Positions 1-40,980 of a stretch of 40,980 bases of DNA are shown here, piece after piece (the first letter of the stretch is position 1; every line of letters begins with the position of its first letter). Under the pieces are notes generated by a model. That model saw nothing but the letters and a program-made list of their open reading frames with translations. It made no database searches and was not told the origin of the DNA. The stretch comes from Bacteroidales bacterium (GTDB lineage: Bacteria > Bacteroidota > Bacteroidia > Bacteroidales > UBA932), in assembly GCA_028691975.1 (NCBI GenBank), contig JAQUYF010000011.1, forward strand, positions 1 to 40,980, written 5' to 3'. The translations under genes and the position numbers were made by a program.

Positions 1-59
1 CTGGCTAAACCAATTTTCGCCTTAAACTCGGAACTGAATTTTCTTCTTTCTTTTTTCAT
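1..59 (-). CDS. IS3-family-like transposase OrfA, N-terminal fragment (runs off the left edge)
   Basis: Reading leftwards from an ATG at 59, the 19 complete codons give MKKERRKFSSEFKAKIGLA. This is the characteristic start of the HTH_Tnp_1 domain (the 'RRKFSSEFKAKVALEA' pattern) found in OrfA of IS3-family elements, which supplies the helix-turn-helix that recognises the terminal inverted repeats. Only this N-terminus is in the window, so completeness, the usual OrfA/OrfB programmed frameshift and the far end of the element cannot be judged. The match is short but the order of basic and aromatic residues is very typical. It is transcribed away from rimP. Confidence 0.75.
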   Translation of the reverse strand, partial: MKKERRKFSSEFKAKIGLA

Positions 60-107
60 CGGAAATGACCTTTTATACAAAAATATTCCAACTCAACAGA
101 CTGTACA
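1..107 (-). mobile_element. Terminal part of an IS3-like insertion sequence
   Basis: Upstream of the OrfA start, the complementary strand read from 107 begins TGTACAGTCTGTTGAGTTGG. This has the TG start and the 'TGTAC...GTTG.GTTGGA' flavour of IS3-family terminal repeats. The distance from this putative tip to the OrfA start codon (about 48 bases) is normal for the family. I therefore place the boundary near 107, with AAT or AAAT next to it as a possible target duplication. The other end is outside the window, so neither the inverted repeat nor the target duplication can be confirmed. Confidence 0.5.
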
Positions 108-191
108 AATTTATAGGAGTATTATATTGAACACAAAATGCACTTATTCTTACGCAAATTAAATAAATTATAGATGTATGAAAAAAATAGT

Positions 192-199
192 TACCTTTG
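192..199 (+). promoter_or_regulatory. -7 box (TACCTTTG) of the rimP-nusA-infB operon
   Basis: TACCTTTG matches the Bacteroidota sigma-ABfr -7 consensus TAnnTTTG. No good TTTG is seen at the usual 19-base spacing. The predicted start of transcription would lie near 206, leaving a leader of about 40 bases that contains the hairpin at 216-231. Confidence 0.6.
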
Positions 200-215
200 C
201 AGCCAGAAGAAAAGA

Positions 216-240
216 GGGGACGAGAGTCCCCTTATTTTTT
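216..240 (+). terminator. Terminator-like hairpin in the rimP leader (possible attenuator)
   Basis: GGGGACGAGAGTCCCC forms a perfect six-pair stem (216-221 with 226-231) closed by a GAGA tetraloop of the GNRA class. It is followed directly by TTATTTTTT (232-240), the layout of an intrinsic terminator. It lies between the -7 box and the rimP start codon at 249, so on the face of it transcripts would often end before the operon. Since nusA, which promotes hairpin-dependent pausing and termination, is the second gene, feedback attenuation is an attractive inference. Confidence 0.6.
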
Positions 241-248
241 GCAATGAT

Positions 249-722
249 ATGATACAGAAAGAACAAATAACAACTGCCGTAGAGTCATACTTCCAGGGGA
301 AGCCAATGTTCCTTGTGGATGTGACCATCAGTAAGGACAATGACATAGATGTAATTATCGACTCGGACGAGAAAGATATCTGCCTTGATGACTGCGTCTT
401 ACTTAGCCGGTATCTCGAGACAACTCTCGATAGAGACAAAGAAGATTTTGCTTTGACAGTTGGCTCGGCAGGACTGACTTCCCCTCTTACAGTATTGAGG
501 CAATACCGGAAATTTATAGAGAAAGAAGTGGAAGTTACCATGAAGAACGGTTCACGGATAAAAGGAATTCTTATTTCGGCAGAGCCGGAACAAATTACCG
601 TAAAACATAAGATTTCCGAAAAGGTTGAAGGACAAAAGAAAAAAAAAGTTGAGGAGGTTATTGATACTTTCGCGCTGAAAGAACTGAAGTCCACCAAACC
701 TGTTATAAGATTTAACAAATAA
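249..722 (+). CDS. rimP: Ribosome maturation factor RimP
   Basis: RimP assists maturation of the 30S ribosomal subunit in the cytoplasm. The 157-residue product has the family's N-terminal alpha/beta domain (FLVDVTISKDNDIDVIIDSD, then the conserved D-C-V-L-L-S-R region) and the C-terminal SH3-like domain around 'EVEVTMKNGSRIKGILIS'. Length matches Bacteroidota homologues. I use the ATG at 249; an upstream in-frame start at 174 would add 25 residues that run through the -7 box and the leader hairpin, and are therefore not expected to be translated. A competing ATG at 244 stops at once. It is the first gene of the classic rimP-nusA-infB operon; nusA follows after 12 bases. The C-terminal half is rich in lysine (a KKKK run). 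Confidence 0.95.
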   Translation: MIQKEQITTAVESYFQGKPMFLVDVTISKDNDIDVIIDSDEKDICLDDCVLLSRYLETTLDRDKEDFALTVGSAGLTSPLTVLRQYRKFIEKEVEVTMKNGSRIKGILISAEPEQITVKHKISEKVEGQKKKKVEEVIDTFALKELKSTKPVIRFNK

Positions 723-734
723 TAGTAACATAAA

Positions 735-1988
735 ATGGAAGGTTTAAACCTAATCAGCACGTTTGCTGAATTTAAAGAACTTAAAAACATTGACAGGCCG
801 ACAATGATGAGTGTGCTGGAGGATATTTTTCGCACTCAACTTGCCAAAATGTATGGAGAGACTGCTACTTTTGATATTATCATTAATATTGACAAGGGCG
901 ACTTTGAGATTTGGAGAAACAGGGTTGTTGTGGATGTTGTGGATGACCCCACCCAACAAATTTCACTCGAAGATGTGCAAAAAATAGACGACTCCTACAA
1001 AGTGGGAGAAGACTTCACTGAAGAGATTAAACTCGCAAGTTTTGGAAGGAGAGGAATTCTTAATTTGAGACAAAACCTGTCAAGTCGCATCATGGATCTT
1101 GAAAAAGCCAACCTGTATAATAAATATCGCGACAAAATCGGCGATATTATTGTTGGGGAAGTTTATCAGGTATGGAAGAAAGAAGTGCTTGTGATGGACG
1201 AAGATAATAACGGACTCATGTTGCCTAAGACAGAGCAGATACCTTCGGACTATTTCCGCAAGGGAGACACCGTAAAAGCGGTAGTAGACAATGTTGAGAT
1301 GAAAAACAATAATCCGTACATTACACTGTCCCGCACATCTACCGTATTTTTGGAGCGTCTGTTTGAGCAGGAGGTCCCTGAGATTTTTGACGGTCTGATT
1401 ACCATCAAAAAAGTTGTCAGAATCCCCGGCGAGAGAGCAAAAGTTGCTGTAGAATCTTATGATGAACGTATCGATCCGGTTGGAGCATGCGTAGGTATTA
1501 AAGGATCCCGTATCCACGGCATCGTTCGCGAGCTGAGAAATGAAAATATCGACATCATCAACTGGACAAACAACACTGAATTGCTTATTCGTAGAGCATT
1601 AAGTCCTGCAAAGGTAGACTCTATGAAGTTTGATGAAGAAAATAAGAAGATCAACGTATTCTTGAAGCAGGCTGACGTATCTCTTGCAATCGGTAAAGGC
1701 GGCAGTAATATCAAGCTTGCAGGCATGCTGGCCGGATATGAGATAGACATATATCGAGAGATGGATCAGGAGAATGCTGCTCAAGAAGAGGAAGAAGACG
1801 ATGTCTTGCTAAAAGACTTTAATGATGAAATCGAAGAGTGGGTCATCGAAGCCTTACAATCTATCGGATGCGATACAGCAAAGAGTGTACTTGCGCTTCC
1901 TGTTGACGAAATTGTCAAACGAGCTGATCTTGAAGAAGAGACTGTAATGGAAGTACAAAGGATCTTAAGATCAGAATTTGAAGAGTAA
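735..1988 (+). CDS. nusA: Transcription termination/antitermination factor NusA
   Basis: NusA binds RNA polymerase and modulates pausing, intrinsic termination and antitermination. The 417-residue protein shows the N-terminal polymerase-binding domain (about 1-125), an S1 domain (about 133-200, starting GDIIVGEVYQVW), and two KH domains with their GxxG loops ('VGIKGSRIHGI' near residue 255 and 'GKGGSNIKLA' near 320). A short acidic stretch and a helix-hairpin-helix-like tail follow (from about 345). It lacks the long acidic repeats of E. coli NusA, as usual outside the Gammaproteobacteria. It sits between rimP and infB (28-base gap). Its position makes it a candidate to sense the terminator-like hairpin in the operon leader, which is inference. 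Confidence 0.97.
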   Translation: MEGLNLISTFAEFKELKNIDRPTMMSVLEDIFRTQLAKMYGETATFDIIINIDKGDFEIWRNRVVVDVVDDPTQQISLEDVQKIDDSYKVGEDFTEEIKLASFGRRGILNLRQNLSSRIMDLEKANLYNKYRDKIGDIIVGEVYQVWKKEVLVMDEDNNGLMLPKTEQIPSDYFRKGDTVKAVVDNVEMKNNNPYITLSRTSTVFLERLFEQEVPEIFDGLITIKKVVRIPGERAKVAVESYDERIDPVGACVGIKGSRIHGIVRELRNENIDIINWTNNTELLIRRALSPAKVDSMKFDEENKKINVFLKQADVSLAIGKGGSNIKLAGMLAGYEIDIYREMDQENAAQEEEEDDVLLKDFNDEIEEWVIEALQSIGCDTAKSVLALPVDEIVKRADLEEETVMEVQRILRSEFEE

Positions 1989-2016
1989 TTAATTAAATAA
2001 CAAGGGGGAATACAAT

Positions 2017-4884
2017 ATGGATACGATCAGAGTAAATAAAGTTATGAAAGATTTCAATATCGGAATAAATACTTTAGCCGAGTTTTTGAAGAAAAAGGGA
2101 ATAGAGATTGAGGTTTCCCCTAATGCTAAGATATCAGAGGATGATTATGCACTTGTTGCCAAGGAATTCGGCAAAGAGCAAATCATCAAGGAGCAGTCTA
2201 AAAAAGTAGCTATCAAAGTTAAAGAGATTACTGATTCCGAATATCGCAATAATGAAAAGGAAGAGGTTGAACCGGTAAAAGAGGTTATCATAAAAACAAA
2301 TATTACTTCTCAAACTCCGGAGCAGAAACCGGAAGTCGAAAAGAAAATTGAAATACCTGTTGAAGCTCCGGAAGTTAAGTTGGAAAGCGAAGAACTTAAA
2401 ACAGACCTGAAGATAGTCGGTAAAATAGATCTTAACCCGAAGCCGAAGAAAGAAAAATTTGAAAAGGTTGAGATACCTGAAGAGCCAAAGGCCGAAGAAC
2501 CAAAAGATATTAAGGTGGAAAAGATTATGGTTGAGAAGAAAGAGGAGATCACAGAAGAGCCGAAGGAGTCAAAAGAGGTGCCGCTACAGAAAGAGAGTGC
2601 GGTAGCGCAGGAGAAAAAAGAAAAAACGGCAGCTCAATCACCTGTGGCTGAGAAAAAACCGGAATACGAGCATATCAAGACCGAATACACCAAATTGACA
2701 GGTCCGAAAATAGTCGGGACAAAAGATCTTTCCAGTTTTGAGAAAAAGCCCTCAAACAGCAATAAAGCCAATAAGGACAAAGGCAGGAGAGAACGTATCC
2801 ACAAAGGACCGGCCAAAGTCAATGTGGACAAGAACACTAATTCCGGTGATGGAAACAACAACAAAGGCAACAACAATAACAACAACCGTCCGGATAAGTC
2901 AAGAAACAATAATACGGAACAAAAGGGCGGTAAATATTTCAAGAAAGGTGAAAGATTTAAACCTAACCACAATGAAGTAGATGAAGATGAGGTTCAAAAA
3001 CAGATAAAGGACACATACGCACGTATGACCGAGGGTAAAGGCAAAACCAAAGGTTCCAAGCACCGCCGTGAAAAGAGAGAAAATATTCAGCAGAGAGCAC
3101 AGGAGGAACAAGAACTTCAGGAAATGGACAGCAACGTATTGAAAGTAACCGAATTTGTTACTGTCAACGAGTTGGCTATCCTCATGAACAACACTCCTGT
3201 AACTAAGGTTATTGAGGCCTGCATGAATTTAGGGCTAATGGTATCCATCAATCAAAGACTTGATGCTGAAGCTCTTGTCCTTGTTGCTGAAGAATTCGGC
3301 TATAAGATTGAATTCGTAACCGCAGATATTCAGGGCGCTATTCAACAGGAGGATGATAAAGAGGAGGATATGCAGGAGCGTCCGCCTATCGTAACCGTCA
3401 TGGGACACGTTGACCACGGTAAAACCTCTTTGCTTGACTACATCCGCCAGTCAAATGTAATCGCAGGTGAAGCCGGTGGTATCACACAACATATTGGTGC
3501 TTACAATGTAAAACTTCCTTCCGGCAGAAGGATCACCTTCCTTGATACCCCTGGCCACGAGGCATTTACAGCCATGCGTGCCCGTGGTGCAAAAATCACC
3601 GACCTTGTAATCATTATAGTGGCAGCTGATGACGCAATTATGCCTCAAACAATTGAGGCCATCAACCACGCCCAGGCAGCAGGAGTCCCTATGATATTTG
3701 CTATCAATAAAATCGACAAACCTGGGGCGAACCCTGAAAAGATAAAGGAACAACTCGCCAATATGAATATTTTGGTAGAAGATTGGGGAGGCAAATATCA
3801 GTGTCAGGAGATCTCGGCAAAAAAAGGTATCAATGTGGATAAACTTTTGGAAAAGGTGCTTCTTGAAGCGGATCTGCTTGATTTGAAAGCCAATCCTGAC
3901 AAGAACGCAATCGGAAACGTCATCGAATCCTCTTTGGATAAGGGCCGCGGCTACCTTGCGACAGTCCTGATTCAATCTGGTACTCTCCATACGGGAGATA
4001 TTGCTCTTTCAGGATGCTATACCGGTCGTGTAAAAGCTATGTTCAATGAGCGTGGTCAGACCATTAAGGAGGCAGGTCCTTCTACTCCGGTCTCAGTACT
4101 TGGATTGAACGGAGCCCCTGCCGCAGGTGATACGCTCAATGTCATAGACGATGAGAAAGAAGCGAGAGACATTGCCAATAAGAGAGGGCAGTTAATTCGT
4201 ATTCAGGGAATTAAGACTCAGACACACATTACTTTGGAAGAGATCGGCCGTCGTATTGCACTCGGCAATTTTCAGGAACTCAACATTATCGTTAAAGCTG
4301 ATGTGGACGGTTCAATAGAAGCTCTGTCAGACTCCCTGATCAAGCTTTCAACCGACGAAATCCACGTTAACGTTATCCATAAGGCTGTCGGGGCCATCTC
4401 AGAATCCGATGTACTTTTGGCTGTCGCTTCCAATGCCATTATTATCGGCTTCCAGGTCAGACCTTCTGCAAGTGCCCGTAAACTTGCAGAGAAAGAATCT
4501 ATAGAGATCCGCCTCTATTCAGTCATATATGATGCAATTAATGAGGTCAAGAGTGGTATTGAAGGTATGCTTGCACCTGAGGAGAAAGAGGAGATTACTG
4601 CTACTGCTGAGGTTCGTGAGACTTTCAAGATCTCCAAAGTCGGCACGATTGCAGGCTGTATGGTTAAGGAAGGCAAACTCACCAGAAGTGCCAAAGTCAG
4701 AGTGATCCGCGATGGAATCGTTATCTATACCGGACTGCTCGGTTCTCTGAAGCGTTTCAAGGACGACGTTAAGGAAGTGGCTTCAGGATACGATTGCGGT
4801 CTTAATATTGATGGTTTCAATGACATCAAGGTTGGAGACATTGTAGAGGCCTACACAATCGTAGAGATAAAGCGTAAGTTATAA
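2017..4884 (+). CDS. infB: Translation initiation factor IF-2
   Basis: IF-2 is the GTPase that delivers initiator tRNA to the 30S subunit and promotes subunit joining. The 955-residue protein starts with an IF2_N domain (residues 1-55), then has a long charged linker (about 60-370) rich in Lys, Glu and Pro with an asparagine-rich patch near 275-295, and a second IF2_N-like segment near 378-430. The G domain follows, with GHVDHGKTS (about 464-472), DTPGHE and NKID, then domains II, III and IV ending in the '[17 protein letters not shown]' tail. The start at 2017 is preceded by GGGGG (about 2004-2008), a purine stretch at a suitable distance. The stop overlaps the end of the convergent HAD gene by six bases. 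Confidence 0.98.
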
Positions 4885-5574
4885 CCTGATCAGATCCCAA
4901 AGGTCTGAAGACTCATAAGTTGCACCCTTGTCACTCGGTATATTGTTAGGATTGTAATAGAATTGGTCTATACCGAAAATCTGGGCACCCTCTATGTCGT
5001 TTCGATAGTCATCCCCTACCATAAGGGTCTCTTTCTTGCCTCCTCCTATTGCTTCCATAGCCTTTTTGAATATGGCCGGGTGCGGCTTATGGACTCCTAT
5101 TTCATCGGAAATCATGACTGCAGAGAAAAAATTAGCTATCCCGGAGACCTCCATTTTACGATATTGTACCTCTCTAAAGCCATTGGAAACAATTGCCATC
5201 TTTCCGCCCTTTGACTGAATTGCCCGGAGAAGATCAAGGGCACCCGGCATCAACGCCTTTCCGAGAGCCATATACTCCAGATAGCGGTTTCCCATACGTT
5301 CAGAGAGGTCAAGATCATCCTTGCCATAATTATTTTTCAATGTCTGATAAAACCTCTCTCTCCGTAAATATTCTTTTGTGATTCTACCGGCTTCATATTC
5401 ATCCCACAAATGGTGATTAATCACTTCATAATACGATATGAATTCATCATAGCTGCCGATATCAATCTGAAATTCATTAAGCATGGCGTGCATGGCAACT
5501 GCCGCATTGGTATCGAAGTCCCAAAGTGTACGATCTATGTCAAAAAGAAAAAAGTTGTACCTGTCTATTATCAT
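4879..5574 (-). CDS. HAD-superfamily hydrolase, YjjG-type pyrimidine nucleotidase
   Basis: The 231-residue protein has the HAD motifs in order: '[11 protein letters not shown]' with nucleophile D12 and acid D14, 'IVSNGF' (motif II), the lysine of 'VHKPHPAIF' (motif III) and '[12 protein letters not shown]' (motif IV). The 'D.D.TLWDF' start and the length fit the YjjG/YfnB subfamily (TIGR02254), whose E. coli member is a house-cleaning nucleotidase acting on non-canonical pyrimidine nucleoside monophosphates. It is the last gene of the folP-purB-M64-HAD run; the M64 stop lies one base upstream of its start, so translation is probably coupled. The subfamily is firm, the exact substrate is not. 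Confidence 0.85.
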
Positions 5575-5575
5575 C

Positions 5576-6856
5576 CTATCGGCAATAATAATCTATCATT
5601 CTGTTGATTGCATCGGTGCACACAGGACAGAAACCAGGTGCCTTATTTGTCTTCATACGACAGTCAAATGAAGGACGGTAAATCCGTTTTGCCGAATATC
5701 CACCACCTTCAAATACTCCCACAACACCTGCATATTTAGCTTCATTTGGAGTTGGTATCGGAGTTTTCGCATTAACCATTCCCTTCCATTTATACTCCCC
5801 ACCGACGAAAGTAGTAAGATTTGGCTCCCAAGGCTCGTAATTAAGGTTGTATGTATCTTCGTAAGCCACATCCGACTCATAATATTCATCTCCCAGACCT
5901 GCGAAACTGTGACCGAATTCATGCACAAAAACTTCTTTCGTATATGGGTGGTCCGACATACTCAGTCCGTAATAGTTATAAATACCTCCGCCGCCATACT
6001 TTTCAGTATTGACTATTACATAAATGGCATCGTAAGGTGCATTTGTAACCATCTGCGCCACCTTTTTATGATCCGGAGCCGTCAAGTATCTGTCAATCTT
6101 AAATGTATAGAAATTGGATGCAGCGACTGTGTTTTTCCAGATATCATTGTGAGGAATATCCGTACCGCTCTCGACAGAAACAGACTCTACAGCCCAAATA
6201 TTAAAATCAGCCTTACGCGACTTGTACGGCTCGATGTCAAACAGATACCCGACAAATCTCTGAACATCCCTGCGGAACTTGTCCATCTCCTCGGCCGTAT
6301 ACCCTTCTGCTGCGAAAACCAAATCCACCTTATGCTCACTCGGCCCGTTATTCAGTATCTCATCTACTTTGAAGTCATTCTCACTGTCCCGCTTTATCTC
6401 CTTGTCTTCCGGATCAAGTGTGAAGGTAAATAACGGAGACATTTTACCAGTCTCAAAAAGTCTCTCGGAAAGTACCACTTTTACTTTTTCTTTGGGACAA
6501 GGTATTACTACCGAATTGGTGAATGCCTTCGCGACCTCTTTTGACTCCTGTGTTGTTCTCCATTCGGAAAAAAGAGAACAGAAGCTATTTGAGTATATTT
6601 TCGCACCGTCTGCGACAGAGTATAATGCAACCTCGTAATTGCCGTAGTCAAAAGGAGATACCATCTGACTTCTGGTTCCGCTCCATGCCCCTTCGTGATG
6701 AATAGACTCCAAATACACTCTCTGTTGCTTGTTCGTCCCGGCAAAAACAAGATCCAGCCTCAACCTGTCATTGTTAAAGTATTGATTGTAAGATATTTGG
6801 GCCTTACAGCCAAATGCTGCTAATATTAGCACAATTGTTAAAAAATATTTTTTCAT
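5576..6856 (-). CDS. Secreted M64-family metallopeptidase
   Basis: This 426-residue protein has an N-terminal signal peptide (basic start, hydrophobic stretch to about residue 16, probable cleavage near CKA/Q at 19). A middle region is followed by the zinc-binding HEFGHSFAGLGDEY at about 312-325, the HExxHxxxGxxD signature of peptidase family M64, named after an IgA-cleaving clostridial enzyme. In Bacteroidota these proteins carry a beta-rich N-terminal domain before the catalytic part, as seen here. The C-terminal 'FDCRMKTNKAPGFCPVC' segment is the conserved cysteine-containing end of the family. It is placed 12 bases after purB. The natural substrate is unknown; IgA cleavage must not be assumed. 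The cysteine at 17 gives only a poor lipobox. Confidence 0.88.
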   Translation of the reverse strand: MKKYFLTIVLILAAFGCKAQISYNQYFNNDRLRLDLVFAGTNKQQRVYLESIHHEGAWSGTRSQMVSPFDYGNYEVALYSVADGAKIYSNSFCSLFSEWRTTQESKEVAKAFTNSVVIPCPKEKVKVVLSERLFETGKMSPLFTFTLDPEDKEIKRDSENDFKVDEILNNGPSEHKVDLVFAAEGYTAEEMDKFRRDVQRFVGYLFDIEPYKSRKADFNIWAVESVSVESGTDIPHNDIWKNTVAASNFYTFKIDRYLTAPDHKKVAQMVTNAPYDAIYVIVNTEKYGGGGIYNYYGLSMSDHPYTKEVFVHEFGHSFAGLGDEYYESDVAYEDTYNLNYEPWEPNLTTFVGGEYKWKGMVNAKTPIPTPNEAKYAGVVGVFEGGGYSAKRIYRPSFDCRMKTNKAPGFCPVCTDAINRMIDYYCR

Positions 6857-6868
6857 TGCATGTTAATT

Positions 6869-8209
6869 TTAAATTCCCGTATAAGATTGAGGGGTAATGG
6901 CCCGAAGTTCAGACTTTACCTCCTCGGATATATTCAGATTATCTATAAAAGATGCTATCGACTCCTTTGTGATATGATCGTTTGTGCGGGTAAGAGCCTT
7001 GAGCGTTTCATAAGGATTAGGATAATTTTCCCTTCGGAGAATAGTCTGAATCCCTTCTGCCACCACTGCCCAGTTGTTGCTGAGATCTGCATCTATCTTT
7101 GCTCGATTAAGAATCAGCTTGTTTAACCCCTTCGTAAGAGACTTGAGGGCCAGCAGAGAGTGAGAAAGAGGAACTCCTATGTTGCGCAAAACAGTCGAAT
7201 CCGTCAGATCTCGCTGCATTCTCGAAACAGGCAATTTGGCAGACAAGTGCGTATAAATGGCATTCGCAATGCCCAAATTACCCTCAGCATTTTCGTAATC
7301 TATTGGATTAACCTTGTGCGGCATGGCGGATGAGCCGACCTCACCTGCTTTGATCTTCTGCCTGAAATATTCCATTGAAATGTAGGTCCACATATCACGG
7401 CAAAAGTCAATAAGTATCGTGTTGATTCTCTTTAAGTTGTCAAATATTGCGGCAAGATTGTCGTAATGTTCTATCTGAGTTGTCGGGTAAGAACGCTGCA
7501 AGCAAAGAGTATCTTCAACAAATCTGCGCGCAAATTTATTCCAGTCAATATTCGGATAAGCCACATGATGTGCATTGAAATTACCTGTCGCACCTCCGAA
7601 CTTTGCAGGATAGCGGGCCATCAACAATTGCTCTCTCTGCTCGTACAGTCTCGAATTAAAGACATCTATCTCTTTGCCCAGCCTGGTTGGAGAGGCCGGT
7701 TGCCCGTGAGTATGTGCAAGCATCGGAATATCTGCCCATTCAATCGAGAACTCTTTTAAAATGCCCATCACATTGTCAAGGGCAGGCATATAGACATCGC
7801 GAATACCTTCCATCAGGGAAAGAGGAATCGCAGTGTTATTTATGTCCTGAGAGGTCAGTCCGAAATGAATAAATTCAGAATATCCGCCAAGATTCATTCT
7901 CTTAAAAGCCTCTTTGATAAAGTACTCCACAGCCTTCACATCATGATTGGTGGTCTTTTCTATCTCCTTGATTTGATTTGCATCTTCTATGGAAAATGCT
8001 TCATAGAGACTTCTCAGCTCTACGAAAAGGTCCTTGGGAAAACACTCCAACTGCGGCAACGGCACTTCGCAAAGTGCGATAAAGTATTCAACCTCAACTT
8101 TTACCCTGTATCTGATAAGCGCAAACTCCGAGAAATATTCAGCAAATTGCTCAACCTGAGTATAATACCTGCCATCAATTGGAGATATCGCCATTAGAGG
8201 ATTCAACAT
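6869..8209 (-). CDS. purB: Adenylosuccinate lyase
   Basis: PurB acts twice in purine synthesis: it removes fumarate from SAICAR and from adenylosuccinate. The 446-residue protein belongs to the fumarase/aspartase superfamily. It begins with the E. coli-type 'MAISPIDGRY' and has 'TSQDINN' (about 119-125), 'AHTHGQPASPT' with the catalytic histidine (about 165-175), and the signature loop SSAMPHKVNP (293-302) with the catalytic serine. Length is close to the E. coli enzyme. It follows folP by 82 bases and precedes the M64 gene by 12, suggesting one transcript that mixes purine and folate functions. No anomaly was seen. Confidence 0.97.
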   Translation of the reverse strand: MLNPLMAISPIDGRYYTQVEQFAEYFSEFALIRYRVKVEVEYFIALCEVPLPQLECFPKDLFVELRSLYEAFSIEDANQIKEIEKTTNHDVKAVEYFIKEAFKRMNLGGYSEFIHFGLTSQDINNTAIPLSLMEGIRDVYMPALDNVMGILKEFSIEWADIPMLAHTHGQPASPTRLGKEIDVFNSRLYEQREQLLMARYPAKFGGATGNFNAHHVAYPNIDWNKFARRFVEDTLCLQRSYPTTQIEHYDNLAAIFDNLKRINTILIDFCRDMWTYISMEYFRQKIKAGEVGSSAMPHKVNPIDYENAEGNLGIANAIYTHLSAKLPVSRMQRDLTDSTVLRNIGVPLSHSLLALKSLTKGLNKLILNRAKIDADLSNNWAVVAEGIQTILRRENYPNPYETLKALTRTNDHITKESIASFIDNLNISEEVKSELRAITPQSYTGI

Positions 8210-8291
8210 AACCGGTAATTTTAAGTCTATTGCTATTAATGTTCAATGTTAATCATTTTTTTTTGATTTTCGAGCCATTCTTTAAATTAAA

Positions 8292-9104
8292 TCAACGGAA
8301 TTGCTCGATAGTATGGTACAACTTAACGCACTCGACTGCCTCCTTCACGTCATGTACTCTCAAAATATCCGCACCGGCAAGCAACGCATGGAGGTGAATA
8401 GCGCAAGTTGCCGGCAATGAGTCTTGAGGAGTAATCCCTAAAGTCTCGTAGATCATCCGTTTGCGAGAAAGACCCACCAGAACGGGATGATGAAGTTGTC
8501 TGAGTGCAGACAGATTGTTCAGCAGCACGTAATTCTCCTCAATGCTTTTCGAAAAGCCAAAGCCGGGATCGATAATGTAGTCTTCCAACCCGACGAGAGC
8601 TGCCTTCTGCTCAAATTTGCGAAAGTAATCCAAAACTTCTGAAAGTATATTTTCGTACCGATACTGCTCATGCATAGTGGCACAGGTGCCTCGACGGTGC
8701 ATTGCGATGTATGGAAGATGAAGAGATGAGACTACTTTAAGCATGCTGTCATCTTCAGATCCTGCAGAAATATCATTCACAGTCAGATGTCCGGCCACAT
8801 CAAATGCTCTGGATACAATCTCGCTGCGAAAAGTATCAATGGAAAGTTGTACAGAAGAAGAGAAAGACTTTCTATTCCACAACTCGAGAACGGCATTAAG
8901 ACGTCCCCATTCACACTCGGAGTCCACCATTTCCGCCCCCGGACGAGTAGAACAGGCTCCGATATCAATCACATCCGCACCCTCTTGAATAAGTCGCTCC
9001 GCTCTTGAGGCAAAAGCATCAATTTGACGGGCACGACTCTGTTCGAAGTAAGAATCATCATTGACATTGATAATCCCCATTACTTTAATATCTCTATTTG
9101 ACAT
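8292..9104 (-). CDS. folP: Dihydropteroate synthase
   Basis: FolP joins p-aminobenzoate to dihydropterin pyrophosphate in folate synthesis and is the target of sulfonamides. The 270-residue TIM barrel shows 'GIINVNDDSYF' (10-20), 'IDIGACSTRPG' (46-56), 'SIDTF' (88-92), 'NDISAG' (110-115), 'IDPGFGFSKS' (178-187), 'GLSRKRM' (211-217) and 'RVHDV' (249-253). These cover both the pterin and pABA/phosphate sites. The first motif departs from the usual NVTPDSF to NVNDDSY, as does the following stretch; the rest is standard. It is the first gene of a leftward operon and is divergent from tmk. folE, an earlier step of the pathway, is also in the window but far away. Confidence 0.95.
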   Translation of the reverse strand: MSNRDIKVMGIINVNDDSYFEQSRARQIDAFASRAERLIQEGADVIDIGACSTRPGAEMVDSECEWGRLNAVLELWNRKSFSSSVQLSIDTFRSEIVSRAFDVAGHLTVNDISAGSEDDSMLKVVSSLHLPYIAMHRRGTCATMHEQYRYENILSEVLDYFRKFEQKAALVGLEDYIIDPGFGFSKSIEENYVLLNNLSALRQLHHPVLVGLSRKRMIYETLGITPQDSLPATCAIHLHALLAGADILRVHDVKEAVECVKLYHTIEQFR

Positions 9105-9127
9105 TGGCGGATAAAAGATTAACTTTG
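9097..9127 (+). promoter_or_regulatory. tmk promoter (TTTG-N19-TAACTTTG)
   Basis: TTTG at 9097-9100 and TAACTTTG at 9120-9127 are separated by exactly 19 bases, matching the Bacteroidota -33/-7 consensus on both boxes. The -33 box overlaps the first codons of the divergent folP. The predicted leader before tmk is about 20 bases. Confidence 0.75.
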
Positions 9128-9137
9128 TAATTCAATA

Positions 9138-9145
9138 CAAAGATA
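9138..9145 (-). promoter_or_regulatory. -7 box (TATCTTTG) for the folP operon
   Basis: CAAAGATA on the plus strand reads TATCTTTG towards folP, a full match to TAnnTTTG, 33 bases before the folP start. No convincing TTTG is seen upstream at the expected spacing. It lies downstream of the tmk -7 box, so the two divergent transcripts would start within the same 30 bases. Confidence 0.5.
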
Positions 9146-9154
9146 TAATTTATT

Positions 9155-9832
9155 ATGCTAATAGTGCTCGAAGGATTGGATGGTGCAGGAAAATCCACTC
9201 AACTTAAGATGCTCTCCGAATATGTGTCTTCCACGGGAAAACAGGTTCAGCATCTACACTTTCCAAGGTTTGATGCTCCAATTTTCGGCGATTTGATTGC
9301 TAAGTTTTTACGGGGTGACTTCGGTTCAATTGATCAGGTTCATCCGCAATTGGTAGCACTGCTGTTTGCGGAAGACCGTAAAGATGCTGCCGATATGATT
9401 CGAACATGGATTGCTGAAGGAAAATGCGTCATCTTAGACAGGTATGTCTATTCCAATATCGCCTTTCAGTGCTCAAAACTGACTTCGTCTAAAGAGGCCG
9501 CTGAGTTAAGAGAGTGGATTGTGGAGACCGAATACGGTCACTTCAATATTCCCAAACCGGATCTAAACCTGTTCCTTGACGTCCCTATTAAGTTTGTGGA
9601 TGATAAACTCAAAAACACCCGCGAAGGGGCGGATAGAAAGTACCTTGAGGGTAAATCCGATATACACGAAGCGAGCATCAACTTCCAGATCGAAGTCCGA
9701 AAGCAATACTTGGAACAGAGCACCATCGACCCCGGATTTATCAGAATAGACTGCTCTGATAAAGATGGAGATATGCTCCCGGCAAAAAATATTTTTGAAA
9801 AAATTAAAAAAGAGGTTGAAACGATACTATGA
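9155..9832 (+). CDS. tmk: Thymidylate kinase
   Basis: Tmk phosphorylates dTMP to dTDP. The 225-residue product begins with the P-loop 'EGLDGAGKST' (6-15). It has the DRY motif 'VILDRYVYSN' (92-101) and a LID-region basic stretch 'REGADRKYL' around residues 157-165. The protein is slightly longer than the E. coli enzyme (213), as expected for Bacteroidota, with an insert around residues 108-125. It is read from a strong promoter divergent from folP, and its stop overlaps the next gene by four bases (ATGA), so the downstream membrane protein is probably translationally coupled. Confidence 0.96.
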   Translation: MLIVLEGLDGAGKSTQLKMLSEYVSSTGKQVQHLHFPRFDAPIFGDLIAKFLRGDFGSIDQVHPQLVALLFAEDRKDAADMIRTWIAEGKCVILDRYVYSNIAFQCSKLTSSKEAAELREWIVETEYGHFNIPKPDLNLFLDVPIKFVDDKLKNTREGADRKYLEGKSDIHEASINFQIEVRKQYLEQSTIDPGFIRIDCSDKDGDMLPAKNIFEKIKKEVETIL

Positions 9833-11061
9833 GCTTTTTCAGAGCACTGTGCAGAATTATATTCGGACTGACATTCATTCTGTCCGGCTTTCTAAAATTG
9901 GTTGACCCTGTTGGCACAGGACTTATTGTAGAGGAGTATTTTACTCTCTTCCATTTGGGATTTATCGACAATCTGGCGGTTTATTGCGGTATGTTGCTCT
10001 CTTCCTTGGAGTTCATCATTGGCATTAATACGCTTCTCGGTCTAAGGATGAAAATCACCTCAATTGTGGGATTGATATTTATTTTCGGGTTTACTTTAGT
10101 TACGATCTACCTTGTTATATTCAACCCGATTAACGACTGCGGATGCTTCGGTGAGGCGATTCACCTGACCAATATGCAGTCTTTTTTGAAAAATGTGGTA
10201 CTGCTGCTCTGCGCCCTGCTTATATTTTTTCAACGAAAAAAATATGTTCCCATCGTCCCGGCTCCGGCAGAATGGACATTTGTAGGTGTATTTTGGGCGG
10301 CAGGACTGTTGGTGTCCATAAACGCGCTTATCACCCTACCGCACATAGACTTCACGGCATATAAGGTAGGAACAGATTTGAATGCCGTTAAGTCTATGGA
10401 TCAAGCGCAGTTCCGCACTACATTTACTTACAGTAAAAATGGAAAAGAAAAGGAATTTGAGTTGAACAACCTGCCGGACTCCACTTGGACATTTGTGGAC
10501 TCTCAATCAGAATTGATCTCCGGATCCACCGAATCCGCACAATTGGACCTGATCCTTCGAGACAGCCTGGGAGAGTACACTGACCTGATATACAAATCCC
10601 ACAGACTGATAGCTATAACTGTCTGGAAGCCGGATGACATGACTCATGCCCAATGGGAACGTGTTGATATACTGATAAATGAACTAAAAAGCATTGGTAT
10701 GGATATCTATATATTCAGCAGTTCGGCAAATGTTCCCAACTTGTATAAGGATATAACATATTTAGCTGATTACAAGTCTCTTATCACGCTAAACAGGTCT
10801 AATGGGGGAGCTGTCTATTTCGCCAATGGCACTATAATACACAAGTGGTCCAATCGACACCTTGACAGAGTGCAGGTCAAAAAGATATTATCTCAGGATC
10901 CGGAAGTAATCACGGTTGAAGAACTGATCCATGAAAAACTCTTCATCTATATCTCAATTATAGGAACGATACTGCTTGTAATATTAATGCGCTATTTCTG
11001 CAGAGTATTCTACTACCATGAAAAGCACCTTGCTAAGAGTTCGCGGCAAAAGACTTCATAA
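9829..11061 (+). CDS. DoxX/MauE-like membrane protein with C-terminal soluble domain (BT_3928-type)
   Basis: The 410-residue protein starts with a four- to five-helix membrane domain (about residues 5-170) of the DoxX/MauE type. It includes 'FILSGFLKLVDPVG' and the loop NDCGCFGEA (102-110), whose CGCFG cysteines are conserved in MauE-like proteins linked to disulfide chemistry. A periplasmic-looking domain follows (about 185-365), then a final membrane helix (about 373-397). I recall this architecture as the BT_3928 family, often next to tmk in Bacteroidales; the biochemical role is unknown. The start overlaps tmk by four bases and the 3' end overlaps the convergent LytTR gene by 29 bases. 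A redox role is suggested only by the CxC motif. Confidence 0.8.
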   Translation: MSFFRALCRIIFGLTFILSGFLKLVDPVGTGLIVEEYFTLFHLGFIDNLAVYCGMLLSSLEFIIGINTLLGLRMKITSIVGLIFIFGFTLVTIYLVIFNPINDCGCFGEAIHLTNMQSFLKNVVLLLCALLIFFQRKKYVPIVPAPAEWTFVGVFWAAGLLVSINALITLPHIDFTAYKVGTDLNAVKSMDQAQFRTTFTYSKNGKEKEFELNNLPDSTWTFVDSQSELISGSTESAQLDLILRDSLGEYTDLIYKSHRLIAITVWKPDDMTHAQWERVDILINELKSIGMDIYIFSSSANVPNLYKDITYLADYKSLITLNRSNGGAVYFANGTIIHKWSNRHLDRVQVKKILSQDPEVITVEELIHEKLFIYISIIGTILLVILMRYFCRVFYYHEKHLAKSSRQKTS

Positions 11062-11896
11062 CTTTCTCGCTATAAGTCTTAGACACAGGGATATCCCCGA
11101 CATCTTCAATACCAAACTCTATATAGATAAGTCCCTTATCTCTACGGATAATACTGACCTGGTCAAAATTAACCATATAAGAACGGTGACAACGAAGCAC
11201 GTTGGTACCGGCCATAAAGTCTTCCATCACTTTCAAAGTATTGCGTAGCAGAAACTTAGTTACCTTACCTTTGTTAAGGTACCAAACATATACATAATTG
11301 TCGGCCGACTCTAAATATAACAAATTGTCTCTTTTGATAGAAAGACGCATCTCTCCCCTTTCATCATAAAACGAAAAAGTAGCAGGCTGAGGATGGTCAT
11401 ATTCGTAATCTTGGATAGCTTTCAGCCTCTTCAGCATTGCATTTTTTTCCTGCATTGAGAAGTAGAGAAGCGATATGGCGTAAGGAATAAGGAGCACGAG
11501 AGTTGTGTTTCTGATGGAATTTTTCATTACCTGCAGCAAACCTCCGGTCGGATTAGGTTCAACTATGAGAGAAAGGCTTGTATAGATGGCAGCCATTGCC
11601 AATATCTCTGCTAAGATCCATACTCCGAATGACCAGTAATGCAAAGTATGCTTCTTCGCATAATAGTACATTATCACCCTGCTGATAGCTACAACAAGGA
11701 CTCCAACCAATATCAGAAGACTTAAATATACGTAGTACATAAACTCAGAGACGTTGTACCACTCTTTAGCATCAAATGGATTATATGCCATGATGAAGAC
11801 CAAGGCAAAAACCGCAGTAAACACGACAAGCGAGATAATTCTTGACTTACTGCAGAGATATGCCGGCAACTTTTTATTTAAAAATTCATGAATCAT
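11033..11896 (-). CDS. Membrane-anchored LytTR-domain transcriptional regulator
   Basis: The 287-residue protein has four predicted membrane helices in the first 145 residues (for example 'VVFTAVFALVFIMAYN' and 'LAEILAMAAIYTSLSLIV'). After a linker comes a C-terminal LytTR DNA-binding domain (about 180-285): 'NLLYLESADNYVYVWY', 'VLRCHRSYMVNFDQV' and 'DIPVSKTYSEKV' are its hallmark segments. There is no receiver domain, so it is not a classical response regulator; membrane sensing coupled directly to DNA binding is the likely mode. I choose the ATG at 11896; a TTG five codons earlier lies inside a -7-like box. No dedicated histidine kinase is adjacent, and the target genes are unknown. Confidence 0.88.
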   Translation of the reverse strand: MIHEFLNKKLPAYLCSKSRIISLVVFTAVFALVFIMAYNPFDAKEWYNVSEFMYYVYLSLLILVGVLVVAISRVIMYYYAKKHTLHYWSFGVWILAEILAMAAIYTSLSLIVEPNPTGGLLQVMKNSIRNTTLVLLIPYAISLLYFSMQEKNAMLKRLKAIQDYEYDHPQPATFSFYDERGEMRLSIKRDNLLYLESADNYVYVWYLNKGKVTKFLLRNTLKVMEDFMAGTNVLRCHRSYMVNFDQVSIIRRDKGLIYIEFGIEDVGDIPVSKTYSEKVMKSFAANS

Positions 11897-11900
11897 TGTG

Positions 11901-11908
11901 CAAAAGTA
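11901..11908 (-). promoter_or_regulatory. -7-like box (TACTTTTG) directly before the LytTR gene
   Basis: CAAAAGTA on the plus strand reads TACTTTTG, matching TAnnTTTG, and ends only four bases before the ATG at 11896. If it is used, transcription would begin at or next to the start codon, implying a leaderless message. A clear -33 box is missing. Confidence 0.4.
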
Positions 11909-12020
11909 CAAGTAAATCCTTAATAAAAGTACTTTCAGGTAAAATCATTTGCCCCAAAATTTGGAAATTCGCCCCCAAAACAGCCTTTTTATCCCACTGA
12001 TACTCTGAAAATCCCATTAA

Positions 12021-12052
12021 TTTGGAAACAATGGTGTTTCGCAATTGCTTTG
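12021..12052 (+). promoter_or_regulatory. Possible promoter of the 12071 gene (TTTG-N20-TTGCTTTG)
   Basis: TTTG at 12021-12024 and TTGCTTTG at 12045-12052 approximate the Bacteroidota consensus with a 20-base spacer; the -7 box has T instead of A at its second base. The start codon lies 18 bases downstream, a spacing like that of other promoters in this window. Confidence 0.4.
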
Positions 12053-12070
12053 TATCAAAATTTATGAACG

Positions 12071-13135
12071 ATGGAAAAGGGTATGAACTTAACACAGGCT
12101 TTCACCTTTGTGGAAAAATATGAAGAAGATGAGGTTTTAAAGTTTCAGGATGCAACGGCCGCATTGAGCTTTTGTCAGAAAGCGGACGGAGCCATTCTTG
12201 AAAACAGAGACTTCCAATATCAGGTAGTCGTACCGGCAGGAATGAAAAAGTCAAATAATGCAATCTTGCTGCTGCACGGTTTAAATGAGAGGACCTGGGA
12301 TAAATACAATTCATGGGCAGATTACCTCTGCACTGCTACCGGCAGGCCTGTCATAATGTTTCCGATTGCGTTTCACATGAACCGTACCCCCTCTTCGTGG
12401 TACAACCCACGGAGCATAATGCCGTCTTTGGATCTTCGTAAGTCTGAGATAAACGGACTTGAAAACGCCAGCTTTGTCAATGTGGCATTAAGCTCCAGAC
12501 TGTCTGCTGCTCCATTAAGATTTTATATTTCCGGCAGGGAATCACTCCTTAACATCGTCCAGTTGGTCCGTGAAATACGCAGTGGACAGCACCCGCTCTT
12601 CAGTGAAAAGACCAACCTGAATGTATTCGCATATTCGATCGGAGCACTACTTTCTCAAGTGATAATTCTCTCCAATCCCGACAATTTGTTCGACAATACC
12701 AAGTGGTTTTTCTTCTGTGGAGGCTCAATCTTCAATCAAATGAACGGTAATTCCAGGGAAATAATGGATCGTCAGGCGTATGATTGCATCAACAGCTTCT
12801 ACACCAACGGCTTTTCATATATTAACGACACTATTGAAAGTGCCTTTCAGTCAATGGTACTAACCGAAACCAATAAAGAAGCGCGGGAAAGCACGTTTGC
12901 AAAGCTAAAAAACAAGATACGCGCCATCACTCTGAAAAAAGATGTCGTCATCCCTACCCATGGAGCAATTGCCGCATTCGGGGAGCAAACAAGTCGAGAC
13001 ATATTGACGGAAATTGACTTTCCTTTCGATTACACTCACCAAAATCCATTCCCGACGAACAAAAAAATAGCTCCCGAGCTATTGTCAGGAGCTTTTAATG
13101 ACATATTCAGTACTGCCGCAGCCTTTGTAGGATAG
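12071..13135 (+). CDS. Alpha/beta-hydrolase-like protein (DUF6051-like)
   Basis: The 354-residue protein lacks a signal peptide and membrane helices. 'AILLLHGLNERTWDKY' (about 64-79) resembles the oxyanion-loop HG motif of alpha/beta hydrolases, and 'NVFAYSIGALLSQ' (about 184-196) resembles the nucleophile elbow with S189, although the first position is Ala rather than Gly. A histidine near 'VVIPTHGAIAAFG' (about 296-308) could complete a triad. I associate it with Bacteroidota proteins labelled DUF6051, from memory. Substrate and role are unknown. It stands alone between a divergent LytTR regulator gene and the convergent DPP III gene. Esterase or lipase activity is only an inference from the fold. 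Confidence 0.65.
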   Translation: MEKGMNLTQAFTFVEKYEEDEVLKFQDATAALSFCQKADGAILENRDFQYQVVVPAGMKKSNNAILLLHGLNERTWDKYNSWADYLCTATGRPVIMFPIAFHMNRTPSSWYNPRSIMPSLDLRKSEINGLENASFVNVALSSRLSAAPLRFYISGRESLLNIVQLVREIRSGQHPLFSEKTNLNVFAYSIGALLSQVIILSNPDNLFDNTKWFFFCGGSIFNQMNGNSREIMDRQAYDCINSFYTNGFSYINDTIESAFQSMVLTETNKEARESTFAKLKNKIRAITLKKDVVIPTHGAIAAFGEQTSRDILTEIDFPFDYTHQNPFPTNKKIAPELLSGAFNDIFSTAAAFVG

Positions 13136-13150
13136 TGTCGGCCGTGCTGC

Positions 13151-15133
13151 TTATAGAGTTGAATAGTTTTTGCCGTACTCAATTTGTTGCTTCAAAAAGT
13201 CATCACCATAGACAACTTTGTAATCCACAATTTTGTCCCCTTCCATAACGGGAACGATATCAGGGTTAATAAAGCCTCTGTATGGTTTCAGTCCAAGTGA
13301 ATTGTACCTTTCTCTAACTTCCTTGTGAAGTTGAGGGTCTATGTTGACGGCATATTTCATTATCAGGTTCTTTCCCGCCTCATAGTCACCTTCCGATTTG
13401 ATCCTCTGGATCTCTTTAAGCAGTTCCGCAAACAGACCTCTCAGCTTGGCATAGTCATTAATGACAAAATAGGTCTTGCCATCGCGGACTTTCTGCTCTA
13501 TGACGTTCTCGGCCTTGCCATTTTCAAAGCACCACTGAGCTATAAGTTTACGACACTGCATGTGAGCCTGAGTATTGGTCTTGCCAAGTTCAACTCTTGT
13601 AAACTGGGTAAAGATACCGTTCCTGATATAGTTCATATATTCAGCCCTGTACGCCTGCGGATCGTCCAAAATACCCAATTCAACCAATTTTGCATCGGCA
13701 AGATAATAGAGAGCAAACAGATCTGCCCGAGCCTCCTCAAGCGGAGAACTGTACTCTCCGAGTGCATTAGGCGACACACCCGGCATCAGCTGCCCTGATC
13801 CGTGACCGAGACATTCGTGCAGATCGGTATGAAGGTTATCTGTGATCGAACCATATTTCTTGATAAAGTCAATCTCAGCCTGGTCCCACGCAAATTCCGA
13901 GAGGACGCTCTTGGGCCTCTGCTGTGAAGCCTTATCATAAGCATCCGTAATATTGGCAATCGTAACGGACTTAGAGCCATATTCCTTTCTAATCCATGCT
14001 GAATTAGGCAGGTTAATACCTATAGCGGTAGCAGGATAACTGTCACCTGCAATACATGCGACATTGATCACTTTGGCTGAAACTCCCTTTACCTCCTGCT
14101 TCTTGTATTTTGGATCAATCGGTGAATTATCCTCAAACCACTGAGCATTACCGCTGATAATATCAGTACGCTTTGATGCCTCTTTGTCTCTAAAGTTCAC
14201 AACTCCTTCAAACGTAGCCTTGCGGCCGAGAGGGTCATTGTAATCCTCTACAAAGCCATTCACAAAGTCAACATCCGACTTCGTATCGCCTACCCATGTT
14301 ATATTGTACTGATCCCACATTTTTAGGTCACCTGTCCGGTAATATTCAATAAGTTCGGAGATATACTGCTTCTGCACATCATTTTCAGCGACGGCTTCAG
14401 CTGCCTCAAGGTGACCGACTATCCGCTCTAAAGCAGGAGAGAAGACCCCTCCGACTTTATAAACCTTCTCGACAATCTTGCCGTCCTGCTTAACGAGACG
14501 GCTGTTAAGTCCGTATGCGACAGGCTCATTGTCTCCCGGTATTTCCATTTTATTATAGAATTTGACAGCTTCGTCTTTTGTGACTCCGTCATAAAAATTA
14601 ACTGAGGAGGCAAGAAGAAGGTCTTTATCATCTCCCTGATATTTTCTCTGTGAATATAGCGTCGGATCAAAAATAACTGGAAGCAGCGCTTCTTTCATAT
14701 CCGACATACCTACTGCATCCATCAGAGATGCAAAATATTCCCGACTGCAAGCAGGCAATATCTTATCCTCTGCATAGTGATGGTGAATCCCATTGCTGAA
14801 AAACACTCTTTTGGCATAAACAAGGAAATCTGCGTACTCTTGACTCTCTTTGTCACCGGTATAATTCTCAATAATAGCCTCAAGTACCTTTCTAATCTGC
14901 AGATTAAATTTGAAATTCTGGTCCCAGATAATGTCTCGACCACATTTGGCAGCTTCGCTCAAATGATAGATGTACTCTTTCTGCCGGAGTGTCAAATCTT
15001 CCCATCCGGGGATTTGATATCTCAATACCTCTATGTCGGCAAACTCGTCAACCGTGTAAATAAATTCTTCTGTCGCCTCCTCTTTCGGAGCACATGAAGT
15101 GAGACCAAGTCCCAGTCCAAACACAATAATCAT
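13151..15133 (-). CDS. Dipeptidyl peptidase III-like M49 metallopeptidase, lipoprotein
   Basis: M49 enzymes remove dipeptides from the N-terminus of oligopeptides using zinc. From the ATG at 15133 the product is 660 residues, close to the length of Bacteroides homologues. The M49 motif HECLGH and the second motif EEARAD (about 27 residues apart) are both intact, giving two zinc histidines and the third ligand. The N-terminus from this start is a hydrophobic stretch ending in LTSC, a good lipobox, so the mature enzyme should be a lipid-anchored periplasmic protein. The frame remains open another 68 codons upstream (see the separate entry), giving a 728-residue reading if translation begins at 15337. 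No stop, and no likely start other than 15133, separates the two parts. Confidence 0.9.
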   Translation of the reverse strand: MIIVFGLGLGLTSCAPKEEATEEFIYTVDEFADIEVLRYQIPGWEDLTLRQKEYIYHLSEAAKCGRDIIWDQNFKFNLQIRKVLEAIIENYTGDKESQEYADFLVYAKRVFFSNGIHHHYAEDKILPACSREYFASLMDAVGMSDMKEALLPVIFDPTLYSQRKYQGDDKDLLLASSVNFYDGVTKDEAVKFYNKMEIPGDNEPVAYGLNSRLVKQDGKIVEKVYKVGGVFSPALERIVGHLEAAEAVAENDVQKQYISELIEYYRTGDLKMWDQYNITWVGDTKSDVDFVNGFVEDYNDPLGRKATFEGVVNFRDKEASKRTDIISGNAQWFEDNSPIDPKYKKQEVKGVSAKVINVACIAGDSYPATAIGINLPNSAWIRKEYGSKSVTIANITDAYDKASQQRPKSVLSEFAWDQAEIDFIKKYGSITDNLHTDLHECLGHGSGQLMPGVSPNALGEYSSPLEEARADLFALYYLADAKLVELGILDDPQAYRAEYMNYIRNGIFTQFTRVELGKTNTQAHMQCRKLIAQWCFENGKAENVIEQKVRDGKTYFVINDYAKLRGLFAELLKEIQRIKSEGDYEAGKNLIMKYAVNIDPQLHKEVRERYNSLGLKPYRGFINPDIVPVMEGDKIVDYKVVYGDDFLKQQIEYGKNYSTL

Positions 15134-15337
15134 AATTTTAAATAACTTATTGAAAAAACTTTTGGCATAAAAGCCTAATGAGTTGATGAACCTGCTCGGA
15201 CTGTAATAATATTCGGCATATTTGATATCTTTTCTGAGAGTAATCTCTCCTCTTTCTGCCGCATATTTGATCCGGTCTATCTGACGGTCAAGCTGTTTCA
15301 TGCTTTTAATTTCACTATAATTATAAATCTTCTTCAT
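15134..15337 (-). other. 68-codon open extension upstream of the DPP III lipoprotein signal (possible fused small gene)
   Basis: This stretch encodes a lysine- and tyrosine-rich segment beginning MKKIYNYSEIKSMKQLDRQI, with a second ATG at 15301. It ends at 'FFNKLFKI' just before the hydrophobic lipoprotein signal. A signal peptide 69 residues into a protein is not normal, so either the peptidase starts at 15133 and this is a separate small gene that has lost its stop, or a fused membrane protein is made. Its 5' end overlaps the holin-like gene by 17 bases. YtxH/holin pairs in Bacteroidota are often followed by a third small protein, which this would fit; that comparison is from memory. Confidence 0.55.
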
Positions 15338-15692
15338 CTTCGTCGTTTTTAAATAATATTTTTACAAATGTTCTAACCATGGCATTGATAAACAGTTTCT
15401 TTCTGCATATTATCAACACTATCGTGACCAGCAGAAAGACTCCTCCCACAATAAGAAAGCCGTAAACCTGCGAACTCAACAATTCACCAACCCACAATCC
15501 GAGAGCTACCGCTAAAAACGAGAGAGTAAAAATTGCTACAAAAGCTATAAGTATCCATGCGAAGATGATGTTCACCGCACTCGACAACTGCTTGGTAGTC
15601 TTTAGTTTAAACTCATCTATCTTGATGTTTACATACTCTTTTGCAGAATCGCCTATATCTGATATAGGTTGTGTAAATTCTTTAATTTCCAT
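15321..15692 (-). CDS. Phage-holin-3_6-like (holin-X superfamily) membrane protein
   Basis: The 123-residue protein has a charged N-terminal helix (1-45), two predicted membrane helices (about 43-67 and 77-98) and an acidic tail (NDEDEEDL). This matches the 'phage holin family/holin superfamily III' group (PF07332), widespread on bacterial chromosomes and not tied to prophage; the true function is unsettled, with envelope stress or membrane organisation suggested. It sits two bases after the YtxH-like gene, a pairing that recurs in Bacteroidota, and overlaps the extension of the DPP III reading frame. There is no other phage gene nearby. Confidence 0.85.
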   Translation of the reverse strand: MEIKEFTQPISDIGDSAKEYVNIKIDEFKLKTTKQLSSAVNIIFAWILIAFVAIFTLSFLAVALGLWVGELLSSQVYGFLIVGGVFLLVTIVLIICRKKLFINAMVRTFVKILFKNDEDEEDL

Positions 15693-15694
15693 GA

Positions 15695-15973
15695 TTATTC
15701 TTTATATGCGTCGTACGCTTGCTTTGCTGCTTTAGCTTTACGTTTGATATTCTTCGCCTCTGAGCTTACTTTATCTTCAAACTCATCAGCACACTCTTTT
15801 ACCTTTTGTTTAGCTTTTGCATATCCTGTCTGAGCAGCATCAAAGCCTTCATCCATGCTGTCTTTAATCTTTTCGCGAGCCTGAGTGCCTTTATCGGATG
15901 AAAGATAAAGAGCTGCAGCCGCCACTCCTATCAGAGCACCGGCCATAAATGAGAAAAATGATTCGGGTTTCAT
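15695..15973 (-). CDS. YtxH-like (general stress) small membrane protein
   Basis: The 92-residue protein has one membrane helix ('FFSFMAGALIGVAAAALYL', about 5-23) containing the GAxxG pattern of YtxH domains (PF12732). A long lysine/glutamate/alanine-rich amphipathic helix follows, expected to be a coiled coil on the cytoplasmic side. I start at the ATG at 15973; an earlier in-frame codon at 16030 would put the -7 box inside the gene. It leads the YtxH-holin-DPP III run. YtxH proteins are annotated as general-stress proteins in Bacillus; no precise activity is known. Confidence 0.85.
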   Translation of the reverse strand: MKPESFFSFMAGALIGVAAAALYLSSDKGTQAREKIKDSMDEGFDAAQTGYAKAKQKVKECADEFEDKVSSEAKNIKRKAKAAKQAYDAYKE

Positions 15974-16004
15974 AATTATCTGTTTTAAAAAATTAATACT
16001 GATG

Positions 16005-16012
16005 CAAATATA
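16005..16012 (-). promoter_or_regulatory. -7 box (TATATTTG) of the YtxH gene run
   Basis: The complement reads TATATTTG, a full TAnnTTTG match, 31 bases before the YtxH start codon. The -33 region is not clear. Confidence 0.5.
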
Positions 16013-16025
16013 AGATAATAATAGA

Positions 16026-16033
16026 TACATTTG
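16026..16033 (+). promoter_or_regulatory. -7 box (TACATTTG) of the DMT-like gene
   Basis: TACATTTG matches TAnnTTTG and ends 23 bases before the ATG at 16057, the spacing typical in this window. It supports choosing that ATG over a TTG at 16042. Confidence 0.5.
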
Positions 16034-16056
16034 CGCAATTTTTGAACCTCAACATT

Positions 16057-16428
16057 ATGGGAAAAGGTATTGTCACTATTTTACTTCTGCTTGTATCAAA
16101 CAGTTTTATGACTTTGGCCTGGTACGGCCACTTGAAATTCGGAGGAGCCAAATTTTTATCAAAATGGGGGCTGTTCGGCATCATCATTACCAGTTGGATG
16201 ATTGCTTTTTTTGAATATTGTGCGCAGGTCCCTGCAAACAGAATAGGCTTTCAAGGCAACGGCGGCCCTTTCTCACTCATGCAGCTCAAGGTAATTCAAG
16301 AGGTCATCACTCTTGTTATCTTTGTAATCTTCTCCACAATCTTCTTCAAATCTGAAACGATCAAATACAACCACATCATCGCATTCATCTTTATGATTCT
16401 TGCGGTCTATTTTATCTTCAAGAAGTAA
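16057..16428 (+). CDS. DMT-family small membrane protein (DUF486)
   Basis: The 123-residue protein has four predicted membrane helices. It carries the conserved segments of DUF486: 'NSFMTLAWYGHLK' near the N-terminus, 'SWMIAFFEYCAQVPANRIG' in the middle and 'SLMQLKVIQEVITL' before the last helices. The family belongs to the drug/metabolite transporter superfamily, in which such four-helix units work as dimers; no substrate is known. Start chosen at the ATG at 16057 because the promoter-like box lies just upstream and a TTG at 16042 would add only five residues. It is a single-gene unit between divergent and convergent neighbours. Confidence 0.88.
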   Translation: MGKGIVTILLLLVSNSFMTLAWYGHLKFGGAKFLSKWGLFGIIITSWMIAFFEYCAQVPANRIGFQGNGGPFSLMQLKVIQEVITLVIFVIFSTIFFKSETIKYNHIIAFIFMILAVYFIFKK

Positions 16429-16441
16429 TCTTCTAACAATA

Positions 16442-17572
16442 TTACTTCATCTTTGCAGCAAGTTTTGTGATTCTTGTATAGGATTCGTCGATGCGGGATT
16501 GGGGAATTTTGCCGGCCTCTACCAGTTTGGCGATCGTGGCGATAGTCTTACGCAGAGTTACCGGATCTGCGCGTGAAAAGATAAACATATCTACTCCAGC
16601 ATTAATTGCAAGCTCAACTGCTTCATCCGTTGTCCATTTTTCAGTAATTGCACCCATACTCATATCATCCGTCATTATAACCCCGGAATATTTCATCTCT
16701 TGACGGAGAAGTTTCGTCATAGTGTTGTATGAAAGGGTGGCAGGATATGTGGCGTCGAGGTTTTTATTGAACACGTGGGCACTCATTATCGCATCACATT
16801 TGCCTGCGGCAATCAGCCTCTTATAAGGAATAAGTTCCTGTTCACTCCATGTATTAGTAACATCCGTAAAGCCGTTGTGAGTATCTGTTACCGCGCTGCC
16901 GTGGCCGGGAAAATGCTTGTAAACAGAGATTACCTTATGAGCTTTCTGCTTATCATAAAATACCTCCGCAATGTTTGCAACGACCTCCGGATCGGAAGAG
17001 AAACTCCTTCCCAACGCTCCTATGGCAGGAGAAGAAGGATTGACATTGACATCAACGACAGGAGCACAGTTCATTGTAATATTGGAACTTGCAACCATGT
17101 TGGCAATAACCTCCGCATAAAAATCAGTTGTATCAGGATTGTTTAGAGTACCGATGTATTGGGCCTGTACGGTAGCAGGATAACCATATTGTGTCTTCAA
17201 GCGGCACACCTTTCCCCCTTCCTGGTCAATCGCGATAATCAGATCATAGTCAGCAGCATTGCGCAAATTGGCTGACAGTGCCGTAACTTGAGAGCGAGAC
17301 TCTACATTCCTCACTTCCGTCCCCCATTTCTCGAAGAGAATAATACCACCGACCTTCAGATCCTGCACCATCTTCTTCATATCTCCGGTGAGTTCCGGAC
17401 CGCAACCTGCAACTCCGACAAGCATCATCTTGGATATCTTTAATTCCAAAGCCGACAGCGTATCCTTTTGTACGGGTGTGGGTTCTACAGGTTCCTCAGG
17501 CTCTATTTTGGCACAAGAGAATAAAACAAAAGAAATTGTGAGAGCAGCGAACAGGTATTTGAAATATTTCAT
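16442..17572 (-). CDS. GH3-family beta-N-acetylhexosaminidase-like lipoprotein
   Basis: The 376-residue protein starts with a lipoprotein signal ending in LFSC (residue 20). The body is a single GH3 TIM-barrel domain: 'AIDQEGGKVCRL', then 'KHFPGHGSAVTDTHNG', which carries the loop with the acid/base Asp-x-His of NagZ-type enzymes, and 'GVIMTDDMSMGAI' with the nucleophile aspartate. NagZ-type enzymes release N-acetylglucosamine from peptidoglycan fragments. A lipid-anchored version would act in the periplasm or at the cell surface, on wall fragments or dietary/host glycans; which is not decidable here. The ATG at 17572 is used because a TTG at 17605 lies upstream of a clean -7 box. Confidence 0.9.
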   Translation of the reverse strand: MKYFKYLFAALTISFVLFSCAKIEPEEPVEPTPVQKDTLSALELKISKMMLVGVAGCGPELTGDMKKMVQDLKVGGIILFEKWGTEVRNVESRSQVTALSANLRNAADYDLIIAIDQEGGKVCRLKTQYGYPATVQAQYIGTLNNPDTTDFYAEVIANMVASSNITMNCAPVVDVNVNPSSPAIGALGRSFSSDPEVVANIAEVFYDKQKAHKVISVYKHFPGHGSAVTDTHNGFTDVTNTWSEQELIPYKRLIAAGKCDAIMSAHVFNKNLDATYPATLSYNTMTKLLRQEMKYSGVIMTDDMSMGAITEKWTTDEAVELAINAGVDMFIFSRADPVTLRKTIATIAKLVEAGKIPQSRIDESYTRITKLAAKMK

Positions 17573-17591
17573 TTTTTTAATTTTAAACGTG

Positions 17592-17624
17592 CAAATGTAG
17601 TGCAAAACTGCCTAAATTATCAAA
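17592..17624 (-). promoter_or_regulatory. GH3 gene promoter (TTTG-N21-TACATTTG)
   Basis: On the complement, TTTG (17624-17621) and TACATTTG (17599-17592) flank a 21-base spacer. The -7 box ends 19 bases before the GH3 ATG. Confidence 0.55.
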
Positions 17625-17641
17625 TTTGAAAAGATGTTTGT

Positions 17642-17649
17642 TATCTTTG
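17642..17649 (+). promoter_or_regulatory. -7 box (TATCTTTG) of the clostripain gene
   Basis: TATCTTTG lies 20 bases before the ATG at 17670. It falls inside the 12-codon extension that an earlier ATG (17634) would add, and so decides the start codon. Confidence 0.6.
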
Positions 17650-17669
17650 CTGGTTCTAAACAATATCAA

Positions 17670-18893
17670 ATGAATTCACGAAAGGATTATACATACAGAG
17701 TACGGTGCATTATCACATTTGTTGCGTTGTTCGTTGCCTTGTTCGCAGTGACCTCGTGTCATCCGGAGGACAAAAACAGAGACAATCGCTCTGTCATTAT
17801 CTACATTGCTGCAAATAACTCTATATCAAGTTATGCTGAAGATTGTATTGAAGAACTTAAGAAAGGATATATACCTTCCAACGGCACAAAGCCGGACTAT
17901 TTGATTGTATACGTGAAGTATCCAAGTTCAGCTCCAACCCTTACCAGATATTATCTTAATGACAATCAGGAACTTTGCGAGGATATACTTTTTACTTATC
18001 CGACATCTCAGAATTCTGCAGACGCAGATGTATTGGAACAGGTACTTAATGATGCCGAATCTGCCTGTCCGGCCGATTTGCACGGCTTGATTTTGTGGTC
18101 TCATGCCAGTGGCTGGCTGCCTCAAGGTTATTATGACAATCCTATAGAACAATTGCAAAATTTAGAGCGAGCCCCATACGATCCTTATTCACTTATTGTC
18201 AAGAGTGATCAATCCAAATCTTTTGCCGAAGATAATTACAGCCAAATTGAAATTCCGGCGTTATCAGCTGCTCTACCTCAACATTATGAGTTTATCTTGT
18301 TTGATTGCTGCCTGATGGGGACAATAGAGGTCGCATACGAGTTGAAAGACAATTGCGATTATCTACTTTTTTCACCTACAGAGATATTGGCAGAGAGCTT
18401 CCCATACGCCACAATGATGGACAAACTTTTCAATTATGAAAACCGAGCTTACGCCCTTCAGAAAGTCTGCAACGATTATTATGATTATTATCAGGCCAAA
18501 ACAGGCAATTCACAATCAGCAACTGTCTCACTGGTACGCACCTCAGCATTGGATTATCTTGCATCTACCTGCGCGACTGTCTATGATAACAACAGATCAA
18601 AGATGAGTACTGTCGACGCATCTTCCGTACAGCCCTATTTCCGATATCAAAAGCATTGGTTTTATGATCTGGATGATTACATCTCGAGAATAGCCTCAAC
18701 GCAGGAGTATGCCAACTTCACGACTGCGCTCAATAATGCCGTAATCTATAAGGCCGCAACAGCAAAATTTTTATCTATCGAGATAAAAAAATATTCGGGA
18801 TTAGGTACTTACATACCAAACCCCGATTATCAATATCTCAACAACTACTATAAGTCATTGAAGTGGAACCAAGCCACGAAAATGGTGGAGTAA
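17670..18893 (+). CDS. Clostripain-family (C11) cysteine peptidase lipoprotein
   Basis: The 407-residue protein begins with a lipoprotein signal ending VTSC (Cys30). It has the C11 signature: 'LHGLILWSHASGW' with catalytic His145 and 'FILFDCCLMGTIEVAYEL' with catalytic Cys213 or 214, followed by 'LLFSPTEILAESFPY'. C11 peptidases (PF03415) cleave after basic residues in clostripain; Bacteroides members such as fragipain activate other exported proteins. The protein is lipid-anchored and likely surface or periplasmic. It converges on the rubrerythrin gene with two bases between the stops. The specific substrate is unknown. Confidence 0.92.
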   Translation: MNSRKDYTYRVRCIITFVALFVALFAVTSCHPEDKNRDNRSVIIYIAANNSISSYAEDCIEELKKGYIPSNGTKPDYLIVYVKYPSSAPTLTRYYLNDNQELCEDILFTYPTSQNSADADVLEQVLNDAESACPADLHGLILWSHASGWLPQGYYDNPIEQLQNLERAPYDPYSLIVKSDQSKSFAEDNYSQIEIPALSAALPQHYEFILFDCCLMGTIEVAYELKDNCDYLLFSPTEILAESFPYATMMDKLFNYENRAYALQKVCNDYYDYYQAKTGNSQSATVSLVRTSALDYLASTCATVYDNNRSKMSTVDASSVQPYFRYQKHWFYDLDDYISRIASTQEYANFTTALNNAVIYKAATAKFLSIEIKKYSGLGTYIPNPDYQYLNNYYKSLKWNQATKMVE

Positions 18894-18895
18894 TG

Positions 18896-19456
18896 CTATT
18901 TCTCGTCAGAGAAAAACCTCTTATAGAGTCCCTCAAATACCTGCCCGTGCCTTGCCTCATCTTTGCACATCTCATGAACAGTATCATGAATGGCATCGTA
19001 GTCAAGTTGCTTTGCCTTAGTCGCGATACGCTTTTTATCCGCACAGGCTCCGGACTCAGCTTCCATTCTCTTTTTAAGATTAGTCTTGGTATCCCATACA
19101 ACCTCTCCTATGAGTTCGGCAAATTTGGCGGCATGTTCAGCCTCCTCAAATGCTATTCTCTTGAAAGCCTCTCCGATTTCAGGATAGCCTTCACGATCGG
19201 CTTGACGGCTCATAGCTATATACATACCCACTTCGGTACATTCTCCCGTAAAATGGGCCTGTAAGCCATCCCAAACCTCTTTATCACATCCTTTTGCGAC
19301 ACCTGTTCTGTGTTCATCAGCCCACGAAAGGTCCTTTGGAGCCTCTTTTACTTCTTTAAATTTGGAAGCCGGCGCTTGACAAATTGGGCACTTCTCAGGT
19401 GGTTCCGGTCCTTCGTGAACATAACCGCATACGGTACAAATCCATTTTTTACTCAT
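18896..19456 (-). CDS. Rubredoxin-first ('reverse') rubrerythrin, peroxide reductase
   Basis: The 186-residue protein has an N-terminal rubredoxin domain with Cys7, Cys10, Cys23 and Cys26 (CTVC...CPIC). A ferritin-like diiron four-helix domain follows, with glutamates in '[11 protein letters not shown]', '[10 protein letters not shown]' and 'DEARHGQVF'. Having the rubredoxin part first is the arrangement of reverse rubrerythrin, which reduces hydrogen peroxide with NADH-derived electrons in anaerobes. It implies an anaerobic cell coping with oxygen exposure. The gene stands alone, convergent with the clostripain gene, with about 120 bases of AT-rich sequence separating it from the divergent rplY promoter. 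No OxyR-like site could be recognised. Confidence 0.92.
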
Positions 19457-19548
19457 AATACATTAGTTTTAAAGTGTAAATTATAATCATTTAAATTTTA
19501 TACAAATTAAAATATAATTATTGGAATTACCAAAAATATCTTGACAAA

Positions 19549-19579
19549 TTGTTTACAAAAGAAAAGATTATTATCTTTG
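19549..19579 (+). promoter_or_regulatory. rplY promoter (TTG-N20-TATCTTTG)
   Basis: TTG at 19549-19551 and TATCTTTG at 19572-19579 with a 20-base spacer fit the Bacteroidota promoter pattern. Transcription should start near 19586, giving a leader of about 70 bases before rplY. Confidence 0.65.
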
Positions 19580-19588
19580 CGCCCTGCT

Positions 19589-19632
19589 AAAAAGGAAACT
19601 TTTTGGTGCAATGGGGTTCGGAAAGTCCGGAC
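19589..19632 (+). promoter_or_regulatory. Two-hairpin leader upstream of rplY (possible ribosomal protein leader)
   Basis: AAAAAGGAAACTTTTT (19589-19604) is a six-pair stem closed by a GAAA tetraloop, and GTTCGGAAAGTCCGGAC (19616-19632) is a seven-pair stem with one G-U pair. Both lie in the roughly 70-base leader, ahead of the ATG at 19657. Most other leaders in the window with recognisable -7 boxes are only about 10-35 bases long. Control by bL25 binding or by translation is a plausible inference; I do not recognise a named leader family. Confidence 0.5.
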
Positions 19633-19656
19633 TGAGTAACACATTTTTAATTCATT

Positions 19657-20277
19657 ATGAAACAAATCACTATCAACGGTACACCTCGAGTTACCGGCAA
19701 AAAAGCTGACGTAAAAAGCGTTCGTAAAGGGCAAAGAGTACCCTGCGTATTGTATGGACAAGGCATTGAAAACGTATCTTTCTCTGTAGATGAAAAAGAT
19801 CTTTCAGTAATTACCGACACTCCGTATTCACACATTATTAATGTAAACATCGAAGGCAAAGAGCAATTGGCAGTTATCCACGAAGTTCAGTACAATCCTG
19901 TAACAGACAAAGCGATACACGCTGATTTCCTTGCAATTTCATCTGACAAACCGGTTGTTATCGATGTTCCTATTAAAGTAACCGGTAATGCCGAAGGTGT
20001 TAAGATCGGCGGTAAACTTTCGGTAAGTGCCCGTAAACTTCGTATCTCCGGAACTATCGATAAGTTGCCTGATGATATCACTATTGATGTCACTTCTTTG
20101 CAAATTGGCAAACAGATCAGTGCAGGTGACCTTAAGTATGACGACTTCAAGATTGTATCACCTAAGCACATGATTATCTGCGCTGTAAGAATGACACGTG
20201 CCGTCGCTGATACAACAGATACTACTGACGCAACAGCAACTGCAACTGCAGCAACAACAGCCGCTCCTCAGCAGTAA
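19657..20277 (+). CDS. rplY: 50S ribosomal protein bL25, Ctc type
   Basis: The 206-residue protein is the two-domain (Ctc/TL5-type) form of bL25 that binds 5S rRNA. The N-terminal L25 domain runs from about 5 to 92 ('RKGQRVPCVLYGQG', 'VIHEVQYNPVTDKAIHADFLAI') and the C-terminal TL5 beta domain from about 95 to 180 ('VDVPIKVTGNAEGVKIGGKL', 'ISAGDLKYDDFKIVSPKHMI'). The last 25 residues are a low-complexity Thr/Ala tail, common in this group. The gene precedes pth by 11 bases, the standard rplY-pth pair. A structured leader lies upstream. Confidence 0.97.
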   Translation: MKQITINGTPRVTGKKADVKSVRKGQRVPCVLYGQGIENVSFSVDEKDLSVITDTPYSHIINVNIEGKEQLAVIHEVQYNPVTDKAIHADFLAISSDKPVVIDVPIKVTGNAEGVKIGGKLSVSARKLRISGTIDKLPDDITIDVTSLQIGKQISAGDLKYDDFKIVSPKHMIICAVRMTRAVADTTDTTDATATATAATTAAPQQ

Positions 20278-20288
20278 TATGATTGGGT

Positions 20289-20888
20289 ATGAACTGTCTT
20301 ATAGCTGGATTGGGAAATATCGGCGCTGAATACAGCAATACCCGTCACAACATTGGATTTATGGTGTTGGATGCCTGGGCTCAGGCATCCAACACCTTTT
20401 TTACAAACGGCAGATATGGTGCTACTGCTGAAATTTCTTTTAAAGGGAGTAAATTCACCCTTTTAAAACCATCCACATATATGAATCTGAGTGGAAAAGC
20501 CGTAAATTATTGGCTACAAAAGTGTAAGATTCCAAAAGAAAATCTTCTGGTTGTGGTGGATGATCTCGCACTTCCTTTCGGCACTTTACGTATGCGCAAA
20601 AAAGGGAGTGACGGTGGACATAATGGCTTAAAAAGCATAGACTATTGTTTGGCGAGCAATGAGTACGCACGTCTTCGCGTAGGTATCGGCAACGGGTTTA
20701 AAGATGGAGGGCAGATCGACTACGTGCTCGGCGAACTTCTTCTTGAAGAGAAGCGCAAATTACCACTTGTCATTGACAGCGCAATCGCTGCCGTAAAATG
20801 TTTTGCGACTGAAGGCGTGGAAAGTGCTATGACCAAATATAATCACTCGGTCATAGAAGATTCGTCAGCTTCATCAAATGATGAATAG
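20289..20888 (+). CDS. pth: Peptidyl-tRNA hydrolase
   Basis: Pth releases peptides from peptidyl-tRNA that has dropped off the ribosome. The 199-residue protein has the catalytic 'NTRHNIGF' with His20 at the position it holds in the E. coli enzyme. 'VVDDLALPFGTLRMRKKGSDGGHNGLKSI' carries the catalytic aspartate and the tRNA-binding Asn-Gly-Leu region, written here over more than one motif. I use the ATG at 20289; a TTG two codons earlier is less likely. The 3' end overlaps the convergent S4-domain gene by 46 bases, so the last 15 codons of both genes are mutually constrained. Confidence 0.96.
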   Translation: MNCLIAGLGNIGAEYSNTRHNIGFMVLDAWAQASNTFFTNGRYGATAEISFKGSKFTLLKPSTYMNLSGKAVNYWLQKCKIPKENLLVVVDDLALPFGTLRMRKKGSDGGHNGLKSIDYCLASNEYARLRVGIGNGFKDGGQIDYVLGELLLEEKRKLPLVIDSAIAAVKCFATEGVESAMTKYNHSVIEDSSASSNDE

Positions 20889-21250
20889 AGTCGATCCATG
20901 TCGCGACGATCTTTCTTTGTCGGACGACCGGATCCACGATCACGTTTAAGAAAAAATGTCTCCACCGGAGCCTTCAATTTGTCAATCTCGCTCTGAGGTG
21001 TAAGATTCAGTGCATACTTCTCTACCTCTTTGGCACCCACTCGCTTTTCTATCGGAGCAAGCACTTTATAGATATAGTGGACGGAGCCCTTCCGAACAGA
21101 GATGACATCACCCGGCTTTACTTCTCGGGAAGGCTTGATATCCATATTGTTAACGGTAATTTTGCTACCCCTGCAGGCATCTGTGGCCTCAGTACGTGTT
21201 TTATAAACACGTATAGCCCATAAAAACTTGTCTATTCGTGTTGAGTCCAT
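20843..21250 (-). CDS. S4-domain RNA-binding protein, HslR-like
   Basis: The 135-residue protein starts with a complete S4 domain ('STRIDKFLWAIRVYKTRTEA...KPGDVISVR', about 3-60). A basic C-terminal tail ('KRDRGSGRPTKKDRRDMDRL') matches the HslR/Hsp15 family, which binds 50S subunits carrying stalled nascent peptides and free tRNA. It follows manA by eight bases and overlaps the convergent pth by 46 bases. Both proteins act on peptidyl-tRNA, so the pairing is functionally sensible, although they lie on opposite strands. The E. coli name hslR is not used because the heat-shock link is unproven here. Confidence 0.9.
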   Translation of the reverse strand: MDSTRIDKFLWAIRVYKTRTEATDACRGSKITVNNMDIKPSREVKPGDVISVRKGSVHYIYKVLAPIEKRVGAKEVEKYALNLTPQSEIDKLKAPVETFFLKRDRGSGRPTKKDRRDMDRLYSSFDEADESSMTE

Positions 21251-21258
21251 AATAACTG

Positions 21259-22347
21259 CTATTTTTCTCCCTCTACATGGTCCGGCACTGACTCGTCAAT
21301 ATAAGCATCCTTTTCTTCCTTAACAGGCCTGATGTGGACCTCGAGAAGGTTGGTATTTTGCTCCTTTGGAGTAATGAATAGATCATCCGCATCGGCCGGA
21401 ATCAATATTGACTCTCCACACTTAATCTCCCAGCCCTCAGTTGCTTTGCTATTGACTACCTGCAACATTGCACATCCCTGTGTGCAGAAATAGAATATAA
21501 AACTATTAAACTTGTCAGTATCAACCTTATATACCTCCCTTAATCCCAAGTTGTTAACTGTAAAATGTTCACAATCTACAATATTCTTGATCCCGTGGAC
21601 GTCTCTGTGGTAATACACATTCTCATCATACTTGTTATAATCGATACAATCAATAGCATCTTCCAAATGCATCTTTCTTGCAGTAAGGTGATTATGTTCA
21701 CGTCCCCAATCGTAGAGTCTGTAGGTAATATCAGATGCCTCCTGAATTTCTGCTATTACAAGTCCACCACCTGCCGCATGGACAGTACCGGCCTTGATAA
21801 AGAAGCAATCTCCCTTTTTCGGATGTTAGAGATTCAATATCTCCTCAACAGTTTCGTCTTTACACTTTTGATAAAACTCCGAAGCGGTAACCTTACGATT
21901 AAAACCCATATAGATTTTAGCCTCAGGAGCGGCTTCCATGACATACCAAAGTTCATCTTTTCCGTATGAGTACTCTCGCTCAAAGGCAGTAGCATCATCG
22001 GGATGCACCTGCACGGAGAGAAATCCCCTTACATCCAACATCTTGACAAGTATAGGAAAATGGAGATTAAAATAATCGAATATATTGTCTCCCACAAGGT
22101 CTCCCATATAAGTTTCTATGATCTCATTGAGAGTACTTTCCTCTAAAAAGCCGTTTGCAATCACCGAATCATTCTCATCCATTCCGGACAAATCCCAACT
22201 CTCCCCTATATCATTAATATTGACAACAGGAGTATGCGTCTCTTCATCGATAGGTACTGCTTTATTATAGTGTCTGACGAGTTTATCTCCTCCCCAAACT
22301 CTCTCTTTTAGAATAGGGACAAATTTAAGAGGGTACAGTTTTAACAT
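21259..22347 (-). pseudogene. manA: Mannose-6-phosphate isomerase (type I) interrupted by one in-frame TAA
   Basis: The frame encodes a type I phosphomannose isomerase, which interconverts fructose-6-phosphate and mannose-6-phosphate. Codon 174 (21828-21826) is TAA: the reading is EEILNL*HPKKGDCFFIKAG, and coding similarity continues in the same frame on both sides. Zinc ligands expected for the family are Q113 and H115 ('SVQVHPDD'), the Glu of 'KDELWYV', and the His of 'KAGTVHAAG'; the last lies after the stop. The first fragment ends at 21826, and an ATG at 21672 begins after the histidine, so neither fragment could be active alone. No frameshift is visible; one base change (GAA, CAA or AAA to TAA) explains it. 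The first 23 bases overlap the upstream CPBP gene. Confidence 0.88.
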
Positions 22348-23176
22348 TAGATAGCTTTTTAAATAAAAAAATAATTATCAACACAACGAAAATGAATGAT
22401 GCAATGTAAACCCTGATATACTCCTGAGTCGGCATAATATCCATCAACCCCTGATTCATTCCAAGGTCGGGAAATGACCTTGACAAAATCGTGGCATTGG
22501 TATTATTTACACAATGCATAAACATCACTGCCCATATTGAGTGTGTACGGTAGTAAATCCAACCAAAAAACGCGCCAAGAATAAACGCCGGAATCGCTTG
22601 CCATGGATTAAAATGAATCAGTGCAAATATAAATGACGACCATATAATTGCCTTTACCGGAGTAGTATGCTGCAGCAACCCTCTAAGCATCACACCTCTG
22701 CACAGCATCTCTTCGCAGAAAGGTGCCAAAATAGAGACCGCCAATAAAGAATCCACTATATCAGTTTTCATAAAAGCAGACTCAAACACCTTCTCCCAAT
22801 AATCATTCATCGGTATCAATGTCGAAACAGGCTCAATGATCAACCCGAGCAAAAGCACACACACCGCAATCAATACATAGAAAATCACCGGATTGACCCT
22901 TCCATAATCAGGCTGATTAACTTTAACCGGAGACACCTGCATGTTTTTAGCATAATAAGATTCTGCAAGTATATAGATAAATGGAGGCAACATCAGTAGC
23001 AAATAGCTGAAAGACTGTGATTTCCAGAGAAAAAAGGAAGAAGAAGGAAACCATCGCGGTATCATTCCGATAATTGAACTAAATATCGTACCTATGACAG
23101 CCAACACAAGGACAATCTTAAAACACGACCAAAGTGCAGGCTGATAATATTTAATATTTTTGAAAGAAAGAGTCAT
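22325..23176 (-). CDS. CPBP-family intramembrane glutamic endopeptidase (Abi/Rce1-like)
   Basis: The 283-residue protein has about eight predicted membrane helices and the CPBP motifs. Motif 1 is 'CEEMLCRGVM' (EExxxR, Glu155-Glu156 and Arg160); motif 2 is 'FALIHFNPWQA' with His188; the last is 'AVMFMHCVNN' with His221. This makes it a likely active protease of the Rce1/Abi family. Roles range from bacteriocin self-immunity to membrane protein processing; nothing here decides it. It heads the CPBP-manA-S4 run and overlaps manA by 23 bases. It is divergent from the divIC-like gene, with 61 bases between start codons. Confidence 0.88.
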   Translation of the reverse strand: MTLSFKNIKYYQPALWSCFKIVLVLAVIGTIFSSIIGMIPRWFPSSSFFLWKSQSFSYLLLMLPPFIYILAESYYAKNMQVSPVKVNQPDYGRVNPVIFYVLIAVCVLLLGLIIEPVSTLIPMNDYWEKVFESAFMKTDIVDSLLAVSILAPFCEEMLCRGVMLRGLLQHTTPVKAIIWSSFIFALIHFNPWQAIPAFILGAFFGWIYYRTHSIWAVMFMHCVNNTNATILSRSFPDLGMNQGLMDIMPTQEYIRVYIASFIFVVLIIIFLFKKLSNVKTVPS

Positions 23177-23202
23177 ATTACACTATTTGTATCTTTATTT
23201 TT

Positions 23203-23210
23203 CAAATTTA
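23203..23210 (-). promoter_or_regulatory. -7-like box (TAAATTTG) of the CPBP gene
   Basis: The complement reads TAAATTTG, matching TAnnTTTG, 26 bases before the CPBP start. A TTTG lies at 23230-23227, with a somewhat short spacer of 16 bases. Confidence 0.4.
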
Positions 23211-23212
23211 GC

Positions 23213-23220
23213 TATTTTTG
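23213..23220 (+). promoter_or_regulatory. -7 box (TATTTTTG) of the divIC-like gene
   Basis: TATTTTTG matches TAnnTTTG and ends 17 bases before the ATG at 23238, supporting that start over a TTG at 23160. Confidence 0.45.
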
Positions 23221-23237
23221 CACAAACAAATGAAGAT

Positions 23238-23576
23238 ATGTCATTATTTGGCAGCATAAAAAACTTTTGGAACAATCTTCATTCTAAAAAGATTGTGCGA
23301 ATACTCTTGAATAAGTATACGCTGATAACTCTTGTCTTCATCATATATGCATTCTTGATTAACAACAACAATCTTAAAGAGTTCTTCAATGTCAATTCCA
23401 AGATTGAACGACAAAGGGAACAGATGAAAGAGTTGCAAATGGAGACCGATGCCAACAACGAAAAAATACATCAGTTGCAGTCAAGTAAAGACTCCCTTGA
23501 GAAGTTTGCAAGGGAACAGTACAATTTCGTTCAGGACAGTGAAGATCTCTACATTATAGAGGAGCCTCAACTATAA
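23238..23576 (+). CDS. Septum formation initiator, DivIC/FtsB-like
   Basis: The 112-residue protein has one membrane helix (about 28-44, 'TLITLVFIIYAFLI') followed by a periplasmic coiled coil ('ERQREQMKELQMETDANNEKIHQLQ'). The conserved 'KFAREQYNFVQDSEDLYIIEE' end is the signature of DivIC/FtsB. These proteins form a complex with FtsL and FtsQ at the division site. The ATG at 23238 fits the promoter position. The 3' end overlaps the convergent symporter gene by six bases. Bacteroidota members are annotated as either FtsB or DivIC, so no symbol is assigned. Confidence 0.92.
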   Translation: MSLFGSIKNFWNNLHSKKIVRILLNKYTLITLVFIIYAFLINNNNLKEFFNVNSKIERQREQMKELQMETDANNEKIHQLQSSKDSLEKFAREQYNFVQDSEDLYIIEEPQL

Positions 23577-24959
23577 CTGATATGGAGGTTCATTTGAATA
23601 GTCATCTAAATGATTTTTCCACAAATATTTATCTGTCTCTTTAACAATAACCCCTGAAAGCAGTAAAATTGCTACCAGATTTGGAATTGCCATCAAGGCA
23701 TTCATAATATCGGCAATGTTCCATACGAGAGAAAGGCTCATAATCGAACCGAAAAAGACTCCGATAATCCACAAAAAACGATAAATACCTATAGCCCACC
23801 TTCGTAAAGTATGATTTTGGCCTACGAGATACTCGACAGCCCGCTCCCCGTAGTATGACCATCCGAGAATAGTAGAAAAAGCAAAAGTGACAATGCCGAC
23901 AGAGAGCACAATTGGCCCGAATACCGGTATTTTGCTGAAAGCAGCCTTAGTCAAAGCGGCCCCTTGAGTATGGTCAATATCCGGAAATGCAATAATACTG
24001 CTTACAAGTACCAAACCGGTAAGTGCACAAACCACTACAGTGTCCCAGAAAGTACCGGTAGAGGAGACGAGCGCCTGGCGAACAGGATTTCTTGTTTGAG
24101 CTGCAGCGGCAACAATAGGTGCAGATCCCATACCTGATTCGTTGGAGAACAGCCCGCGGGCAATACCGAATCTAGCAGCCATCATCACCGTGGTCCCGAC
24201 AAATCCTCCTCCGGCAGCACGTGCTGTAAAGGCTGATTTACAAATAAGAGTAACAGCTTCACCCAAGAAGTGCCAATTCATTCCCAAAATAACAATGCAT
24301 CCGAGAGCATAAAAAATTGCCATAAACGGGACAAGAGCAGAACAGACATTTGCTATCCCTTTGACTCCGAAAACAATAACGAGAGCGACACAAATTGCAA
24401 GTATTGCACCGATCCAATATGTTGACAACCCGTAAGTTTCATTCAAAAGCAGAGAGATGGAATTGGCCTGAACCGTATTACCGATCCCAAAAGCGGCAAT
24501 AGCAGTAAAAATGCAAAACAACACTGCAAGCCACTTCATCTTAAGGCCTCTCTCCAAAGCATACATCGGACCTCCGAGCATGGTCCCCTTCTTTGTCTTG
24601 ACTCTGTACTTTACGGCAAGCAAACCCTCAGAATATTTCGTAGCTATGCCCAAAACCCCTGTGATCCAGCACCACAGAACAGCGCCAGGCCCCCCAAGAG
24701 CTACTGCGGTAGCAACTCCGACAATATTACCGGTGCCAATAGTGGCGGCAAGAGAGGTGGCAAGAGCACCAAACTGGCTCACATCACCATGCGAATCCTT
24801 ATCCTTTGTTACGGACATCTTGATGGCCTTAAATATCTTTAACTGAGGAAATTTAAGCCTGACGGTCATGAATAAGTGGGTACCAAGAAGCAGAATAATC
24901 ATCGGCCAGCCCCATACTGCAGAGGATATGGCGTTAATAATATCGGAAAAAGAGTTCAT
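23571..24959 (-). CDS. Alanine/glycine:cation symporter (AGCS family)
   Basis: The 462-residue protein has about eleven predicted membrane helices. AGCS signatures include 'SLAATIGTGNIVGVATAVALGGPGAV' (written here in parts: SLAATIGTGNI and VATAVALGGPGA), 'WCWITGVLGIATKYSEGLLAV' and 'GMGSAPIVAAAAQTRNPV'. Family members import alanine or glycine with Na+ or H+. In a cell with many exported peptidases such a transporter would recover released amino acids, which is inference. The ATG at 24959 is chosen over a TTG at 24998, which lies upstream in the AT-rich leader. It is transcribed from a promoter box that forms a palindrome with that of the S41 gene. Confidence 0.95.
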   Translation of the reverse strand: MNSFSDIINAISSAVWGWPMIILLLGTHLFMTVRLKFPQLKIFKAIKMSVTKDKDSHGDVSQFGALATSLAATIGTGNIVGVATAVALGGPGAVLWCWITGVLGIATKYSEGLLAVKYRVKTKKGTMLGGPMYALERGLKMKWLAVLFCIFTAIAAFGIGNTVQANSISLLLNETYGLSTYWIGAILAICVALVIVFGVKGIANVCSALVPFMAIFYALGCIVILGMNWHFLGEAVTLICKSAFTARAAGGGFVGTTVMMAARFGIARGLFSNESGMGSAPIVAAAAQTRNPVRQALVSSTGTFWDTVVVCALTGLVLVSSIIAFPDIDHTQGAALTKAAFSKIPVFGPIVLSVGIVTFAFSTILGWSYYGERAVEYLVGQNHTLRRWAIGIYRFLWIIGVFFGSIMSLSLVWNIADIMNALMAIPNLVAILLLSGVIVKETDKYLWKNHLDDYSNEPPYQL

Positions 24960-24977
24960 AAAGTGTTTAAGTTTTTC

Positions 24978-24993
24978 TATCTTTGCAAAGATA
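24978..24993. promoter_or_regulatory. 16-base palindrome made of two divergent -7 boxes
   Basis: TATCTTTGCAAAGATA is a perfect palindrome. Its left half is TATCTTTG facing the S41 gene (ATG at 25018) and its right half, on the complement, is TATCTTTG facing the symporter gene (ATG at 24959). Polymerases using the two boxes would compete for the same DNA, which implies mutually exclusive initiation. No strong -33 boxes are seen on either side. The palindrome could also serve as a dimeric operator. Confidence 0.6.
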
Positions 24994-25017
24994 CTCAAAT
25001 GATTGTTTAGTTATATT

Positions 25018-26445
25018 ATGATGAAGAAGCATTTTTTAAGATTTTCAGCACTTACTGCATTATTATTTTCGGCACTTTTCTTTTCGAGCAGCAGCTGTCA
25101 AAAAGATCCCGACCCTGTAGTACCGGGAGATTCTGATCCCGATTATTCCGCCAAAATCTATCTCAGAAAGGAATACATGGATGTTTACTATTATTGGTAC
25201 AAAGATGTGAAGAGCAGAAATGCCTCTCTGGATGCCACTCAATACGACATTTATGATTTCTTTGATGCCATGCTCTACTCTAAGGACAGATGGAGTTGGA
25301 TGGAAAATAAAGATTCATACATTTCTTCCGAAACGGGAGTTGTCTCCGGAACTTACGGTGCCAGTTTATCCCAGCCGGTCGAGTACTACAATGATTACTC
25401 TGTCAAGGTAAGATATGTCTTCCCCGGATCTCCGTTTGCCGATCAGGGTGTTACACGCGGATGGACTCTTACTCACATCAACGGTGTAGAGGTAATGACA
25501 CTCATCCGAAACAAAACTTACAGTTCTGAATATGCAAAGTCCCCACAAACATTTACTTTTTTGGATCTGAATGGTCTGCCAAAGACATTTACGGCTACTG
25601 CCGCCACTTCCCTCTCAACCAGATCATTCTTAGAAGCAAAAGTTTTCTACCCTGTAGATTTTAACGGCCTCACCGAGCCTGTCGGATACTTCAACTATAG
25701 GACATTCAGAGGTACGATGCTTGACGATATCAGAGAGTCAATGGCCATATTTAAGGCCGCCGGAGTCAAGAAACTTATTTTAGACTTGAGATACAATGGA
25801 GGAGGGGACAGTAATGCAAGTCAACTTTTGGTCAATTTCCTTGCCCCTGCATCTGCAGACGGAGAAGTTTATGTAACCCGCATGCATAATGACCTTTTGG
25901 CCTCTAACAACCAAACCTACACTATTTCAAGAGACGGCAACGCACTTGACCTGGACGCCCTCTATTTCATCATGGGACACGGAAGTGCCTCAGCCAGTGA
26001 AATGGTATATAACGGCCTCAGACCGCTGATGACTACCAAATGTGTGGGTGACACAACGTATGGCAAACCGAACGGTATGTATGTGCTGATGTATCCCGGA
26101 AGCAACACTGACTATTCTAATTACAATAAAGGCGACTATTCGGCCCTTAAATATGTCTTCTTGCCAATTTGCTTCTACAACAAAAACAAATTGGGAGAAA
26201 GTATCCCTGATGACGGCTTTATTCCGGACAACTACCGGGCCGATGACATGTATCACGACTTCGGTGTCACTGAAGACAACATAAAAGCATGCCTGACACA
26301 TATTGCGACAGGATCATTCCCTACCCTGCCGAGCAAAGTTGCAACCTCGAGTTCCTCTACTTCGAGACGATCAGGTAGTAAGATCAATCTCGCCGAGGAA
26401 GAGGTTTCTGAGCATTACGGCTCTGATCTGGTGAAGAAGCACTAA
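25018..26445 (+). CDS. S41-family C-terminal-processing-like peptidase lipoprotein
   Basis: The 475-residue protein has a signal peptide ending in a Ser-rich SSSC, compatible with lipidation although the -3 residue is unusual. A PDZ-like segment (about 120-190) is followed by the S41 catalytic part: 'KKLILDLRYNGGGDSNAS', then 'FIMGHGSASASEMVYNGL' with the nucleophile serine, and 'GDTTYGKPNG' with the catalytic lysine. Members of this Bacteroidota lipoprotein group process or degrade exported proteins in the periplasm; the target is unknown. The ATG at 25018 and the next at 25021 are equally possible. The C-terminal tail is serine-rich. It overlaps the convergent M28 gene by 62 bases. Confidence 0.9.
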   Translation: MMKKHFLRFSALTALLFSALFFSSSSCQKDPDPVVPGDSDPDYSAKIYLRKEYMDVYYYWYKDVKSRNASLDATQYDIYDFFDAMLYSKDRWSWMENKDSYISSETGVVSGTYGASLSQPVEYYNDYSVKVRYVFPGSPFADQGVTRGWTLTHINGVEVMTLIRNKTYSSEYAKSPQTFTFLDLNGLPKTFTATAATSLSTRSFLEAKVFYPVDFNGLTEPVGYFNYRTFRGTMLDDIRESMAIFKAAGVKKLILDLRYNGGGDSNASQLLVNFLAPASADGEVYVTRMHNDLLASNNQTYTISRDGNALDLDALYFIMGHGSASASEMVYNGLRPLMTTKCVGDTTYGKPNGMYVLMYPGSNTDYSNYNKGDYSALKYVFLPICFYNKNKLGESIPDDGFIPDNYRADDMYHDFGVTEDNIKACLTHIATGSFPTLPSKVATSSSSTSRRSGSKINLAEEEVSEHYGSDLVKKH

Positions 26446-27841
26446 GGTAACAGCCCTCTCTTGACAGAAGGTGATCCAAGTTGGCAATTCCGTAGAGAAT
26501 AATTGCCGTTACAACTGAAGAGTGTTCCTGATATTCAGGGATGCTCTTGTTGTATAAGTCTCTCTCTGTGTGCCAAATCTCTCTGTAATCGAAGTTATAT
26601 CCCTTTGGATCGGTCAAATCAGTTGTGATGGTAGGAACTCCCGCCATCGCAAAATAAGCGTAATCCGATCCACCTGCCGTTGTTGGCTTAGGTCTGATTC
26701 TGGTGTTAATCCTTACGGTAAACGGAAAGTCGTGATTGATCTGATCTATCCCTTTACAGATAGATACAAAGTCATCATACATTGCCTTCGGCACTGAAAT
26801 ACCTGTACATACCGTCGGACCGCCATCACGATTCATCATATTAGATATTTTAGGCAATGCCTCAGGATGCTGCTCTACCCAATATTTTGAGCCGAGCAAT
26901 CCGGCCTCTTCACCTGTCCAAAGACAAAACAGAATGGTCCTCTTAGGGCGTGCACCTGCAGTTGCCAAAAGCCTTGCAGCCTCAAGCGTAACAGCAGATC
27001 CTGAACCGCAATCGACACCTCCCGTTGCGACATCATACGCATCCAAATGTCCGCTCATAATCACATATTCTTCCGGGAATTCGCTTCCTTCAAGAACCCC
27101 TATGATATTTCTGTATTTTACAGGTCCGGGTTTGAAATGATTTCTGATATCAAATTCCAGCTGAAAGTACTCACGTTCTTTAACTTTCTTCTCAATAATA
27201 GCATACTGATCCTCATCCAGTTTGATTTCCGGCAGCTCCGGCAAAGAGTCAAAAGTGTACTCACGGTGATGCTTTCTATCATAAAGAACCCTGATCGGAG
27301 AAGATGCAGACTGAATGAAGCCAAGAGCACCTGCTTCAACCATCTCTTTTCTCATAAAAGTAGTATCAATCGGCCAACCTTCACTTTTACCGGGAATAAG
27401 CACCCAGGCACCGTTAAGTGTACCAACCATTCTCTTGAAAGAGACGGTATCTTTTGGTGCAATCACAACATGTCCGCGCTGCACACCTTTGGTCCCTGCA
27501 GTATATGACGGCGTGGCAAAATGCAAAATCATCCCGTCATCACTCAGCATACGGCCGAACCAAGGCCCGCGATTAAAACCGACGGGTACATCTCCGACTT
27601 CTTCGACTATCACTTTCAATCCCCACTTTTTAAATGTTGCAATAGCCCACTCTTCAGCGGTAATCAAAGCATCCGAACCGATAAACCTTCCACCGATTTT
27701 GTTGCTTAGAACATCCAGATGTTTCATTGCCTGATTGTCTGTTTTAGCTATTTCAATGATCCTCATGACCGTAGAGTCCTGAGCCTCAACTCCCACGCAA
27801 AACAGCAAAAGAAAGATTGTAAGTAAAGCAAGTTTCTTCAT
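26384..27841 (-). CDS. Secreted M28-family zinc aminopeptidase
   Basis: The 485-residue protein starts with a signal peptide (MKKLALLTIF... cleaved near VEA/Q at 20-22). It has an apical PA-like insert (about 100-220) and an M28 catalytic domain: 'VIMSGHLDAYDVATGG' with the first His and Asp ligands, 'VDCGSGSA', 'CLWTGEEAGLLGS' with the catalytic glutamate and a zinc ligand, and a final His near 'YREIWHTERD'. Such enzymes release N-terminal amino acids, consistent with plasma glutamate carboxypeptidase-like members. The ATG at 27841 is used in place of a GTG at 27865. Its last 20 codons overlap the convergent S41 gene antisense. Confidence 0.93.
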   Translation of the reverse strand: MKKLALLTIFLLLFCVGVEAQDSTVMRIIEIAKTDNQAMKHLDVLSNKIGGRFIGSDALITAEEWAIATFKKWGLKVIVEEVGDVPVGFNRGPWFGRMLSDDGMILHFATPSYTAGTKGVQRGHVVIAPKDTVSFKRMVGTLNGAWVLIPGKSEGWPIDTTFMRKEMVEAGALGFIQSASSPIRVLYDRKHHREYTFDSLPELPEIKLDEDQYAIIEKKVKEREYFQLEFDIRNHFKPGPVKYRNIIGVLEGSEFPEEYVIMSGHLDAYDVATGGVDCGSGSAVTLEAARLLATAGARPKRTILFCLWTGEEAGLLGSKYWVEQHPEALPKISNMMNRDGGPTVCTGISVPKAMYDDFVSICKGIDQINHDFPFTVRINTRIRPKPTTAGGSDYAYFAMAGVPTITTDLTDPKGYNFDYREIWHTERDLYNKSIPEYQEHSSVVTAIILYGIANLDHLLSREGCYLSASSPDQSRNAQKPLPRRD

Positions 27842-27867
27842 AGTTTTATTAAAAATCAAATTCACTA

Positions 27868-27875
27868 CAAACTTA
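27868..27875 (-). promoter_or_regulatory. -7-like box (TAAGTTTG) of the M28 gene
   Basis: The complement reads TAAGTTTG, matching TAnnTTTG, and ends 26 bases before the ATG at 27841. No -33 box is evident. Confidence 0.4.
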
Positions 27876-27887
27876 TAAAAAAATAAG

Positions 27888-27959
27888 AAAACCGCGGTTA
27901 AAATGAGCCCAAAATGGCCTAATAGTCCATTTTTTTGCGGTTTTTTTTATTTTTTTTTG
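27888..27959. terminator. Nested hairpin with flanking T-tracts in the gap between the M28 and histone-like genes
   Basis: AAAACCGC (27888-27895) pairs with GCGGTTTT (27937-27944) over eight pairs, and inside it AAAATGG (27911-27917) pairs with CCATTTT (27927-27933) over seven pairs. A long T tract follows on the plus strand, and on the complement the outer stem is also followed by T-rich sequence. It looks like a bidirectional intrinsic terminator, yet the flanking genes diverge, so no annotated transcript needs ending here. It could instead insulate the histone-like gene or end a small RNA. Confidence 0.5.
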
Positions 27960-27986
27960 GTTATTTGAAAAAAATACCTACCTTTC
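27956..27986 (+). promoter_or_regulatory. Promoter of the histone-like gene (TTTG-N19-TACCTTTC)
   Basis: TTTG at 27956-27959 and TACCTTTC at 27979-27986 are 19 bases apart; only the last -7 base differs from consensus. It leaves a leader of about 30 bases before the ATG at 28025. Confidence 0.55.
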
Positions 27987-28024
27987 GCAAAGAAATGTAA
28001 TTATTCACTAAACTAACTACAAAT

Positions 28025-28198
28025 ATGAAAGAACTTATTGACTCAATTAAAGCTGAAATCGACATCTTCACAAAAAATGCTGATGCACAACTAAACAAAG
28101 GCAATAAAGCTGCAGGTACTCGCGCAAGAAAAGCAGCTTTGAATCTAAGCAAGATGATGAAAGAATTTAGAAAAGTTTCCGTAGACGCTTCTAAATAA
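28025..28198 (+). CDS. Histone H1-like protein (Hc1 family), 57 residues
   Basis: This short gene encodes 57 residues beginning MKELIDSIKAEIDIFTKNAD. The conserved core 'NKGNKAAGTRARKAAL' and the end 'MKEFRKVSVDASK' match the Bacteroidota branch of the Hc1 histone-like family (PF07432). Such proteins are basic (14 Lys/Arg here) and are thought to bind and compact DNA. It has its own promoter and a strong terminator, so it is a single-gene unit likely to be highly expressed. The Pfam assignment is from memory of the family pattern. An open frame on the opposite strand (27961-28299) is a shadow of this gene. Confidence 0.9.
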   Translation: MKELIDSIKAEIDIFTKNADAQLNKGNKAAGTRARKAALNLSKMMKEFRKVSVDASK

Positions 28199-28220
28199 GA
28201 TTTCGCGTATTGAGATTGTA

Positions 28221-28254
28221 GAGAGGCCCTTCCATGGAAAGAGCCTCTTTTTTT
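28221..28254 (+). terminator. Intrinsic terminator of the histone-like gene
   Basis: AGAGGC (28222-28227) pairs with GCCTCT (28243-28248), with an inner self-complementary stretch CTTCCATGGAAAG extending the stem. It is followed by TTTTTTT up to 28254. It lies 23 bases after the stop at 28198 and reaches the last bases of the convergent lipoprotein gene. Confidence 0.8.
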
Positions 28255-28720
28255 ATACCGACTGTTGAGGAACAACCACCCCCGTTTTTTGGAGTTCATT
28301 CCATAACCAAAGATTTCCGTCAGAAACCTTTAAGACTATAAATTTAACTATAAGCATTGTCTCCTCCTCTTCAGCAAGACGATATGTTATCCTGCAGACC
28401 GTCTCCTGATCGACCTCAGATGGAATAGACTCTGTGTAATTGATATGCATATATTTATTTTGGTCATCTGTCTGTATCCTGTATGTCTTTCTCGCACTGC
28501 TATATGCCTGCTGAAATAAATCATCATCATATTCAAGCACACAACTGCCTTTTATATAGAGGCCTATGTTGGTTGAGGACTCAAACAGGATGCGTTCCGC
28601 AGACTTGACAACCACAGGATCCGGTGGCTCCGGTGGTTCAGGTTTAGGTCCGGGGCACGACACAGCTGTTGTGATAGCCACAATAAACAATAAGAATCCT
28701 ATTTTAATCAGTTTTTTCAT
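28253..28720 (-). CDS. Small lipoprotein of unknown function, paired with the M6 peptidase
   Basis: The 155-residue product has a lipoprotein signal (MKKLIKIGF... ending AVSC, Cys22) followed by a proline-rich spacer 'PGPKPEPPEPPDP' that probably lifts the folded part from the membrane. A domain of about 115 residues with alternating hydrophobic and polar residues suggests beta structure. I recognise no family. The gene starts one base after the M6 peptidase stop, so the two are almost certainly co-translated, and it may act as an accessory, inhibitor or anchor of that enzyme. That role is inference. Confidence 0.75.
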   Translation of the reverse strand: MKKLIKIGFLLFIVAITTAVSCPGPKPEPPEPPDPVVVKSAERILFESSTNIGLYIKGSCVLEYDDDLFQQAYSSARKTYRIQTDDQNKYMHINYTESIPSEVDQETVCRITYRLAEEEETMLIVKFIVLKVSDGNLWLWNELQKTGVVVPQQSV

Positions 28721-28721
28721 A

Positions 28722-30785
28722 TCAATTTAGTGTAACTGAAAGTCTCTTCTTCAAAATTTCCACAGAGCCGTCTGTGTATTGAATTTCCGCCATCACAATG
28801 TATATGCCTGCCTGCTCAAATGGAAATATCAATTCAGAACACTGTATTCCATTAATAGTCCACGTAATAGAGTCAGTCTCCTCCACCAAGTTTAAAACAT
28901 TAAATCGAAGCTCATCTCCAACTTTATAGCTTTTATCCATCCCCGCTATCAGTGGGAACTCTGATACCATCTTCATCGTCTGAAACGGCATCGTAAAAAT
29001 CTTTCCCTTTTGCGAGCCGAGAACATAATATAACAAACAATCATAATTGGATCCTGATTTCAGGTTGGTAAAGTCATATGAATTGCCATATACAGCCACA
29101 GTATCAGCCTGTATATCAATATCTTGCTTCCAGACAACATTCCAATATCCGGTACTTGTCTTGTCGACAGTCCACTGCAACTTTGCAGTTGTCTGATTAG
29201 GCTCTATCGAGTAACCGATTATTACAGGAAGATTCCACGTATTGTCTTGAACAACATTTATCAACATTCCTTTAGATCCTTTGATTATACCTGTCAACCC
29301 ATAGCCGACTCCGTTGCCTGACCAATCTTTCAAAGGAAAAGTTTCGGCAGAATGAATGGCCGAGACATTACCCGTGCCGGGAAAAAAAGCCTGAGACTCA
29401 TCCGTCATCTCTCCTCCATTTGACGGAATAATCATTGCGCACTGATGTGCTAAACAAGCATTTACCGCATTTGTCCGCCATCTCATGGCCGCACTCATTG
29501 AGCCGGCGAAATTGGTTGTTTTATCCACATGATATACCACAAGTCCGTCTCCCCCGATATATTTATCCCACTTTGTTCCATCCCTGTATTCGATATAAAA
29601 ATTTTCCTGTGAATACGAAGTCATGAGCCTATATCCCAAGCTAACTGAATACACCGGCAATATTTCCAATTGATGTTGTTCCGACCTCAGTGGAGTCATA
29701 TATGTTACTCCTATCAGCTCTCTTTCAATAATATTCAGATATGGAGGCGTCTTCCCCCCATTATTATAATTGCCTCTGTCCATTATTGAAATGGGGCCAA
29801 ACAGTCCTTTTGACAAGCCTTCGGTCTCTCCATTAACATCGTACATATCCAACAACCCGAGAAAGTGGCAATATTCATGGGCGATAGTTCCAATTCCGGC
29901 GGGAGTTTTCCCCGATGCGCCGGAAAATTCGGAATAACACGAGAAGTTCGCAATCTTTTTACCGTCAAAGTATATTTGAGAACCGGAGATATTCCACGAC
30001 TGCGGCCAGATGGTATTATCACCTCCACCCTCAGCTTCATTATAGCCTGCAAAAATTATAAAAACATTATCCACTATGCCGTCATTGTCATAATCATAAT
30101 TGGCAAAATTCACACCGTCAGCATCGGCAAGCGAACATGCCTGAGCAACAAGTTCCTTGATATTTGCATCCGTTCCGGTAGTGGAATTACCTCCGTAGTA
30201 GCTATGGCTCTGGGGAAGAGTCACGACATTGCAGACATCGAAAGTAAAGTTGCACACACTTCCGAGGTTATCCCTGAAATAATCTCGCACACTGCCGGTA
30301 GCCCCATTGTCCGAATAATTCAACTGATTGAACAAGTTGAATATATCGGATCTGATCGATGCCGAAGTAAATTTAATATTTGAAAATTGGACGGGAATAA
30401 CAATTGTCTTTATATTGAAATCAGCTTTTGTTAAAACAATTGATTGCATATCAACAGTCCTGTACAACATTCTTTGCTCTACATTGCGCAAAGGGACACT
30501 CTTTGTAAAGCCCTCCTTTGAACTTGAAGTAACCCTTCTGTCAGAAATGATTTGGATGCCTGCTTCATATTTTACATAATAATAGTAGCCGTCAGCTCCC
30601 TGCGCTACTACATAGCCATCAAGAGTCGTTTTATATGAAAAAGTTTCATCTCCGAATATTCTAATAGCAAGAGAAGTACCGTCCGGTAAAGACACATTAA
30701 CCGGGTCGGGGTAGCTCCTCACACCAAAAGCAATTGTCGGGAGAATGGTCAGGATCACTATTATCAAGCTCATCCGCTTTCGCAT
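28722..30785 (-). CDS. Secreted M6-family metallopeptidase (immune inhibitor A-like)
   Basis: The 687-residue protein has a signal peptide (residues 1-21). An N-terminal prodomain-like region precedes a catalytic domain with HEYCHFLGLLDMYD (303-316), the HExxHxxGxxD zinc signature of the M6 family. 'DYDNDGIVDN' (231-240) resembles a calcium-binding loop. The C-terminal 150 residues look like beta-sandwich modules, the last resembling a PKD-type domain ('FPFEQAGIYIVMAEIQYTDGS'). There is no obvious type IX secretion sorting domain at the end. M6 peptidases of other bacteria degrade host or environmental proteins. It is co-transcribed with the small lipoprotein that follows. Confidence 0.92.
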   Translation of the reverse strand: MRKRMSLIIVILTILPTIAFGVRSYPDPVNVSLPDGTSLAIRIFGDETFSYKTTLDGYVVAQGADGYYYYVKYEAGIQIISDRRVTSSSKEGFTKSVPLRNVEQRMLYRTVDMQSIVLTKADFNIKTIVIPVQFSNIKFTSASIRSDIFNLFNQLNYSDNGATGSVRDYFRDNLGSVCNFTFDVCNVVTLPQSHSYYGGNSTTGTDANIKELVAQACSLADADGVNFANYDYDNDGIVDNVFIIFAGYNEAEGGGDNTIWPQSWNISGSQIYFDGKKIANFSCYSEFSGASGKTPAGIGTIAHEYCHFLGLLDMYDVNGETEGLSKGLFGPISIMDRGNYNNGGKTPPYLNIIERELIGVTYMTPLRSEQHQLEILPVYSVSLGYRLMTSYSQENFYIEYRDGTKWDKYIGGDGLVVYHVDKTTNFAGSMSAAMRWRTNAVNACLAHQCAMIIPSNGGEMTDESQAFFPGTGNVSAIHSAETFPLKDWSGNGVGYGLTGIIKGSKGMLINVVQDNTWNLPVIIGYSIEPNQTTAKLQWTVDKTSTGYWNVVWKQDIDIQADTVAVYGNSYDFTNLKSGSNYDCLLYYVLGSQKGKIFTMPFQTMKMVSEFPLIAGMDKSYKVGDELRFNVLNLVEETDSITWTINGIQCSELIFPFEQAGIYIVMAEIQYTDGSVEILKKRLSVTLN

Positions 30786-30856
30786 ATCACGATTTTTAAG
30801 AGAAAATAAACTACATAATTACTAATAATTATTGAGAATGGCAAAAAACAAAGTCC

Positions 30857-30864
30857 TATCTTTG
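30857..30864 (+). promoter_or_regulatory. -7 box (TATCTTTG) of the envelope glycosylation operon
   Basis: TATCTTTG ends 16 bases before the ATG at 30881; a TTG lies at 30832-30834 with a spacer of 22 bases. It is the only promoter-like box seen for the four overlapping genes up to 34558. Confidence 0.55.
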
Positions 30865-30880
30865 CAATAAATTACTGTTT

Positions 30881-31615
30881 ATGAATCAGACATCGCAATA
30901 TCTGTTTACGATAATCGTACCATTTTACAATGAGATAGAGAATATTCTCCATCTTGAAAAGAAACTCGGCGATTATCTTAACATCTCTACTATCGACCGT
31001 ACTTCTGTTCTCTTTGTAAATGATGGTTCAACTGACGGAGGTGGCGAGCTCGTAAAAGAAGTGTGCGCCCGGAACAAGAATTTTTTCTACTTGGAGTTGA
31101 AAAAAAATGGCGGTCTTAGTGGAGCCCTCAAAGCCGGCATTGACCACTGTGAGTCAAAGTATGTTGGATATATCGATGCCGACCTGCAAACAGATCCTGA
31201 TGACTTTAATTTGCTGCTCAAATATATAGAAGAATACTCTATGGTCCTCGGCATCAGATCCAAAAGAAAAGATTCATTTGTAAAGAAAGCTTCTTCTGTT
31301 ATTGCCAATGGATTTAGGCGAATGATGACCCACGACGGAGTATCCGACACAGGATGCCCGCTCAAAGTCATGCATACAGACTACGCAAAAAAGATTCCGA
31401 TGTTTACCGGAATGCACCGGTTCCTGCCGGCTCTGATTTTGATGGTCGGAGGCACAATTAAGCAGATCCCCGTAAGGCACTATCCGCGCACCGCCGGAAC
31501 AGCTAAATACCACCTGTTTAACAGACTGATTGGGCCACTTAAGGATTGTTTCGGCTTCCGCTGGATGAAAAAAAGATATATTGATTACGTAATTAGCAAT
31601 ACCAATCTGTCATAA
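30881..31615 (+). CDS. GT2-family glycosyltransferase (polyprenyl-phosphate sugar synthase-like)
   Basis: The 244-residue GT-A fold protein has 'TIIVPFYNE' (10-18), 'VLFVNDGSTDGG' (43-54) and the DxD motif 'YIDADLQTDP' (97-106). It lacks the C-terminal membrane helices of many GT2 enzymes, resembling dolichol-phosphate mannosyltransferase-type catalytic domains. These use a nucleotide sugar to glycosylate a polyprenyl phosphate at the inner face of the membrane. In this operon it could make the lipid-linked donor consumed by the downstream GT39 enzyme. The stop shares one base with the next start (TAATG). The sugar is not decided by the sequence; a uronic acid is inferred from the epimerase at the operon's end. 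Confidence 0.88.
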   Translation: MNQTSQYLFTIIVPFYNEIENILHLEKKLGDYLNISTIDRTSVLFVNDGSTDGGGELVKEVCARNKNFFYLELKKNGGLSGALKAGIDHCESKYVGYIDADLQTDPDDFNLLLKYIEEYSMVLGIRSKRKDSFVKKASSVIANGFRRMMTHDGVSDTGCPLKVMHTDYAKKIPMFTGMHRFLPALILMVGGTIKQIPVRHYPRTAGTAKYHLFNRLIGPLKDCFGFRWMKKRYIDYVISNTNLS

Positions 31616-32253
31616 TGGACAAGTGGCTTATTTACGCATTGGGGTTTATCGCTCAAGGTCTCTTTTCTGCCAGAACCCTTGTCCAGTGGTTTTTGTCCGA
31701 AAAAGCTAAAAAAGTAGTTTCTCCCACCATATTCTGGGTTTTAAGTCTTATTGCATCATACATTTTTTTCATTTACGGATGGCTCCGCAATGATTTTGCC
31801 ATCATGCTGGGACAAGTTATTTCATATTATGTCTATATCTGGAATCTTGGCGCAAAAGGAGTTTGGAGCAAAATGGGGCCGACTTGGAGATGGCTCTTAG
31901 TCTCCATCTTATTGCTGACTCCGATAGTTGGGATCTGCTTTATGACAGGCGAGACACAGTCAGTTATTGATGCTCTCTTCAAGAATAGAGATATTCCTCT
32001 GTGGCTGGTATTGTTCGGCAGCGCAGGCCAGGTAATTTTCTCCTTGAGATTTGTCTATCAAATGATTTACTCAAAGATTAAGGGTGAATCATTGCTACCC
32101 GCAGGATTTTGGATTATCAGCCTCGTAGGCTCCGCAACCATTATTTCATATGGAATTATCAGACGTGACCCTGTAGTTATATTGGGGCAATCATTCGGCT
32201 TTTTATCATACACCCGCAACTTATATCTATGGATAAAAAACAACAAATCTTAA
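31615..32253 (+). CDS. Tandem LAB_N (lipid A biosynthesis N-terminal domain) membrane protein
   Basis: The 212-residue protein has about six membrane helices formed by two copies of the LAB_N domain (PF07578). In copy 1 (about 8-85), 'GFIAQGLFSARTLVQWFLSEK' is followed by 'ISYYVYIWNL'. In copy 2 (about 125-208), 'GSAGQVIFSLRFVYQMIYSK' is followed by 'FGFLSYTRNLYLW'. The paired copies share Q.x(4)R..xQ and a terminal Y/W-rich helix, so this is an internal duplication of a three-helix unit. LAB_N was named from a domain fused to LpxB and has no assigned activity. The 25-base overlap with the next gene indicates tight co-expression. A role in handling a lipid-linked sugar is inferred from neighbours. 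Confidence 0.88.
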   Translation: MDKWLIYALGFIAQGLFSARTLVQWFLSEKAKKVVSPTIFWVLSLIASYIFFIYGWLRNDFAIMLGQVISYYVYIWNLGAKGVWSKMGPTWRWLLVSILLLTPIVGICFMTGETQSVIDALFKNRDIPLWLVLFGSAGQVIFSLRFVYQMIYSKIKGESLLPAGFWIISLVGSATIISYGIIRRDPVVILGQSFGFLSYTRNLYLWIKNNKS

Positions 32254-33587
32254 GATTTTTCATCTACTTTATTTGCTTCCTGCCTCTGATGCTGTTTCGC
32301 GACATCACCCCCATGAACGAGTTGAAATACCTGAGTATCGCAGATGAAGCTCTTCGTGACGGGCACATTTTCACACTGTTCAATCACGGTGTAATATATG
32401 CCGACAAGCCACCGCTGTATATCTGGATTGTGATGCTTTTTAAGTGGATGCTCGGGTACCACTCGACTTTTATACTGGCACTTTTCTCTCTGATTCCCTG
32501 CATGATTACGCTGTATATCTTTAATAAATGGTGCTGCAAAGAGTTGAGCAGGAAGTTTCTTATTGCTTCGGAATTAGCTCTTCTTACTTCAGTCTATTTC
32601 CTCGGAGGCTCTCTCGTGCTGAGGATGGATATGCTTATGACTATGTTTATTACTTTAGCCATGTACACATTCTACCGCATTTACAAGGGAGACAACCGGC
32701 CTTGCCTCAAATTTGCCTTCGGATTATATATCTTTCTATCCATATTTTCCAAAGGGCCGGTAGGCATTATGGTACCGCTCTTCTGTGTCCCCGTATTCCT
32801 TTTGATCAAGAGACAGATTCGGACCATCGGCAAATATTGGGGCTGGAGGACGTGGCTGGTTCTTGTTATTCTGTGCGGCATTTGGTTTACTTGTGTATAT
32901 ATTGAAGGCGGGAATGAGTACCTGGATAACCTTCTCTTCCACCAAACTATAGACCGGGGGATAAATGCTTTTCACCATAAAGAACCATTTTATTACTACT
33001 TTTACTCCATCTGGTACGCGATGGCTCCATGGTCTGTCCTGACCATCGGGGTAATCGTATATGGTCTCTGTAAAAAGGTAAAAATGAGTGAATTGACTCA
33101 ATTTATGCTGATTACCGCCGGAACTATATTCGCCATGATGTCAATAGTCAGTGCAAAACTTGTTATTTACATCCTGCCTTGTTTCGGATTTCTCAATTAC
33201 GGAGCATTTTTGGTTTTACAGCAGTTGAACTGTAAAAAATTTACCGAAAGGGCAAGAAAGGTGGTAATCTATAGTTCATTCGTTATTCTGATTGCAGTAT
33301 TTGTCGCAGGATGTATGGTGAGCAAATACAACTATAAAATCGGATACAAAGAGGTATGCAAAGAGGCTCGCGCTACCGCAGACGAAGTCGGAGTAGAGGA
33401 CTTTTACTATTACGACGTCAAAGCAGGAGCCGGTATGGATGTCTTTCTCAATCACAACATAGTAGAAATTACTCAAGAGCAGTTTAATAATCCTCAAAGT
33501 CTCATGGGGGATGCCGACAAAATTATTATCTTTGCGAAAGAGGACAATGTTGTACGATATAAGCTCTACTTAAAAAAGGAACAATGA
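32229..33587 (+). CDS. GT39-family (ArnT-like) integral membrane glycosyltransferase
   Basis: The 452-residue protein has about eleven membrane helices and the start typical of GT39/GT83 enzymes. A first periplasmic loop holds 'DITPMNELKYLSIADEAL' (equivalent to the usual 'PDE.RY.EIA.EML'), and 'YADKPPLYIWI' is the conserved DKPPLY motif. Such enzymes take a sugar from polyprenyl phosphate and add it to lipid A or other acceptors at the periplasmic face, as ArnT does with aminoarabinose. The usual first Asp-Glu pair is Asn-Glu here, so catalytic details may differ. The C-terminal periplasmic part is short (about 90 residues). It overlaps the LAB_N gene by 25 bases and the epimerase gene by four. 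Confidence 0.9.
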   Translation: MDKKQQILRFFIYFICFLPLMLFRDITPMNELKYLSIADEALRDGHIFTLFNHGVIYADKPPLYIWIVMLFKWMLGYHSTFILALFSLIPCMITLYIFNKWCCKELSRKFLIASELALLTSVYFLGGSLVLRMDMLMTMFITLAMYTFYRIYKGDNRPCLKFAFGLYIFLSIFSKGPVGIMVPLFCVPVFLLIKRQIRTIGKYWGWRTWLVLVILCGIWFTCVYIEGGNEYLDNLLFHQTIDRGINAFHHKEPFYYYFYSIWYAMAPWSVLTIGVIVYGLCKKVKMSELTQFMLITAGTIFAMMSIVSAKLVIYILPCFGFLNYGAFLVLQQLNCKKFTERARKVVIYSSFVILIAVFVAGCMVSKYNYKIGYKEVCKEARATADEVGVEDFYYYDVKAGAGMDVFLNHNIVEITQEQFNNPQSLMGDADKIIIFAKEDNVVRYKLYLKKEQ

Positions 33588-34558
33588 AACGGATACTTGT
33601 GACAGGTTGTGCCGGTTTTATCGGCTTTCATATAAGCAAAAAATTATGCGAAATGGAGTATCTCGTCGTAGGGATCGACAATCTAAACGAGTATTATGAC
33701 ATAGCTCTAAAGTATGGCCGACTTGAAGAGCTGAAGGCCATCAAATCCTTTCATTTTGCACAGATGGATCTTCGAGACACCGGCGACTTGCATGAGCTAT
33801 TCGGGAAGTACAAGTTTGACTTGGTGCTCAATCTTGCGGCACAAGCCGGAGTACGGTACTCTTTTGTCAATCCTCAAGCATACATCGAATCGAATATTAC
33901 AGGATTTAACAATATAATCTCTCTTGCGAAAGAGTATAATGTTGCACATTTTATCTATGCCAGTTCCAGCAGCGTGTACGGTAAAAACACAAAAGTGCCA
34001 TTTTCCGAAAGTGACGACATGGAGGGGCAGGTTAGCCTTTATGCTCAAACAAAGCGCGCCAATGAACTTGAAGCTCTCAGATACTCCCAAACATGTGGAC
34101 TGTGTACCACGGGACTGAGATTTTTTACTGTATATGGGCCATGGGGAAGACCAGATATGGCCCCGATGCTTTTTATGGAGGCCATCGCAAACAATCAGGA
34201 GATTGAAGTTTACAACAATGGTGACTTGTGGAGAGATTTCACATACATTGACGATTTGGTCAATGTCGTCATTAAAATCATAGAGACGGATCCGGATTCA
34301 GCTCACCCATACCAAATCTACAATATCGGCAACAGTTCACCTGTTTACCTGCGTGATTTCATCTCCACAATGGAAGAGGTTATTGGCAAGCAGGCAAAAC
34401 AGGTAATGAAACCTATGCAGCAGGGAGATGTTTATAAGACATACGCTGACACGACTCTTATTCTTAATAAATTCGGAATCAGGCCTTCAACCCCTATTCG
34501 TACGGGCATTGAAAGATTGTGGGAATGGTATAGAAAAAAATATTTATTGGAAGAATAA
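33584..34558 (+). CDS. NAD-dependent epimerase, UDP-glucuronate 4-epimerase-like
   Basis: The 324-residue short-chain dehydrogenase-type epimerase has the Rossmann 'TGCAGFIGFH' (7-16). The catalytic set is a serine of 'YASSSSVYG' (125-133) with Tyr153 and Lys157 in 'SLYAQTKRANE'. The stretch 'VGIDNLNEYYDIALK' (29-43) closely resembles UDP-glucuronate 4-epimerases (LpsL/GAE type), which make UDP-galacturonate. The ATGA overlap (33584-33587) couples it to the GT39 gene. If the specificity is right, the operon decorates an envelope lipid with galacturonic acid or a derivative. UDP-glucose 4-epimerase activity is a weaker alternative. Confidence 0.85.
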   Translation: MKRILVTGCAGFIGFHISKKLCEMEYLVVGIDNLNEYYDIALKYGRLEELKAIKSFHFAQMDLRDTGDLHELFGKYKFDLVLNLAAQAGVRYSFVNPQAYIESNITGFNNIISLAKEYNVAHFIYASSSSVYGKNTKVPFSESDDMEGQVSLYAQTKRANELEALRYSQTCGLCTTGLRFFTVYGPWGRPDMAPMLFMEAIANNQEIEVYNNGDLWRDFTYIDDLVNVVIKIIETDPDSAHPYQIYNIGNSSPVYLRDFISTMEEVIGKQAKQVMKPMQQGDVYKTYADTTLILNKFGIRPSTPIRTGIERLWEWYRKKYLLEE

Positions 34559-34575
34559 CGTAATTCATTATTAGT

Positions 34576-34583
34576 TACTTTTG
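34576..34583 (+). promoter_or_regulatory. -7 box (TACTTTTG) of alr
   Basis: TACTTTTG matches TAnnTTTG and ends 17 bases before the ATG at 34601. It follows the epimerase stop by 17 bases, so alr has its own start of transcription. No -33 box is clear. Confidence 0.5.
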
Positions 34584-34600
34584 CGCATCAAAAACTACTA

Positions 34601-35713
34601 ATGATGTCAAAAATAACCCCCCATGCGCAATTAGAGCTCAGCAAAAGCGGAATGCTGAACAATTATCGTTATTTCCGCTCCAAATTAAAAGATACCACAA
34701 AGCTTCTTGTTCTCGTCAAAGCCAATTCTTATGGACATGGAGCTGTTGAATTTGCCCATGCTCTGGAAAAAGCAGGGGCCGATTACCTCGGAGTTGCATT
34801 TCCCATAGAGGGAATAGAACTCAAAAAAAGTGGAATCAATCTTCCCGTGCTTGTGCTTACAAGCGGCCTGGAGAGTTATCCGGAGATTATAGAATATGGT
34901 CTGGAACCCGGTATGCCCAATATGGAGGCCATGATTCGTTTCAGAGACGAACTTCGCAAAGCAGGCAAGGTTGGATATCCTGTCCATATCAAGCTTGATA
35001 CCGGAATGCACAGACTTGGCTTCATGGAGCGGGAACTTCCTGCACTCAAGAGCTTTCTGCAAGAGTCTCCGGAATTTTTTGTCAAATCCATCTATTCTCA
35101 CCTTGCTGCTTCAGATGAGGCTCAGCATGACGAATTTACTCTCGGACAGATCGCCCTTTACGAAAAGATGAGCAGTGACCTGATATCAATTCTCACTAAC
35201 AAACCTATACGACATATTCTAAACTCAGCAGGAATAGAGAGATTTACCCAATATCAATACGATATGGTCCGACTCGGCATCGGCATATACGGGGTAAGTG
35301 CAGTTGATCAGAGTGCAATGAAGCCGTCTGCTTTCTTAAGATGCCCTATTCTGCAAATCAAAGAGCTTGGACCTGAGGATGGCACGGTAGGATATGGCCG
35401 CCACGGTCAACTTGGCCCAGGCATCAAAAGGACTGCCACTATTTGCGTGGGTTATGCTGACGGAATCAACCGCCACCTTGGACGTGGCAACGCCTCTTTC
35501 GAGGTAAACGGCAAGTTAGCTCCTACAATCGGTAATATCTGTATGGATATGTGTATGCTGGATATCACCGGCATTGACGCACAGGTCGGCGATACAGTTA
35601 CTGTTTTCGGCAACAAGCCGACAGCAATTGATCTTGCAAAGATACTTGATACAATTCCTTACGAGATCTTCACTTCCATACCGAAACGAGTTAAAAGAGT
35701 ATTTATAGACTAA
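34601..35713 (+). CDS. alr: Alanine racemase
   Basis: Alr makes D-alanine for peptidoglycan using pyridoxal phosphate. The 370-residue fold-type III enzyme has the PLP lysine in 'VLVKANSYGHG' (K40), the 'HIKLDTGMHRLGF' strand, 'RLGIGIYG', 'GTVGYGRHGQ' with the second catalytic tyrosine, and 'CVGYADGINRHLGRG' plus 'NICMDMCMLDIT' of the C-terminal domain. Start at 34601 (ATG ATG; either is possible). It is a single-domain version, not fused to MurF as in some Bacteroidota. It converges on holA with six bases between stops. No regulator is adjacent. Confidence 0.96.
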   Translation: MMSKITPHAQLELSKSGMLNNYRYFRSKLKDTTKLLVLVKANSYGHGAVEFAHALEKAGADYLGVAFPIEGIELKKSGINLPVLVLTSGLESYPEIIEYGLEPGMPNMEAMIRFRDELRKAGKVGYPVHIKLDTGMHRLGFMERELPALKSFLQESPEFFVKSIYSHLAASDEAQHDEFTLGQIALYEKMSSDLISILTNKPIRHILNSAGIERFTQYQYDMVRLGIGIYGVSAVDQSAMKPSAFLRCPILQIKELGPEDGTVGYGRHGQLGPGIKRTATICVGYADGINRHLGRGNASFEVNGKLAPTIGNICMDMCMLDITGIDAQVGDTVTVFGNKPTAIDLAKILDTIPYEIFTSIPKRVKRVFID

Positions 35714-35719
35714 GCTATT

Positions 35720-36784
35720 TCAGCTATTTAAAATTTTAGCTGTAAGTTCCTGAAGCAACTCTCCGTCTGTAGCATTTCCACGGAGGTTGCTTTTGCTTTT
35801 ATAGTCATACTCCTTAAGTATGGCGATCACTTTCATGCTCTTTTTCACCGGATAATTACGCGAGGCAGTAACATATTCTCCCCCGAAATAGGGATTAATA
35901 CCGAGTTGAGACAGAATTTCCGAAGAAGGAACACCGGCCTGGGCGAGAGCATGATACCTCAAAATCTTGATAAAATGACTCGACAGTGCACCCATCGTCA
36001 TTTGAATAGGATACCTCTTGTCGGACTGAGCGAAGAAATGAACTATCTTGTAACATTTTAAGGCATCTTTCATAGAAAGTGCCTTGGTCAACTCAAAAAC
36101 AGTGTAATCTCGGCTCATCCCTACATTCTGCTCAATATCTTCTACGGTTATAGCCTTATTTCCTGCAGGAAGGGCCTTAATAAGCTTGTCTGTCTCCAAA
36201 ACAATCTTCTGTATATCGGCTCCGGCATACTCGGCAAGCAATGCAGCCGCCTGAGGTCCGATAGAAAAGCCTATAGTCGGAAGATACTCCTCTATCCACT
36301 TGGATATCTTATAATCAGGGATCTGTGTGGATTCGAACACCACTCCTGCCTTTTGGGCCTGCTTATAGAAAGTAGTACGCTTATCAATGGATTTAGAACT
36401 CATTTTTGCAGGATCATTCGGGGTTTTGTAGCAGATAACCAACACGGTTGATTGCATAATTGCATTAAAATATACCCCGATATCCTCCACCTTTCTCATC
36501 ATCTGTGCCTCCTTGACTACAACAAGTTGCTTTGAAACCATCATTGGAAACTGACGCGCAGCACTGACCACCTGATTAGCTGTGACATCCGCGCCGAAAT
36601 AGACTAATTGCCCAAAATCTCTCTCCTCAGGAGGCAAAACGTTATTCATCAAAAGATTGCACAACTCGTCTATGTAGTAATGCTCTTTCCCGAACAGTAG
36701 ATAGAAAGGCTTGATATCTCCTGCAAGAATCTCCTGCTTAATCGTATTAAACTGCTGTACAACATCAAATGACTGCTTTGCCAT
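35720..36784 (-). CDS. holA: DNA polymerase III subunit delta
   Basis: HolA is the clamp-loader subunit that opens the beta sliding clamp. The 354-residue protein shows 'KPFYLLFGKEHYYIDELCNLL' at the start, 'PMMVSKQLVVVKEAQMM' (about 79-95), 'ELTKALSMKDALKCYKIV' and the C-terminal collar segment ('ILSQLGINPYFGGEYV'). The pattern is typical of Bacteroidota HolA, which conserves little sequence beyond these regions. It is divergent from the HsdR-N-like gene, with 77 bases between start codons. Its promoter carries TATATTTG. Confidence 0.95.
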   Translation of the reverse strand: MAKQSFDVVQQFNTIKQEILAGDIKPFYLLFGKEHYYIDELCNLLMNNVLPPEERDFGQLVYFGADVTANQVVSAARQFPMMVSKQLVVVKEAQMMRKVEDIGVYFNAIMQSTVLVICYKTPNDPAKMSSKSIDKRTTFYKQAQKAGVVFESTQIPDYKISKWIEEYLPTIGFSIGPQAAALLAEYAGADIQKIVLETDKLIKALPAGNKAITVEDIEQNVGMSRDYTVFELTKALSMKDALKCYKIVHFFAQSDKRYPIQMTMGALSSHFIKILRYHALAQAGVPSSEILSQLGINPYFGGEYVTASRNYPVKKSMKVIAILKEYDYKSKSNLRGNATDGELLQELTAKILNS

Positions 36785-36813
36785 ATCTCAATTTCACTGT
36801 TTGGTTTTCGAGA

Positions 36814-36845
36814 CAAATATAACAAATTTAGCTATCTTCGCACAA
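36814..36845 (-). promoter_or_regulatory. holA promoter (TTG-N21-TATATTTG)
   Basis: On the complement, TTG (36845-36843) and TATATTTG (36821-36814) are separated by 21 bases; the -7 box ends 29 bases before the holA start. A TATCTTCG at 36833-36840 may serve the divergent gene. Confidence 0.45.
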
Positions 36846-36861
36846 TGAAACTGCCGGCTTT

Positions 36862-37275
36862 ATGGAGATTTTTGATCCTTTGAGAAAAAAGAATGTAAAG
36901 GGTACTCCCGAGGAGGAAGTACGTCAAAATATTATACGCTGGCTCAATACTGAGTTAAAAGTGCCCATTTCTCTTATGTGCAGTGAATACGGTTTTGTTT
37001 ACAATGGCAGACATTATCGTGCCGATGTAGTAGTCTTTGACCGCAATCCTAAACCAGTTATGTTCGTTGAATGTAAAGCTCCATCTGTTGTCATCAATCA
37101 AAGCGTTGTGGACCAAGTGATCAGGTACAACAAGGTCCTGAAAGTAAAATACATTTTGATCAGCAACGGCAAAACAACTTATCTTTGTGCATGGAATGAT
37201 AATAGCGGCCGGTATGAATACACTTCACACGTGCCGACTTATGATGAAATGCTCCTACCTGACAAAAATGACTGA
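36862..37275 (+). CDS. HsdR-N-terminal-domain protein (PD-(D/E)xK nuclease fold), stand-alone
   Basis: The 137-residue protein is a single HSDR_N_2-type domain (PF13588). After 'GTPEEEVRQNIIRWL' it has 'HYRADVVVFD' (Asp55) and 'MFVECKAPS' (Glu70-Cys-Lys72), the acidic and E-x-K parts of a PD-(D/E)xK active site. Type I restriction enzymes carry this domain at the start of HsdR, but no motor domain, methylase or specificity subunit is here, so it is not a restriction system. In Bacteroidales the gene often sits beside holA, as here, so a housekeeping DNA or RNA role is possible. An ATG at 36845 in another frame gives only MKLPALWRFLIL. It overlaps the CCA-adding gene by eight bases. Confidence 0.85.
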   Translation: MEIFDPLRKKNVKGTPEEEVRQNIIRWLNTELKVPISLMCSEYGFVYNGRHYRADVVVFDRNPKPVMFVECKAPSVVINQSVVDQVIRYNKVLKVKYILISNGKTTYLCAWNDNSGRYEYTSHVPTYDEMLLPDKND

Positions 37276-38659
37276 AGCACTTAATAACGAAATATTTGAG
37301 TTGATTGCAGCAGAAGCTTGCAAGCAAGGCGTGAAAGCTTTTGTAATCGGCGGTTATGTAAGAGATTTTTTTTTACAGAGGGAATGTCATGATATTGACA
37401 TTGTTGTAGAAGGAAGCGGAATTGCACTTGCTGAAGCTGTCGGAAAGAGAGTAAAGAGTCGTGTTGCTGTCTTTAAGAATTTCGGCACTGCCATGGTGCG
37501 ATACAAGCATATAGAATTGGAATTTGTCGGGGCCAGAAAAGAGTCGTACAGAAGCAATTCCAGAAATCCTATTGTAGAAGACGGGACCATTGAGGAAGAC
37601 CAGTTACGCAGAGATTTTACAATCAACGCAATGGCTTTCAGCCTGCAAAAAGAAGATTTTGGCGAACTTGTAGATCCGTTTGGCGGTATCCGGGACTTAA
37701 ACGACGGTCTCATTCGTACTCCACTCAATCCCGATCAGACATACAGCGATGACCCATTGAGAATGATTAGAGCCATCAGATTTGCAACTCAGCTTAATTT
37801 CACCATAGTCCCTGAATCCATCGAATCCATCAGACGCAATAAATCAAGACTTTCCATTCTGTCAAAAGAGAGAATTGCAGAAGAACTCAACAAAATTCTG
37901 ATGGCACAAAAGCCGTCAATCGGGTTTGCTCTTTTGGATGAATGTGATCTGCTGCCTGAGATACTTCCTGCAGTTTCTGACCTGAAAGGAGTCGAGATCG
38001 TAGAAGGGCGCGGTCATAAGGACAATTTTAGACATACTCTGCAAGTCCTTGACAATGTAGCTGTTGAAAGCGATAACCTTTGGTTGCGCTGGGCAGCACT
38101 TCTGCACGATATCGGAAAACCTGCAACTAAGAAATTTGATCCGAAGACAGGATGGTCTTTCCACGGACATGAATTCATCGGAGCGAAGATGGTTCCTCGC
38201 ATTTTCAATCAATTGAAAATGCCCGCCAATGAAAAGATGCAGTACGTACAAAAACTGGTTTTGCTGCACCTGCGCCCCATATCTCTTGTAACTGACGAAG
38301 TTACCGACTCGGCCGTACGGCGGCTGTTATTCGACGCCGGGGACGATATAGATGACTTGATGATACTCTGCATGGCAGACATTACTTCAAAAAATGACAA
38401 AAAGGTAGAGCAGTTTAAACAGAATTACACTCATGTAAAGCAGAAACTGATCGAAGTGGAATGTAGGGACGCTGTCAGAAACTTTCAAAACCCCATATAC
38501 GGAGAGCTTATTATGGAAAAATATCACCTACCTCCTTGTAAGGAGATAGGTGTTATAAAAGAATACATCAAAAACGCCATCCTTGACGGTGTAATACCGA
38601 ACGATTATAACGCAGCATACACTCTGATGGAACAAAAGGCAAAAGAGATGGGACTTTAA
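37268..38659 (+). CDS. CCA-adding tRNA nucleotidyltransferase / poly(A) polymerase family, with HD domain
   Basis: The 463-residue protein starts with a class II nucleotidyltransferase head: 'VIGGYVRDFFL' and 'HDIDIVVEG' carry the metal-binding Asp-x-Asp, and 'RRDFTINAMAF' and 'DPLRMIRAIRFATQL' bind the substrates. An HD domain follows ('WAALLHDIGKPATKKF' ... 'FHGHEFIGAKM'). This architecture is the usual CCA-adding enzyme of Bacteroidota, which completes or repairs tRNA 3' ends; the HD part may give phosphatase or 2',3'-cyclic phosphodiesterase activity. I use the ATG at 37268, overlapping the previous stop by eight bases. The convergent DUF2795 gene overlaps its stop by four. Confidence 0.92.
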   Translation: MTEALNNEIFELIAAEACKQGVKAFVIGGYVRDFFLQRECHDIDIVVEGSGIALAEAVGKRVKSRVAVFKNFGTAMVRYKHIELEFVGARKESYRSNSRNPIVEDGTIEEDQLRRDFTINAMAFSLQKEDFGELVDPFGGIRDLNDGLIRTPLNPDQTYSDDPLRMIRAIRFATQLNFTIVPESIESIRRNKSRLSILSKERIAEELNKILMAQKPSIGFALLDECDLLPEILPAVSDLKGVEIVEGRGHKDNFRHTLQVLDNVAVESDNLWLRWAALLHDIGKPATKKFDPKTGWSFHGHEFIGAKMVPRIFNQLKMPANEKMQYVQKLVLLHLRPISLVTDEVTDSAVRRLLFDAGDDIDDLMILCMADITSKNDKKVEQFKQNYTHVKQKLIEVECRDAVRNFQNPIYGELIMEKYHLPPCKEIGVIKEYIKNAILDGVIPNDYNAAYTLMEQKAKEMGL

Positions 38660-38877
38660 TACTCCTCCTCGTCGAAGAAAAAATCATCCTTGGTCGGATA
38701 ATCCGGCCAAATATCCTCGATTGAATCATAAACTTCGCCATCGTCATCAAGATCTTCAAGATTCTCGATAACTTCAAGAGGCGCGCCGGAACGGGTTGCG
38801 TAATCTATCAATTCTTCCTTTGTTGCAGGCCAAGGGGCATCTTCCAGTTTTGATGCAAGCTCTAATGTCCAATACAT
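38656..38877 (-). CDS. DUF2795 protein, small acidic
   Basis: The 73-residue protein starts 'MYWTLELASKLEDAPWPATKEELIDYATRSG', given here only in outline, with the helix-turn-helix-like 'PATKEELIDYA' and 'PLEVIENLEDL' pattern of DUF2795 (PF11387). It ends in a strongly acidic tail ('DDFFFDEEEY'). The family is common in Bacteroidota and has no known activity. It overlaps the CCA-adding gene by four bases at the stops and has a good promoter of its own. Confidence 0.9.
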   Translation of the reverse strand: MYWTLELASKLEDAPWPATKEELIDYATRSGAPLEVIENLEDLDDDGEVYDSIEDIWPDYPTKDDFFFDEEEY

Positions 38878-38917
38878 ATTAAATAAAATTTAATTAACTG
38901 CTTTATTTTTGGGGCTG

Positions 38918-38947
38918 CAAAGATATACAAAAAATGTATAATCCAAA
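38918..38947 (-). promoter_or_regulatory. Promoter of the DUF2795 gene (TTTG-N18-TATCTTTG)
   Basis: On the complement, TTTG (38947-38944) and TATCTTTG (38925-38918) are separated by 18 bases, a good match to the Bacteroidota consensus. The leader would be about 35 bases. Confidence 0.65.
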
Positions 38948-38953
38948 CTTTTT

Positions 38954-39481
38954 TTAAGGTCGCCAATAATCTTCGTCAGTCCCTGCCCTGAAGCACAAGT
39001 ATCGCGCCAATGTGAAAAGATAGTCAGACAATCTGTTAAGATACCGTATTGATTTCAAATCCTCCTCAGTTTTAGGCTCAATTGCGACCGCACTGCGCTC
39101 AGCTCTGCGACATATTGTCCGTGCGACATGACACTCTGATGATATCAGTGGATGAGCCGGTAATATAAAGGATTTTTGCTGTGGAATAGCCTCTGTCATC
39201 ACATCAATCTCCTCTTCAAGGGTGATAATTTTTGATGCGTCGAAAGGCTTTAGCTTACTGTCTGCGCTTTCATTTGCAAGATGCGCAGCTATTTCCATCA
39301 GAGCAACCTGAATCTCCCTGACAGGGACAGTACCATCAAGCTCGCACCTGAGCACTCCCAGATACGAGATTAATTCATCGACATCTCCATACGCATTTAC
39401 GCGAGGATGGCTTTTACTGACTCTGGCACCTCCCACTAAGTAAGTCGAACCGGTGTCACCTGTTTTAGTGTAAACTTTCAT
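38954..39481 (-). CDS. Cob(I)alamin adenosyltransferase, PduO/MMAB type
   Basis: The enzyme attaches adenosine from ATP to cobalamin, making the cofactor of methylmalonyl-CoA mutase and related enzymes. The 175-residue protein has the ATP-binding start 'YTKTGDTGSTYLVGGARV' (4-21), 'RVNAYGDVDELISYLG' (27-42, with Ile instead of the usual Asn after DEL), and the C-terminal 'RRAERSAVAIE' and 'IRYLNRLSDYLFTLARYLC'. It follows the ABC ATPase gene after three bases. Whether that ATPase has anything to do with cobalamin is not clear. PduO-type and not CobA-type is certain. Confidence 0.94.
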   Translation of the reverse strand: MKVYTKTGDTGSTYLVGGARVSKSHPRVNAYGDVDELISYLGVLRCELDGTVPVREIQVALMEIAAHLANESADSKLKPFDASKIITLEEEIDVMTEAIPQQKSFILPAHPLISSECHVARTICRRAERSAVAIEPKTEEDLKSIRYLNRLSDYLFTLARYLCFRAGTDEDYWRP

Positions 39482-39484
39482 ACC

Positions 39485-40171
39485 TTATTTATTAATAATA
39501 TCGGATTCAATCTTTCCATCTCTGAGCCGCACTATGCGACGTGCGTATCTGGCAATATCCTCTTCATGAGTCACAAGTATGATGGTATTTCCCTCTTTAT
39601 AAATCTCTTCGAATAGATTCATAATATCCACAGATGTTTTTGTGTCCAAATTGCCTGTAGGCTCGTCCGCCAAAATAATGGCAGGGTGGTTAACGAGAGC
39701 TCGGGCCAGTGCTACTCTCTGCTTCTGCCCTCCCGAAAGCTCATTTGGCTTGTGCTCCATCCTCTCCTCAAGTCCCACATCCCTGAGTGCGCCTACAGCC
39801 CGACCGCTCCTTTCCTTTTTAGGGCACCCTGCATAAATCAGAGGAAGTGCCACATTGTCAATGGCATTATACCTCGGCAATAAGTTAAATGACTGAAACA
39901 CAAATCCAATCTCTTTGTTTCTAATCTCAGCCAATTCGTTATCATCCATCTGGCTGATAGGGGTATCGCTGAGAAAGTACTCTCCCTCAGTGGGGACATC
40001 AAGGCATCCCAAAATATTCATCAATGTGGACTTGCCTGAGCCTGAAGGGCCCATAATCGCCACATACTCGTTTTGTCCGATGGACAAACTAACACCGTCA
40101 AGAGCCTTTACCACCTGGTTCCCCACTTGATAATACTTCTTAACATCCTCAATTCTAATAATCTCTCTCAT
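39485..40171 (-). CDS. ABC transporter ATP-binding protein (LolD/MacB type)
   Basis: The 228-residue protein has Walker A 'GPSGSGKST' (41-49), Q-loop '[22 protein letters not shown]', signature '[15 protein letters not shown]', Walker B '[12 protein letters not shown]' and the H-loop '[23 protein letters not shown]'. 'EPTGNLD' with the long D-loop assigns it to the LolD/MacB/FtsE group, which drives lipoprotein release or mechanotransmission permeases. No permease is in the window, so the partner lies elsewhere or beyond the right edge. It heads a two-gene run with the cobalamin adenosyltransferase and is divergent from folE. Confidence 0.93.
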
Positions 40172-40271
40172 TTCTCTTGATTTTTGGTTGTTCGTAGGGC
40201 TCTAAATTAGTAATTTGTTAAGACTATTTAAAATATAATTCGTAATATTGCTAAGATTTTATTTGAGAGAT

Positions 40272-40877
40272 ATGGCCTATAACAAATTAGAAAATTTTGA
40301 CAATGACACTACCGAACAAATTGCTTCACACTATAAGGAGATATTGCGATTGTTGGGAGAAGATATCAACAGAGAGGGACTTTTAAAGACTCCGGACCGC
40401 GTTGCCCGTTCCATGCAGTTTCTCACAAAGGGATATGAAGAAGACGGCACTCAGATTTTGAGAGATGCGATGTTTAAAGAGGAATACCAACAAATGGTAG
40501 TCGTTAAAGATATAGAACTCTATTCTATGTGTGAGCATCATTTGCTGCCATTTTACGGAAAAGCCCATGTTGCATACATCCCTAATGGATATATTACAGG
40601 CCTAAGTAAGATTGCCCGCGTAGTTGAGACTTTTGCAAGGAGATTGCAGGTCCAGGAGAGGTTGACCGTCCAAATCAGGGATTGCATCCAAAATACTTTA
40701 AATCCTTTGGGAGTGGCGGTTGTGATAGAAGCATCCCACATGTGCATGCAGATAAGAGGTGTCCAAAAGCAAAACTCCGTTACCACAACTTCTGCTTTCA
40801 CCGGTGCATTCATGAAGGATATCAAGACGAGAAATGAATTTTTGACCATAATAGGTTCAAATTTACATAGTAACTAA
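40272..40877 (+). CDS. folE: GTP cyclohydrolase I
   Basis: FolE converts GTP to dihydroneopterin triphosphate, the first step of folate synthesis. The 201-residue protein has the zinc-binding 'MCEHHLLPF' (Cys-Glu-His-His), '[23 protein letters not shown]', the second zinc cysteine in '[12 protein letters not shown]', and '[10 protein letters not shown]' at the end. The ATG at 40272 (MAYNKLENF) is chosen over a TTG at 40248. It is divergent from the ABC gene and precedes trkA by 11 bases. I see no riboswitch. Confidence 0.96.
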
Positions 40878-40888
40878 GAGATGAAGTT

Positions 40889-40980
40889 ATGAGAATTATT
40901 ATTGCCGGAGCAGGTGAAGTCGGAAGCCATTTGGCTAAAATGCTTAGTAGTGACTTCCATGACCTTACTATCATTGATGG
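40889..40980 (+). CDS. trkA: Trk potassium uptake regulator TrkA, N-terminal fragment (cut by window end)
   Basis: From the ATG at 40889 the first 30 residues begin MRIIIAGAGEVGSHLAKML. They contain the dinucleotide-binding GAGEVG motif and continue as TrkA N-terminal (RCK/TrkA-N) domains do, up to 'LTIID' with the acidic end of the second strand. TrkA is the cytoplasmic NAD(H)-binding subunit that gates the TrkH/TrkG K+ channel. Most of the gene lies beyond the window. An ATG at 40881 in another frame stops after three codons. It follows folE by 11 bases. Confidence 0.85.
   Translation, partial: MRIIIAGAGEVGSHLAKMLSSDFHDLTIID

Follow-up and report, generated by a model that had tools for sequence, protein, structure and literature searches.

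A predicted galacturonate transfer cassette with a SWEET-like LAB_N protein in a Bacteroidales genome

Described systems and the layout of the locus

In Rhizobium and Mesorhizobium, the Rgt system puts galacturonate on lipid A and the core by means of an LpsL-type epimerase, RgtE, and RgtD/RgtF. Two further systems offer points of comparison, namely the Gtr-type systems (GtrB, GtrA and Gtr) and the Arn pathway (ArnC, ArnE/F and ArnT). The window analysed here, a stretch of 40,980 nucleotides from a Bacteroidales genome, holds a four-gene cassette that resembles all three in part. By description, the likeness to Rgt lies in the inferred order of the chemistry, in which UDP-galacturonate would give polyprenyl-phosphate-galacturonate through a GT2 enzyme, followed by GT39-type transferases that draw on this common donor. 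The window cassette differs in being one overlapping four-gene operon with a LAB_N protein, and in having a GT2 that lacks membrane helices. With the Gtr-type systems it shares a make-up of three parts, namely a single GT2 for the donor, a small membrane protein and a GT-C transferase; however, the membrane part is LAB_N/SWEET-like and not GtrA/SMR or MATE, the sugar is predicted to be a uronic acid, and the transferase is ArnT-like. Similarly, the ArnC-like GT2 and the ArnT-fold transferase recall the Arn pathway, whereas the epimerase would keep the carboxylate and LAB_N stands in place of the EmrE-like ArnE/F. An Arn-type aminoarabinose reading was ruled out from the neighbouring genes, as none of arnA, arnB and arnD lies beside the cassette.

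The four reading frames (Table 1) share one strand, with successive overlaps of 1, 25 and 4 bases, and the overlapping cassette of the first-pass annotation was recovered with the same frames, order and strand. The promoter-like box is placed 24 bases 5' of the GT2 start, and a TAnnTTTG box is also present at -25/-26 from GT2 in the syntenic relatives L037 and L038. The one promoter-like box proposed for the cassette is a consensus match whose spacing is kept in two relatives. The downstream gene alr (34601) has a separate box of its own. The neighbours of the cassette include an M6 protease, alr and holA, among others, and in L037 and L038, the closest relatives, the cassette likewise sits between the M6 protease and alr. 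No LPS assembly genes flank the window cassette.

Table 1. Coordinates of the cassette and its promoter-like box within the window
Feature	Positions	Strand	Basis or remark
Promoter-like box TATCTTTG, Bacteroidetes TAnnTTTG type	30857..30864	+	Consensus match, not proof
GT2, predicted polyprenyl-phosphate hexuronate synthase	30881..31615	+	ArnC/GtrB-like catalytic domain, no membrane helices; Pfam, NCBIfam, PDB, hydropathy
Tandem LAB_N, SWEET-like, 7 helices (3+1+3); predicted donor flippase or donor-presenting partner	31615..32253	+	
ArnT-like GT-C transferase, predicted periplasmic hexuronosyl transferase	32229..33587	+	
UDP-glucuronate 4-epimerase, predicted UDP-galacturonate maker	33584..34558	+	

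The four proteins and the identity of the sugar

The identities and folds of the gene products, like the uronate signature and the gene linkage, were observed or computed. The first protein, of 244 residues, matches PF00535 (5e-26), and its best PDB relatives are ArnC (1.5e-20) and the GtrB-type sll0501 (1e-15). It resembles ArnC/GtrB but is without their membrane tail. As had been claimed, it carries no membrane helices: the hydropathy scan stays below the membrane level throughout, no 19-residue window reaching it. The protein is predicted to be of the polyprenyl-phosphate sugar synthase kind.

The second protein contains two LAB_N copies (PF07578, 1.8e-55) and seven predicted helices, in line with the tandem membrane protein described at first. 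A profile of the single unit was searched against all PDB sequences; at E values up to 10 it hit six entries, each of them a SemiSWEET (best 7e-4). The MtN3_slv model gave weak matches, below its cut-off, in 12 of 17 LAB_N units. In an AF2 model of the tandem form (pLDDT 88.8), the seven helices take up the 3+1+3 layout of SWEETs. The fold matches of this model, PnuC (Z 11.9) and SemiSWEET (Z about 9.5 over 85 residues), are moderate for a helical bundle, and Foldseek found no significant match for it (best E 0.2). LAB_N is found as a single, SemiSWEET-sized unit in Fusobacteriota and Alphaproteobacteria, and in tandem in Bacteroidota. From its profile matches, LAB_N is assigned to the SWEET/SemiSWEET superfamily. 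Its unit aligns full-length with SemiSWEET; nevertheless, it differs from the SWEET, SemiSWEET and PQ-loop proteins, MPDU1 included, in having its own motif (GQ..F..R...QW..SE) and in being tied genetically to polyprenyl-phosphate sugar use and not to free sugar transport.

In an HMM study, the PQ-loop proteins were grouped, with MPDU1 among them, and the label of lipid A biosynthesis was termed arbitrary (PMC3281891). MPDU1, a human PQ-loop protein, is required for the use of dolichol-phosphate sugars, by an unknown mechanism (PMC3281891). An incomplete search of the literature found no function for LAB_N, with one paper placing it within the PQ-loop group. LAB_N as a part of LpxB was ruled out, as LpxB is a separate gene (on C46) and LAB_N is present only in the cassette.

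On the strength of the SemiSWEET-only profile matches, the 3+1+3 layout, the single-unit forms and the PQ-loop/MPDU1 grouping, we propose two roles for LAB_N: to move or present polyprenyl-phosphate-galacturonate, and to anchor the tail-less GT2. It is quite possible, at slightly under an even chance, that LAB_N is no flippase and serves as an anchor for the soluble GT2 and as its coupler to GT39, with flipping left to another protein or occurring spontaneously. The absence of the ArnC membrane tail from GT2, the overlap of the genes and the LAB_N-GT39 fusion of locus L113 fit such a role; yet the sole PDB profile matches are transporters, the topology is that of SWEETs, and the window cassette has no other flippase-like gene. 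A presumed comparable gene in Bordetella is lgmD. Its reported non-essentiality (PMC4993483) also agrees with anchoring, as does the need for the related MPDU1 in dolichol-phosphate sugar use through a mechanism not known (PMC3281891).

For the third protein, Pfam gave no match; the NCBIfam ArnT model matched at 4e-22 and PDB 5ezm at 5e-5. Its predicted structure (pLDDT 86) aligns with ArnT (5f15) over 432 of 452 residues (Z 32.8, rmsd 3.6), the next fold scoring 25; other fold matches include Pmt4, OST, ALG12 and Emb. Judged from this model, and as first annotated, it is an ArnT-fold GT-C transferase of the GT39 kind and a predicted user of a lipid-phosphate sugar. In ArnT, the catalytic Asp55 is part of a DE motif (PMC7801869, PMC12041525). 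At this position the window GT39 has Asn30, all window-type GT39s have Asn, the DE becoming NE, and the other two GT39 subfamilies do not have Asp either. Glu31, the acidic residue that follows, is conserved almost throughout and may act as the catalytic base; alternatively, this loop may be misaligned by one position.

The fourth protein is an extended SDR with the GIDNLNEYYD stretch. Its best PDB match is 5u4q (4e-103), which the database annotates as a dTDP-glucose dehydratase and which we take to be of the Klebsiella Uge/GlaKP kind; the next matches are Bacillus UDP-glucuronate 4-epimerase structures (BcUGAepi, 6zl6). In BcUGAepi, the carboxylate is contacted by Thr126, Ser127, Ser128 and Thr178, and Arg185 holds the product (PMC7984243, PMC12338863). 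In the alignment, the window epimerase has S, S, S, T and R at positions 126, 127, 128, 178 and 185. It therefore keeps all five carboxylate-binding positions (T/S126, S127, S128, T178, R185), along with the SDR catalytic Tyr-Lys. The GalE (S, C, T, N, V) and UXS (T, S, E, N, N) of the same genome differ, and its RmlB lacks the signature. The GlcNAc-type epimerase WbgU has SSS, but with N and D at 178 and 185 as read from the alignment. UDP-glucuronate is likely available, since a UDP-glucose dehydrogenase (Ugd) is encoded elsewhere in the genome (C55; nearest to TuaD, though below TuaD's curated cut-off).

GalE as the identity of the cassette epimerase was ruled out by the active-site residues and by the separate GalE in the genome, so the cassette enzyme is not the housekeeping GalE. 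It is most likely a UDP-glucuronate 4-epimerase, predicted to convert UDP-GlcA to UDP-GalA, and the uronic-acid epimerase of the first-pass annotation is retained. A sugar other than a uronic acid (galactose, GlcNAc or another), made by a GalE-like or GlcNAc-type epimerase, is very improbable. Although the TIGR01179 GalE model matches the enzyme below cut-off and the epimerase is not always adjacent to the cassette, the Thr178/Arg185 signature is absent from the genome's own GalE and UXS and from WbgU, is found in all cassette SDRs checked, and is joined in the Cetobacterium cassette by a Ugd. The uronic-acid reading of the cassette is thus well supported by the sequence.

Recurrence within and beyond the order

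The sample comprised 198 genomes across the order. LAB_N gave 18 matches at E 1e-3, and once one partial and two weak matches were removed, 15 genomes with full LAB_N were left. Of these 15, 12 carry a close GT2 (E 1e-50), whereas all 183 remaining genomes lack one (Fisher p 8e-17, phylogeny ignored). The close GT2 adjoins LAB_N in 11 genomes; G072 and G176 have LAB_N without a close GT2. The pairing of GT2 and LAB_N is more than chance across many families. The window-type GT39 (E 1e-50) was found in 7/15 LAB_N genomes against 1/183 others. At most of the remaining LAB_N loci, the neighbouring transferase belongs to a second ArnT-like subfamily, and some genomes (G165, G182) carry further window-type GT39 genes elsewhere. 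A LAB_N-GT39 fusion is intact in L113 (753 aa), with GT2 directly upstream; in L034 it has an internal TAG.

The uronate epimerase occurs in 12/15 LAB_N genomes and in 74/183 others (p 0.005, phylogeny ignored). Since the UGAepi family is so common in genomes without LAB_N, this genome-level co-occurrence is weak. The epimerase is absent beside the cassette in many loci, including the syntenic L038, whose genome has a partial epimerase at a contig end. A scan of genome contigs found only four close loci.

Further cassettes come from other Bacteroidota and from Fusobacteriota and Alphaproteobacteria replicons. A Phocaeicola massiliensis record has the order GT39-GT2-LAB_N-epimerase, and in Cetobacterium (Fusobacteriota) the row is GT2, LAB_N, epimerase (SDR), UDP-glucose dehydrogenase and GT39, which would cover every predicted step from UDP-glucose onward. 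The uronate signature was seen in 14 of 14 cassette-linked SDRs examined in three phyla, with Ser for Thr178 in one clade. In a tree, these SDRs fall into several separate clades, some deep forks being weakly supported, which suggests that the pairing was made more than once and that uronate epimerases probably joined the cassette repeatedly.

GT2 and LAB_N, with or without the ArnT-like GT39, form the conserved core, and the epimerase is an optional module. When the order GT2-LAB_N-GT39-epimerase was compared across genomes, the GT2/LAB_N core recurred, but the epimerase comes and goes. The view of LAB_N as a Bacteroidales addition to a Rhizobium-like scheme has to be given up, as the same core is found in Alphaproteobacteria and Fusobacteriota too.

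Envelope modifications are often encoded beside two-component systems. A two-component system adjoins several of the cassettes from outside the order.

Proposed route, acceptor and significance

The four genes probably make up a three-component system for extracytoplasmic glycosylation that brings along an enzyme for its donor sugar and directs galacturonate to an LPS glycolipid; we give this reading a probability of about two in three. Ugd would make UDP-glucuronate, which the epimerase would turn into UDP-galacturonate. Homology suggests the steps that follow, along with the lipid carrier and the acceptor. On the cytoplasmic side of the inner membrane, the soluble GT2 would link galacturonate to polyprenyl phosphate. 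LAB_N, co-translated with GT2, would keep it at the membrane and/or flip polyprenyl-phosphate-galacturonate to the outer leaflet. In the periplasm, the ArnT-like GT39 would then transfer galacturonate to the LPS glycolipid, most likely lipid A or the inner core. The galacturonate route, the polyprenyl-phosphate donor logic and the GT39/GT-C transferase, all suggested at first reading, find support at this level of sequence and homology. Counting against the scheme are Asn30 at the position of ArnT's catalytic Asp55, the many cassettes with no epimerase beside them, the weak genome-level co-occurrence of the epimerase, LAB_N without a close GT2 in G072 and G176, and the reported non-essentiality of lgmD (PMC4993483).

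Lipid A or the core is favoured because ArnT is the nearest relative of GT39. By analogy, lipid A or the inner core is the most likely acceptor, and lipid A itself a plausible one. Delivery of the same polyprenyl-phosphate-galacturonate donor to an O-antigen or capsule unit, a surface glycoprotein glycan or another lipid is unlikely, if worth keeping in mind. Enzymes of the GT-C fold serve lipid A, O-antigen, protein and glycolipids; at least two GT39 subfamilies lie beside the same GT2/LAB_N, and G165 and G182 have an extra window-type GT39, so acceptors may vary. The window cassette also lacks a flanking LPS assembly gene. However, the closest match in both fold and sequence is ArnT, a lipid A transferase; LpxB is encoded in the genome; and the phylum has a known case of galacturonate on lipid A.

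For Echinicola, there is chemical proof that D-galacturonate takes the place of phosphate at the non-reducing lipid A glucosamine; the responsible genes were deferred to future work (PMC8707317). As a TLR4 ligand, the LPS of this genus is weak and even inhibitory (PMC8707317). Echinicola is the sole Bacteroidota genus found with proven lipid A galacturonate. The cassette had been expected to add negative charge; but net charge need not rise, because galacturonate may replace lipid A phosphate, as it does in Echinicola (PMC8707317).

Which proteins flip lipid-phosphate sugars has long been a gap in knowledge, and the SWEET-related LAB_N is a concrete candidate to fill it. In some genomes it forms one protein with the transferase, across the sample it goes strictly together with the donor synthase (close GT2 in 12/15 vs 0/183), and it is connected to MPDU1, which in humans is the PQ-loop protein for dolichol-phosphate sugars (PMC3281891). 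More tentatively, at somewhat below even odds, LAB_N would be a SWEET-fold flippase, or an MPDU1-like use factor, dedicated to polyprenyl-phosphate hexuronate, and the cassette would supply the genes still missing for the lipid A of Bacteroidota that bears galacturonate. The cassette, found also on a gut Phocaeicola record, thus provides testable candidate genes for galacturonate-decorated lipid A.

The GT39 transferase and the genes divergent from the cassette

Residue 30 of the GT39 in the window occupies the position of the catalytic Asp55 of ArnT. Every window-type GT39 carries Asn there; neither of the two other GT39 subfamilies found in cassettes has Asp at this position, and Glu31 is nearly invariant. 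The M6 protease and the small lipoprotein are oriented divergently from the cassette, and this pair is kept at the equivalent position in its closest syntenic relatives (L037 and L038).

Features and their coordinates
Feature	Record	Coordinates	Strand	Match
M6-family metalloprotease, then small SCPGP-type lipoprotein	window	28253-30785	-	M6 protease: TIGR03296, 1e-42
GT39	window	32229-33587		
GT39-GT2-LAB_N-epimerase	L115, OY726024.1 (Phocaeicola massiliensis)	22911-29827		
LAB_N-GT39 fusion frame with internal TAG	L034 (G032)	9026-11221		
LAB_N/GT39 locus with TGA	L033 (G111)	8138-9942		

Solitary and disrupted loci

Two solitary LAB_N genes (L031 and L032, in G072 and G176) adjoin fabF/rnc-like housekeeping genes, with no close GT2 or GT39 among their neighbours; a different role is possible for them. 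The GT2 belonging to L033 lies on a separate contig, and a transposase-like ORF is present near this locus. L033 and L034 suggest cassette decay or rearrangement.

Possible mobility and regulation

A gene resembling a Bacteroides tyrosine recombinase is only some hundreds of bases away from the full row in Phocaeicola massiliensis, and the cassette may therefore be mobile. Two-component regulator genes adjoin the cassette in several phyla (L116, L117, L118, L122 and the intact fusion locus L113), which suggests that it serves a regulated envelope modification.
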